A DNA stretch of 64,000 nt from the NCBI GenBank assembly GCA_018806915.1, contig JAGKQI010000052.1, forward strand, positions 744,001-808,000. Reading direction: 5' to 3'. The position numbers and the translations under genes were made by a program. The notes under the pieces were generated by a model. The model saw only the letters and a program-made list of their open reading frames with translations, did not search any database and was not told where the DNA came from. Each line of letters starts with the position of its first letter. Position 1 is the first letter of the stretch. Positions 1 through 64,000 of the stretch are shown here, in pieces. Source of the DNA: Phytophthora colocasiae (lineage: Eukaryota; Oomycota; Peronosporomycetes; Peronosporales; Peronosporaceae).

Positions 1-1520
1 TTGGATAGCAACTTGGCTACATAGGAAGACTCCACTGTCCAGTCCTCTTCAAATTCCACTGAACGAACTTCCACAATGTTTCCAGTTATCAGGTGTAAGA
101 CTCGGTAGCTCTCAGAATGCTTTGCGTACCCCACAAACAGTCCCGGCTTACCCGGATTCTCCAGTTTACTTGAACGCAATACCTTTGGCGTGAAGATGAA
201 CACAATACAGCCCCACGTCCGCAGTGAGGTCAAGTCTGGTCGTTCTCCAAACCTACGAGAGTACGGAGTCTCTCCACCGAGTGCAGTGTTTCCGCTGATG
301 TTCATCACTTCAAGTGCAAAATAAAATGCTTCACCCCAAAGTAGCCACGGCATATTGGCCGCTGTCAATAAACATCGAACACGAGATAGCACCACGCCAT
401 TCATTCTCTCGACTAAGCCATTTTCTTCCGGACTATACGAATTCGTCGTCGTATACTCAATACCATTGGACCGGAGAAACAACTTCAGTTTGTTGTTGAA
501 GAGCTCCTTGCCTTGATCGGAGTTGAACACCTCAATGTTGTTCCCTTGCGCAAGCACCCACTTTAAGTGCTCCATGACCGCATCTGATGCATTCTCCTTT
601 CGATACAGTAGAAACCCCCACAAGTAGCGACTGGCTTCGTCCTGAACTAACTGGAAATGCTTGTATCCATCATAAGTGATTTCATCCACATAGTCCATGT
701 CACTCATCAACTTCTGAATGGTTGAGTCACTCGGCGAGTTACAGTCTTCTTATAGGACATGCGAATCATCTTTGCAGCTATACACGACCAGCAAGGTGAA
801 TTAGTAGCCACCGTTTGACTACTAGCAGCCTCCATACCAGTAGCGACTTCATCTCGAACCATTCGCTGAATTGCAGGCGAATTTAAGTGACCAAGACGCA
901 AATGCCAGCGTTCTAATGAAGTTGAATCTCTCTTCTTGCGTTGCCGCAGCACCTTCGAGTTACTGGGTTGCTGAAGGATTTCACTCTGTTGTCGAACTTC
1001 ACTTTGCACCGTATACACAGCCACTGCAGTCGCCTTTAAGCGGTACCGACGATTAGTCTTTACCAGCAGAAGCTCAGTGCAGTCCTTTCTGTAACCAACA
1101 CACACGCTGAGTATTGATGAAACCATACTTCACGGTCCATCCATTATTCTCCAACATGTCCTGACTCAGCAGGTTGTCAGGTGCATTGGGGGAGATCAGC
1201 ACATTTGTAAACGGAAGGGTCATTTCAGCATGCGGGGATTTGTTGTTCGTCACCCTCAGTGTTATGTCACCAACGTATTCATCCTCTCGAGAATTGCCAT
1301 CATATCCCTGAAAGAAATGCACTTCGTCCTTGCGAATATTGTGCAGCAGAGATCGTTGGTTGCACACATGCACGTCACTAGCTGAATCAAGTACCCACTC
1401 CACTTCAGTACCAGAAGGAGTCTTGACGGATGTAGATGCAATAACAGAAGCACCACGAACACCACAACTTAGTCCACTTGTCTTCTTAACTTCACGCTTC
1501 TCATCATCTTGTTTTCCCAT
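1..1520 (-). pseudogene. Copia protease-integrase fragment (copy C1)
   Basis: Minus-strand pol fragment. It shows the retropepsin motif WVLDSAS near 1400, the GAG-pre-integrase HHCC region (RWHLRLGH...CWSC) near 780-910, and the integrase core with its FNSDQGKE and SPEENGLVERMN motifs near 400-530. Two single-base indels (about 1090 and 717) break the frame into three pieces, so no functional integrase could be made. The separate start at 1520 overlaps gag by 52 nt, as in C2 and C3. It is open at the window edge. Confidence 0.85.
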
Positions 1521-2779
1521 CGCTTGAACTCCGAGGTAGCAGGACGAGGCGAGGAAGATTCAGTCTTCAAATGAGGGCAATTAGGGCGAATATGTCCCAC
1601 TTCGCCACATTCATGACAAGTGCGAGTCTCTTGCTTCTTTCCTCCTTCGTTCTTTTGCTTAGCCTTGTATCGACCTTTGCCTTTCCTTTGCTTGCCTTTA
1701 CTTTGATTAGAATTCTGCTTCGATTGCTGCGAGTCATCTTTTGCTTGCTTCCCACATGAGCAAACATGAGCAGGATTTTCTCCCGCTTCAACTGCAACAC
1801 GTTCATCTAAGGCTGACTCAGCACGCAATGCATTCATAACCTGCACAGCCGTAGGGACAGGTCGTACTCCACCACCGTCTCGCACCACGTAATGCTTGGA
1901 AAATTGACGTACAACATCACGGTGAGTTTTCGACACATGTCCGAGCAAAGTCTCCGCGAAGTCCTCATCAGAAATCGCCTTGCTGTAGTGAAGAAGCTGC
2001 CGTCGTAAACTTTCCATTTCCCGCAGCCACTGATCCATGTTTTTATCAGTAGTATAGATGTTGGACACGAACTCGTCTCTAGTGAAGATATAATTCGAGT
2101 ATTCACGCTTCGTTTGTCTGTCGACGAAGCGGTTCCATATAGCTTCTGCAGTTCCCTCTTGACAGATCATTTCTGCATCAGCCGGTGGCACGCCCTGCAA
2201 AATGGCTTCGCGAGCAGCATTATCTCGAGCCTCCAAATCTGCCAGGTCTACAATACCATGGGCATCTATACGATACGAGCCATCCACTACACACCAGCAG
2301 CCAAGTCGGGTTAAAAACGCACGAAGCTGCACGCTGTATAAATCAAAACTTCGCTTCATCACTGGTGGTTTATGCGAAATGTCCAGCTTTAATGAAGCCG
2401 ACCCAGCTTGTGGTACACCAGCACCGGTTTGAACTAAACGAGATGTTCCAAACCCAGGGAACGATACTCCAGTTGCAGCTTGAGATACTCCAGCACTGCC
2501 ATACAAACCAGCTCTAGCTCCTCTGGTAGCCGTAGCACTCACGCCAAAAGGACCAGCGAAAGAGGCAGTTATTCCACTTCCATTTCCTAGACCACTACTT
2601 GACACTAGCCCAGTACCCGACACTTCCAGTACACCGGGAAGTCCACGTGAAAGACCGCCAAAAGAACCTCCTAGTAGTCCACTTATGCCACCAGTAACAG
2701 AATCTCCACTGGATATAGACGCAGGCAAAGTTCCGGTGAAACCGCCACCAGATCCTGATTGTTGGGCTAATGTAGCCAT
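1469..2779 (-). CDS. Copia Gag protein (copy C1)
   Basis: Uninterrupted 436-residue Gag reading frame from ATG at 2779. Residues about 1-125 are very rich in Gly and Ser. A helical capsid-like region follows (about 130-330), then a Lys/Gln-rich basic stretch, then one zinc knuckle with C-x2-C-x4-H-x4-C spacing (TCHECGEVGHIRPNC). Gag would form the particle that packages element RNA. In copies C4, C5 and C6 the frame runs on into protease. Here an 11-nt deletion just after the knuckle sends Gag into a short alternative tail and a stop at 1469, so the protease frame starts separately. Most other copies have an upstream ATG about 45 codons earlier, which is missing here because of the junction at 2787. 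Confidence 0.85.
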   Translation of the reverse strand: MATLAQQSGSGGGFTGTLPASISSGDSVTGGISGLLGGSFGGLSRGLPGVLEVSGTGLVSSSGLGNGSGITASFAGPFGVSATATRGARAGLYGSAGVSQAATGVSFPGFGTSRLVQTGAGVPQAGSASLKLDISHKPPVMKRSFDLYSVQLRAFLTRLGCWCVVDGSYRIDAHGIVDLADLEARDNAAREAILQGVPPADAEMICQEGTAEAIWNRFVDRQTKREYSNYIFTRDEFVSNIYTTDKNMDQWLREMESLRRQLLHYSKAISDEDFAETLLGHVSKTHRDVVRQFSKHYVVRDGGGVRPVPTAVQVMNALRAESALDERVAVEAGENPAHVCSCGKQAKDDSQQSKQNSNQSKGKQRKGKGRYKAKQKNEGGKKQETRTCHECGEVGHIRPNCPHLKTESSSPRPATSEFKRWENKMMRSVKLRRQVD

Positions 2780-2787
2780 AACACTTG

Positions 2788-2899
2788 TCTCACCAATCCT
2801 TCAGTCCAGTTGGGTTCATGAACTTTCTCGGTCACGGTAGAAATGGAAATTCGGAGCTTCAGTTGAACTGGGAGCGTCTCTTGGAACTTTTGATCCACT
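2788..2899 (+). mobile_element. 112-bp fragment of the GB antisense ORF
   Basis: This stretch matches 31781-31892, inside the antisense ORF of gypsy element GB, over its whole length with few mismatches. It sits between the truncated gag of C1 and the TG end of the C2 LTR. It is therefore flanking DNA of the C2 insertion: copia inserted into a GB-type element right after the bases GATCCACT. The same fragment occurs in reverse at 24273-24383, next to C4. Confidence 0.85.
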
Positions 2900-3146
2900 T
2901 GTGGAGATGACGTGTCGAGCTCCGTCAGCTTCCAGCTCCAGAGTTGAAGAAGCCTGTGCCCAGTCTCAGTTCTCGAGCGACTATCTTACATATGACAGTT
3001 AGGATACTGCGTGTTCTTAACTATAGAGGGGGTTGTCACCTGCGAGGTTTCCCCCTCAATCCCAAAGCTTCTCCGTGGAAAACAAGTGTGTTTTGGTCTT
3101 CTCCGCTACTGCGGTTGCTCGCTCCTATCTGCCTGCTTACTTCACA
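2900..3146 (+). repeat. Copia LTR (5' LTR of C2)
   Basis: A 247-bp LTR beginning TGTGGAG and ending TTCACA, one of six copies in the window (also 13137, 18383, 24026, 28681 and 49198). It contains a G5...C5 pair about 20 bp apart that could fold as a hairpin near the likely transcript start. A leader resembling a copia primer site follows directly. Confidence 0.95.
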
Positions 3147-3165
3147 GGTACTGAGCCCAACTGCG
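3147..3165 (+). promoter_or_regulatory. Probable primer-binding site/leader of copia C2
   Basis: The bases right after the LTR (GGTACTGAGCCC here, GGTTATTGAGCCC in C6 and C7) resemble the initiator-tRNA half-site GGTATCAGAGC used by many copia elements, with mismatches. Position and likeness support a primer site, but the tRNA was not identified. Confidence 0.45.
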
Positions 3166-3187
3166 TTTGGAGCCTTTCGCGACTGCA

Positions 3188-4247
3188 ATGAGTGGAGCCC
3201 AACCACAACATCAAGGAACGCCGCCACCTGCGACGGGAGACACGACAACCGATTCGGGTGGAGCGGCACGTGTACAGCAATTAGTCTCTGGAGGTGACAC
3301 TACACGTTTGCTACCTGTAAACACAAGTGTTATGGCTACATTAGCCCAACAATCAGGATCTGGTGGAGGTTTCACCAGATCCATGCCTGCAGTGGAGATT
3401 CTGTTACTGGTGGCATAAGTGGACTACTAGGAGGTTCTTTTGGTGGTGTTTCATGTGGACTTCCCGGTGTACTGGGAGTGTCGGGTACTCGGCTAGTGTC
3501 AAGTAGTGGTCTAGGAAGTGGAAGTGGAATAACTGCCTCTTTCGCTGGTCCTTTTGGCGTGAGTGCTACGGCTATCGGAGGAGCCGCTTCGTCGACAGAC
3601 AAACGAAGCGTGAATACTCGAATTATATCTTCACTAGAGACGAGTTCGTATCCAACCGCTATACTACTGACAAAAACATGGATCAGTGGCTTCGGGAAAT
3701 GGAGGGTTTACGACGGCAGCTTCTTCACTACGGCAAGGCGATTTCTGATGAGGACTTCGCGGAGACTTTGCTCGGACATGTGTCGAGAACTCACCGTGAT
3801 GTTGTACGTCAATTTTCCAAGCATTACGTGGTGCGAGACGGTGGTGGAGTACGACCTGTCCCTACGGCTGTGCAGGTTATGAATGCATTGCGTGCTGAGT
3901 CAGCCTTAGATGAACGTGTTGCAGTTGAAGCGGGAGAAAATCCTGCTCATGTTTGTTCATGTGGGAAGCAAGCAAAAGATGACTCGCAGCAATCGAAGCA
4001 GAATTCTAATCAAAGTAAAGGCAAGCAAAGGAAAGGCAAAGGTCGATACAAGGCTAAGCAAAAGAACGAAGGAGGAAAGAAGCAAGAGACTCGCACTTGT
4101 CATGAATGTGGCGAAGTGGGACATATTCGCCCTAATTGCCCTCATTTGAAGACTGAATCTTCCTCGCCTCGTCCTGCTACCTCGGAGTTCAAGCGATGGG
4201 AAAACAAGATGATGAGAAGCGTGAAGTTAAGAAGACAAGTGGACTAA
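3188..4247 (+). pseudogene. Copia Gag, internally deleted (copy C2)
   Basis: Gag from the family ATG at 3188. Two deletions disrupt it. A small one near 3380 removes part of the Gly-rich region and is shared with C4. A second of about 385 bp, at about 3575 (after GGAGC), removes the end of the Gly-rich region and the first part of the capsid-like region. The capsid C-terminal part, basic stretch and zinc knuckle remain in a second frame (about 3600-4247). The 11-nt deletion after the knuckle is present, so Gag ends at 4247 and overlaps the next frame. It cannot make normal Gag. Confidence 0.85.
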
Positions 4248-7200
4248 GTTGTGGTGTTCGTGGTGCTTCTGTTATTGCATCTACATCCGTCAAGACTCCT
4301 TCTGGTACTGAAGTGGAGTGGGTACTTGATTCAGCTAGTGACGTGCATGTGTGCAATCAACGATCTCTGCTGCACAATATTCGCAAGGACGAAGTGCATT
4401 TCTTTCAGGGATATGATGGCAATTCTCTAGAGGATGAATACGTTGGTGACATAACGCTGAGGGTGACGAACAACAAATCCCGCATGCTGAAATGACCTTC
4501 CGTTTACAAATGTGCTGATCTCCCCCAATGCACCTGACAACCTGCTGAGTCAGGACATGTTGGAGAATAATGGATGGACCGTGAAGTATGGTTTCATCAA
4601 TACTCAGCGTGTGTGTTGGTTACGAAAGGACTGCACTGAGCTTCTGCTGGTAAAGACTAATCGTCGGTACCGCTTAAAGGCGACTGCAGTGGCTGTGTAT
4701 ACGGTGCAAAGTGAAGTTCGACAACAGAGTGAAATCCTTCAGCAACCCAGTAACTCGAAGGTGCTGCGGCAACGCAAGAAGAGAGATTCAACTTCATTAG
4801 AACGCTGGCATTTGCGTCTTGGTCACTTAAATTCGCCTGCAATTCAGCGAATGGTTCGAGATGAAGTCGCTACTGGTATGGAGGCTGCTAGTAGTCAAAC
4901 GGTGGCTACTAATTCACCTTGCTGGTCGTGTATAGCTGCAAAGATGATTCGCATGTCCTATAAGAAGACTGTAACTCGCCGAGTGACTCAACCATTCCAG
5001 AAGTTGATGAGTGACATGGACTATGTGGATGAAATCACTTATGATGGATACAAGCATTTCCAGTTAGTTCAGGACGAAGCCAGTCGCTACTTGTGGGGGT
5101 TTCTACTGTATCGAAAGGAGAATGCATCAGATGCGGTCATGGAGCACTTAAAGTGGGTGCTTGCGCAAGGGAACAACATTGAGGTGTTCAACTCCGATCA
5201 AGGCAAGGAGCTCTTCAACAACAAACTGAAGTTGTTTCTCCGGTCCAATGGTATTGAGTATACGACGACGAATTCGTATAGTCCGGAAGAAAATGGCTTA
5301 GTCGAGAGAATGAATGGCGTGGTAATATCTCGTGTTCGATGTTTGTTGACAGCGGCCAATATGCCGTGGCTACTTTGGGGTGAAGCATTTTATTTTGCAC
5401 TTGAAGTGATGAACATCAGCGGAAACACTGCACTCGGTGGAGAGACTCCGTACTCTCGTAGGTTTGGAGAACGACCAGACTTGACCTCACTGCGGACGTG
5501 GGGCTGTATTGTGTTCATCTTCACGCCAAAGGTATTGCGTTCAAGTAAACTGGAGAATCCGGGTAAGCCGGGACTGTTTGTGGGGTACGCAAAGCATTCT
5601 GAGAGCTACCGAGTCTTACACCTGATAACTGGAAACATTGTGGAAGTTCGTTCAGTGGAATTTGAAGAGGACTGGACAGTGGAGTCTTCCTATGTAGCCA
5701 AGTTGCTATCCAATCGTTATGGTCGAGGGAGGCATGTTTTGCCTACTATCATCCCGTACGTGCGCTTACCAGTCTTAAATCGAGAAGTGCCAGATATAAA
5801 GAGGAATGCTCAAGATGAGATTGATGGTCCATCGAAGCGTCAACGCCGTGAAATGTATGCTGGTTTTGGTTGTCGTTCTGGAGAACGGAGTGGACCTGCT
5901 GCTCTTGTCACGTCAGGTGCGCCTGGTTGTTGGCCTGAGAGTGAGCTAGAGGTTCCGGCGGATTCTGCTGAGGCAGGAGATCTGTCGACATCCGAGGATG
6001 TACTTCAACTAGAAGGTGCGCCTTCACAGCGGGAGGTTCAATATCGTGAAGAAGGTGTAGATGGGGTTGCAGACTCGCCTAACAGCAGTCAATTAGCAGC
6101 AACCAGAACGCCAACGGATCGAGAATCTTCACCTTCAGTGGGAGACCAGGACAGTGGTAATTTTGCGAGTGTTGAAATTGAAACGGGTGATATCGAAGAC
6201 GATGGTGTTAGTTTTGGTGATCCTGCAGAATTATTGGGGCGCATTACGGCTTACGAAGGCTTTATTGATACGGATAGTGAAGAAGACGTCGAAGCCGATG
6301 GGTGGAGAGATGACGCCACGCGAGCGGCTACATCGTTTCGCCGGTCTTCACGTATTCGACGCCCGAATGTTCGACTACAGGACTATGAAGTCGAGATTCC
6401 TTCAAGCTTAGTCGTACAAGCAGTCAACTTACTCACAGAACCTCAAAGTGTTCCTGAGGCCCTTCAAGCTCCTCATGCTGACAAGTGGAAGGAGGCTTTG
6501 GAGAAGGAGTACACAGACTTGAAGCGCAACAACACCTGGAAATTGGTGGATCGTCCAAAGGGCAAGAAGGTGTTGACTAGCAAGTGGATCTTCGTGCGGA
6601 AATGGAACCCGAAGGGTGAAGTAATTCGTCATCGTGCACGGATCACTATCAAGGGCTGTCAACAGCGTTATGGGGTGGATTTCTGGGAAACCTATGCGCC
6701 TGTTGTTTCGCAAGAAGCTGTCAAGTTAGTGTTGTTGCTGGCATTACACTTTGATCTAGAGTGTGAACACATTGACTTTGTTACGGCCTTCTTGAATGGC
6801 CCGCTTGGGGAGGATGTTGAAATTTATATGGAGATCCCTAAGTATTTTAACGATGGAAGTGGCCGTGTTTGCAGATTATTACGCAGTCTGTATGGATTGA
6901 AACAAGCTCCGTTGATCTGGTACGAGCTACTTGATGAACACTTACGATCATGTGGATTTAAACGTTCGAAGATGGATAATGGTGTTTACTGGCGTGTAGT
7001 GAGAGGAAGCCCTATCTTTCTGACTGTGTACGTGAACGATGTTATCATTGCCGCGAAAGCAGAGAACGTCAAGTTAGTGCTGAGTGAGCTTGAAGCTAAG
7101 TTCAAGACCAAAGACTTGGGATCGGTGAGCTTGCTGCTGGGCATGGAGATCAACTATATCGTAGGCCAAGCGATGTGGATCTCGCAGCGAAGCCAAATTG

Positions 7201-7950
7201 AGAAGATTCTCAGTCGGTTTGGCATGGAAAATTGCAGAGCTGTGGCTACCCCGCAGACTCTTGGTGCTTTGCCGATGACTGCAACGTCTGATGCGGAAGA
7301 TTTAAATGATCCTAATGTTCCTTATCGTGCCTTGGTTGGTTGTTTACAGTACCTAGTGCAGTGCACACGTCCTGATCTGGCTAACGCTGTGCGCACTCTA
7401 GGGAAGTACTTGAACAACTACACGTATGAGAACTACACAATGGGCAAGCGAGTGCTGCGGTACTTGCATGGAACTATGGACTACGGACTGGTGTGGGAAA
7501 AGAAGGAGACGCCTGACTTGCACTTTGTGGCATATGCAGATGCGGATCTTGGGAATGAGAAGGAGGACAGACACTCCATCTCAGGCTACGTGTTGCAGCT
7601 TAATGGCTGTACTTACGCGTACAAGTCCCGCAAGCAGCGGATTGTTACTGACGACACGTGCTGTGCTGAGTTCGTTGCTGCAAGCGAATGCTCAACGATG
7701 ATAATATGGACGCACAACCTGTGCAAGGAGCTGAAGCTCAAGCGCCACTACCCTACCATCTTGTACCAGGACAACCAGGCTACTATTACCGTGTTGACCG
7801 GAATAAAGGGCAACTACAAGACAAAGAGTGTGGATCTGAAGTACCACAAAGTTCGGGACTTCCACGAGCGTGGAGAGTTCAAAGTTTGCTACTGCCCGTC
7901 AGCGGAGAACCTCGCTGACATCTTTACGAAGCTCATTCACTCCTTAACTT
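4196..7950 (+). pseudogene. Copia Pol: protease, integrase, RT, RNase H (copy C2)
   Basis: Nearly complete pol. Protease is at about 4310-4400, the HHCC region at about 4800-4930, and the integrase core at 4990-5450 with its acidic motifs. A variable acidic linker follows at about 5800-6300, then reverse transcriptase at 6450-7250 and RNase H at 7510-7950. Two single-base deletions near 4475-4500 separate the protease start from a 1176-codon frame beginning at 4512. The RT active site reads YVND instead of YVDD (AAC at 7035-7037). RNase H keeps its AE motif. The last copia base is about 7931, in the RNase H tail; the frame then reads 14 nt of filler and reversed C3 sequence to a stop at 8042. 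Confidence 0.88.
7932..7945. other. Rearrangement junction between C2 and inverted C3
   Basis: Fourteen bases (CTCATTCACTCCTT) not found at this place in other copies separate the C2 RNase H tail from the integrase start of C3 on the opposite strand. The bases ACGAAGCTCAT at the left side also occur at the junction near 30045, so the two breaks share ancestry. Confidence 0.7.
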
Positions 7951-8757
7951 CTGGAATGGTTGAGTCACTCGGCGAGTTACAGTCTTCTTATAGGACATGC
8001 GAATCATCTTTGCAGCTATACACGACCAGCAAGGTGAATTAGTAGCCACCGTTTGACTACTAGCAGCCTCCATACCAGTAGCGACTTCATCTCGAACCAT
8101 TCGCTGAATTGCAGGCGAATTTAAGTGACCAAGACGCAAATGCCAGCGTTCTAATGAAGTTGAATCTCTCTTCTTGCGTTGCCGCAGCACCTTCGAGTTA
8201 CTGGGTTGCTGAAGGATTTCACTCTGTTGTCGAACTTCACTTTGCACCGTATACACAGCCACTGCAGTCGCCTTTAAGCGGTACCGACGATTAGTCTTTA
8301 CCAGCAGAAGCTCAGTGCAGTCCTTTCGTAACCAACACACACGCTGAGTATTGATGAAACCATACTTCACGGTCCATCCATTATTCTCCAACATGTCCTG
8401 ACTCAGCAGGTTGTCAGGTGCATTGGGGGAGATCAGCACATTTGTAAACGGAAGGGTCATTTCAGCATGCGGGGATTTGTTGTTCGTCACCCTCAGCGTT
8501 ATGTCACCAACGTATTCATCCTCTCGAGAATTGCCATCATATCCCTGAAAGAAATGCACTTCGTCCTTGCGAATATTGTGCAGCAGAGATCGTTGATTGC
8601 ACACATGCACGTCACTAGCTGAATCAAGTACCCACTCCACTTCAGTACCAGAAGGAGTCTTTACGGATGTAGACGCAACAACAGAAGCACCACGAACACC
8701 ACAACTTAGTCCACTTGTCTTCTTAACTTCACGCTTCTCATCATCTTGTTTTCCCAT
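7946..8757 (-). pseudogene. Copia protease and GAG-pre-integrase fragment (copy C3)
   Basis: An open frame from ATG at 8757 covers the protease (WVLDSAS), the linker and the HHCC zinc-binding region (RWHLRLGH...CWSC). It is cut off at the start of the integrase core by the junction with C2. No frameshift lies within the retained part, unlike C1, so only truncation kills it. Confidence 0.85.
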
Positions 8758-10016
8758 CGCTTGAACTCCGAGGTAGCAGGACGAGGCGAGGAAGATTCAG
8801 TCTTCAAATGAGGGCAATTAGGGCGAATATGTCCCACTTCGCCACATTCATGACAAGTGCGAGTCTCTTGCTTCTTTCCTCCTTCGTTCTTTTGCTTAGC
8901 CTTGCATCGACCTTTGCCTTTCCTTTGCTTGCCTTTACTTTGATTAGAATTCTGCTTCGATTGCTGCGAGTCATCTTTTGCTTGCTTCCCACATGAGCAA
9001 ACATGAGCAGGATTTTCTCCCGCTTCAACTGCAACACGTTCATCTAAGGCTGACTCAGCACGCAATGCATTCATAACCTGCACAGCCGTAGGGACAGGTC
9101 GTACTCCACCACCGTCTCGCACAACGTAATGCTTGGAAAATTGACGTACAACATCACGGTGAGTTCTCGACACATGTCCGAGCAAAGTCTCCGCGAAGTC
9201 CTCATCAGAAATCGCCTTGCCGTAGTGAAGAAGCTGCCGTCGTAAACTCTCCATTTCCCGCAGCCACTGATCCATGTTTTTGTCAGTAGTATAGCGGTTG
9301 GATACGAACTCGTCTCTAGTAAAGATATAATTCGAGTATTCACGCTTCGTTTGTCTGTCGACGAAGCGGTTCCACATAGCTTCTGCAGTTCCCTCTTGAC
9401 AGATCATTTCTGCATCAGCCGGTGGCACGCCCTGCAAAATGGCTTCGCGAGCAGCATTATCTCGAGCCTCCAAATCTGCCAGGTCTACAATACCATGGGC
9501 ATCTATACGATACGAGCCATCCACTACACACCAGCAGCCAAGTCGGGTTAAAAACGCACGAAGCTGCACGCTGTATAAATCAAAACTTCGCTTCATCACT
9601 GGTGGTTTATGCGAAATGTCCAGCTTTAATGAAGCCGACCCAGCTTGTGGTACACCAGCACAGGTTTGAACTACACGAGATGTTCCAAACCCAGGGAACG
9701 ATACTCCAGTTGCAGCTTGAGATACTCCAGCACTGCCATACAAACCAGCTCTAGCTCCTCTGGTAGCCGTAGCACTCACGCCAAAAGGACCAGCGAAAGA
9801 GGCAGTTATTCCACTTCCACTTCCTAGACCACTACTTGACACTAGCCCAGTACCCGACACTTCCAGTACACCGGGAAGTCCACGTGAAAGACCGCCAAAA
9901 GAACCTCCTAGTAGTCCACTTATGCCACCAGTAACAGAATCTCCACTGGATATAGACGCAGGCAAAGTTCCGGTGAAACCTCCACCAGATCCTGATTGTT
10001 GGGCTAATGTAGCCAT
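8706..10016 (-). CDS. Copia Gag protein (copy C3)
   Basis: Intact 436-codon Gag from ATG at 10016; the frame is open upstream to the junction at 10079. The Gly/Ser-rich N-terminal third, capsid-like region, Lys-rich segment and C-x2-C-x4-H-x4-C knuckle are as in C1. The 11-nt deletion after the knuckle is present, so Gag stops at 8706 and overlaps the protease frame by 52 nt. It could be expressed only if a promoter were supplied from outside, because the LTR is gone. Confidence 0.82.
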   Translation of the reverse strand: MATLAQQSGSGGGFTGTLPASISSGDSVTGGISGLLGGSFGGLSRGLPGVLEVSGTGLVSSSGLGSGSGITASFAGPFGVSATATRGARAGLYGSAGVSQAATGVSFPGFGTSRVVQTCAGVPQAGSASLKLDISHKPPVMKRSFDLYSVQLRAFLTRLGCWCVVDGSYRIDAHGIVDLADLEARDNAAREAILQGVPPADAEMICQEGTAEAMWNRFVDRQTKREYSNYIFTRDEFVSNRYTTDKNMDQWLREMESLRRQLLHYGKAISDEDFAETLLGHVSRTHRDVVRQFSKHYVVRDGGGVRPVPTAVQVMNALRAESALDERVAVEAGENPAHVCSCGKQAKDDSQQSKQNSNQSKGKQRKGKGRCKAKQKNEGGKKQETRTCHECGEVGHIRPNCPHLKTESSSPRPATSEFKRWENKMMRSVKLRRQVD

Positions 10017-10079
10017 AACACTTGTGTTTACAGGTAGCAAACGTGTAGTGCCACCTCCAGAGACTAATTGCTGTACACG

Positions 10080-11266
10080 CGGACTAGCCCTGATTTGTAC
10101 CCAGAGTCAAACCGGACTAGCCCTGATTTGTACCCACGATCGGCCGTTGAAGATCCGACCATACTAGACCCAAGTGTTTTCCGACCGACCAAGACGACCG
10201 ACCATGATCTGTTCGGCACAGCTGGAATTCGGCCATGTTCTTCGGTGTTCTTCGGATGTGTCCGGTCGCCTCCGGATAAGCACGCCTCTACCTATAGTGA
10301 AACCAAGTCTATTTTGCATGTTTAGCTTTACAACAGATAGTTATATATTAAAGAGAGTTCAATTTGCCACCAAGGGCGCAAGTGGAAGAGCGGGAGGTTT
10401 CCCATAAGCCACCACTGTGAGCACTGCCGACCAGCCTCGAAGTCGAGGGCTCGGAGTCAGCGAACAAGCGTCAGGCCGCGTCGACTATTGTCACCGCCGC
10501 GTGAATCTCCGCCAGGTTAAGACCAAGTTGGGAAGGTGATTCGGGCGGCGATTCCCGGGCGTGACCCCTCCCATTTCATATTCCAGTTGGACATTCCAAA
10601 CGGTCGTTTGGTTTGTACATTTCATATTACAACTGCGTTTTAGGAGGTTATTAGTAGTCACCCCTGAAATTGATTGATTGACTGCTGTGTGATTGGACTG
10701 TATTTGTGTGTGTGTATTTTGGAGTGCTCTATAGTATTCCTGGTATACTTGGATAATTGTCTTCTGGGAGTCCAAGTGGACTTGCCAGAAGTGGTGCGCT
10801 AAAGGACCCGGGATTGTGCCAGTGTCCCGGTTGGAGTGTCCAACGTCGTACTGGCATTTGGAGTGCCCACCGCTCAAGGGCCGGAAAGAATAAGAAGCGG
10901 CTGTATATTTGCATTTAACTCTCTTGTATATTGGTTATCTGTTGTTGAAGGTTTTGCTAATAGTCTCTCACCTGCATTCAGACTCAACCACTGCATTTGG
11001 AAGTGCATTAGCACTCTACATCTGGATCCAGTCAAGCTTTTGGAAGTAACTCATCCAGGTGGAACTCCTCGCGTTCGAAGACAAACGACACCTACGAGGG
11101 TAGTCACAAGGTCACACGCCAACCCTCTTTCCGGATACCCGTTTGGATCCCGGTTGGAGGTTCTGACTTTCGTTAGTCCGACCGGACATCTTTCCAGTCG
11201 GACTTATTTTCCGGAAGACACGCTATACGCACCTGGGCGGGAAAAGTGTTCACCCACTTCGCCACA
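10080..11266 (+). repeat. 3' part (1187 bp) of a gypsy GB LTR, plus orientation
   Basis: Matches the GB 5' LTR (44158-45702) from its second 33-bp tandem repeat to its CA end (CGCCACA at 11266). The missing first 359 bp are at 30092-30450 in the other orientation, and the two pieces together make one LTR. The next four bases, ATTA, are one half of the GB target duplication in copia C6. A TATA-like TTATATATTA lies at 10341-10350. Open frames read through this LTR into the copia at 11267 and are fortuitous. Confidence 0.92.
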
Positions 11267-13067
11267 ATTATTGGGGCGCATTGCGGCTTACGAAGGTTTT
11301 ATTGATACGGATAGTGAAGCAGACGACGAAGCCGATGGGTGGAGAGACGACGCCACGCGAGCGGCTACATCGTTTCGCCGGTCTTCACGTATTCGACGCC
11401 CGAATGTTCGACTACAGGACTATGAAGTCGAGATTCCTTCAAGCTTAGTCGTACAAGCAGTCAACTTACTCACAGAACCTCAAAGTGTTCAGGAGGCTCT
11501 TCAAGCTCCTGATGCTGAAAAGTGGAAGGAGGCTTTGGAGAAGGAGTACACAGACTTGAAGCGCAACAACACCTGGAAATTGGTGGATCGTCCAAAAGGC
11601 AAGAAGGTGTTGACTAGCAAGTGGATCTTCGTGCGGAAACGGAACCCGAAGGGTGAAGTAATTCGTCATCGTGCACGGATCACTATCAAGGGCCGTCAAC
11701 AGCGTTACGAGGTGGATTTCTGGGAAACCTATGCGCCTGTTGTTTCGCAAGAAGCTGTCAAGTTAGTGTTGTTGCTGGCATTACACTATGACCTAGAGTG
11801 TGAACACATTGACTTTGTTACGGCCTTCTTGAATGGCCCGCTTGGGGAGGATGTTGAAATTTATATGGAGATCCCTAAGTATTTTAACGATGGAAGTGGC
11901 CGTGTTTGCAGATTATTACGCAGTCTGTATGGATTGAAACAAGCTCCGTTGATCTGGTACGAGCTACTTGATGAACACTTACGATCATGTGGATTTAAAC
12001 GTTCGAAGATGGATAATGGTGTTTACTGGCGTGTAGTGAGAGGAAGCCCTATCTTTCTGACTGTGTACGTGAACGATGTTATCATTGCCGCGAAAGCAGA
12101 GAACGTCAAGTTAGTGCTGAGTGAGCTTGAAGCTAAGTTCAAGACCAAAGACTTGGGATCGGTGAGCTTGCTGCTGGGCATGGAGATCAACTATATCGTA
12201 GGCCAAGCGATGTGGATCTCGCAGCGAAGCCAAATTGAGAAGATTCTCAGTCGGTTTGGCATGGAAAATTGCAGAGCTGTGGCTACCCCGCAGACTCTTG
12301 GTGCTTTGCCGATGACTGCAACGTCTGATGCGGAAGATTTAAATGATCCTAATGTTCCTTATCGTGCCTTGGTTGGTTGTTTACAGTACCTAGTGCAGTG
12401 CACACGCCCTGATCTGGCTAACGCTGTACGCACTCTGGGGAAATACTTGAACAACTACACGCATGAGAACTACACAATGGGCAAGCGAGTGCTGCGGTAC
12501 TTGCATGGAACTATGGACTACGGACTGGTGTGGGAAAAGAAGGAGACGCCTGACTTGCACTTTGTGGCATATGCAGATGCGGATCTTGGGAATGAGAAGG
12601 AGGACAGACACTCCATCTCAGGCTACGTGTTGCAGCTTAATGGCTGTACTTACGCGTACAAGTCCCGCAAGCAGCGGATTGTGACTGACGACACGTGCTG
12701 TGCTAAGTTCGTTGCTGCAAGTGAATGCTCAACGATGATAATATGGACGCACAACCTGTGCAAGGAGCTGAAGCTCAAGCGCCACTACCCTACCATCTTG
12801 TACCAGGACAACCAGGCTACTATTACCGTGTTGACCGGAATAAAGGGCAACTACAAGACAAAGAGTGTGGATCTGAAGTACCACAAAGTTCGGGACTTCC
12901 ACGAGCGTGGAGAGTTCAAAGTTTGCTACTGCCCGTCTGCGGAGAACCTCGCTGACATCTTTACGAAGGCTCTGGGTCCTACTCTGTTTCGAAAGTTTCG
13001 AGAGCGGTTGAACGTTGTACCGTTGCCGCTGGCTATTGAGGATAGCAATGCAGAGGGTCATGAGTAG
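11267..13067 (+). pseudogene. Copia Pol C-terminal half: RT and RNase H (3' half of C6)
   Basis: Continuous frame from the end of the acidic linker through reverse transcriptase (FLNGPLGEDVEIYMEIP, YGLKQAPLIWY) and RNase H to the natural stop. The 5' half is at 45703-49155 on the other strand; GB split the gene and the inversion moved this half. Two catalytic changes are visible: the RT box is YVND (AAC at 12072-12074), and the RNase H AE[FY] glutamate is lysine (AAG at 12705-12707). Even when joined, the enzyme would be expected to be dead. Its closest copy here is C4, in the other palindrome arm. Confidence 0.88.
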
Positions 13068-13136
13068 TTTGCGATCTACAAAGAGATGGAGATGAAGCGA
13101 ATTACTGCAGGCATAGCTGCGGACTCGAAGTGGGAG
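13068..13136 (+). promoter_or_regulatory. Copia 3' untranslated region and polypurine tract (C6)
   Basis: Short non-coding stretch between the pol stop and the 3' LTR. It ends in GAAGTGGGAG, a purine-rich run directly before the TG of the LTR, where the polypurine tract that primes plus-strand DNA is expected. The same run precedes the LTRs at 18629 and 28927 on the minus strand. Confidence 0.6.
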
Positions 13137-13383
13137 TGTGGAGATGACGTGTCGAGCTTCGTCAGCTTCCAGCTCCAGAGTTGAAGAAGCCTGTGCCCAG
13201 TCTCAGTTCTCGAGTGACTATCTTACATATGACAGTTAGGATACTGCGTGTTCTTAACTATAGAGGGGGTTGTCACCTGCGAGGTTTCCCCCTCAATCCC
13301 AAAGCTTCTCCGTGGAAAACAAGTGTGTTTTGGTCTTCTCCGCTACTGCGGTTGCTCGCTCCTATCTGCCTGCTTACTTCACA
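13137..13383 (+). repeat. Copia 3' LTR of C6
   Basis: 247-bp LTR followed by CAAAG (13384-13388). The same five bases (as CTTTG, 49445-49449) flank the 5' LTR of C6 at 49198-49444, giving a perfect 5-bp target duplication for an element whose ends are now 36 kb apart. It is mirrored at 18383-18629. Confidence 0.95.
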
Positions 13384-13512
13384 CAAAGACGATCACCGAC
13401 AAATGAGACTAGTAAAATTGAAAATAACTAGAAAATGAATTCTGGAATTATCTTGCGTCAATGTAACTTCAACATCAACATGGTCAAGTTGGCCCATCGT
13501 CGGGTCTTGCAC

Positions 13513-13913
13513 CTAGAGTAGAGCCTCGAGCTCCGAAACTCCAGCAGCTTCGACATACTGAGCCACGAGCGTCGGGACATCTGCATAGATAGACGCGAGC
13601 GGCTCCCACGAGTTCTTGATGTCTTCGGGACCACGCCAAGCAGCACATAACTGCCATTCTTGAGCAGCAGGCTCGAAACGGTGGTCCGTAATCGCACGAA
13701 CACCCAAGATAATGCCCTGGGAGACATGCTCGCGAATTTCCGCGGTGATGCCTAGTTCAGCATCGCAGTAAAGCTTGAGATGGGAGTCATGCACCTCGAA
13801 CTCATCACCAGTGATGAGGTGCGTCACAATGAACGAGTGCGAAAGGGCCTAGGCTACACGAAACGGTCCAACCCAGCGAACAAGGAGGTTGCTACCACGC
13901 ATGCGCCTGTCAA
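13513..13913 (-). pseudogene. Gypsy integrase C-terminus with chromodomain (GC relic, left arm)
   Basis: Minus-strand remnant of a Ty3/gypsy Pol end. It has a GPY/F-like stretch (LLVRWVGPFRV), an in-frame TAG, then a chromodomain-type tail with a run like WRGPEDIKNSWEPLASI and a final stop at 13513. In chromoviruses this tail helps target integration to chromatin. The relic starts directly at the TG end of the GA LTR, so GA interrupted it. It is an exact mirror of 17853-18253. Confidence 0.75.
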
Positions 13914-14139
13914 TGTGGTGAAGTGAATTCAAATCAAGCCGGACAGGACGCAGAACGACCACGATGATGGGTGACGTGCGACAGTGGTGCTACGATAAGG
14001 ACAGATCCCTGGAACTGGGTACCTACTCTAGGGTGGACCCTAAGTTAGGATCCACTTGGCCTGGCTGACTTAAGTTCGGATCCCACAGTCCTAAGTGCGG
14101 ATCCCACGGCACCGAGTGCGGATCTAGCGGTCCTAAGTG

Positions 14140-14525
14140 CGGATCCTTCAGATCCAAGATCCTCGGATCCGGACGTCGAGATCCAGATTCAAGATCCTCG
14201 GCTCCCGAAGCCGGATCCCCAAGATCCGAGATCCTCGGATCCTGAAGCCGGATCCCCACGATCCAGATCCAGAGATCCAGATCCAAGATCCTTGGATCCA
14301 GATCCAAGATCCTCGGATCCAGATGCCAGAGATCCAGATCCAAGATCCTCGGATCCTGAAGCCGGATCCCCAAGATCCAAGATCCAGAGATCCAGAAGCC
14401 AGAGATCCAGATCCAAGATTCTCGGATCCTGAAGCCGGATCCCCAAGATCCAAGATCCAGAGATCCAGAAGCCGGATCCTCGGATCCCGAAGCTAGATCC
14501 TCGGATCCAAACCCGGATCCTCAAG
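14140..14525. repeat. GGATCC-rich minisatellite in the GA LTR (left arm)
   Basis: Irregular tandem units built on GATCCAGATCCAAGATCC and CTCGGATCCTGAAGCCGG. The motif is so frequent that the region is open in several frames on both strands, with Ser/Gly/Asp/Arg/Ile-rich nonsense peptides. The inverted copy is at about 17237-17640. Confidence 0.9.
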
Positions 14526-14639
14526 GTTTATGACATCAACGTGGTGAAGCAGTTGGAGGAGAGCCAGCATGATCTAAGATAGAGATTTGCGATGGGAAAG
14601 ATAGGGTACAGGATGAGAAACTGGATAGCCATAAATCAG

Positions 14640-14999
14640 AGAGTCGAATTTACCTTCTAGTGCGCAAGTGGTTTTCCTCACGGCTCACCAAGGGAAGAGA
14701 ATAGCGTATTGGCCTCCCCTTAGTGTTCCTACAAGTCACTACGCACACCTAGCTACAGCTAAGACCGGATCCCCGATTTGGCCGGCTTACCTTACGCTAG
14801 TGTAGGGATCTCTCGATATCTCACCCCCCCCTAGAGAGTCGAATTTACCTTCTAGTGCGCAAGTGGTTTTCTTCAGGACCTAAGACACGGGACGAGGATA
14901 GTGTATTGCCCTCCCCCTAGGCTTCCTGCAAGTTTCTTCGCGCACCTAGCTACAGCTAAGACCGGATCCCCGATTTGGCCGGCTTACCTTACGCTAGTG
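14640..14999 (+). repeat. Diverged direct repeat pair within the GA LTR
   Basis: Unit 1 (14640-14802) and unit 2 (14835-14999) both start AGAGTCGAATTTACC and end CTTACGCTAGTG, differ in the middle, and are separated by the C-run. In the right arm the counterpart of unit 2 carries unit-1 bases over about 40 bp (see findings). Confidence 0.85.
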
Positions 15000-15438
15000 A
15001 AGACCCCGGATCCAACGGTGTTGATTGCTTAACCGTAGGATCCCTCGACCTCTCAACACCCTCAAGACCAACCGCTATAGGAGGCGGCAAGCAAGACAGT
15101 AAAGGAAAGGAAAAGGAACCCCACACCCATCAAGGCAACCCCGGATCTAAGGATCCACAAGATCTTCGAGTCCAAGACCAAGATCCCCCAACCAGGACCT
15201 GTGTGCAGGAACCCCCACGCAAGTCCAACCTCCCAAGTCCCCGCCAAGGACGTTCAAGCCCTCACGCCTGTGTACAGTCTCCCGTTCCTGAGAGAGCAGA
15301 TCCCGCCCACTGACGGGTACACAAGGTGAGCCTCAGCAACCCCCACGGTTATCGGAGTACCCCCTCCGTTAGTCAGTGTCTGGGCGCCGTGTGTGAACGT
15401 TGGATCCCTGCTCATTCCAGCGGATCCACTACACCACA

Positions 15439-16350
15439 ATGGTGCGCGTGCCCGGATCTTTTGGGGACGGCGGATATCACCGTGAGTCCGAAGAGACTGT
15501 ACAAGTGAAGGAAGAACCGGGAGAAGAAGTGCCGACGGTCGTTGGATCGCCGTCAGCACCGCTGAACGCTAGATCCACGGATCGGCGGAGCCCTGGGAGG
15601 AGCTCTGCCGACAGGAAGGAGGCGAGTCTGGCAACAGACTCGGAAGAAAAACCTCCCCCTCCTCCCCAGGTCCCTTCGGGGACCCCCGCGGATCGGAACG
15701 CGAGTCCTGATCCGCCGGGTGGGGATTCATCAGCGAAAGCTGTTGGATCTTCATCCACCATCACCACCCCCGCGCAGATCTCAGGTGGTAAAACTTCGAA
15801 GAAGAAGATGAAGACTGCGCGGAAGAAGCTGAGGGCACCAGGATCTGATGTCGACGAGAAGCCGGTGGTGAAATCGGAGTGGTCGTCGACCCAGCTGGAG
15901 GCTTCGTATCGCCGGATCACGCTCGAGGACTTCCTCCGAGAAGACCCTGTGATGAGGATCCTACAACCCCAGTTGGTTGGATCCCTCACCGGCCCGATCA
16001 CGGCGCCGGCGCAGTCTACGAACAGTCTAGACAACGCCTTGGACCTCCTCCGCCTGTTAGAGGAAGCTGGTTTCGCGGCAGGAGCTTTCGATGGGGACTC
16101 ACTTTTCCGCTTGGACCACGACAGGATCCGTATCGCAGCGGCTTCATTATTCAACCGACTAAAGCCCCTCGTGGGTGAACGACGAGCGACCCGGGATCTG
16201 GTGTCCAAGCTAGCGCAGTCCCCAGAGTATCAGACTGGATCCTCTCGATACGCCTCGGCGGAGTCTGAGGCAGGATCCGACAGTCCGTCTGAACCCCTCG
16301 GTTCGAACCGAGGATATCACCGTTGTGGTGTAGTGGATCCGCTGGAATGA
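15439..16350 (+). pseudogene. GA Gag N-terminal fragment (palindrome loop)
   Basis: An open frame of about 300 codons starts at an ATG overlapping the primer site and fills the loop. Its last codons (16324-16350) lie in the inverted LTR. The product is Pro/Ser/Lys-rich at first (about residues 1-145), then has a folded-looking segment (ITLEDFLREDPVMRIL, SLDNALDLLRLLEEAGF) that could be the start of a capsid. I do not recognise a named domain; gag identity is inferred from its place after an LTR and primer site. GGATC occurs at very high density. It is truncated by the inverted LTR, so no protease or RT follows. Confidence 0.6.
15440..15457 (+). promoter_or_regulatory. GA primer-binding site
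   Basis: TGGTGCGCGTGCCCGGAT starts two bases after the CA of the GA LTR. It is identical to the first 18 bases of the GB primer site (44155 down to 44138), so both families use the same primer tRNA, whose 3' end would read ...CGGGCACGCGCACCA. Confidence 0.85.
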
Positions 16351-17852
16351 GCAGGGATCCAACGTTCACACACGGCGCCCAGACACTGACTAACGGAGGG
16401 GGTACTCCGATAACCGTGGGGGTTGCTGAGGCTCACCTTGTGTACCCGTCAGTGGGCGGGATCTGCTCTCTCAGGAACGGGAGACTGTACACAGGCGTGA
16501 GGGCTTGAACGTCCTTGGCGGGGACTTGGGAGGTTGGACTTGCGTGGGGGTTCCTGCACACAGGTCCTGGTTGGGGGATCTTGGTCTTGGACTCGAAGAT
16601 CTTGTGGATCCTTAGATCCGGGGTTGCCTTGATGGGTGTGGGGTTCCTTTTCCTTTCCTTTACTGTCTTGCTTGCCGCCTCCTATAGCGGTTGGTCTTGA
16701 GGGTGTTGAGAGGTCGAGGGATCCTACGGTTAAGCAATCAACACCGTTGGATCCGGGGTCTTCACTAGCGTAAGGTAAGCCGGCCAAATCGGGGATCCGG
16801 TCTTAGCTGTAGCTAGGTGCGCGAAGAAACTTGCAGGAACACTAAGGGGAGGCCAATACACTATCCTCTTCCCTTGTCTTAGGTCCTGAAGAAAACCACT
16901 TGCGCACTAGAAGGTAAATTCGACTCTCTAGGGGGGGGGGGGTGAGATATCGAGAGATCCCTACACTAGCGTAAGGTAAGCCGGCCAAATCGGGGATCCG
17001 GTCTTAGCTGTAGCTAGGTGTGCGTAGTGACTTGTAGGAACACTAAGGGGAGGCCAATACGCTATTCTCTTCCCTTGGTGAGCCGTGAGGAAAACCACTT
17101 GCGCACTAGAAGGTAAATTCGACTCTCTGATTTATGGCTATCCAGTTTCTCATCCTGTACCCTATCTTTCCCATCGCAAATCTCTATCTTAGATCATGCT
17201 GGCTCTCCTCCAACTGCTTCACCACGTTGATGTCATAAACCTTGAGGATCCGGGTTTGGATCCGAGGATCTAGCTTCGGGATCCGAGGATCCGGCTTCTG
17301 GATCTCTGGATCTTGGATCTTGGGGATCCGGCTTCAGGATCCGAGAATCTTGGATCTGGATCTCTGGCTTCTGGATCTCTGGATCTTGGATCTTGGGGAT
17401 CCGGCTTCAGGATCCGAGGATCTTGGATCTGGATCTCTGGCATCTGGATCCGAGGATCTTGGATCTGGATCCAAGGATCTTGGATCTGGATCTCTGGATC
17501 TGGATCGTGGGGATCCGGCTTCAGGATCCGAGGATCTCGGATCTTGGGGATCCGGCTTCGGGAGCCGAGGATCTTGAATCTGGATCTCGACGTCCGGATC
17601 CGAGGATCTTGGATCTGAAGGATCCGCACTTAGGACCGCTAGATCCGCACTCGGTGCCGTGGGATCCGCACTTAGGACTGTGGGATCCGAACTTAAGTCA
17701 GCCAGGCCAAGTGGATCCTAACTTAGGGTCCACCCTAGAGTAGGTACCCAGTTCCAGGGATCTGTCCTTATCGTAGCACCACTGTCGCACGTCACCCATC
17801 ATCGTGGTCGTTCTGCGTCCTGTCCGGCTTGATTTGAATTCACTTCACCACA
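16324..17852 (-). repeat. GA gypsy LTR (right arm, inverted)
   Basis: 1529-bp inverted copy of 13914-15438. The length difference of four is explained by the 12-base G run near 16931-16942. Instead of a primer site, its CA end faces a bit of sequence matching the inner part of the primer tRNA (GGATATCACCG, 16312-16322). The GGATCC minisatellite is at about 17237-17640. Confidence 0.82.
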
Positions 17853-18253
17853 TTGACAGGCGCATGCGTGGTAGCAACCTCCTTGTTCGCTGGGTTGGAC
17901 CGTTTCGTGTAGCCTAGGCCCTTTCGCACTCGTTCATTGTGACGCACCTCATCACTGGTGATGAGTTCGAGGTGCATGACTCCCATCTCAAGCTTTACTG
18001 CGATGCTGAACTAGGCATCACCGCGGAAATTCGCGAGCATGTCTCCCAGGGCATTATCTTGGGTGTTCGTGCGATTACGGACCACCGTTTCGAGCCTGCT
18101 GCTCAAGAATGGCAGTTATGTGCTGCTTGGCGTGGTCCCGAAGACATCAAGAACTCGTGGGAGCCGCTCGCGTCTATCTATGCAGATGTCCCGACGCTCG
18201 TGGCTCAGTATGTCGAAGCTGCTGGAGTTTCGGAGCTCGAGGCTCTACTCTAG
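17853..18253 (+). pseudogene. Gypsy integrase C-terminus with chromodomain (GC relic, right arm)
   Basis: Mirror of 13513-13913, read on the plus strand: LLVRWVGPFRV, in-frame TAG, then the chromodomain-type tail ending at 18253. The DNA between its stop and the copia LTR (18254-18377) is non-coding 3' flank of the same relic. The five bases CTTTG (18378-18382) before the LTR mirror the C6 target duplication. Confidence 0.75.
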
Positions 18254-18382
18254 GTGCAAGACCCGACGATGGGCCAACTTGACCATGTTGATGTTGAAGT
18301 TACATTGACGCAAGATAATTCCAGAATTCATTTTCTAGTTATTTTCAATTTTACTAGTCTCATTTGTCGGTGATCGTCTTTG

Positions 18383-18629
18383 TGTGAAGTAAGCAGGCAG
18401 ATAGGAGCGAGCAACCGCAGTAGCGGAGAAGACCAAAACACACTTGTTTTCCACGGAGAAGCTTTGGGATTGAGGGGGAAACCTCGCAGGTGACAACCCC
18501 CTCTATAGTTAAGAACACGCAGTATCCTAACTGTCATATGTAAGATAGTCACTCGAGAACTGAGACTGGGCACAGGCTTCTTCAACTCTGGAGCTGGAAG
18601 CTGACGAAGCTCGACACGTCATCTCCACA
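18383..18629 (-). repeat. Copia 3' LTR of C4
   Basis: 247-bp LTR, mirror of 13137-13383. Its outer flank is CTTTG, but the 5' LTR of C4 (24272) is flanked by an unrelated GB fragment. C4 therefore has no target duplication of its own; this end looks copied from C6 when the palindrome formed. Confidence 0.95.
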
Positions 18630-18698
18630 CTCCCACTTCGAGTCCGCAGCTATGCCTGCAGTAATTCGCTTCATCTCCATCTCTTTGTAGATCGCAAA

Positions 18699-21600
18699 CT
18701 ACTCATGACCCTCTGCATTGCTATCCTCAATAGCCAGCGGCAACGGTACAACGTTCAACCGCTCTCGAAACTTTCGAAACAGAGTAGGACCCAGAGCCTT
18801 CGTAAAGATGTCAGCGAGGTTCTCCGCAGACGGGCAGTAGCAAACTTGAACTCTCCACGCTCGTGGAAGTCCCGAACTTTGTGGTACTTCAGATCCACAC
18901 TCTTTGTCTTGTAGTTGCCCTTTATTCCGGTCAACACGGTAATAGTAGCCTGGTTGTCCTGGTACAAGATGGTAGGGTAGTGGCGCTTGAGCTTCAGCTC
19001 CTTGCACAGGTTGTGCGTCCATATTATCATCGTTGAGCATTCACTTGCAGCAACGAACTTAGCACAGCACGTGTCGTCAGTCACAATCCGCTGCTTGCGG
19101 GACTTGTACGCGTAAGTACAGCCATTAAGCTGCAACACGTAGCCTGAGATGGAGTGTCTGTCCTCCTTCTCATTCCCAAGATCCGCATCTGCATATGCCA
19201 CAAAGTGCAAGTCAGGCGTCTCCTTCTTTTCCCACACCAGTCCGTAGTCCATAGTTCCATGCAAGTACCGCAGCACTCGCTTGCCCATTGTGTAGTTCTC
19301 ATACGTGTAGTTGTTCAAGTACTTCCCTAGAGTGCGCACAGCGTTAGCCAGATCAGGACGTGTGCACTGCACTAGGTACTGTAAACAACCAACCAAGGCA
19401 CGATAAGGAACATTAGGATCATTTAAATCTTCCGCATCAGACGTTGCAGTCATCGGCAAAGCACCAAGAGTCTGCGGGGTAGCCACAGCTCTGCAATTTT
19501 CCATGCCAAACCGACTGAGAATCTTCTCAATTTGGCTTCGCTGCGAGATCCACATCGCTTGGCCTACGATATAGTTGATCTCCATGCCCAGCAGCAAGCT
19601 CACCGATCCCAAGTCTTTGGTCTTGAACTTAGCTTCAAGCTCACTCAGCACTAACTTGACGTTCTCTGCTTTCGCGGCAATGATAACATCGTTCACGTAC
19701 ACAGTCAGAAAGATAGGGCTTCCTCTCACTACACGCCAGTAAACACCATTATCCATCTTCGAACGTTTAAATCCACATGATCGTAAGTGTTCATCAAGTA
19801 GCTCGTACCAGATCAACGGAGCTTGTTTCAATCCATACAGACTTCGTAATAATCTGCAAACACGGCCACTTCCATCGTTAAAATACTCAGGGATCTCCAT
19901 ATAAATTTCAACATCCTCCCCAAGCGGGCCATTCAAGAAGGCCGTAACAAAGTCAATGTGTTCACACTCTAGGTCATAGTGTAATGCCAGCAACAACACT
20001 AACTTGACAGCTTCTTGCGAAACAACAGGCGCATAGGTTTCCCAGAAATCCACCTCGTAACGCTGTTGACGGCCCTTGATAGTGATCCGTGCACGATGAC
20101 GAATTACTTCACCCTTCGGGTTCCGTTTCCGCACGAAGATCCACTTGCTAGTCAACACCTTCTTGCCTTTTGGACGATCCACCAATTTCCAGGTGTTGTT
20201 GCGCTTCAAGTCTGTGTACTCCTTCTCCAAAGCCTCCTTCCACTTTTCAGCATCAGGAGCTTGAAGAGCCTCCTGAACACTTTGAGGTTCTGTGAGTAAG
20301 TTGACTGCTTGTACGACTAAGCTTGAAGGAATCTCGACTTCATAGTCCTGTAGTCGAACATTCGGGCGTCGAATACGTGAAGACCGGCGAAACGATGTAG
20401 CCGCTCGCGTGGCGTCGTCTCTCCACCCATCGGCTTCGTCGTATTCTTCACTATCCGTATCAATAAAGCCTTCGTAAGCCGTAATGCGCCCCAATAATTC
20501 TGCAGGATCACCAAAACTAACACCATCGTCTTCGATATCACCCGTTTCAATTTCAACACTCGCAAAATTACCACTGTCCTGGTCTCCCACTGAAGATGAA
20601 GATTCTCGATCCGTTGGTGTTCTGGTTGCTGCTAATTGACTGCTGTTAGGCGAGTCTACAACCCCATCTACACCTTCTTCACGATATTGAACCTCCCGCT
20701 GTGAAGGCGCACCTTCTAGCTGAAGTACATCCTCGGATGTCGACAGATCTCCTGCCTCAGCAGAATCCGTCGGAACCTCTAGATCACTCGACAGATCTCC
20801 TGCCTCAGCAGAATCCGCCGGAACCCCTAGCTCACTCTCAGGCCAACAACCAGGCGCACCTGACGTGACAAGAGCAGCAGGTCCACTTCGTTCTCCAGAA
20901 CGACAACCAAAACCAGCATACATTTCACGGCGTTGACGCTTCGATGGACCATCAATCTCATCTTGAGCATTCCTCTTTTTATCGGGCACTTCTCGATTTA
21001 AGACTGGTAAACGCACGTACGGGATGATAGTAGGCAAAACATGCCTCCCTCGACCATAACGATTGGATAGCAACTTGGCTACATAGGAAGACTCCACTGT
21101 CCAGTCCTCTTCAAATTCCACTGAACGAACTTCCACAATGTTTCCAGTTATCAGGTGTAAGACTCGGTAGCTCTCAGAATGCTTTGCGTACCCCACAAAC
21201 AGTCCCGGCTTACCCGGATTCTCCAGTTTACTTGAACGCAATACCTTTGGCGTGAAGATGAACACAATACAGCCCCACGTCCGCAGTGAGGTCAAGTCTG
21301 GTCGTTCTCCAAACCTACGAGAGTACGGAGTCTCTCCACCGAGTGCAGTGTTTCCGCTGATGTTCATCACTTCAAGTGCAAAATAAAATGCTTCACCCCA
21401 AAGTAGCCACGGCATATTGGCCGCTGTCAATAAACATCGAACACGAGATAGCACCACGCCATTCATTCTCTCGACTAAGCCATTTTCTTCCGGACTATAC
21501 GAATTCGTCGTCGTATACTCAATACCATTGGACCGGAGAAACAACTTCAGTTTGTTGTTGAAGAGCTCCTTGCCTTGATCGGAGTTGAACACCTCAATGT

Positions 21601-22680
21601 TGTTCCCTTGCGCAAGCACCCACTTTAAGTGCTCCATGACCGCATCTGATGCATTCTCCTTTCGATACAGTAGAAACCCCCACAAGTAGCGACTGGCTTC
21701 GTCCTGAATTAACTGGAAATGCTTGTATCCATCATAAGTGATTTCATCCACATAGTCCATGTCACTCATCAACTTCTGGAATGGTTGAGTCACTCGGCGA
21801 GTTACAGTCTTCTTATAGGACATGCGAATCATCTTTGCAGCTATACACGACCAGCAAGGTGAATTAGTAGCCACCGTTTGACTACTAGCAGCCTCCATAC
21901 CAGTAGCGACTTCATCTCGAACCATTCGCTGAATTGCAGGCGAATTTAAGTGACCAAGACGCAAATGCCAGCGTTCTAATGAAGTTGAATCTCTCTTCTT
22001 GCGTTGCCGCAGCACCTTCGAGTTACTGGGTTGCTGAAGGATTTCACTCTGTTGTCGAACTTCACTTTGCACCGTATACACAGCCACTGCAGTCGCCTTT
22101 AAGCGGTACCGACGATTAGTCTTTACCAGCAGAAGCTCAGTGCAGTCCTTTCGTAACCAACACACACGCTGAGTATTGATGAAACCATACTTCACGGTCC
22201 ATCCATTATTCTCCAACATGTCCTGACTCAGCAGGTTGTCAGGTGCATTGGGGGAGATCAGCACATTTGTAAACGGAAGGGTCATTTCAGCATGCGGGGA
22301 TTTGTTGTTCGTCACCCTCAGTGTTATGTCACCAACGTATTCATCCTCTCGAGAATTGCCATCATATCCCTGAAAGAAATGCACTTCGTCCTTGCGAATA
22401 TTGTGCAGCAGAGATCGTTGGTTGCACACATGCACGTCACTAGCTGAATCAAGTACCCACTCCACTTCAGTACCAGAAGGAGTCTTGACGGATGTAGACG
22501 CAACAACAGAAGCACCACGAACACCACAACTTAGTCCACTTGTCTTCTTAACTTCACGCTTCTCATCATTGCGACTCTTCTTGTTTTCCCATCGCTTGAA
22601 CTCCGAGGTAGCAGGACGAGGCGAGGAAGATTCAGTCTTCAAATGAGGGCAATTAGGGCGAATATGTCCCACTTCGCCAC
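18699..22680 (-). pseudogene. Copia Pol, near full length (copy C4)
   Basis: A 1305-codon frame (18755-22672) runs from the Gag zinc knuckle through protease, HHCC region, integrase core, acidic linker, RT and most of RNase H. Here the 11 nt after the knuckle are present, so gag and pol are fused in one frame. A missing T near 18851 shifts the RNase H tail into another frame that ends at 18699. RT has YVND (codon at 19691-19693) and RNase H has AK in place of AE (19058-19060), as in C6. The linker carries a duplicated segment (VPTDSAEAGDLS-like) shared with C5 but absent from C2 and C6. Confidence 0.9.
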
Positions 22681-23984
22681 ATTCATGACAAGTGCGAGTC
22701 TCTTGCTTCTTTCCTCCTTCGTTCTTTGCTTAGCCTTGTATCGACCTTTGCCTTTCCTTTGCTTGCCTTTACTTTGATTAGAATTCTGCTTCGATTGCTG
22801 CGAGTCATCTTTTGCTTGCTTCCCACATGAGCAAACATGAGCAGGATTTTCTCCCGCTTCAACTGCAACACGTTCATCTAAGGCTGACTCAGCACGCAAT
22901 GCATTCATAACCTGCACAGCCGTAGGGACAGGTCGTACTCCACCACCGTCTCGCACCACGTAATGCTTGGAAAATTGACGTACAACATCACGGTGAGTTT
23001 TCGACACATGTCCGAGCAAAGTCTCCGCGAAGTCCTCATCAGAAATCGCCTTGCCGTAGTGAAGAAGCTGCCGTCGTAAACTCTCCATTTCCCGAAGCCA
23101 CTGATCCATGTTTTTGTCAGTAGTATAGCGGTTGGATACGAACTCGTCTCTAGTGAAGATATAATTCGAGTATTCACGCTTCGTTTGTCTGTCGACGAAG
23201 CGGTTCCACATAGCTTCTGCAGTTCCCTCTTGACAGATCATTTCTGCATCAGCCGGTGGTAAGCCCTGCAAAATGGCTTCGCGAGCAGCATTATCTCGAG
23301 CCTCCAAATCTGCCAGGTCTACAATACCATGGGCATCTATACGATACGAGCCATCCACTACACACCAGCAGCCAAGTCGGGTTAAAAACGCACGAAGCTG
23401 CACGCTGTATAAATCAAAACTTCGCTTCATCACTGGTGGTTTATGCGAAATGTCCAGCTTTAATGAAGCCGACCCAGCTTGTGGTACACCAGAACCGGTT
23501 TGAACTACACGAGATGTTCCAAACCCAGGGAACGATACTCCAGTTGCAGCTTAAGATACTCCAGCACTGCCATACAAACCAGCTCTAGCTCCTCCGATAG
23601 CCGTAGCACTCACGCCAAAAGGACCAGCGAAAGAGGCAGTTATTCCACTTCCACTTCCTAGACCACTACTTGACACTAGCCGAGTACCCGACACTCCCAG
23701 TACACCGGGAAGTCCACATGAAACACCACCAAAAGAACCTCCTAGTAGTCCACTTATGCCACCAGTAACAGAATCTCCACTGCAGGCATGGATCTGGTGA
23801 AACCTCCACCAGATCCTGATTGTTGGGCTAATGTAGCCATAACACTTGTGTTTACAGGTAGCAAACGTGTAGTGTCACCTCCAGAGACTAATTGCTGTAC
23901 ACGTGCCGCTCCACCCGAATCGGTTGTCGTGTCTCCCGTCGCAGGTGGCGGCGTTCCTTGATGTTGTGGTTGGGCTCCACTCAT
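22639..23984 (-). pseudogene. Copia Gag (copy C4)
   Basis: Gag from the family ATG at 23984. Three lesions are visible: the small deletion in the Gly-rich part (near 23790, shared with C2), a TAA stop in the Gly/Ala-rich part (near 23553, from a G-to-A change), and a missing T in a T-run near 22727 that shifts the frame before the zinc knuckle. The capsid-like middle is open (to 23433). The knuckle is in the frame of the following pol ORF. Confidence 0.85.
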
Positions 23985-24025
23985 TGCAGTCGCGAAAGGC
24001 TCCAAACGCAGTTGGGCTCAGTACC

Positions 24026-24272
24026 TGTGAAGTAAGCAGGCAGATAGGAGCGAGCAACCGCAGTAGCGGAGAAGACCAAAACACACTTGTTTTCCACGGA
24101 GAAGCTTTGGGATTGAGGGGGAAACCTCGCAGGTGACAACCCCCTCTATAGTTAAGAACACGCAGTATCCTAACTGTCATATGTAAGATAGTCGCTCGAG
24201 AACTGAGACTGGGCACAGGCTTCTTCAACTCTGGAGCTGGAAGCTGACGGAGCTCGACACGTCATCTCCACA
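24026..24272 (-). repeat. Copia 5' LTR of C4
   Basis: 247-bp LTR on the minus strand. Its outer flank is the GB fragment 24273-24383, the same flank as the C2 LTR in mirror image (paired positions sum to 27172). C2 and C4 therefore descend from one insertion that was later duplicated. Confidence 0.95.
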
Positions 24273-24383
24273 AGTGGATCAAAAGTTCCAAGAGACGCTC
24301 CCAGTTCAACTGGAGCTCCGAATTTCCATTTCCACCGTGACCGAGAAAGTTCATGAACCCAACTGGACTGAAGGATTGGTGAG
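24273..24383 (-). mobile_element. GB antisense-ORF fragment (mirror of 2788-2899)
   Basis: Inverted copy of the fragment at 2788-2899, lying between the C4 LTR and the gag start of C5. Both ends have the same junctions as on the left, so LTR plus fragment plus truncated neighbouring gag were duplicated as one block. Confidence 0.85.
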
Positions 24384-27300
24384 ACAAGTGTTATGGCTAC
24401 ATTAGCCCAACAATCAGGATCTGGTGGAGGTTTCACCGGAACTTTGCCTGCGTCTATATCCAGTGGAGATTCTGTTACTGGTGGCATAAGTGGACTACTA
24501 GGAGGTTCTTTTGGCGGTCTTTCACGTGGACTTCCCGGTGTACTGGGAGTGTCGGGTACTGGGCTAGTGTCAAGTAGTGGTCTAGGAAATGGAAGTGGAA
24601 TAACTGCCTCTTTCGCTGGTCCTTTTGGCGTGAGTGCTACGGCTACCAGAGGAGCTAGAGCTGGTTTGTATGGCAGTGCTGGAGTATCTCAAGCTGCAAC
24701 TGGAGTATCGTTCCCTGGGTTTGGAACATCTCGTGTAGTTCAAACCGGTTCTGGTGTACCACAAGCTGGGTCGGCTTCATTAAAGCTGGACATTTCGCAT
24801 AAACCACCAGTGATGAAGCGAAGTTTTGATTTATACAGCGTGCAGCTTCGTGCGTTTTTAACCCGACTTGGCTGCTGGTGTGTAGTGGATGGCTCGTATC
24901 GTATAGATGCCCATGGTATTGTAGACCTGGCAGATTTGGAGGCTCGAGATAATGCTGCTCGCGAAGCCATTTTGCAGGGCTTACCACCGGCTGATGCAGA
25001 AATGATCTGTCAAGAGGGAACTGCAGAAGCTATGTGGAACCGCTTCGTCGACAGACAAACGAAGCGTGAATACTCGAATTATATCTTCACTAGAGACGAG
25101 TTCGTATCCAACCGCTATACTACTGACAAAAACATGGATCAGTGGCTTCGGGAAATGGAGAGTTTACGACGGCAGCTTCTTCACTACGGCAAGGCGATTT
25201 CTGATGAGGACTTCGCGGAGACTTTGCTCGGACATGTGTCGAAAACTCACCGTGATGTTGTACGTCAATTTTCCAAGCATTACGTGGTGCGAGACGGTGG
25301 TGGAGTACGACCTGTCCCTACGGCTGTGCAGGTTATGAATGCATTGCGTGCTGAGTCAGCCTTAGATGAACGTGTTGCAGTTGAAGGGAGCAAATCCTGC
25401 TCATGTTTGCTCATGTGGGAAGCAAGCAAAAGATGACTCGCAGCAATCGAAGCAGAATTCTAATCAAAGTAAAGGCAAGCAAAGGAAAGGCAAAGGTCGA
25501 TACAAGGCTAAGCAAAAGAACGAAGGAGGAAAGAAGCAAGAGACTCGCACTTGTCATGAATGTGGCGAAGTGGGACATATTCGCCCTAATTGCCCTCATT
25601 TGAAGACTGAATCTTCCTCGCCTCGTCCTGCTACCTCGGAGTTCAAGCGATGGGAAAACAAGAAGAGTCGCAATGATGAGAAGCGTGAAGTTAAGAAGAC
25701 AAGTGGACTAAGTTGTGGTGTTCGTGGTGCTTCTGTTGTTGCGTCTACATCCGTCAAGACTCCTTCTGGTACTGAAGTGGAGTGGGTACTTGATTCAGCT
25801 AGTGACGTGCATGTGTGCAACCAACGATCTCTGCTGCACAATATTCGCAAGGACGAAGTGCATTTCTTTCAGGGATATGATGGCAATTCTCGAGAGGATG
25901 AATACGTTGGTGACATAACACTGAGGGTGACGAACAACAAATCCCCGCATGCTGAAATGACCCTTCCGTTTACAAATGTGCTGATCTCCCCCAATGCACC
26001 TGACAACCTGCTGAGTCAGGACATGTTGGAGAATAATGGATGGACCGTGAAGTATGGTTTCATCAATACTCAGCGTGTGTGTTGGTTACGAAAGGACTGC
26101 ACTGAGCTTCTGCTGGTAAAGACTAATCGTCGGTACCGCTTAAAGGCGACTGCAGTGGCTGTGTATACGGTGCAAAGTGAAGTTCGACAACAGAGTGAAA
26201 TCCTTCAGCAACCCAGTAACTCGAAGGTGCTGCGGCAACGCAAGAAGAGATTCAACTTCATTAGAACGCTGGCATTTGCGTCTTGGTCACTTAAATTCGC
26301 CTGCAATTCAGCCAGAATGGTTCCGAGATGAAGTCGCTACTGGTATGGGAGGCTGCTAGTAGTCAAACGGTGGCTACTAATTCACCTTGCTGGTCGTGTA
26401 TAGCTGCAAAGATGATTCGCATGTCCTATAAGAAGACTGTAACTCGCCGAGTGACTCAACCATTCCAGAAGTTGATGAGTGACATGGACTATGTGGATGA
26501 AATCACTTATGATGGATACAAGCATTTCCAGTTAGTTCAGGACGAAGCCAGTCGCTACTTGTGGGGGTTTCTACTGTATCGAAAGGAGAATGCATCAGAT
26601 GCGGTCATGGAGCACTTAAAGTGGGTGCTTGCGCAAGGGAACAACATTGAGGTGTTCAACTCCGATCAAGGCAAGGAGCTCTTCAACAACAAACTGAAGT
26701 TGTTTCTCCGGTCCAATGGTATTGAGTATACGACGACGAATTCGTATAGTCCGGAAGAAAATGGCTTAGTCGAGAGAATGAATGGCGTGGTGCTATCTCG
26801 TGTTCGATGTTTATTGACAGCGGCCAATATGCCGTGGCTACTTTGGGGTGAAGCATTTTATTTTGCACTTGAAGTGATGAACATCAGCGGAAACACTGCA
26901 CTCGGTGGAGAGACTCCGTACTCTCGTAGGTTTGGAGAACGACCAGACTTGACCTCACTGCGGACGTGGGGCTGTATTGTGTTCATCTTCACGCCAAAGG
27001 TATTGCGTTCAAGTAAACTGGAGAATCCGGGTAAGCCGGGACTGTTTGTGGGTACGCAAAGCATTCTGAGAGCTACCGAGTCTTACACCTGATAACTGGA
27101 AACATTGTGGAAGTTCGTTCAGTGGAATTTGAAGAGGACTGGACAGTGGAGTCTTCCTATGTAGCCAAGTTGCTATCCAATCGTTATGGTCGAGGGAGGC
27201 ATGTTTTGCCTACTATCATCCCGTACGTGCGTTTACCAGTCTTAAATCGAGAAGTGCCCGATAAAAAGAGGAATGCTCAAGATGAGATTGATGGTCCATC

Positions 27301-28507
27301 GAAGCGTCAACGCCGTGAAATGTATGCTGGTTTTGGTTGTCGTTCTGGAGAACGAGAAGTGGACCTGCTGCTCTGGTCACGCCGTCAGGTGCGCCTGGTT
27401 GTTGGCCTGAGAGTGAGCTAGGGGTTCCGGCGGATTCTGCTGAGGCAGGAGATCTGTCGAGTGATCTAGAGGTTCCGACGGATTCTGCTGAGGCAGGAGA
27501 TCTGTCGACATCCGAGGATGTACTTCAGCTAGAAGGTGCGCCTTCACAGCGGGAGGTTCAATATCGTGAAGAAGGTGTAGATGGGGTTGTAGACTCGCCT
27601 AACAGCAGTCAATTAGCAGCAACCAGAACACCAACGGATCGAGAATCTTCATCTTCAGTGGGAGACCAGGACAGTGGTAATTTTGCGAGTGTTGAAATTG
27701 AAACGGGTGATATCGAAGACGATGGTGTTAGTTTTGGTGATCCTGCAGAATTATTGGGGCGCATTACGGCTTACGAAGGCTTTATTGATACGGATAGTGA
27801 AGAATACGACGAAGCCGATGGGTGGAGAGACGACGCCACGCGAGCGGCTACATCGTTTCGCCGGTCTTCACGTATTCGACGCCCGAATGTTCGACTACAG
27901 GACTATGAAGTCGAGATTCCTTCAAGCTTAGTCGTACAAGCAGTCAACTTACTCACAGAACCTCAAAGTGTTCAGGAGGCTCTTCAAGCTCCTGATGCTG
28001 AAAAGTGGAAGGAGGCTTTGGAGAAGGAGTACACAGACTTGAAGCGCAACAACACCTGGAAATTGGTGGATCGTCCAAAAGGCAAGAAGGTGTTGACTAG
28101 CAAGTGGATCTTCGTGCGGAAACGGAACCCGAAGGGTGAAGTAATTCGTCATCGTGCACGGATCACTATCAAGGGCCGTCAACAGCGTTACGAGGTGGAT
28201 TTCTGGGAAACCTATGCGCCTGTTGTTTCGCAAGAAGCTGTCAAGTTAGTGTTGTTGCTGGCATTACACTATGACCTAGAGTGTGAACACATTGACTTTG
28301 TTACGGCCTTCTTGAATGGCCCGCTTGGGGAGGATGTTGAAATTTATATGGAGATCCCTGAGTATTTTAACGATGGAAGTGGCCGTGTTTGCGGATTATT
28401 ACGAAGTCTGTATGGATTGAAACAAGCTCCGTTGATCTGGTACGAGCTACTTGATGAACACTTACGATCTTGTGGATTTAAACGTTCGAAGATGGATAAT
28501 GGTGTTT
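24384..28507 (+). pseudogene. Copia copy C5, gag to mid-RT, with many indels
   Basis: Plus-strand copy starting just before the gag ATG at 24393, without leader or LTR. Gag, knuckle, protease, integrase, linker and the first half of RT are all present at high identity to C4. The frame is broken by small indels near 25386, 26250, 26315, 26332, 26347, 27052, 27350 and 27383, mostly in short homopolymers. The 11 nt that keep gag and pol in frame are present. It ends inside RT at the shared bases GGTGTTTAC, before the catalytic box, joined to an inverted gag leader. Confidence 0.88.
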
Positions 28508-28680
28508 ACAGGTAGCAAACGTGTAGTGTCACCTCCAGAGACTAATTGCTGTACACGTGCCGCTCCACCCGAATCGGTTGTCATGTCTCCCGTCGCAGGT
28601 GGCGGCGTTCCTTGATGTTGTGGTTGGGCTCCACTCATTGCAGTCGCGAAAGGCTCCAAACGCAGTTGGGCTCAATAACC
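28508..28680 (-). pseudogene. Copia leader and first codons of Gag (C7, truncated)
   Basis: On the minus strand this is the stretch just downstream of an LTR: primer site (GGTTATTGAGCCC), family ATG at 28638 and about 45 Gag codons. It is cut at GTGTTTAC, where it meets C5 RT on the other strand. Confidence 0.85.
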
Positions 28681-28927
28681 TGTAAAGTAAGCAGGCAGAT
28701 AGGAGCGAGCAACCGCAGTAGCGGAGAAGACCAAAACACACTTGTTTTCCACGGAGAAGCTTTGGGATTGAGGGGGAAACCTCGCAGGTGACAACCCCCT
28801 CTATAGTTAAGAACACGCAGTATCCTAACTGTCATATGTAAGATAGTCACTCGAGAACTGAGACTGGGCACAGGCTTCTTCAACTCTGGAGCTGGAAGCT
28901 GACGGAGCTCGACACGTCATCTCCACA
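28681..28927 (-). repeat. Copia LTR shared by two tandem pieces (C7)
   Basis: 247-bp LTR (one end reads TGTAAAG instead of TGTGAAG). On the minus strand it follows an RNase H end with polypurine tract and precedes a primer site and gag start. It therefore sits between the 3' end of one copy and the 5' start of the next, with no host DNA on either side. Confidence 0.93.
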
Positions 28928-28990
28928 CTCCCACTTCGAGTCCGCAGCTATGCCTGCAGTAATTCGCTTCATCTCTTTGTAGCTCGCAAA

Positions 28991-30042
28991 CTACTCATGA
29001 CCCTCTGCATTGCTATCCTCAATAGCCAGCGGCAACGGTACAACGTTCAACCGCTCTCGAAACTTTCGAAACAGAGTAGGACCCAGAGCCTTCGTAAAGA
29101 TGTCAGCGAGGTTCTCCGCAGACGGGCAGTAGCAAACTTTGAACTCTCCACGCTCGTGGAAGTCCCGAACTTTGTGGTACTTCAGATCCACACTCTTCGT
29201 CTTGTAGTTGCCCTTTATTCCGGTCAACACGGTAATAGTAGCCTGGTTGTCCTGGTACAAGATGGTAGGGTAGTGGCGCTTGAGCTTCAGCTCCTTGCAC
29301 AGGTTGTGCGTCCATATTATCATCGTTGAGCATTCGCTTGCAGCAACGAACTCAGCACAGCACGTGTCGTCAGTAACAATCCGCTGCTTGCGGGACTTGT
29401 ACGCGTAAGTACAGCCATTAAGCTGCAACACGTAGCCTGAGATGGAGTGTCTGTCCTCCTTCTCATTCCCAAGATCCGCATCTGCATATGCCACAAAGTG
29501 CAAGTCAGGCGTCTCCTTCTTTTCCCACACCAGTCCGTAGTCCATAGTTCCATGCAAGTACCGCAGCGCTCGCTTGCCCATTGTGTAGTTCTCATACGTG
29601 TAGTTGTTCAAGTACTTCCCCAGAGTGCGCACAGCGTTAGCCAGATCAGGGCGTGTGCACTGCACTAGGTACTGTAAACAACCAACCAAGGCACGATAAG
29701 GAACATTAGGATCATTTAAATCTTCCGCATCAGACGTTGTAGTCATCGGCAAAGCACCAAGAGTCTGTGGGGTAGTCACAGCTCTGCAATTTTCCATGCC
29801 AAACCGACTGAGAATCTTCTCAATTTGGCTTCGCTGCGAGATCCACATCGCTTGGCCCACGATATAGTTGATCTCCATGCCCAGCAGCAAGCTCACCGAT
29901 CCCAAGTCTTTGGTCTTAAACTTAGCTTCAAGCTCACTCAGTACTAACTTGACGTTCTCTGCATTCGCGGCAATGATAACATCGTCCACGTACACAGTCA
30001 GAAAGATAGGGCTTCCTCTCACTACACGCCAGTAAACACCAT
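28991..30042 (-). pseudogene. Copia RT C-terminal part and RNase H with intact active sites (C7)
   Basis: Open frame from just upstream of the RT catalytic box to the natural pol stop. Unlike C2, C4 and C6 it has the canonical YVDD box (GAC at 29984-29986) and the RNase H AE motif, so it represents the less damaged lineage. It is truncated on its 5' side at GGTGTTTAC, joined through a few bases to another RNase H scrap. The upstream half of RT and everything before it is missing, so it is not functional by itself. Confidence 0.9.
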
Positions 30043-30091
30043 GAGCTTCGTAAAGATGTCAGCGAGGTTCTCCGCTGACGGGCAGTAGCAA
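30043..30091 (-). mobile_element. 49-bp scrap of copia RNase H
   Basis: Minus-strand coding bases for the RNase H tail (YCPSAENLADIFTK), ending at ACGAAGCTCAT like the end of C2. It lies between C7 and the split GB LTR. Its outer end (30091) is the right-hand breakpoint of the 20-kb inversion. Confidence 0.8.
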
Positions 30092-30450
30092 GGTTGGACT
30101 CTGGGTACAAATCTGGACTGGTCCGGTTGGACCTGTTCCATCAAACAGCCATCTTCCACTTGGACATCTAAAAGTAACTCCAATATCTCGAAATCAGGTA
30201 ACTGTCAACTGGGCAGAAGGCGGCAGTCCAGGAAATCACTTGACTTGAGTATGTACGTCCGACCGGACATATACCACTTGGAGTCCCAACTGGAGATCTT
30301 GGACTGACTTCGCCTGGGCTCTCCGGAATCCACATTCATTTTGTCCATTCAATTCTCCTTGGCTCGCAGCGTCCCAATATAATACTTTCAGAGCCAATCA
30401 GAGCGTAGCTGGGGTATTTACTCCGTAAAAACTGGAGCCACATCTTCACA
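30092..30450 (-). repeat. 5' part (359 bp) of the GB 3' LTR
   Basis: Minus-strand LTR start, TGTGAAG at 30450, running to the middle of the second 33-bp repeat at 30092. It matches the same part of the 5' LTR (45344-45702) almost perfectly. The rest of this LTR is at 10080-11266. Confidence 0.93.
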
Positions 30451-30811
30451 ACCGTCCCTCTCGTCATGTGCTCTCATTGAGAAATTTACTCTCGAGGTGA
30501 AAGGACACGATGAGACGAAGTGGGGCGACATCATCTTGGGCATCCAAAACTCCCAGTCGGTTCAAACCTTCAGGTCGGTTCGGTCGGAATGTTCAGTCCA
30601 AAACGGTCGATCAGTCCGGAGGGAGCTTTGTGTCCACGAAAATTCAGTACAACAGAAGATCTCCTTTCTCAGCAAACTCCAACTCCGTTCTTCAACTGGC
30701 GGAGGTCGCTTCCTTTCTGCGCCCCGTCCCAAGTCACCCAATCACGACTCAAATCAAATCCAAACGGCAGTTCGCCAATCATAACCCAAATTCGAACTCT
30801 TGAACGCATCG
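30451..30811. other. GB: polypurine tract and leader of the antisense ORF
   Basis: On the minus strand the bases next to the LTR are purine-rich (GAGAGGGACGGT), a weak polypurine tract. On the plus strand this would be the 5' leader of the antisense ORF. A small open frame starting with ATG at 30510 is possible within it, but I see no conserved protein. Confidence 0.5.
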
Positions 30812-33596
30812 ATGGCAACCCCAAGCAGCGCCTCGGCGTCCGACGCACCTGCGACAGGCGCCTCGCCTTCACGCGCATCTTCCGATGCTCCTGCAGCGAC
30901 TGGCGCCAACGACAGTGGTGGCGGCACGGAAGTGTCTGCCGGAGCGGCTCCCGGCGGTTCCACGGCTGAGGATGACTTCAGGGAGGAGGACGACGGCAGC
31001 GGCCACGTGTCGGAGACTCCTGCACCTCCTTTCCCAGACACGGCGAAGGTACCTGGCTCGCTCGTGACCATCAGAGAGGCCTCCAGCGTCGGATTGTTCA
31101 AGCGCAAGGCTGTGTCCACTCTCACGTTGGGGCCCGGTCATTACACTTTGGAGGACATGAGCTCCGACGAGCGCGTCCGTATCGCTGGAGTCCCATTGGC
31201 AGATCGCCACTTGGAGCCTGGTGTCTTCGTCCAAGATGGGTATGGTGGTCTGGAGGGCATGGTCCAGCTGGAGAGTCTGTCAACTGCAGAGAAGTCCGAG
31301 TTGTTCCAGTTCTTCGATGATAAAGTGAACTTGGACTATCGCGTGCTGGTGCCCCGAGGTCGTCCTCTGGATGGGGATGCCCTGGATTCCGAAATGAACA
31401 ACCTGCTGGTCCGACGGGAATTTGCGTCTATCCTGACGCAGTTCGAACCCGAAGGTCTCGCGCGTCGCGTGTTCGGGACGGTCTCTCTCCTTCGTCGCGT
31501 CATCCAGAAGCTCTCCCGGGACCAGACACTGCTCGAAGATACAGACGCGGCGGTGACGGATGCACTGGCTGTCCAAGATTCCTTGGACAACTTGAAACGT
31601 GGGTCTCAGCTGAAAATTCAAGCCCTCGAGCGGCTTGTATCGATGTCGGCAGCCGAGAAGGAGGAACTCGTGCAGAACTTCCGAGCTGACACTTTACAGC
31701 TCATCCAAGAACACAAGCGCGACAAGCAAAGTCTCCAGCGTCAGGTTCGAGATCTGCAACAGCAACTAGCCGCCGCCAAGTCTCGTCAATCCTTCAGTCC
31801 AGTTGGACTCATGAACTTTCTCGGTCACGGTGGAGATGGAAATTCGGAACTCCAGTTGAACTGGGAGCGTCTCTTGGAACTTTTGATTCACTTTCGCGAT
31901 GGGGTCCCAGTGCCGTCGTCCTGGCGTACCATGATTACTGTGATGACTCCAGATGACACTCGGCACACGTTCCCGCCATTCACGCAACTTCCTTGTTCGG
32001 AAGACGGTGATGAATCCAAGGAAAGCGATCCTCCGGCCGGCGACGAGATCGACCTGACGAAGGATTCGTCCAAGTCTTCCGGTTCGTCGTCTTCCAAGAA
32101 GCGATCTAGACCTCCAGCCGGACCTTCAAGCTCCAAGCGCCGCAAGAAGTCTCGAAAGGCTCCAGAGGAGGCTCAGGGGCGACCCGAGGGGTGGATTGCT
32201 CACTCTAACGAAGACTGTCTCTCCGACAAGTACCCGTTGTCTTGGACTGTGGAGAAGGCTCGGAAGTCTCTGGCAGATCACCCGGTTGCTTGGGAGGATC
32301 TCCGTTTGGACGTCCAGATGCTGATTCGCACGGGCGTCCCGTTTCCAACTGTGATCGAGTGGCTGAACGATGATCGTGCGGCTCACTTTGGCTTCCAGTT
32401 GGATGTTCTCCTCTCGATGCTTGTCCGAATGATGTACTGGAACGCATTGGACGACGTCCACTGGACAAAGTATGTCCCTCGCCGCTACTTCAGTATGGCC
32501 GATGCCATTCTGGCTAACCTCGTGGAGCAAGATGTTCAGCCGGAGTTCTGGGGTCCAATGGTGGAAGGCGAGTCTGGAATTGAAGAAGATCCCGATCCTG
32601 ACGCTCTGGTCGAAGACAAGGATGACAAGTCCAAGGACGAGGACTTCCACCCGGACGACGACGGAAATGCCGAAGAAGAAGAAGAGGAGGAAGATATCAA
32701 GACTCCTCCTCCACGTTCTGCACGCCGTCGTCTGAGCTCCAGCAGTACACCTGCCACGCCGAAATCTTCCAAAAAGTCTCGTCGGACGAAGTCTGCCCGG
32801 ACGGCTCTCGCTCGGAAGGACTACGAAGACCTTACCCATTCGGAGAAAGAAGTGATCGAGAGCCCGGACGACGAGAACAAGTCGTGGCTGCACTACGGAG
32901 TCCGGGTGAAGCGTGGGGACCCTATGTATGGGGTGTCGCTTCAGACGTTTGGATTCCCGGACTACGCACCCAACCGTTGGGACATCAAGATCTTGAAGTC
33001 CCGTTCGACAACCAAGTTCTCAGAGATCCAGCAGCTCATGGCGGACGCACCTTGGAGTGAGATGTTTTCCAACCGGACCCAAACGTTCTTCTTTCACAAG
33101 CGCGATGACCTCTCGGATGACACGGTGGAAGCGTTGGGTCGGTGGATCAAGTTCGTCTCACGGAATGTCCGGTCGTTCTGGAACGCTGGTCACTGGTTGA
33201 CATTGGATGGTTCGGCCGATGCTCCCGCTCTCGTACGTCAGATGCAGAATGATCGGTCGAACCACCAAGCGTCCTTCCGGAAGCGCGTTCTCGCACTCCA
33301 AACGGAGCTGGATCCCGACATCCCGGACTCACTTTGGATGGAGCTGGCATCTGGGTGTACCCGCACAAGCTGTGCCACTGGATTCTCATGGATCCAAAGC
33401 ACGTCAACCCGGACACTCGGCGCCGTATACTGTCCAAGAGCAGTTGAAGATCTTGGACAAGCGTGAACCTGGACGAGCCCAATGGAGCCATTCCAAGTCG
33501 GACAAGGAGCGCATTGCGCACCTCCCACCAGACGTTCGTGCCAAGTTGATTCCGGCCGGACAACGCGTGAAGTTCTCTGACCTGTGGGCACTATGA
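30812..33596 (+). pseudogene. Antisense extra ORF of gypsy GB, unknown function
   Basis: A frame of about 880 codons from ATG at 30812 to 33466. Coding-like sequence continues in other frames to 33596, so two small indels (about 33350 and 33430) probably cut a protein of about 930 residues. The N-terminus is low-complexity Ala/Ser/Gly. A compact segment (about 100-220) and a coiled coil (about 260-320, LQRQVRDLQQQLAAAK) follow. Next come a Ser/Lys/Arg-rich, nuclear-signal-like stretch (about 420-455) and a second globular part (about 465-590). An acidic run (EEEEEEED) and a third globular part rich in Trp and Phe complete it. No named domain was recognised. It lies between integrase and the 3' LTR on the strand opposite gag-pol, as antisense ORFs do in some plant Tat-type elements. 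A captured gene or a structural protein are possible. Confidence 0.7.
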
Positions 33597-33893
33597 AAGT
33601 CCAAGCGAGTGTTTTCCATCTGGATGCCTTTCGTAGTCTTGCATATTTCATACGTAGTGACCCCACATTAATCATCCAGAATACACTCACCTTCATTTCC
33701 ATCACTGTTCCATCTCGTCATAGCTCGCCATCTCGTCTCCAATTTTCACCATTCGAAAACTCCAATCTCTAACATGTCCACAGTCACTCGAACACTCCAA
33801 AAGGTACAATAAAAATCAAATCAATGTCCGTCGTAACAGTTCCAATAGTCACACCACCCGGACGTCCAACATGCCATAAGACTTGTCGGACGT
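33597..33893. other. Convergent 3' ends of the antisense ORF and GB pol
   Basis: About 300 bp without a supported gene between the antisense ORF and the end of pol. It would carry both 3' untranslated regions. Nothing else is seen. Confidence 0.5.
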
Positions 33894-35300
33894 CTAAGCC
33901 CGGGATGATCGTCCCCTGCCTGCATCGCTTGGAATCTCGCCCGCGCTCTTTGCTCCTTGATTGAACTCATAGAGCAGGGCACCGCAGCTGAGTTGCGACA
34001 CAGGTAGCCATTCTGGTTCTGTCGTAACCTTTCCACTTGACCTGATACTCTCGGACCCTTTTTGAAGTTCGGGTCTGCTTGGACCATCGGAGATCCAAGA
34101 TCTTTTCGACCTCATACTCGTTGTTTCCGACATCCGGTTCCCAACTGTCTTCGGGAAGCAAGGCAGCGTCGAAATCATCGTCATCGTCCGGTTGAACTTC
34201 CACGGTTGGACGTTTCGGAAAGATGGCTCGTGGCTTCAGGCGACTAATGTGGACCCAAGGGTTGACACGATAACCCGTGTCCTCAACCTTGAGCTTCACT
34301 CGGAAGTCATCGTGCACCTCTTCAATCCGGAAAGGTCCATGCCACATGTGAGCCAATTTTCGACTAAGTCCCGTTTGAACCTTCGGAATGTACAGCCAGA
34401 CTGAATCTCCCTTTTCGAACCCGGACTTCAACCGGTCGGACAGTTCCTTCCACTTTTGCGTTTGGACCTCCGACCGGTGCCTCTTGGCCTTCTTTTGGAG
34501 ATCTTCAGCGAACGCAACAGCGTAACTGTAGTCACGTTGCACACTACGTCTCCACTCATAGGCTGTGCGCTCCGGGAGGCTATTGGCCTTTGGACCCAAC
34601 ATTGCCGAAATCGTACTCCGGGCGCCCCAGCCGTGCACCAAGTAAAAGGGAGTCTCCAACCGGGTGGCATCGAACGAAGTGTTCAAAGCGAACATCAACC
34701 GTTCAACATGGTCGTCCCAGTCGGACTGATCCGCTTCCATGATATAACCTCGGGTACTTCGGATGACCGTTTGGACTGACCGTTCTTGTTGACCGTTCGC
34801 CTGAGGGCGATATCCCAAAGTAGCCCGTTGGAGACTTCCAGCAGATTTCGGAAACATCCGAACACCGCACTCATGAACCTTGGATCTTGGTCATGTCGGA
34901 TCATCGAACTGGCACCAAACTTTTGGAAGACCACTTGCTCGTAGACTTCAGCAACATCTTGGGCAGTCGTTGAACTCATTGGTTTGCACATGACATATCC
35001 GGAGAACATATCTTGGAACAATAATAAGAACGTATTCCCACGAGCCGACTTCGGAAGATGAGTGACGAAATCCATCGACACCACTTGGAATGGATATGCC
35101 GGTTCGATGTTTCCAGGCGACGGTCCTCCATTTGGAGGCCGTCCCTTTCCACTGGCACAATCCACACACTCCTTCACATGCCGTTCAACATCCGCATACA
35201 TTCCAGGCCAGTAGAACTCCAAGAGTAACTTTTCGTGAGTCCGACGGATACCTTGGTGACCACCTTGGAAATCCTCATGGGCATACCGGAGTGACTCTGG
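33894..35300 (-). pseudogene. GB integrase with GPY/F and chromodomain
   Basis: The HHCC zinc-binding region (GGHQGIRRTHEKLL...CVDCASG) is near 35180-35280. The catalytic core has D in SMDFVTHL (about 35070), D in RHDQDPRFMS and E in PQANGQQERS (about 34790). A GPY/F motif (WHGPFRIEEV) lies near 34340, and a chromodomain (EYEVEKILDLR, YQVKWKGY) near 34030-34110. Frameshifts break it at about 34855, between the second D and E, and inside the chromodomain at about 34010. The family function is insertion of element DNA, with the chromodomain biasing it to marked chromatin. It is inactive as it stands, but all key residues remain. Confidence 0.85.
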
Positions 35301-35921
35301 AACAACCAACCTCAAATCACCCAAAAAATCGCGTGGACGCTTCTGGGTGACAGTAGTCATCCGGTACAGCACATCTCGACTGTCCAACGTGAACAGGTCT
35401 GCGACCTTGGCAATCTTTCGGAGTCTCCGGGGGGAGAACCGTTGGAACTCTCCTTTCAGAAATGACTTCAGCTCAGACAAGTACTTGTCAGCGTCTTGGT
35501 GGACCTTGATCCTCCGCCATCGCTCTGCCTGGAACTCCAGTGGCCCCATTGGAGGTCCATCTGGGCGTCCAACCGGTTCATCATCATTCTGAGCTATTGC
35601 AGCCATGACTCGAGCGGCGAACGTCAGGGGGGCAGATTCTGATCCAGTGAGATTTTCTCCAAGCCGAGGATTGTCATCTGAACTTCCACCAACTTGGATG
35701 TCGTCCGCTGGCCCCTGGGCACTCATGCGCACAGAACTTGAAGGCTGATCATCTGGCGGTTCATCTTTCAGAGTATGACCATCCGGAGGTTCAACTGGTC
35801 CGTTGTCTTTTGGAGTGATCTTGACTTCCGGAACCTTAGGCTTCATCAACTTTTCCGGAATCTTGGATACGTACTCCAAATGACGTAGGTCACTTTCATC
35901 CTCGACATCCCATGACGCTCC

Positions 35922-36311
35922 CAAGAGTAAAGTCTTGGAAGTAAGATAGTCGGCGGCCTGGTTGTAGTCTCGCTTGAGATGCACCAATCGGACCCTCTGG
36001 AACTTTGCCTTCAAAACCTCCGCCTCCGCAAGGTGTTTTTGGAGGTGCGGTTGATTGCAGTTGATCAGACCCTGAACTTGTTGAATCACGATCCGAGAAT
36101 CTCCAACGATAACTAGCTCTTGGACCTTCCGATCGGACGCCATCAGCATACCTTTCAGAAGGCCGTGGTACTCGGCATCGTTCACGGTGACATCTTCCAA
36201 GATGAAACCTCGAGCCTCGAGGATAGTCCAACCGGGTAACTTCCAGAGGATGCATCCACAACTGCCCTTCCGGTTGGAGGTCTTGGCAGCTCCGTCGAAA
36301 CTCAGAACGAC
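35922..36311 (-). CDS. GB second, archaeal-type RNase H (aRNH)
   Basis: Uninterrupted domain of about 130 residues within the 34695-36587 frame. All four metal ligands of type I RNase H are visible in order: D in SFDGAA, E in NDAEYHGLL, D in VGDSRIVIQQ and D in NQAADYL. The FDGA...AEY...GDS...AD pattern is that of archaeal/plant-type RNase HI rather than the retroviral-type domain that precedes it. Such a second RNase H is known from plant Tat elements and from oomycete gypsy elements (Chronos/Archon groups). It probably degrades the RNA strand in place of the upstream domain, whose frame is broken here. A Pro/Asp-rich spacer (about 35300-35900) links it to integrase. Confidence 0.82.
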
Positions 36312-36399
36312 GCCTTCGTAGTCGGACTCCAACATCTCGATACTCATCACTGGTGGTTTCCGGATGCGTCCCTTCAGTGGAATCAACGACTCCGAGATT

Positions 36400-38826
36400 T
36401 CGTCCAAGTGTTCACGAGGAGTGATTCCGGCGCCCATAATGGCCGCTAAACCATCTTCATCCCGTTGGACCTTCCGAATGTCCAAATTCCAGTGGGACAG
36501 TGTGAGTCCCCAGGGTACACACCGTCCATCTGCCGACTTGGAATTGATAACCCACTTCAAGACGGAGTACCGTGTGTACACGATCAACTTGGACTGTTCA
36601 ACCAGCGTCCGGAAAACTTGGAGTACTCTCAGTATTGCGATGACCTCCTTTTCCGCAATGTGATATCGCAGTTCAGAGTCGTTTAGAACGCGACCGGTAT
36701 ATCTGACCGGGATGGATTACACCATCATACTCCTGGCCCAAGACAGCGCAAGCCGCCCAAGCATTTGCATGTGGGATGATCACGAACGGTCGAGTCCGGT
36801 CGGGGTGTCGAAGCAGTGGAGTCGAAACGATCTTGTGCTTCAGAAGTCCGAACGCTTCCTTGGCCTGATCCAAGTTCCGGCCGGACTTGATCTGCTCATC
36901 AGTTAACTCATACAACACTGCGGCGACCACCGGAAAATCTTCGATGAACTTGTGGTAATAGTTCAAACTTCCAAGGAACGATTGGACCCCTTTCAGAGTG
37001 TTCGGAAATGGTAGGTCCAAAACGCCCTTCGCGATTTTTGGAGTCGCTCTGATACCCTCCGCACTGATCTCGTGGGACAAGTACGGGATGGTCAGTTTTC
37101 CAAACTCGCTCTTCGGAAGGCTCACCGAGATGTTCCAATATCGGAGTCGAAACAGAAGTGCGTTCAAGTTCTTCGCATAGCTGATCCCATGTTGGAGCAC
37201 CATGAGCAATGTCGTCGATATACGAACTTCGACCTAACACCGGGCTCATCTGTGACGGAGCAGGGATGTTCCGTTGGAAGACTGTCATGGTGTCCGACAG
37301 GTTCGGCACTTGAACCCCAACGGGTTGATCGTCCAAAAGTGAATGCTCCGGTCGGTCCAATCCCCAGAAATTCCATAACCTCCGGTTGAACTTCAGCTTC
37401 TTCCTCTGGCGGAGTCGGACAAAACCCCACAGACAATTAAGTTGATAACCGCCTGGTAGACTAGTGGAGCATTCTTCAGTCCAAATGGCATTCTCACCCA
37501 TTGGAAGTGTCCAAACGGACATACGAAAGCCGAGATCAGTTTCGCCCTCTCGGACATCCGGATGGCCCAGAATCCACTGGCCATGTCAAGACTCATAAAC
37601 CACATCGCACTTTCGAATCCAATCAGCAAATCGTCGATCAGAGGTAGCGGGTAGTTCGACAGTAAGATGAACCCATTCACGACCCGGTAGTCAATGCACA
37701 TCCGGATGTCGATCCCATTCTTCTTCAGAACAATGACGATCGGAGAGGCCCATGGGCTTTCGGAATGTTCAATCAGACCTGTCTCCAGAAGCTTCTTGAG
37801 CAACTCGTACACCTTGATCGCCAAGTGAGGAGCTATCGATCGGGGTCGTTGAGCGACAGGTTTTGCCGACCCGACGTCCAAGTCGCATATCACACCTCTG
37901 GCTGGAGCAGGAGCCGCATTACCGTCTCCCAAGAAAATACTCCGATGGCGCTTCAGAATTTCCCGAAGTTTACGTTCCTCTTCTGGAGTAGTTTTTCCCG
38001 GTTCACCTACATCGGCCGATTCGATATCACACTTTGGAGTCAGCTCATGTATTTCCGGAAGCATAACCAGCTGCTCACGCAACTGGGACAACATGTCGCT
38101 TCCCTCATGTACATATACAGCTGGCTCCAAGTTCAACTCTTCGGCATTCACGTGCAGGCATCGGACGAACTTGGTCTCTAGCTTCCGGATGGCTCGATTT
38201 ACCACGTCCAACTTGGACTCATCCTCCGACTGGACATCTTCAGATTCGAGTTCTTCAACCAACGTTTCTTCCGGAAAGCATTCTCCGTCAGCATCACTAA
38301 TCGCGTCGAAAAATTCATCATCACTTAAATCTCCAGTTGGATCACCATCTGACCTTTCCAAAATCGTCAATTTTGTCGATCGTTCCACGGGTACACCTTT
38401 ATCATCCATGCTAATCACATCGAAAAAATCCTCATCATCCGAACTTCCAACAGGCTCATCGTTGGTAGGACAATCATCACTGCCTCCATCAGACACTTCA
38501 TCGGGGGTGAATCCAGCATCTTCTGGCTGTTTGGTAACAGAATCTGCAACTTCTGGATGTAACACCTTCTGAACTTCCGACGGTGGAATCTGCAGTTGGA
38601 CCATATGAACCCTGGTACTCCCACGCGGCGACCGTGTCAACAACTTCTTCGGCCATGGGTATTTCGGTCTTTGGACCGACGGCGGCGCAGACTCGACATC
38701 ATTTGAGGTACTTCTCCTGTCGGAGCTGTTCCTGTCTGGAATTCGTATTCTCGTAAATGAGCACTTCCCACTCACGGTACCTCCGAAGTCCGGGCCGAAC
38801 AAATCTTCCGAACGGGTAACACCCAT
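36400..38826 (-). pseudogene. GB reverse transcriptase and first RNase H
   Basis: A frame of 477 codons (37393-38826) holds an acidic linker and the RT fingers and palm: GLIEHSESPWASPIVIV, MCIDYRVVN, SLDMASGFW and MPFGLKNAP. The catalytic box SYIDDIAHG is at about 37210-37225 in the next frame. The thumb (FLGSLNYYHKFI) and the retroviral-type RNase H start (about 36750-36850) follow, with its end (YTRYSVLKWVINSK) in a third frame at 36475-36587. At least three frameshifts (about 37430, 37210 and 36690) separate the parts, so this copy is dead although the YIDD box is intact. Confidence 0.85.
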
Positions 38827-39620
38827 ACTCTACAATCTGAGCCACAGTAGTATTCGTCCCAAGCCAGACATCCTTTCCGAGATATTCACCACTCGGACTG
38901 CAACCGCCCAGGACTTCGCTCCATAGATGAGTTGAGTCACCCAACGGTCACTACGACCAGCCCACACAACTTCGCGCTGTGGGTTACTCTGACCGTAGTT
39001 AATCCGAATGACAGTCTGTTTACCCGGTTGAGGCATATCGTCCCTGACGGTCGAACGTCCAACCGTAGTCCTTTCCTTTGCTGGTCGAATGTCCGACCAG
39101 ACAACATCACGTTTTCTTCATCCGGCAACTGAACCAATCCTTCTCGAACGCACAGTCGTACTCCAGCTGAGTACATGAAGTCCATTCCAAGTAACACGTC
39201 AACACCTTCACCGATGTTCGCCACCCATAATTCCAGAACGTAAACCACGTTCAGTCCAAGGGTGATCTTCACTTCGGTCCGGGCGGTAATCACGGTTGAA
39301 CTCCACCCAATCCGACACCCGGAGCTGCTTCTCAAAGTTCAATTTGAGCTTGAGCCTACGCGCAAGGTCTAAGCTCAACATGCTCACAGAAGCTCCGGAG
39401 TCCAAAAGGATGTCGGTCCGACAATTGTTCACTGCACCATGCACCATCGCAACTCTCTTTGAACTGTCCGAACGGTGTTCTTCCCACCATCCGTAACCTT
39501 CTCCCGGTTTCAGCCTGAACTCCAACGGGGTGTCATCCAGATTGTCTGGATTCCAATCGTCTGAAAGTTCATCTCCGACCGGATCGCCAAAGTCACTACC
39601 AACCGGAGTTCGAGAGTCGT
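38827..39620 (-). pseudogene. GB aspartic protease
   Basis: Retropepsin-like domain with the motif ILLDSGASVSML near 39390-39430, and a second half with GVDVLLGMDFMYSAGV near 39170-39215 in another frame (shift near 39300). A tail rich in charged residues runs to the RT linker. It would cleave the polyprotein. It is broken by at least two frameshifts. Confidence 0.8.
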
Positions 39621-39849
39621 CATCGATAATTGTCGTCATGCATTGATGGTTAACCTGTCGCTTCAACTCTGGTCCAACATACGCTAACACACACAATTCG
39701 GGGGTTTTCTTCAGCCCGGCGCGTTCTGGATCCCCATCCAGCGGGCTTATTGGTTTGACGGCTGTTCCCCTGAATTGTCCTCCGGATCCAAAAGTTGGTT
39801 CCGGATGGCAGTCGGTATGTCTAGCGCACCTTGTCGGATCAGGTTCTTG

Positions 39850-40030
39850 ATATCTTGGAACGCCTTGAACTCTCCACACGGTCCTTCATGATACTTGTTG
39901 CAGAATTCACACTGTCGAGTCCGGCAGAAGCGGGGCGGATGTCCCTTTCGATGGCATCTTTCACATTCAATGTCCGCCCAGCAATCTTCCTTGACATGTC
40001 CAAAACCCCGGCAATTCTCGCAATATCTCG
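39850..40030 (-). pseudogene. GB Gag nucleocapsid: three zinc knuckles
   Basis: Read in one minus-strand frame: CENCRGFGHVKEDC and CERCHRKGHPPRFC both have C-x2-C-x4-H-x4-C spacing, and a third, shorter CEFCNKYHEGPC follows. The bases belong to the end of gag before protease. The frame differs from that of the capsid ORF upstream, so at least one shift lies between about 40030 and 40300. It binds RNA in the family. Confidence 0.8.
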
Positions 40031-40263
40031 CGGAGTAATTCGATTCCGGAATCCTTGTCGCTTGGAGTCCGGATGGCCTTGACGTCCGGAATCCGTATGG
40101 TCATTCGGACTTCGAGACTTCCATCCACCTTCCTGAAGGATCTTGAACACTGCGTCCGAAAGATCATCCATAGTTGAAAAAGTGACGTTTGAACTCTCGG
40201 AGTTCGGAGTGTCCGAAGTCGCATTCGCTTCCGGGGTGGTTGTGGCTTCATCTTCTTGGAACG

Positions 40264-41361
40264 TCACATGACGGTCATCATCGTCCGAAGTATCGTCACC
40301 TGAGTGAGATATGCCCGTCCGGACCGCTTCAACCGGAGTTTGTCACGGGACACATTGTCCGCCCGGAAGTCCCGTTTTGGAGGAGGGGTATCGTAGTCGT
40401 CATCCAAATTCAAGTCTTCGTGCTGTTTCAAGACGTACTCGACGTCCTTCAGACTTCGGAGACGCTGACCTTGGAGTGTCGTCCGGAGGCGGGAGTCTAA
40501 AAGCTTCTTCATGAAAACCTTCAGATGGTCTTCGCGGCGCTTACTCGATCCATCGGTTTCAATACCCGCTCGGTCCGCCACCTTGTTCAACCGGTAGTAG
40601 AACTCCAACGGGGTCTCCGACTTCTTTTGGATCATCGTGTAATAGCGTTCCGCATCCGAAGTCTTCGCCTTGCAATATCGCTCTCGGAATGCCTTCAAGA
40701 AGGGCTTCCACTTCCGACGCACTTTGGAGTCCAAATTCGCACGCCAATTCCGGACAGCCGGGGACATCTTCAACTTCATTTCGTAGATCTTGACATTGTC
40801 CGCCCAGCCGCCCTGAACTGCCATACTTTGAAATCGCTCTAACCAGCGCATCCGGTTGGACAACGTGGCCTTCTCGTCGAAGTCTTCCAACGTGCTTGCG
40901 TTTACGAAAGGCTTGAACAGGTACGTAGTCGTCCCATTCGGACCAGTCGTTGTCGTGAGTGCCGGAGTTGCGTCTTCAAACGAGCTGCTATCGAAGCTTC
41001 CAGAGTCAGAATCACTGCTCGAACTCGAACTCGAACCGGAAGAACTTGGATCATCGTCGGAGTATCTCTTCCTCCGGGTGGAGGACGGCTTCCTCAACGA
41101 CTTGTCCTTCCTCGACGAGGTCTTCTTCGGTACATATGAACGTCTCGAGGAGCTCCGTCCGGACGTGTCCTTCGACCCCTTCTGGACATCACGCGAGCTC
41201 CGTCCGGACATACTTCGTCGTCCAGCGTCTGCATCTTTCCTCGCCACCAGAGCCTGCTGCGTCGGCGCCTTCGCCTCGTGAGTCTTGGGCGCTTTCGTCT
41301 CCCGTGTGACAACTTGGAGGGCGGCCGCAAGTTGAGCGGCCAGCAATCCATCCGGATCCAA
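40264..41361 (-). CDS. GB Gag capsid region
   Basis: A 365-codon frame. The first 130 residues are basic and Ser-rich with a long Ser run. The segment at about 160-280 is a retrotransposon-gag capsid (LERFQSMAVQGGWADN, RERYCKAKTSDAERYY, ETPLEFYYRLNKVADRAG). A basic tail then leads toward the zinc knuckles. Capsid forms the particle shell. Short, high-frequency TCCGGA and TCCGAA motifs run through the DNA. The C-terminal end is altered by the frameshift before the knuckles. Confidence 0.8.
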   Translation of the reverse strand: MDPDGLLAAQLAAALQVVTRETKAPKTHEAKAPTQQALVARKDADAGRRSMSGRSSRDVQKGSKDTSGRSSSRRSYVPKKTSSRKDKSLRKPSSTRRKRYSDDDPSSSGSSSSSSSDSDSGSFDSSSFEDATPALTTTTGPNGTTTYLFKPFVNASTLEDFDEKATLSNRMRWLERFQSMAVQGGWADNVKIYEMKLKMSPAVRNWRANLDSKVRRKWKPFLKAFRERYCKAKTSDAERYYTMIQKKSETPLEFYYRLNKVADRAGIETDGSSKRREDHLKVFMKKLLDSRLRTTLQGQRLRSLKDVEYVLKQHEDLNLDDDYDTPPPKRDFRADNVSRDKLRLKRSGRAYLTQVTILRTMMTVM

Positions 41362-44051
41362 AACATCTGTTTTCTGGGAACCGGCTGAAGATGCTCACTG
41401 GGATGCGCCGCTGGATACTTGGTGCAAAGACGTTGGACCAGACGGCTGACGATCTTGAATATCCGGAGTGCGTCCGGACGCCTTTGGCTTCACAAATTCC
41501 TTGGCTGTCGTTGCCCGAAGATCTCGGACTTGCGTAGCTAGGAATTTCTGGACAGCCAAAGATGCCTTCGCGCTCCTTCTTCCGGGTAGCTTCCGATTCT
41601 TCCAGTTCTCGCTGTAGTCTGCGGAGCTCCTTCGACGGCTTGGACTTGGACTTGACGTCCCGAGTGGTGTCCCTCTGGTCCTGTTCGAGTTCCAACAAGG
41701 GGCCATCTGGACGTCCAAAATCCGCTTGGACTTCCGGACGCGCAGTGAACACTCTGGGTCGGCTCCTGCTTCGGGAACAGCTTCTCGAACTTGGAGTCCA
41801 ACAGTCGGTCCAGCTTGCTGTCCAGGTCTCCAGACATCTTCTCGAGTGCAGAACCTGCTGGTCCTCCATCCGCGCCATGACCTTCTGAAGCTGGTACATG
41901 GTGTTCAACGCGACCTGGGTAGATCCGGAACTTGCAGACTTGGAGGACCGCTCGGACCGCACTGATTCAGTTGAGTCTCATGGCGCCGTTCGGACTTTCG
42001 ACTTCCACGTTCTTTGGATTTCGAAGACTTGTCTGCGCGGGCCGCTTCACGTCGTCTCGAATGCTTCTTCTTCGGCTTCTCCGGTTTAGGACTCTTCCAG
42101 ATCGACATCATCTTGTTGGACAACACTTGAGCGTCCACGAGGATTCTCGCGAGTAATCTGGAAAGCCATTCCGGATTCCATGGGCATAGCGCCTCCTGAA
42201 GTCCGAGCGGACATGGCCATCGGAGTGAACCTGGGGAACGGCATATGCGATCCGGCGGATCGACTCATTCCGAACCCTGACGAATCTGACGTGCTCTCCT
42301 GGAAGTCCGCGTCCCTGACGAAGCGCCAGCCATCGACTCACTCTGACCCTCCGGAGGTTCCAAACAAGCTTGACTCTTGAATCGAACTCGTTCGTTCGGA
42401 TGGATTCATCTGATCGGACATGCTCTGTTGAGAAGTCATGCCGCTTCTAGACGACTCAGTCCGGCTGGACCCCAAACTCTGGAATAACGACGATGGTGCC
42501 GATGGGAACGATGATGTAGCGGGCGACGGGATAGACGATGGTGGCGCTCGGGGCATCACTCGCTGGACTCGCTTCGGTTGAACCTCTGGCTGGACGGGTC
42601 CTCTTGGACTGCGTACCTTCCGGAATCCAGCCGACTTCAGCAGCCTCGCGAATTCCCATCCAAACAGCGATACTTCGTAATCCGAAATAAACACACCTTC
42701 ATCTTGGCTGAACACTTCTGGATGTTGTTCGTATAAGCTTTGTCTCCCAGAAGTTGCCAATATCTGGTTGGCCTCTGTCGCTTGGACAACCACTTGCCTC
42801 CATTCGACCAATTCAACCACCAATAGCTGGAGCATGTCTCCGACCACTTGACGGACCAAATCCGGATGCACTTTGTAGACACGCGTCCGGAACCATCCCG
42901 GGACGAGGTTGACAAATCCAAATCCAGCTTCGAAAAGTAATGTCTGAAGAACAGCAATACATTCCCGCGGAGAAAACTCCGAAGGTGGAATCAACGCCGC
43001 TTGGATGTCCTGAGCCATTCCGAACGTTCGACGGTGTATCTGCAACTCGGAGATCCAAGCGTCAGTCTGAGCTGGCATCGACATCCGGCGGTCCAAATAC
43101 TGCGAAGTCATGGACGCCGCCCGAATGAACGGTTCACAGTTCAGCCTGACTTGCGGCCAGTCGAATCGGGCCTCGGGTGATATTCTTCGGAACCATCACG
43201 CTCCCAACGTCGTACTTGATCGGCCACATACGCCTTCGCTTGAACTTCCGTCATCTCGAATTACGACGGTGCCGGTTGAACTCTCGGCTGAACATTCGGA
43301 GGTTCGAACATTTGGGCATCCGGAATGTAAACTCCAGAAGCTTGTTGAGCCGGCGTCCCAGACTGTTCCACAACAGGTGATTCGTCCGGAATCAGTGGTG
43401 GCACTTGGACGTCCGGAGTCATTGGCGAAGTCACGATCGTGTCTTCCAGCGCAATGTCCTCCCGGACCGGTGACAATGGTCGATACTCCTGTTTGACTGA
43501 GGCCAGTCCAACGGGGGCATCAGCATCCAAATGAAAATCTTCCAAGGGAGGAGAATCCGGAACTCGATCCTCCACCTGGACATCTTCAAACGCGTCCTCT
43601 TCATCGGAGTCCTCAGCCTCGTTTTCCACAGCTTCGATCTCCTCCCCTTCGGACACCTCCTGACCGGACTCATCTGAAGGGTCTTCGTCCGGGTCGACAT
43701 CCGATCCAGACTCCTCTTCTCCATCCGGATCCTCCTCGACCCGGACTCCTCCTGCTCAGGATCGCCTTCTCCATCCGAAGCTTCCTCGGAAGCACTTCCG
43801 TCTTGACTCGCGTGGTGCGCGTCCAACTGGTCGGCCTCCGACTGACTTCTTCACGTTCCAGCAATTCCTTTTGCCTCAAGGGCAGCTCTTCCGCTTTCGC
43901 AGCGTTCGCCTGACGATTTCTTCTCACAAATGGTTTCCATATCTTAATGCTCCTCAGGCTGCTGCCCTTTCAACCTTCTCGACGCTCTCGTAGCCATACC
44001 GCTTCCAGACGCGTCGCCTCTTCCTTCGCGTGTAGTTTCACTTCCAGTCAT
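41362..44051 (-). pseudogene. GB Gag N-terminal region, broken into several frames
   Basis: Starts at ATG 44051, about 90 bp after the primer site, with an in-frame TAA after 35 codons. Coding-like pieces then follow in changing frames: a Lys/Arg-rich segment (about 43670-43927), an acidic segment (43261-43656), a 257-codon piece (42338-43111), a Met/Gly/Ser-rich piece (42086-42268), a Lys/Arg-rich piece (about 41990-42080) and a coiled-coil-like piece (about 41750-41960). No domain was recognised before the capsid. The unusually long N-terminal region (about 900 residues if restored) is part of why GB is so large. Confidence 0.65.
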
Positions 44052-44137
44052 AACAACCACGATCAGAAAGTTAGTTAGTACTCAAACCCCGAAACTAATC
44101 AAAACATAAAAATAACTCGGTGATATCCTCGGTTCGA

Positions 44138-44155
44138 ATCCGGGCACGCGCACCA
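44138..44155 (-). promoter_or_regulatory. GB primer-binding site
   Basis: On the minus strand TGGTGCGCGTGCCCGGAT begins two bases after the LTR end. Complementarity to a tRNA continues beyond 18 nt: the plus strand reads as a full T arm (CTCGG TTCGAAT CCGGG), acceptor strand and CCA end (44129-44155). The tRNA species was not determined. Confidence 0.88.
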
Positions 44156-44157
44156 GC

Positions 44158-45702
44158 TGTGGCGAAGTGGGTGAACACTTTTCCCGCCCAGGTGCGTATA
44201 GCGTGTCTTCCGGAAAATAAGTCCGACTGGAAAGATGTCCGGTCGGACTAACGAAAGTCAGAACCTCCAACCGGGATCCAAACGGGTATCCGGAAAGAGG
44301 GTTGGCGTGTGACCTTGTGACTACCCTCGTAGGTGTCGTTTGTCTTCGAACGCGAGGAGTTCCACCTGGATGAGTTACTTCCAAAAGCTTGACTGATCCA
44401 GATGTAGAGTGCTAATGCACTTCCAAATGCAGTGGTTGAGTCTGAATGCAGGTGAGAGACTATTAGCAAAAGCCTTCCAACAACAGATAACCAATATAGA
44501 AGATAGGTAAATGCAAATATACAGCCGCTTCTTATTCTTTGCGGCCCTTGAGCGGTGGGCACTCCAAATGCCAGTACGACGTTGGACACTCCAACCGGAC
44601 ACTGGCACAATCCCGGGGTCCTTAGCGCACCACTTCTGGCAAGTCCACTTGGACTCCCAGAAGACAATTATCCAAGTATATCAGGAATACTATAGAGCAC
44701 TCCAAAATACACACACACAAATACAGTCCAATCACACAGCAGTCAATCAATCAATTTCAGGGGTGACTACTAATAACCTCCTAAAACGCAGTTGTAATAT
44801 GAAATGTACAAACCAAACGACCGTTTGGAATGTCCAACTGGAATATGAAATGGGAGGGGTCACGCCCGGGAATCGCCGCCCGAATCACCTTCCCAACTTG
44901 GTCTTAACCTGGCGGAGATTCACGCGGCGGTGACGATAGTCGACGCGGCCTGACGCTTGTTCGCTGACTCCGAGCCCTCGACTTCGAGGCTGGTCGGCAG
45001 TGCTCACAGTGGTGGCTTATGGGAAACCTCCCGCTCTTCCACTTGCGCCCTTGGTGGCAAATTGAACTCTCTTTAATATATAACTATCCGTTGTAAAGCT
45101 AAACATGCAAAATAGACTTGGTTTCACTATAGGTAGAGGCGTGCTTATCCGGAGTCGACCGGACACATCCGAAGAACACCGAAGAACATGGCCGAATTCC
45201 AGCTGTGCCGAACAGATCATGGTCGGTCGTCTTGGTCGGTCGGAAAACACTTGGGTCTAGTATGGTCGGATCTTCAACGGCCGATCGTGGGTACAAATCA
45301 GGGCTAGTCCGGTTTGACTCTGGGTACAAATCAGGGCTAGTCCGGTTGGACTCTGGGTACAAATCTGGACTGGTCCGGTTGGACCTGTTCCATCAAACAG
45401 CCATCTTCCACTTGGACATCCAAAAGTAACTCCAATATCTCGAAATCAGGTAACTGTCAACTGGGCAGAAGGCGGCAGTCCAGGAAATCACTTGACTTGA
45501 GTATGTACGTCCGACCGGACATATACCACTTGGAGTCCCAACTGGAGATCTTGGACTGACTTCGCCTGGGCTCTCCGGAATCCACATTCATTTTGTCCAT
45601 TCAATTCTCCTTGGCTCGCAGCGTCCCAATATAATACTTTCAGAGCCAATCAGAGCGTAGCTGGGGTATTTACTCCGTAAAAACTGGAGCCACATCTTCA
45701 CA
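44158..45702 (-). repeat. GB gypsy 5' LTR, complete
   Basis: 1545 bp, TGTGAAG (45702) to CGCCACA (44158) on the minus strand. It contains a CCAAT-like TGATTGGCT near the start, three 33-bp tandem units at 45289-45387, and a TATA-like run at about 45074-45083. It is followed on the right by TAAT (45703-45706), half of the 4-bp target duplication, and is almost identical to the two parts of the split 3' LTR, which indicates a recent insertion. Confidence 0.95.
45289..45387 (-). repeat. Three 33-bp tandem repeats in the GB LTR
   Basis: Units start GGGTACAAATC at 45289, 45322 and 45355; the third is the most diverged. In the 3' LTR the break between 10080 and 30092 falls inside the second unit. 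Confidence 0.9.
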
Positions 45703-48700
45703 TAATTCTGCAGGATCACCAAAACTAACACCATCGTCTTCGATATCACCCGTTTCAATTTCAACACTCGCAAAATTACCACTGCCCTGGTCTCCCACTG
45801 AAGGTGAAGATTCTCGATCCGTTGGCGTTCTGGTTGCTGCTAATTGACTGCTGTTAGGCGAGTCTGCAACCCCATCTACTCCTTCTTCACGATATTGAAC
45901 CTCCCGCTGTGAAGACGCACCTTCTAGCTGAAGTACATCCGCGGATGTCGACTGATCTCCTGCCTCAGCAGAATCCGCCGGAACCTCTAGATCACTCTCA
46001 GGCCAACAACCAGGCGCACCTGACGTGACAAGAGCAGCAGGTTCACTTCGTTCTCCAGAACGACAACCAAAACCAGCATATATTTCACGGCGTTGACGCT
46101 TCGATGGACCATCAATCTCATCTTGAGCATTCCTCTTTATATCTGGCACTTCTCGATTTAAGACTGGTAAGCGCACGTACGGGATGATAGTAGGCAAAAC
46201 ATGCCTCCCTCGACCATAACGATTGGATAGCAACTTGGCTACATAGGAAGACTCCACTGTCCAATCCTCTTCAAATTCCACTGAACGAACTTCCACAATG
46301 TTTCCAGTTATCAGGTGTAAGACTCTGTAGCTCTCAGAATGCTTTGCGTACCCTACAAACAGTCCCGGCTTACCCGGATTCTCCAGTTTACTTGAACGCA
46401 ATACCTTTGGCGTGAAGATGAACACAATACAGCCCCACGTCCGCAGTGAGGTCAAGTCTGGTCGTTCTCCAAACCTACGAGAGTACGGAGTCTCTCCACC
46501 AAGTGCAGTGTTTCCGCTGATGTTCATCACTTCAAGTGCAAAATGAAATGCTTTACCCCAAAGTAGCCACGGCATATTGGCCGCTGTCAACAAACATCGA
46601 ACACGAGAAAGCACCACGCCATTCATTCTCTCGACTAAGCCGTTTTCTTTCGGACTATACGAATTCGTCGTCGTATACTCAATACCATTCGACCGGAGAA
46701 ACACCTTCAGTTTGTTGTTAAAAAGCTCCTTGCCTTGATCGGAGTTGAACACCTCAATGTTGTTCCCTTGCGCAAGCACCCACTTTAAGTGCTCCATGAC
46801 CGCATCTGATGCATTCTCCTTTCGATACAGTAGAAACCCCCACAAGTAGCGACTGGCTTCGTCCTGAACTAACTGGAAATGCTTGTATCCATCATAAGTG
46901 ATTTCATCCACATAGTCCATGTCACTCATCAACTTCTGGAACGGTTGAGTCACTCGGCGAGTTACAGTCTTCTTATAGGACATGCGAATCATCTTTGCAG
47001 CTATACACGACCAGCAAGGTGAATTAGTATCCACCGTTTGACTACTAGCGACCTCCATACCAGTAGCGACTTCATCTCGAACCATTCGCTGAATAGCAGG
47101 CGAATTTAAGTGACCAAGACGCAAATGCCAGCGTTCTAATGAAGTTGTATCTCTCTTCTTGCGTTGCACCAGCACCTTCGAGTTACTGGGTTGCTGAAGG
47201 ATTTCACTCTGTTGTCGAACTTCACTTTGCACCGTATACAAAGCCACTGCAGTCGCCTTTAAGCGGTACCGACGATTAGTCTTTACCAGCAGAAGCTCAG
47301 TGCAGTCCTTTCGTAACCAACACACACGCTGAGTATTGATGAAACCATACTTCACGGTCCATCCATTATTCTCCAACATGTCCTGACTCAGCAGGTTGTC
47401 AGGTGCATTGGGGGAGATCAGCACATTTGTAAACGGAAGGGTCATTTCAGCATGCGGGGATTTGTTGTTCGTCACCCTCAGTGTTATGTCACCAACGTAT
47501 TCATCCTCTCGAGAATTGCCATCATATCCCTGAAAGAAATGCACTTCGTCCTTGCGAACATTGTGCAGCAGAGATCGTTGGTTGCACACATGCACGTCAC
47601 TTGCTGAATCAAGTACCCACTCCACTTCAGTACCAGAAGGAGTCTTTACGGATGTAGACGCAACAACAGAAGCACCACGAACACCACAACTTAGTCCACT
47701 TGTCTTCTTAACTTCACGCTTCTCATCATTGCGACTCTTCTTGTTTTCCCATCGCTTGAACTCCGAGGTAGCAGGACGAGGCGAGGAAGATTCAGTCTTC
47801 AAATGAGGGCAATTAGGGCGAATATGTCCCACTTCGCCACATTCATGACAAGTGCGAGTCTCTTGCTTCTTTCCTCCTTCGTTCTTTTGCTTAGCCTTGT
47901 ATCGACCTTTGCCTTTCTTTTGCTTGCCTTTGCTTTGATTAGAATTCTGCTTCGATTGCTGCGAGTCATCTTTTGCTTGCTTCCCACATGAGCAAACATG
48001 AGCAGGATTTGCTCCCGCTTCAACTGCAACACGTTCATCTAAGGCTGACTCAGCACGCAATGCATTCATAACCTGCACAGCCGTAGGGACAGGTCGTACT
48101 CCACCACCGTCTCGCACCACGTAATGCTTGGAAAATTGACGTACAACATCAAGGTGAGTTCTCGACACATGTCCGAGCAAAGTCTCCGCGAAGTCCTCAT
48201 CAGAAATCGCCTTGCTGTAGTGAAGAAGCTGCCGTCGTAAACTTTCCATTTCCCGCAGCCACTGATCCATGTTTTTATCAGTAGTATAGATGTTGGACAC
48301 GAACTCGTCTCTAGTGAAGATATAATTCGAGTATTCACGTTTCGTTTGTCTGTCAACGAAGCGGTTCCACATAGCTTCTGCAGTTCCCTCTTGACAGATC
48401 ATTTCTGCATCAGCCGGTGGCACACCCTGCAAAATGGCTTCGCGAGCAGCATTATCTCGAGCCTCCAAATCTGCCAGGTCTAAAATACCATGGGCATCTA
48501 TACGATACGAGCCATCCACTACACACCAGCAGCCAAGTCGGGTTAAAAACGCACGAAGCTGAACGCTGTATAAATCAAAACTTCGCTTCATCACTGGTGG
48601 TTTATGCGAAATGTCCAGCTTTAATGAAGCCGACCCAGCTTGTGGTACACCAGCACCGGTTTGAACTACACGAGATGTTCCAAACCCAGGGAACGATACT

Positions 48701-49155
48701 CCAGTTGCAGCTTGAGATACTCCAGCACTGCCATACAAACCAGCTCTAGCTCCTCTGGTAGCCGTAGCACTCACGCCAAAAGGACCAGCGAAAGAGGCAG
48801 TTATTCCACTTCCACTTCCAAGACCACTACTTGACACTAGCCCAGTACCCGACACTCCCAGTACACCGGGAAGTCCACGTGAAAGACCACCAAAAGAATC
48901 TCCTAGTAGTCCACTTATGCCACCAGTAACAGAATCTCCACTGGATATAGACGCAGGCAAAGTTCCGGTGAAACCTCCACCAGATCCTGATTGTTGGGCT
49001 AATGTAGCCATAACACTTGTGTTTACAGGTAGTAAACGTGTAGTGTCACCTCCAGTGACTAATTGCTGTACACGTGCCGCTCCACCCGAATCGGTTGTCG
49101 TGTCTCCCGTCGCAGGTGGTGGCGTTCCTTGATGTTGTGGTTGGGATCCACTCAT
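45703..49155 (-). pseudogene. Copia Gag-protease-integrase, uninterrupted 5' half of C6
   Basis: The best preserved gag-pol start in the window: one open frame from ATG at 49155 to the GB insertion. It has a Gly/Ser-rich N-terminus (about residues 50-150), capsid-like region (about 180-390), Lys/Gln-rich stretch, zinc knuckle (about 440), protease (WVLDSAS, about 530), HHCC region (about 700) and integrase core (SDMDYVDE, FNSDQGKE, SPKENGLVERMN, about 780-900). The acidic linker follows. The 11 nt that keep gag and pol in frame are present. GB inserted in the linker; the frame runs about ten codons into the GB LTR. RT and RNase H are at 11267-13067. Confidence 0.9.
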
Positions 49156-49197
49156 TGCAGTCGCGAAAGGCTCCAAACGCAGTTGGGCTCAATAACC

Positions 49198-49444
49198 TGT
49201 GAAGTAAGCAGGCAGATAGGAGCGAGCAACCGCAGTAGCGGAGAAGACCAAAACACACTTGTTTTCCACGGAGAAGCTTTGGGATTGAGGGGGAAACCTC
49301 GCAGGTGACAACCCCCTCTATAGTTAAGAACACGCAGTATCCTAACTGTCATATGTAAGATAGTCACTCGAGAACTGAGACTGGGCACAGGCTTCTTCAA
49401 CTCTGGAGCTGGAAGCTGACGGAGCTCGACACGTCATCTCCACA
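49198..49444 (-). repeat. Copia 5' LTR of C6
   Basis: 247-bp LTR, followed on the right by CTTTG (49445-49449), the partner of CAAAG at 13384-13388. It marks the edge between the transposon cluster and the more ordinary DNA to the right. Confidence 0.95.
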
Positions 49445-49664
49445 CTTTGGTGGCAGTGTTGAGCGCACAGGTCGCTAAGAGTCCAGACGTTACCGCTGCA
49501 GCAACAAGTGGCAGCAGTCTGCCAATCTCGACGCCGATCATATCACTAATCCTGGCATCTCTGACACAATCAAGCCACGCGACGCTGAGCGAACGGCGCA
49601 GCAACGAGCTTGGTGTGCAGGTTTCGAGGACGCCGGCGGACGTGAGGCACACGCCCGCCTCCAT
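49445..49664 (-). CDS. Possible gene end interrupted by copia C6, unknown
   Basis: A minus-strand frame from ATG 49664 gives about 73 residues with one hydrophobic segment (GRLLPLVAAAVTSGLLATCA) that could cross a membrane. It runs into the copia LTR, so any downstream part is displaced. No similarity recognised; a chance frame is quite possible. Confidence 0.22.
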
Positions 49665-50389
49665 GAGTGGCTGGTGGAGTGAGGCGAATGGCAGTAGCAG
49701 GCGAACCGATGCAGGAGAACGAGTTGCAGACTGGGAGCCTCGACGGCGTAGGTGGGAGACTTGTGCAGCTTTGTTTTCCTAACTGAATGACACTTCGCAA
49801 TTTACTTTCAAGAGCTCAACTTGCTATACAATTCCACGTTTTCCCGGATGCATGTTACGTTTGAGGAAATGTTGTAGTGGGGGTTTCAGTGCTTGAATAA
49901 ACTCCACACACGAAATTCAGCTGCGAGATTAGAGACGTTTCGCAAAGGAGTTCACCTTCATTTTATTCTCACAGGCACCATCAGCGAGCAGAAATGAGGC
50001 AAAACATGGCGCAGAAATAGCGAATGTGGAGACTGAAATCCTCAGCGTGTTACGTGTTGTACACAACCTAACAGCTCCTCTTATCTACTCTCAAGATGCG
50101 TTGAAACTTCTCCGACGAAGAGGATTTGGCTCTCTTCAGGCAGGCGCTGGGAGACCAACCTTTTCTGCACCCTCGTGGCGGCATTCTGACCAAATGGGAC
50201 GCTCGTTGCTGATGAAGGGTTTCCTCGTGATAATCTCAGTGGAAAGACTGCAAGCGAGCGGTTTGAAACGAACGGAAACAGAGCTCGAAGACCTTTTAAT
50301 AAGTCTTTAGGAGAAAGAGCTAGCTGATAAATAGGCTAAGAGGAGAGGAGATGGCATTGTAACCACGTACTCTGGAAGAAGGAACGAGC
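49665..50389. other. No supported gene
   Basis: Moderately AT-rich DNA. A 94-codon frame at 50026-50310 (+) has no recognisable features. Nothing else seen. Confidence 0.4.
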
Positions 50390-51690
50390 GCCCTAGCGCA
50401 AGCACAACGCGGATATCAAAGCGGAACCGTAGCTCGCTGTCTGCGTTCGTCTGCTGCATGAACCGAAAACGCACGTTCGGTACGAGCGGACGCTCAGGTT
50501 GCACCTAGCCCAACAAAACCATGGTCTAGGTGGATGTCGGAGAAGCTTCATCGTCTTCGTGGTGTAGAAGAAGTAGGATAAGCCCCTCCATTGCTGCTTT
50601 GTAAATAATGGCCAGTCCAAGTTATTGAGAAGATGCGAAATGTCTGATTTACTAATCTTTACCTCATCTTCGCAGCACATCTGTATAGCGATACGGTGGA
50701 GATAAAGCTGAGTGCGAAACGTCTCTTTTAGCTCGCAACTCATCAATTCCAGAGTCGATATCACGAAGCGGTACCGGAACAACGCCATTAACTACAACGT
50801 TTTGTTTTAATTCGCTGACCACCATTGACGCGACGTTTTAAGGTAGTGAACCAGTCATATCAGTCTTCAGACCAATCACTTCGTGCCGAAGCGTCTTGAT
50901 TTCATCCCGTAACTGGTCAACTTGTTTTGCAATGGCAAGGTGTGCGGGGATACCGCTTGCTATCATACTGGTGCTACTGCATACACCAATAGCCCCGCGC
51001 TGCTGCTGTAGTAGTTCATTCGCTGTAAATTCCCGCGCCCTAAAAATTGGATGGGAACCCAGTAATGTGTCACGAAGAAATTGTTCATGGTAGATAATTG
51101 ATGTCAGAAATATAGAGAAAACAGACTGAATACCACGGGGATACTTCGAATAGCGACTGTACTATCGCATTTCAGTACTGAATATCCATTTGGCTGGTTA
51201 TTGAGCCAGGAAAATAGGGCGGGAGTGCAGCAAACCTCTCAGAACTAAAGGGTTAACCGGCAATCATCCGTCCACTCAGCTGATCCGCGCACTCTCCAAA
51301 GTGAATATACTTTTAATTTCCCCAGATTTTGTCCCATTCGTAAGTAGACCGAGACAGGTGTTGGTCCATTTACTTGCCTAAGTGCATAAAAACTACTTTC
51401 TTTCTTCAAACTGTGAGTACCGATATTTTTGGTATTGCAACAGAGACTCGCCAATGTATCCTCGTAGATGGACAGCAAGTGCAAGTATTGGACACTGTGA
51501 ATGTTCAAAAGGGTTTGCATATACATGCTTGCCAAACTTCTCAGCTCTCGTTAGGTTGCCTTTGTGACCCTGTTCCTCCACGATAAGGCAATCCTCTTAC
51601 CAGTCAACTGGCATGAATGTCATCCTGGTCGCATGTGTTTGCTGGACTGCATATATAACTAAAAAAATCGAGCACCATGCTTTTAGCCAA
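50390..51690 (-). pseudogene. Decayed oomycete tyrosine-recombinase-type gene
   Basis: Minus-strand remains in several frames, in order. First, GHKGNLTRAEKFGKHVYANP with QCPILALAV (51430-51600). Next, IGTHSLKKESS with GPTPVSVYLRMGQ (51290-51400). Then FAALPPYFPG, HPIFRAREFTANELLQQQRGA, and a coiled coil KQVDQLRDEIKTLRHEV (50860-51090). These match in order a family of oomycete proteins resembling Crypton/tyrosine recombinases, in which HxxR belongs to the active site. Here the position reads HSLKK. At least four frameshifts or stops are present, so it is a dead relic. The N-terminal part was not found. Confidence 0.65.
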
Positions 51691-52347
51691 CGGAAGTTGC
51701 AAAGTTTGCGTTCTACATCAATAGCACTGGGGTGATGCTCAGCTAACCACGCGATAATCGTCTTTACCTTGGACTGTTACTTGTGTTCGTTCGTTTGGAC
51801 TGAAGAACTTGAGCCACTGCTCATTACACATCGCTTTTTCCCGCACGCCATTATTTTTTTGATATGGGAAAAAAGCAGGTGTTATTGTCCATGTTTTCTA
51901 TCCGGGTTAGATTAATATCCATAGTAAAACTAAATCGAAGAAAACATGATAAAATCATTTAATAACGCAAGGATGGGTGTCGTGGACTCCAAATCCAGTG
52001 CAAATTCCCAAAATCCCACCCCTGGGACGAACCAAATGGGTACGAGCCAAAATTTCATCGGAAACCGGTCTAGTCTCGGTTTAGAACCGGTGACTGTAAA
52101 AGTTTTAGTTCTTGTCCGTATTCAGCGTCGGTAATGAACCAATTTCGAAGTCCCCCCCCGTAAATTAAGGGAACCCTGTTGGGAGAGGCGAGAGTTCTCC
52201 CATTTGAATCAAATCATTGGCTATTTTTCGGTGCGTTTTAGCAATTTTATACTAACATAGCCAGCTAATATTTGATTTGCTTCCAGCTATTTGCGATCTT
52301 CAGCAGTCGATTAAGGATCCCGAGAGAAGAACACTTCAGCAGTTAGC
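51691..52347. other. No supported gene
   Basis: AT-rich DNA with a short C-run and an inverted motif around GAACCGGT near 52060-52090. It may include the 5' end of the hAT element, but terminal repeats and an 8-bp target duplication were not found by eye. Confidence 0.4.
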
Positions 52348-54708
52348 ATGCAGCCCGAGAGAAGAAGACGCCGTGACGAGGCGACTGACGTACCTATCGC
52401 CGTCAGAGACGCCATCCAGGCCATTGTTCCCGATGCTGGCACGCAGGTCCTTGCGGCGAAGTCGAACGAGACTTCATTCGTGTACGACTGGGGTGTTCGC
52501 GTGATTAACACGGCCGACAGAGGCGCAACCGCCGTCTGGATGTGAATGGCCAGTGAAACTTGCCGCACACAACGCACCAAGATACTGATATCAGGTGGGA
52601 AGACATCCAAAGCAACTAATCACCTGAGCAAGGCTCATGGCGTTGGTTCTGACAAGACTGCCAGCGAAGTGGCCAAGAAGAGAACGCGGGAAGAAGAGCT
52701 AACCATCTTGCGACGGAGCCCACTCTTTCGAGATGACCCTGGCTGCGCGTACGTCTTAATCGAGACGTTACGCATCGTGAATAACAACCTCCCTTTCCGC
52801 ATTGGGGAATACGAAGAATCGCTATACTCCGCGATCTGATGCTCAAGGAGGAGGCTCGAGTGACTATAGATGCCAAAGTCATACGTCATTCTGTCGTGGA
52901 GCTCTATGACTCGACAAAGCGCCAGGTCAAGGCGATGGTCAATGAAAATCGAATTGGATCAGCGAAATGTTTCTCCATTGTTGCTGATTTTTGGTCGGCA
53001 CCCGTGATGAACACCATATTCCTGGGGTTACGGCTGTACTTGGTGAATTAATCTTTCGAGTTTAAGTCAGTGCTACTGGGTATCCGTCACTTTGCCCCGC
53101 AGTATGGAGAACGTGATGGCGGAATACGAGGACCCTTTTACCGGTGGATTGGAGATGTTTTAGCTGACTTTAACCTTAGTCGCGATGACGTTTTCGGCTC
53201 AATAAGCGACGGAGGGGCCGACGTCAAGTGGATGATGACGATGGGTCTGAAGTTGTGCTTGGAGTGGTGCATGCCGCGTTTTACCCACGCCGTCACCAAG
53301 ACTGCGTTCGGTATCGTCGCTGACAACAGCACGTCCAGGAATCCAGCGATGACCGACATGATCCGCCGAATAGTGAAAACGGTCTACCAGACACAACACG
53401 TTGAAGTTATGGGCACTTTGTTCAGGGAGCTATGCAGTGTCATGACTGAAGACGATATACGCCAGACAGCTACTCAACTTCCGCATTCATCGGTTTCTGG
53501 GTCTTGCGCGCGTCATCCGGCGCATCCTTTTACTGTGGGACCCACTTGAGGCCTGGTATGAAGAGCGAGCGACCAAATCCAGACGCGAAAATGTGGTTCC
53601 GCCGGCAGCTTTCCCGCTGGATCGGGACAAAATGGAGCTTATCCAGGTGCTGTCACTACTTGAGCCATTTTCAATGCTCAGTCACATTGGCCAGGCCGAG
53701 TTGGGCAACCAGTGCAATGTGCTCCTCTCGCTCTACAAATTGCGAATCTCCGTGTTGGATGTCACTACACCATTGAAGGACTGCCAATCGACCAAGAGGG
53801 ACAAACAGTTTTTCAGGCCGGATGACCTCTCCATTTTGGCAACGACAACTCGTGCTCTTCTTCATAAAGCTTTCCACCGAGTGTTCTTTCGACGGTACAC
53901 TGACCGCCACCTTATGAACTCTAGCGCCTACGCCTTTGAGATGCAGCTGCTTTTGCACCCCAATTTTAAAAATCCCGATGGAGCTTTGAAAAGGTGGTCC
54001 TAAGGTCTAACCTGCAAGCAGGAGCTTCACAGCAGGTGGCCGACCGTCACTGCGCCAAGGTTAGGCGCAACGTGATCGATGGAGTTCGAAACATAATGGT
54101 TGCAGTCGATACGCAGCCTACTGGTATCGTTGCCCCACCACCCGAAGTAGTTTTTTCTGAAGACGTTATGGATCTGTTTGCCGAGACACCGAACGAAGTC
54201 TTGCCGCCCCCAGCGGATACGCAGACAGCACTGCATGAGCAGCGAATTGACGAAGAGCTGGATCGCTGGCTTACTACCCCCTACCTCACTGCGAGCGGTA
54301 CGCCCAGGAGAACCTGAACCGGTCCTCAGCTTCTGGAAGAGCCAACAAGAGCACGGAAACTTTCGACTTCTCTGTCTGGTCGCGCGTGTCTTGTTCTCGA
54401 TTCCCTCGTCTTCGGCCCAAATTGAAAGAGATTTTGGAACAGCCGGGAGGATGGTTACACCACAGCGCAGCTCGTTGGCTCCATACAACGTGGATATGGC
54501 GACTTTTCTAAACTGCAACAGAAGCTACGTGGATATAACGCAGTGCCCAAAGCTATCCCCTAATGTTGCAGAAGAACGGTTGCCGTCAAACGTCTTGGTG
54601 AATATGGTACAAGATCTGGATGATGAGTTTGGGTCGCTTGCGAATATGTTCTCGGGTGAAAGCATGGACTTAGGCCTCTCGGATACTGACGGCGTGGACG
54701 AAGGCTAG
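52348..54708 (+). pseudogene. hAT-family transposase, decayed
   Basis: Starts with a BED-type zinc-finger remnant (TSKATNHLSKAH, about 52610). The catalytic core shows D in IVADFWSAPVMN (about 52985) and D in SISDGGADVKWM (about 53205). A helical middle follows (EAWYEERATKSRREN, FEMQLLLHPNFKNPDG). The C-terminal dimerisation domain SSSAQIERDFGTAGRM with its catalytic E is near 54410-54455. Lesions: TGA at 52543, a shift near 52838, TAA at 53049, a shift near 53490, a stop at 54001 and a shift before 54300. It would cut and paste the element in the family. Terminal repeats were not identified. Confidence 0.85.
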
Positions 54709-54775
54709 CTGTCATGGAAGGCTACGGAGAAGTACGTATGTAAGCGCACACAATACATGGACATTAATGGTGTTA

Positions 54776-55937
54776 TCATGAAAACCGAACTTTGGATTTC
54801 TGGCCGAGCAACTCCGCCGCTCGAGTAGCTGCACGGGCACGTACAGCAGCCTGTGCCTCTTTTTTAATCCGATCAATCTTAGCTCGATCTCTGAGCTCCT
54901 GACGCCGCAATACGCGACCTGCTTCATCTTCCTGTACTTCATCCTCTTGAGCTCGCTTCTTCCTCCCCAGCCGTCGTTCAAGTCTTGGTTTTGACTTGTT
55001 AGTTGCGGTTATTTTCTTGGTTGGATCTGTCGGTGACGTACATGTCGATGCTGTCAAAGTCACTGTGCTTGAGCACGTCAGCACCGTCGAACTCACCTGC
55101 TTAGCAACCACATCGAGGGCCTTGGTTTCTGCAGCAGACTTGGCCACTATCACCACTTGCCGGAGTCGCTCCTCGACATGATCTTTAATGCTGTTGCTCC
55201 TGACGCTCCCGTGCTGCACTGTCGTACTGATCAAAGATACCTCGGACTAACGCGACAACGCGTGCAACAGATTGAGCAAATGCATTCTCGTGAGCAAAAC
55301 TGCGGCCCTTCAGCTCTTCTTGCACGATGCCAAGTGCATTGCCTTCTGTGTGCTGAAGTGCGAGCTGGAAGCGATCTTCGATGCACTTGTTGATGTCTTG
55401 GCGTAAATCCTTGATGCCCTGGTCAGCGCGCCTGGTGACCTCCTGTTCAATGTGCTGAAGCGCAGCGTGCATACGCTGCTCCACCAGTTGATGTAGCGCA
55501 GCCCGCTCAGCCAATTGACCCTCGGCAATGGACCTAGCTAGATCCTGGGCTCCATGTTGGAGCTGCTGGAGAACATCTCGGATGCGCGCGTCGATGCGGT
55601 ACTCTAATGTAGATGGGTCACCGTAGGTTTGCTGGATGGCAAGAACTAACGCTTTGCTTCGCGCTTCTGCCTCCTCTCGTGCAGCTGCTACACGCTGCTC
55701 GATGAATCGCTGCTGCTCTTCTTAATGGAGGAACTGACGATGCTGAAGCTTGATCTGGTGCTCTGCGATGCTGTTTTCCTGAGCTGACACATGGGCGAGC
55801 GCCAACCCGAGCCGTTCGCTGTCGATGTGGCAGTGCTCGGGTAGCTCGATGATCGGTAGATCATCCATCGGAAGTTCTGCGGCGTTGAAGTTGCCAAAAT
55901 GCTGGCTGTGCGGATCTAAATCATTGGTAGCAATCAT
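54776..55937 (-). pseudogene. Broken coiled-coil protein gene, unknown
   Basis: Minus-strand gene probably starting at ATG 55937 (an upstream frame to 56123 is less convincing). About 70 residues precede an in-frame TAA (55722-55724). The same frame then stays open to 55185 and encodes long Glu/Gln/Arg-rich helices (IEQRVAAAREEAEARSK, LEQRMHAALQHIEQEV-like). Basic coiled-coil sequence continues in another frame (54776-55200: ELRDRAKIDRIKKEAQAAV). One stop and one frameshift therefore split a protein of about 385 residues. No domain recognised. It lies tail to tail with the hAT gene and could belong to that element or be an independent gene. Confidence 0.5.
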
Positions 55938-56455
55938 AATTATGACCAATGAATAACAAACTTGGCCAATGAGAGGCCCGGGTTTATGGAACGAGCCGGG
56001 TTCTCCCTCAGGTTCGGTTCGTCGTCGTTCTGTGGGAATTGGGCTCTCTGCCCAGTTCGGGTTCAAAAATAACAGTAGAACCGTGGTCCTGGTGGGTTCG
56101 TCCCAGGGTGCGGCAGCATCCAAATTGCCTAGCTCGGATTTTGCCTAGCTAAGCCACTTAGTGACCTGAGGACGCCGACACAGCTTTCAAACGAGCTCAT
56201 CTAGGTCACCCATGGCTCTGTGGTGAAGCGTGTGCCCTGCAGAATCAGCTCTGTAAGTACAGGTGTCCATTTTGATGCCGGCCAAGATGGGTTCAGATTG
56301 GATTTTCACCCCCTCTTCAGAAAACATAGATTTTCCGAGAAAAAAAAAACTCCTCAGCCAAGCTGTTATCACACGTCAATCTACCAGCTTTTACTTGCAA
56401 AATCCATATTGCAGCGCATTTTCAGTCAACTGTAAAAATATCTCAGTTGCAGCGG
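55938..56455. other. Intergenic region
   Basis: About 500 bp between two divergently oriented genes, with an A9 run near 56340. No RNA gene or repeat seen. It probably contains the promoter of the five-exon gene at 56456. Confidence 0.4.
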
Positions 56456-57633
56456 ATGTATGCATTTAAAATAAGCTTGGAAGGAAACATGACTGCACTG
56501 AATGTTGAGGAGAAGCCACGCAAGGCCATGAACCCGGACAGACTGCGCAAGCTCATTGACTCGCCTGGTATTGCGAATTCCACACGTGACGTTCCGATGG
56601 CAATCGTAAAGCGACAAACACAGTTCACGTCTTGGAATGGTGAACAGTGTGACGTCCGGGAGTTTCAAAAGTTGGCACCTCCAGCTAATGTCATATTGGC
56701 AAAGGATCTGCGTTCATGTCCAATTGGTGAAGGGAAACCCGTCCCGTTGGTACCAAGTGGCTTACAAACGACGGATGTCGCTGTTCGGTTAGCATGAATT
56801 GCACTTTTACGGCTGAATTAATGGTTTTACTATTTGAATTCTGCTACAGATCAAAACAGGAAGATGTTCGACTGACAGCTCCGTTGATGGTTAAAAAGGA
56901 GACTTTTGCCCATGCTGCGGAAATTGAGCATCGTGTTGTCCCTGCTTCCATTATGTTGAAAGAAGGCATCATGACCCCACAGCAGCGCCGCGAACGCCTT
57001 CACTTTGAGACGGACCATCTTCAAGCCAAACGCGCTATCCATCAAGCAGATATGAACGATCGCAGACTGCACCAGATCATGTACGTTTAACTGTAAGGTG
57101 TTTCAAAGAGAGAAACTGACATTTGTTTTTTCAGTAAGGAACGTCATTTTACTTCGGATGTGGTAGGGACACAGCACCATGATTCCGACGCACCTCGGGT
57201 TCGAGGAGAAGCCTATAAGTCGGATCTGCTAAGGTATTCGACTCAATTCTGCTGGAAAAGTGAATAACTTTCTCACCTTTTCAAAACCGACACAGTCACT
57301 CTGGAACTGAAGCTTCACGACGCGAGTACCAGAGCAAAAACGGCAGCGCGAATCCTCGGTTACAGCACCACGACAGGCTCTTCAACGAAACACCACTCGA
57401 CTGGAACCAGCAAAGGTGCGTTTTGCACGATTTCTCTCGGAAACCGCACCACCCAATCTCATATTTAACGTCTTCATAACAGAGCTCAGCATCTTCGCAA
57501 CGAAAGCACCGGCGGTCGTTCATTCAACATCATAAATGGTGGTCGGGTCGAGTATTTCCCACCTACGATCCCCGAAAAGCAGCACCAATGGCAAGCACAT
57601 CCATCCGTGGGCATTCATCCATACACTCGCTAA
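56456..57633 (+). CDS. Five-exon conserved-looking gene, function unknown
   Basis: Exons 56456-56787, 56850-57080, 57135-57233, 57296-57415 and 57483-57633 join in frame to 310 residues. All four introns are short (54-67 bp), bounded by GT..AG, and fall after the second base of a codon. ATG at 56489 is an alternative start. The product is hydrophilic and basic, without signal peptide or membrane segment. Motifs include GIMTPQQRRERLHFETDH, a helix rich in Arg/His, and a Tyr/Pro-rich C-terminus (INGGRVEYFPPTIPEK). I do not recognise a family; the style resembles axonemal proteins of flagellated protists, but this is a guess. Intact splicing frame and clean stops indicate a living gene. Confidence 0.75.
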
Positions 57634-57750
57634 CAAAGATGACAAGACTTCAGTATTATTTCATTCTCAAAGCTTCTTTTCAGCTAAAAAATCACCATAC
57701 TACATCCATTTTTTTCTTTCTAGTATACACCTTTTTTTTTTCAGCTCAAC

Positions 57751-58240
57751 TCAATTTGGAGGTAGATTGTCCAGTTGGAAATCTCCTTGCGGAGCATTTA
57801 CCACACCTTCCATGAAGCTCACGACCTGACCGCCGCATGTAACGAACATCTTGTCCGACGCAAACCCACGTCGACTGGGAGGTGGCACGTAGCCATAAAC
57901 AGCAGAATAAGAGGCACCATCACTGAATTTGGGAGGTGGTGAAGTCGAAAGTGATGAACATGTGGACGACGGAGATGATGCGTACGAGAAATCCGCAGCC
58001 ATTGCCATCTGCCGAGGCGAATTCCGTGCCCAAAACTCAAGACGTTGACGCTGTGCAGTTAAATGCTTCAAGTCCTGGAAATACCAACATCTAACAGTTA
58101 GATATAAATTTATCAAAAATTGCAACTATCAGTTATTGACATACCTGAACAGACATTCCGCTTCGGATCTCACAGCCGTCAAAAGTATTGTTGCTGCTTG
58201 CAGGTGACGGCGTGTGGCGCGTTTGCTTGGTGGCGACCAT
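57751..58240 (-). CDS. Two-exon gene for a small protein, unknown
   Basis: Exon 1 is 58145-58240 (ATG at 58240), the intron is 58075-58144 (GT..AG, 70 bp, phase 0), and exon 2 is 57751-58074; together they give 139 residues. The N-terminal part carries FDGCEIRSGMSVQDLKHLT, followed by a Gln/Arg helix, a Ser/Pro-rich middle (PSSTCSSLSTSPPPK) and a Tyr/Pro stretch. The conserved-looking GMSVQDLK part suggests a short regulatory helix, but no domain was recognised. It is convergent with the upstream five-exon gene, stop codons about 120 bp apart. Confidence 0.65.
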
Positions 58241-58370
58241 GTTGATGGAAGGTTGGGAGTCAAGCGCGGCGCTTGTGGTGGTTCTGTGGATAAATCTTTT
58301 ATGGCCGATGCAATGAGCATGTACGGCCGAGGGGTTTCGAAGATAACGGACAGTCGGTCGAAAGTTGAAG

Positions 58371-58743
58371 CAGATGTGGCGATCTTACTGAAAGCAAGTC
58401 AAATTCGCAGAAGCTGCGTCTCCTCCTTCCTATTGATATACTTAATAGTCTATCACATAGAGAATCATAAGTATAAGATCTCCCCCATTGAGTGAAATCG
58501 TGCACCAGGACCATGGAGCGCGCTGCCCGTCTTACTGAGCGATCCCGGCAGCGAAACTCTGGAATTACACGAAAGATATGCCCGTAAGCATATCTGCGCC
58601 GACCGCGCGGCGGAACCGCGGCTGGGGAGCGCGCAGGTCGAGATTATCAACATATAAAAATATAACTATAGAGAGACTCTTTAGCTATCATTTTTTCAAC
58701 CGTTACAGACAGATGTGGCGACCATATTGAAAGCAAGTCAACT
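58371..58743 (+). repeat. 34-bp imperfect direct repeat
   Basis: CAGATGTGGCGA plus GAAAGCAAGTCAA occur at 58371-58404 and again at 58710-58743 with the same spacing and about four mismatches between copies. Both would encode a similar peptide (DVAILLKASQ / DVATILKASQ), so this may be a duplicated exon scrap. The GC-rich bit between them (58500-58640) is unexplained. Confidence 0.5.
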
Positions 58744-58831
58744 TTTGATTGATCGCACTTTTTCGGTGATTGGCAGAAAGTCAATGGGTGTCAGCATATT
58801 ATTGGTAAATAAGGAGACTGCAACGGCTGAC

Positions 58832-59878
58832 TCAGTCTCCGTCTACTGGTCGGACGCCCTCACTCGTGACCTGGAAGAAGCAGTTCTTTGCTGGAAGATG
58901 CGGCGAGAAAGCTACAACTAATTGCCGGTGTATAGAATTTGTATGGCGGGTGATCACAAGGCTGAGATGGACACAATTGGCATTGCATCAGTCCGGAGAA
59001 GCTCGAAACGGATTCAGAAGTTAAACGTACCGTTGGTTGACACAGTGCGACCACGATAACCCCAGTGCTGGTTTCAACCCGTTGCCTGTTGCTACCGACC
59101 GAGGATCAAAGTCTCCGGTCACTTGGTTGGTTACCACGAACACGACGCCGTACTGATCGCTGAGGATACGCATGCAGTTGGCCAGGTGGAACATTGTCCG
59201 TGAACGCTCCGCCGCCTCCTATAAAGGAGCAGTTAGCTTTAGCAAACGAGTGATACAGCGAGATTTAACTATAGACAGGATAACCTTGACGGAGGACGTG
59301 GATTCCAAGCGAAAGACGGCTGCCACCGAGTCCAGCACCACGAGCTTTGTGTTTTGTTCAGCTAACAGTGCTGGGAGCCTGGCTTGCTGCAATAGCACAC
59401 GGACAACGTCAGACTACAATTGGTTCACGTTATATACTACAGTAGTGCATACGATGAGATCCATGAGATCGTTGACAGTGTAAAGCTGCTCGACAAAAAT
59501 GTCATCGAGGAAATCGCTGCCTGTCAACTTGGATGATGCTTCATCTCGCTTCCGTTTAGCCCCAACATTCATAGCTGCTCCGTATTGCTTGGCATACAAC
59601 TGAGCGAGATCGTGCAGTCTTTTGACGGAGCCAACGCCTTCTGTACAGATGTAGCAAGCGGTTCCTTGCAAGCCACCAAGAGACCTTGGCAGACAGCACT
59701 GTAGCAGCAGCTGCAGACACAGCTGTGTCTTGCCCGCAGAAGCTTCGCCGCAGATTTCTGTCACGATCCCAGAGCGGAAACCTCCTTGTAGCAGCTCATC
59801 GATTGACTCGCATCCAGAGGGCAGCACGAACGAAGTCGAAGCACGAGCTTCCCATAGAGCCAATGCAGTCGTCGCCAT
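58832..59878 (-). CDS. XRCC3: XRCC3-type RAD51 paralogue
   Basis: Exons 59453-59878, 59285-59386, 59031-59218 and 58832-58961 join in frame to 281 residues, with three GT..AG introns of 66-69 bp. The Walker A loop is GEASAGKTQ (about residue 45). ACYICTEG follows it, as in XRCC3, and Walker B is KLVVLDSVAAVF (about 155). The ATPase continues through VFVVTNQVTGDFD, and the C-terminus carries VAFSPHLPAKNC, matching the APHLP motif of XRCC3. Vertebrate XRCC3 is about 346 residues; this one lacks most of the N-terminal helical domain unless another exon lies upstream. The family helps RAD51 in homologous repair. Nearby genes give no operon-like context. Confidence 0.85.
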
Positions 59879-62373
59879 GAAGTGAACAGTACAAGTACCA
59901 TGTCATTAAAGAGGGGATTACTGAAGAATATCGGTATGCTGAATAGTAGGTTTAATAGTCAATTACATAGGATTGTAACGGTTGGCTGTCCTCACACCGC
60001 CCTCTCCTTCCATCGTGCTCATTCCTGAAGAAGCTCTTGAAGAGCGAAAGCGCGTGAATTTATTGGAGAAGGAGCTGATGTCTATCCTGAGGGGCTGATA
60101 TCTAATGATCGACAGCATACCCAAGTCCTGACGCTGGCCTGATCCTTCCATCGAAGCAGAGTTAGGTGTTTATGTTGTGCGTGCAGTCAAATCTGCCACA
60201 GTTGTTGCGTCCTCCTCCATGGCCAACCATACTGCTATTGGCTGCACATAACAAGCGGCAGTTCATGATAGGAACCCTTGCAATTGATCCGTATTGTCAA
60301 GGAGCCAATTACGGCCCACATGCATTCAAACCCATCTAAATATCTTCTTTACTAGGAGAAGGTTACGTAGATCACCGCCATATTGGCAGGCACACTATAT
60401 TGACGCTGAAGTTTCTTAGGAAACTGCGTCTCCTCCAGTTTTCGTTTTATACTGAAAAAGAGACGTTATAGGTGCTCAGGCTACAGTACTGGAGAGGCAA
60501 TGGTAGTCACGCCAAAAGCTGTGCTTGGTCTATCTCTAGCCTCGGAGTCAATGGGCAATTGATGATTGCACTGCCATTATTGGCAGTGGTTCAAACTACA
60601 GCACCTCCTGTTCTGGTGGCACCGCAGCAATCACTACTAAAAGCGTTCGCGCATTCCGGGTGGCTACGATATTGAAGTGTGAGGCGGACATCGTTGAGCG
60701 ATTCTGGTCCTGGGCCTGCCGCGTATGTTTGCTCGGAAGACTGTTTGCGTCATGTCTACAGCTCAGTCAGGCCATGCGATGCCGCCCAAGCAGCAGTTTG
60801 GATGGTCGGCTCGAGTAGGATCGCGTGACGTAGAGAGGGACCAAATGTGCCGCATGGCGAGATGAACTCTTGGCATACGAGAACACTGTCAGGTGTCGCG
60901 AGAGGCTCGAGGACGTCAAGCCCCACGCGGTAAAATCTGCAACCATAAACGCTTCAACTGGCCAGTTTGTGACCGGCCCACTTCAACTCAGCTCGGTACG
61001 GACTTGCGGTCAAGCTCGCGCCAAGACACTCGCTTGAGATCAACTTAGTAGCCGGCGACGTCGATGCCCACAATTCGAGGCTGTCGTGGAATGAGATTTC
61101 GTACAATTACTGCGTCTTTGACCGTCGTTCTGACCCCACCGCAATGCAAGTCCCGCGTGGCATGTGTGAGCGGTTCTGCCTTCCAGCCTCCGCAGGTTCT
61201 TCCGACGGATAGTGCTCGCGGAGTGGCTCTCACGCATCGGACCAGCGGCTGTGCTGGACGGAAGCCACAACTGGAGCCATTTCCTTTGACGCACGCCAAG
61301 CTCGGTGAGGCAGCGAGTGCCCCCGCACCGAGCTGGAGCGGATTATTACCTCCCATCCAGGCCGCACACCTCGGAAGACGCGCCAACAACAGCAACTTGC
61401 CTTTTCATGCAGCTGTTTCTGCGATCGATGCGCTTGTCCGAGACTTTTTGCGGACCGATACACGAGTGCCTTGACTGCGATCTTCAGCAGCTATCGCACC
61501 TGTTTTCAAGCCAAGGCCGCCTTTCGATAAAAGTTTTCACCACGCTTTGCCCTGGAAATATCCTCACCGATACAGAATACTCCAAGAGTGTACCTGTATT
61601 CGACAGATATAGGATATGATACAGGAGCTTCCTCACTACTGTACTTGTAGCTCTGATACGTGTTGCTTTTGCACTGCAACTTGCATGGTGCAAGTACTAT
61701 AGCTTTGGGACACGCATGACAGGCGCTGTATGGTGTTCAAGGTGCTGCCCATTTCCGCCAGCTGGGGAATCTCCATGGAAAAATGCATCAACATGGTATT
61801 ATGCGGCGTCGTCCTCGCGCTCGACGCCAAGTCGCCAACTCCCTGCGGCTTTGCCATGCACAGCGCTTTATCAGCTCAATGAGCTGGGCGTGTTCTTCCA
61901 AAAGCCCTTCTTTGGGCGGTTCCTGCAGAGACTCAAATGACCCAAATGCCTTGAATATGAATATGGTACATGTATGCGCGTGGCGGCTGGAGGTTCTAGT
62001 GGCCTTGAGTCCATAATGTTGACCTTCAGGTGGCACCTTCCTCCTTGAGCCCTGCTGGCTGTTGCCCTCACGTGGGTGGGTTGGTTTCGCGAACAGATAG
62101 CGAACATGGGCTGTCTGTGCATAGCGGCTGGAATCGCCATACTCAACCCCAGTGAAAAGTGAAACGTGTCGCCGACTGGGCAGCCAAACGCCCAGCGCAG
62201 ACACCAAGTGCCGGTCAGTTCGGCTTTTGCCATACCCAAGTCCCAACCTCCGCGCGCCAATCCCCCGCGCCCCCAACTCGTCCGCGAGTACACAAAACCC
62301 CAGCGTCTTACGAGCCGTTTGTCGGTTCTCCTTCTCTTCCGCCTTTGTCCCCCTCCTTATGCCCAACGTGGCT
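59879..62373. other. 2.5 kb without a supported gene
   Basis: Scattered short frames exist on both strands (for example 61064-61474 + and 61788-62408 -), but none shows a domain, splice pattern or repeat I can defend. The last few hundred bases must hold the kinase promoter, and a missed upstream exon of the XRCC3 gene is possible. Confidence 0.4.
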
Positions 62374-64000
62374 ATGATGTCCGCGCCGTCGCCCTCGGCG
62401 CTCTCCATCCAGGTGCATCCGCGTGTCCAGACTGTCTACGTCCGTATGAAGGACCGCTCTGGCACTGTCGCTATCGATATGACGCAGGATATGCAATCTC
62501 CTAAAGAGCTCATCGTCCGGTTCCATGAACTGGCGTTTGGCAAGAGCTTCGCGGCCTTCGCAGCCAATTCCGGGCTTCTCACACGTCGTCACAACCAGGA
62601 GACGATGGTTTCGAGTCTAAATGACATTCAGGACGGAGAAGTGTTGGTCTATAAACCATGTGAGGAGCTACGCACTCTGGTAGAACAAGGTTGTTTGACT
62701 CCAGTGCTGGCTACCCATTCCCCTGTGGATGTGAGTCCATCCAGCTCCCCTTTGGGTCTCAAGCGCAAGGGACGTGCCAAGTCCGTGACCAACAACGTGG
62801 AGCGAGTCCACAGATACGCCTCGGATCTCGCCAAGATGGATGTCTCTCCTAGAGAGAGGGAACTCATTGAAGACATGCTCATTGTGGGCGACGAACAGGT
62901 CGTAGACGCCATGGAACAATTCGTCATGCACCGGAACCCTGCACTGGTGAGGAGAGTACTGCATGGACCTGCTTTGAAGAAGAAGAACGCTGCTTTGGAC
63001 ACTTTATCAATGAATTTCTCCTCCATGGATATGCACTCGCCTGCGGTGCCGACGTCTGGGGTGGATTTTGCTGACCCGTTCTTAGTGGGAGGACAGAACC
63101 CGTTCGTACGAGCAGCAGAGGCAGAATCCCAGCATCCTTCAATGATGAACATCGATAACGAGCCGTCCGCAACGGAGGGAGGACGTCCTTCGCTCCTGTT
63201 TGACGGTGACGCGCTGTCCAGTCCTCCCATTTTCCTGCAATCTATTAAGGAGAAGGTGACGCCTCCCGCAGGCCAGTCAGCAAGAATGTCTCTGTCTCTA
63301 TCGAACGATTTGGACCCGGGTATGAATGCGCACACGCCGACTACCCTTTTTTCAGTCGAGAAGCTGCTGGACAACGTCCCTGTAGCGCGTGACTTCCATG
63401 AAAAGTATGATATTAGCTCTGTGTTGGGATCTGGCAAGTATTCCGTGGTGAAGCGCTGTACCAAGAAGTCGACAGGCGAGCAGTTCGCTGTGAAGATTAT
63501 TGATAAAAGACAGATGATCGAGGTGCGATTCCTTAAGCGAGAGCTGGAGATTATGTATGCACTGCGCCACGATGGAGTCGTGCGCCTTCTGGAGCTGTTC
63601 GAGACCAACGACAGCTTGTTCCTGGTCATGGAGCTGTGCGGCCAGGAGCTTTTCGAGTTTATTGACCGGAATGGGCCTCTGCCCGAGTCCACCACACGCC
63701 CGCTTATTCGGAAGCTGGTGCGTACAGTCGCGTACCTGCATGCGCAGTGCATCGTTCACCGCGACATTAAGCCGGAGAACATCCTGCTACCACCCAACAG
63801 CCAGGACCTGAGTGATATTAGGCTCTCGGACTTTGGAATTGCTCGGAAACTCGATGGCCACGGACATGATAACGCGCTCACGCCCCATGAAAGTCTCTCG
63901 GAGGTTGCGAACCTCCACGATGCCCCCAGTGCCACTGGCCTCCCGTCAGCTACGGATATGGTACGTAACCGCATGGCACGAGCACACACGAAATGTGGCA
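62374..64000 (+). CDS. CAMK-type Ser/Thr protein kinase with N-terminal ubiquitin-fold-like domain (5' part)
   Basis: One frame without stops from ATG 62374 (also 62359 and 62377) to the window end. Residues about 10-95 resemble a ubiquitin-like fold of doublecortin/KHA type (VYVRMKDRSGTVAID ... LNDIQDGEVLVYKP). A Ser/Pro-rich linker of about 230 residues follows. The kinase domain starts near 340: Gly loop GSGKYSVV (351), ATP-binding Lys in FAVKIID, hinge VMELCGQELFEF, catalytic loop HRDIKPEN (461) and DFG (about 484). The HRDIKPEN and TKCG motifs fit calcium/calmodulin-dependent kinases. The activation segment is unusually long, about 57 residues from DFG to KCG. The C-lobe is outside the window. 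Confidence 0.88.
   Translation, partial: MMSAPSPSALSIQVHPRVQTVYVRMKDRSGTVAIDMTQDMQSPKELIVRFHELAFGKSFAAFAANSGLLTRRHNQETMVSSLNDIQDGEVLVYKPCEELRTLVEQGCLTPVLATHSPVDVSPSSSPLGLKRKGRAKSVTNNVERVHRYASDLAKMDVSPRERELIEDMLIVGDEQVVDAMEQFVMHRNPALVRRVLHGPALKKKNAALDTLSMNFSSMDMHSPAVPTSGVDFADPFLVGGQNPFVRAAEAESQHPSMMNIDNEPSATEGGRPSLLFDGDALSSPPIFLQSIKEKVTPPAGQSARMSLSLSNDLDPGMNAHTPTTLFSVEKLLDNVPVARDFHEKYDISSVLGSGKYSVVKRCTKKSTGEQFAVKIIDKRQMIEVRFLKRELEIMYALRHDGVVRLLELFETNDSLFLVMELCGQELFEFIDRNGPLPESTTRPLIRKLVRTVAYLHAQCIVHRDIKPENILLPPNSQDLSDIRLSDFGIARKLDGHGHDNALTPHESLSEVANLHDAPSATGLPSATDMVRNRMARAHTKCG

What the first reader, a model, noticed from the sequence alone, without database searches (positions are those of the whole stretch)
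30812..33596. Large antisense ORF between integrase and 3' LTR of gypsy element GB
An ORF of about 880-930 codons lies on the strand opposite gag-pol, inside the element, with coiled coil, nuclear-signal-like and Trp-rich globular parts and no domain I recognise. Seen directly: position between pol and LTR, opposite strand, coding-like sequence across two small indels. Known: some plant Tat-type elements carry antisense ORFs at this place. Inference: an oomycete gypsy lineage has an accessory gene under its own promoter, perhaps for particle, nuclear or silencing functions.
Basis: partly seen in the sequence, partly recalled or inferred. Interest (0 to 1): 0.82.

Follow-up and report, generated by a model that had tools for sequence, protein, structure and literature searches.

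The report
Antisense gene inside oomycete retrotransposons
A family of mobile DNA elements in this water-mould genome carries a large extra gene that runs backwards against its other genes and is kept by natural selection, much as some plant elements do, although what the protein does is not known.

Summary
The element (LTRs 30092-30450, 45344-45702) is Chronos-like (dual RNase H, integrase, chromodomain). The ORF opposite gag-pol is a real protein gene, found between integrase and 3' LTR in six families (A-F) of one oomycete genome, with about 27-57% amino-acid identity in the pairs measured. dN/dS is 0.29 within family A and 0.17 between C and D. In most family A-C copies the frame starts at a conserved ATG (30510 here), not 30812. 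It sits 34-35 nt behind an oomycete INR/FPR-like block, next to the polypurine tract and LTR, in families A-D. The window copy is broken by short indels.

The protein has a probable coiled coil, basic clusters, an acidic tract, Trp-rich conserved blocks and a position-fixed (I/V/L)DL(T/S) motif resembling a SUMO-interacting core; no convincing Pfam or PDB relative was found. It is less conserved than Gag and integrase. Copies with truncated ORFs have spread, so it may act in trans.

Best reading: a trans-acting, probably nuclear, accessory/regulatory protein. Antisense ORFs here are known in plant Retand/Grande and fungal Boty elements; this is a different protein family, unmentioned in the main text of two Chronos papers. 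Expression and function are untested.

The parts
30092..30450 (-). 3' LTR of the element (element sense is the - strand)
   Evidence: 99.7% to 45344-45702, 1 mismatch in 359
45344..45702 (-). 5' LTR
   Evidence: no target-site duplication visible in the flanks printed; flanks match Copia pieces
30394..30398 (+). CCAAT box in the LTR, 80 nt before the INR-like block (a second one at 30374)
   Evidence: one copy per family looked at: CCAAT at -100/-80 in A, -117/-97 in C, -98 in D (ATTGG at -80), -85 in E and F; none within 200 nt in B
30451..30465 (-). polypurine-tract-like stretch next to the 3' LTR
   Evidence: sequence nearly identical in families A-D; assignment by position and composition
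30474..30489 (+). INR+FPR-like 16-nt core-promoter block TCATTGAGAAATTTAC
   Evidence: definition from PMC3599244 passages. FPR fits; INR fits 5 of 7 positions
30510..30811 (+). conserved start ATGAGACGAAG and N-terminal extension; frame broken in the window copy
   Evidence: 32 of 34 loci of families A-D carry the ATG motif; continuous with the main frame in the A, B and C copies shown except L002, which lacks the ATG motif; not continuous in the D copies shown
31451..31830 (+). conserved RVFGTVS block followed by probable coiled coil
   Evidence: weak hits to coiled-coil families; heptad-power test exceeds all 300 shuffles only in family D of 6
32045..32065 (+). EIDLTKD: SUMO-interacting-like motif in a linker
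   Evidence: [ILV]DL[ST] at linker position 30 or 31 in 6 of 6 families
32096..32158 (+). basic cluster resembling a bipartite nuclear signal
   Evidence: assignment by eye, no predictor run
32189..32566 (+). conserved Trp-containing, probably helical block
   Evidence: invariant columns; single-sequence AlphaFold all-helical but mean pLDDT 53.9
32585..32701 (+). acidic tract
32714..32800 (+). second basic cluster
32807..33596 (+). C-terminal conserved Trp-rich block
   Evidence: single-sequence model of 32729-33343 poor, mean pLDDT 40.5
33967..34857 (-). integrase C-terminus and chromodomain, convergent with the antisense ORF
   Evidence: PF00385 24.7 bits against cut-off 25.1
34695..36587 (-). 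second RNase H (RVT_3, taken as the archaeal-type one), H2C2 and integrase core
   Evidence: best relatives are Phytophthora/Pythium pol proteins
36673..37209 (-). native RNase H fragment (RT_RNaseH_2)
37393..38826 (-). reverse transcriptase
39208..39879 (-). aspartic protease
42341..43195 (-). probable Gag part (no Pfam match; by position)

Best explanation
The ORF is an accessory protein gene of Chronos-like retrotransposons. Shown from sequence: it is protein-coding, under purifying selection, at one place and strand in six families, with a conserved start next to the 3' LTR. Supported but not shown: it has its own oomycete-type core promoter (CCAAT in the LTR, INR/FPR-like block between polypurine tract and ATG), giving a separate antisense mRNA as maize Grande gene23 does. 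Inferred: the product is a nuclear, self-associating protein (coiled coil, basic clusters, acidic tract, SUMO-interacting-like motif) that acts in trans on the element's own chromatin, transcripts or pre-integration complex, most likely to keep the element expressed or integrating against host silencing. Its fast divergence would fit contact with changing host factors.
For: Coding: between families codon position 3 differs most and 2 least (p3 0.56-0.66, p1 0.34-0.45, p2 0.26-0.38, 6 of 6 pairs of A-D, one copy each); C-D dN/dS 0.17, the other 5 pairs saturated at dS. Within family A mean dN 0.0138, dS 0.0477, ratio 0.29 over 91 pairs. Nonsynonymous:synonymous 91:87 for singletons and 47:45 for shared changes against 117:54 and 61:28 expected (p 2e-6 and 7e-4). 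Integrase-chromodomain of the same family: 0.21 (78 pairs). Place: 14 of 14 divergent loci L037-L050 have integrase-chromodomain convergent on the other strand; 10 of 11 family-F places with an integrase neighbour in the capped list are convergent at 470-474 nt. Abundance: family F has 41 scored matches of 1788 candidates, 16 matching query 1-1118 without a stop. Promoter: 16-nt block with its A 34-35 nt before the conserved ATG in A-D; strict pattern 2 in window against 0.08 expected. Trans action: derivatives with truncated ORF recur (3 family-A places with the same central deletion; L051 and L052 beside pol frames of 1937 and 1957 codons). Rate: A-B identity 48% here and 91% for integrase-chromodomain, 68-71% in the next Gag group. 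Motif: with the SIM core (I/V)DLT in PMC4907222 (passages).
Against: No transcript, protein, localisation or phenotype data. The INR match is imperfect, some copies vary in it (L003, L006, L017), B has no CCAAT, and E and F keep only a degenerate block (TCAGTGCGGAACTTTC). The block could instead serve reverse-transcription priming. By a recalled stricter SIM pattern C and D do not qualify. Coiled coil rests on weak hits; the heptad-power test is significant in 1 of 6 families. No fold obtained. Spreading of copies with a truncated ORF could also mean the gene is dispensable. Fast evolution may simply reflect disorder. One family-F copy lies on the same strand as the neighbouring integrase. Nothing was seen in any other oomycete.
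Confidence: 0.5

Rival explanations
1. The protein is a structural or assembly component of the particle (extra Gag-like or scaffold protein), made from its own RNA and packaged.
For: Coiled-coil part with weak hits to scaffold and filament-forming proteins; charged, Trp-rich blocks.
Against: Basic clusters and a SIM-like motif suit the nucleus; truncated copies still spread; no fold evidence either way.
Confidence: 0.15
2. The antisense RNA, not the protein, is the working product: convergent transcription over the pol 3' end makes double-stranded RNA that limits copy number.
For: Tail-to-tail arrangement with integrase, at constant distance in family F; such a role is discussed for plant antisense ORFs (PMC7264820, passages).
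Against: Codon-level constraint and full-length protein conservation need translation; an RNA role could exist in addition.
Confidence: 0.12
3. The protein is a self-restriction factor, as a truncated Gag is in yeast Ty1 (recalled), so copies that lose it spread better.
For: Deletion derivatives recur, L051 and L052 beside long pol frames.
Against: Full-length frames are common in family F (16 of 41 scored matches full length without stop), odd for a burden on the element.
Confidence: 0.1
4. A host gene captured by chance and carried as a passenger.
For: No convincing Pfam or PDB relative, as for a captured orphan gene.
Against: Present in six families with identity down to about 27%, under purifying selection, and no host-only copy among the places examined.
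Confidence: 0.04
5. An Env-like protein.
For: Location between pol and 3' LTR.
Against: Opposite strand; no hydrophobic segment (maximum Kyte-Doolittle 19-residue mean 0.86-1.46 in one copy of each of 6 families).
Confidence: 0.01

Closest known systems
Antisense ORFs of plant Retand/Grande/RIRE2 elements (TRP28 proteins; Tat lineage by recall)
   Same: Large ORF opposite gag-pol between pol and 3' LTR; Grande gene23 has its own promoter and a nuclear product (PMC7264820, PMC11963269 passages). Tat, like Chronos, has a second archaeal-type RNase H (PMC10508981 passages).
   Different: No TRP28 (PF04195) match listed for 11 proteins scanned with E up to 1; other host kingdom; Chronos is only distantly related to Tat (PMC5348765 section 5).
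Chronos LTR retrotransposons of oomycetes
   Same: Gypsy order, native RNase H plus a second one, integrase followed by chromodomain.
   Different: Two papers that treat the group do not mention an antisense ORF: word 'antisense' 0 times in the main text of PMC5348765 and of PMC10508981; supplements not read.
HTLV-1 HBZ
   Same: Antisense gene with a promoter in the 3' LTR, nuclear protein (as described in PMC11963269 and PMC7264820 passages).
   Different: No sequence comparison made; this ORF has about 1030 codons; no bZIP hit in the Pfam tables.
Boty of Botrytis cinerea
   Same: Antisense ORF between pol and 3' LTR outside plants (PMC7264820 passage).
   Different: Not compared by sequence here.

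Membership tests
Chronos (element) | Ty3/Gypsy domain order PR-RT-RNH-IN | tested here: met
Chronos (element) | dual RNase H, native plus archaeal-type | tested here: met
   RT_RNaseH_2 and RVT_3 matches; many Phytophthora relatives carry PF17919, PF17917 and PF13456. That RVT_3 is the archaeal type is inferred; catalytic residues and RNase H phylogeny not checked
Chronos (element) | chromodomain after integrase | tested here: met
   PF00385 E 2.2e-05, 24.7 bits, just under cut-off 25.1; several close relatives annotated PF00385
Chronos (element) | RT phylogeny inside Chronos | not tested
   no labelled Chronos RT sequences at hand
Chronos (element) | host in Peronosporales or Pythiales | tested here: inconclusive
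   genome unnamed; where an organism is named among the best 120 relatives it is Phytophthora or Pythium
Plant Retand-type antisense ORF | antisense ORF between pol and 3' LTR | tested here: met
Plant Retand-type antisense ORF | TRP28 domain (97% of clusters in PMC11963269) | tested here: not met
   no PF04195 match listed, 11 proteins
Plant Retand-type antisense ORF | own promoter (shown for Grande) | tested here: inconclusive
   core-promoter-like block conserved in A-D; no RNA data
Plant Retand-type antisense ORF | nuclear product (shown for Grande) | not testable with these tools
   basic clusters only
Env-like ORF | sense orientation and transmembrane segment | tested here: not met
   opposite strand
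SUMO-interacting protein | (I/V)DLT core with acidic or serine flank | tested here: inconclusive
   IDLT in A, VDLT in B, LDLT in C, E, F, LDLS in D; binding not testable

The most novel reading that the evidence does not exclude
Gypsy elements that acquired a second, archaeal-type RNase H have twice, in plants (Tat) and oomycetes (Chronos), also acquired a large antisense gene starting at the 3' LTR. The oomycete protein is a fast-evolving, trans-acting, SUMO-binding counter-silencing factor, a new accessory-protein family that parallels retroviral antisense regulators.
Probability: 0.2. Interest if true: 0.85.

Novelty: new variant of a known kind. Interest (0 to 1): 0.62.

Why it matters
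If expressed, this gene is missing from the published main-text descriptions of Chronos elements that I saw, and it gives a second, apparently independent case in which dual-RNase-H gypsy elements carry an antisense accessory gene. That makes the open question of what antisense ORFs do in LTR retrotransposons testable outside plants, with a clear candidate promoter, a conserved short motif and natural deletion variants to compare.

Tried and rejected
Protein database: the aORF alone and as alignment A1 gave no hit. This is weaker than it looks: candidates were capped near 8000 and the query has low-complexity stretches that may crowd the word list, while the pol control found many Phytophthora and some Pythium relatives, so the database does hold oomycetes. 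Absence from other oomycetes is not shown.

Viral contigs and prokaryote genomes: no relative. Viral contigs with pol gave 3 weak matches at 27-33% (L058-L060), not used. PDB profiles: weak matches to coiled-coil stretches, to the acidic stretch and a few others, best E 0.0036, taken as compositional.

AlphaFold without alignment: both pieces poor; no fold search was run on them. Loci from the genome search were not handed to the structure tool because its stated rule does not list them.

Considered and rejected: chance ORF opposite another gene (it does not overlap the pol frames; the substitution pattern favours this frame over both shifted ones on its own strand); Env; passenger host gene. 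Open frames of 247-297 codons on the other strand inside it in some copies were not pursued as genes.

Literature: the searches behind 'not described' are (open-licence PMC only) and word look-ups in two papers. Most subscription papers, all supplements and Repbase were not seen.

Full report
What is there. The window holds a Ty3/Gypsy element on the - strand. Its LTRs are 30092-30450 and 45344-45702 and differ at 1 of 359 bases. Its flanks match Copia pieces, and no target-site duplication is visible in the flanks printed. Protease, RT, a native RNase H fragment, a second RNase H (RVT_3), integrase and a chromodomain lie on the - strand. These are the features by which Ustyantsev et al. describe Chronos (PMC5348765: abstract, first of five parts of the text, section 5 and passages seen). 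Where an organism is named among the 120 listed relatives of the RNase H-integrase part, it is Phytophthora or Pythium.

The ORF. On the + strand a frame of 893 codons (30785-33463) lies between integrase and the 3' LTR. In most other family-A copies, and in the B and C copies shown, the frame runs on upstream to an ATG at the place of 30510. The motif ATGAGACGAAG is present in 32 of 34 loci of families A-D; L002 and L014 lack it. Conserved words such as QLA(E/D)VAS(F/L)LRPVP lie upstream of the 30812 ATG in families A-D, with small changes in C. The window copy is broken by short indels on both sides of the main frame. Of 14 full-length family-A copies 6 have an uninterrupted frame above 1000 codons. 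In the three family-D copies shown, frames differ in the N-terminal part.

How widespread. DNA search of the own genome gave 46 matches, 14 of them over the whole query or all but one base. tblastn gave 54 matches with 52 of 790 candidates scored; these merge into 49 places. Of the 49, 27 have an integrase-chromodomain match on the opposite strand within 3 kb beyond the ORF's end in the scored list. Of the 22 others, 13 have it, where the fetched flank was compared directly. One (L007) does not have it within its 1.5-kb flank, and an integrase match of the right strand lies about 17.6 kb on in the same contig, which suggests a nested insertion. The remaining 8 were not looked at. All 14 divergent loci L037-L050 show the convergent arrangement. 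Five further places, chosen because their integrase was found but no ORF was listed, were fetched. Three of them (L053, L054, L055) carry the ORF in two more families, E and F, at 26-40% identity to family A per aligned piece. The other two (L051, L052) carry a truncated family-B ORF. Family F has 41 scored matches of 1788 candidates; 16 match query positions 1-1118 without a stop. Eleven of its places had an integrase neighbour in the list: 10 convergent at 470-474 nt, 1 on the same strand. These lists are capped by the tool, so no total can be given and a missing neighbour means little.

Selection. Between one copy each of A, B, C and D, all 6 pairs show most change at codon position 3 and least at position 2; dS is saturated in 5 pairs and dN/dS is 0.17 for C-D. 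Within family A, 91 pairs of 14 copies give mean dN/dS 0.29. The ratio of nonsynonymous to synonymous changes is about half of the neutral expectation for both singletons and shared changes. Codons touched by gaps were left out, and broken copies were included. The integrase-chromodomain part gives 0.21 (78 pairs). Between A and B the antisense protein is 48% identical and integrase-chromodomain 91%; the next Gag group after family A has 68-71%. Against E and F the values are about 27% for the ORF, 77-80% for the large lower integrase groups and 34-36% for the lower Gag group; the assignment of those integrase and Gag rows to E/F is mostly by identity. So this is the least conserved of the three proteins compared.

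Start site. In families A-D the LTR end, the polypurine-tract-like stretch, a 16-nt block TCATTGAGnnATTTrC and the ATG follow each other closely, with 34-35 nt from the block's A to the conserved ATG (one search prints 31 for C because an extra ATG stands directly before it). Single-base variants exist, for example TCAGTGAG in L003 and L017, and L040 lacks one T of the block. In Phytophthora infestans INR is YCAYTYY and FPR is MWTTTNC in a 16-nt block, with start sites 32-144 nt before the start codon (PMC3599244, passages). FPR fits in A, B and D but not C; INR fits at 5 of 7 positions. The pattern TCATTNNNNMWTTTNC occurs twice in the window against 0.08 expected, once here. CCAAT boxes lie 80-117 nt upstream in A, C and D and 85 nt in E and F, none within 200 nt in B (one copy per family); the paper gives a median of 83 nt when both are present. 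E and F keep only a degenerate version of the block, 29 nt before their ATG. A conserved role of this stretch in priming reverse transcription, not in a promoter, cannot be excluded.

The protein. Order of parts: basic N-terminus; variable Ser/Ala/Gly-rich stretch; conserved YGG and RVFGTVS blocks (the latter altered in E and F); probable coiled coil; a linker with (I/V/L)DL(T/S) and a basic cluster; a Trp-containing conserved block with WTKYVPRRY or close variants; an acidic tract; a second basic cluster; a C-terminal Trp-rich block. Of 17 Trp in the window's 871 residues 15 lie after residue 454. The (I/V/L)DL(T/S) word sits at linker position 30 or 31 in all 6 families, with probability 0.003-0.007 in each shuffled linker; the families are related, so these are not independent. 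(I/V)DLT is described as the core of a SUMO-interacting motif preferring SUMO2/3 (PMC4907222, two passages; also PMC3901395, passages). By a recalled stricter pattern C and D would not qualify. Pfam: where cut-offs were printed (and the first member) nothing reached them for this protein; among the 8 members a coiled-coil family, TPR_MLP1_2, reached E 1.4e-4 as the better of 2 members, without a printed cut-off. PDB profiles gave weak matches only, mostly coiled-coil or acidic stretches, and single-sequence AlphaFold models are poor.

Deletion variants. Three family-A places (L016-L018) share one central deletion. L051 and L052, 98% alike over 3.1 kb, keep about 320 N-terminal codons and the last 20 or so, while the pol frames beside them are 1937 and 1957 codons long. 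Three more places with 86% integrase identity and no listed ORF were not fetched. These copies spread without a full ORF, so its product seems dispensable in cis; trans supply by full copies is the simplest reading, but loss of need is not excluded.

Known relatives. [quoted passage not shown] Grande gene23 has its own promoter and a nuclear product (PMC7264820, passages). In Retand 97% of clusters encode TRP28 in such ORFs (PMC11963269, passages). Tat, Chronos and Archon are described as LTR lineages with an added archaeal-type RNase H next to the native one (PMC10508981, passages); that Retand and Grande belong to Tat is recalled. The word antisense is absent from the main text of both papers that treat Chronos. 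I therefore file this as a new variant of a known kind: same place and strand, different protein family, different lineage.

Mechanism. Shown: coding, selection, fixed location, conserved start. Supported: own promoter. Inferred: nuclear, trans-acting regulator or counter-silencing factor. I hold the gene's reality at about 0.95 and the whole statement, function included, near 0.5.

Noticed in passing
24272-24385 and 2787-2900: 114 nt directly after a Copia 5' LTR, ending 8 nt before its ORF's ATG, is 94% (92%) identical to antisense-ORF codons at 31780-31893, in the orientation of the gypsy genomic strand; only these two such places in the capped match list of the genome search. Possibly a template switch between the two elements' RNAs.
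   Followed up: partly
18755-23782 and 24393-28515: Two nearly identical Copia copies (arms 99-100%) in inverted orientation close together.
   Followed up: no
L007; G000 contig C52 about 1676585-1694226: About 17.6 kb separates a family-A antisense ORF from an integrase match of the expected strand, as if another element were nested between them.
   Followed up: no
G000 C52:1537632-1542127: A family-F antisense ORF lies on the same strand as the neighbouring integrase, unlike the 10 other neighbours found; inversion or neighbouring fragments.
   Followed up: no
32126-32893 (-) and family-D loci: Long open frames (247-297 codons) on the pol strand inside the antisense ORF in families A and D; probably a by-product of codon use.
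   Followed up: no
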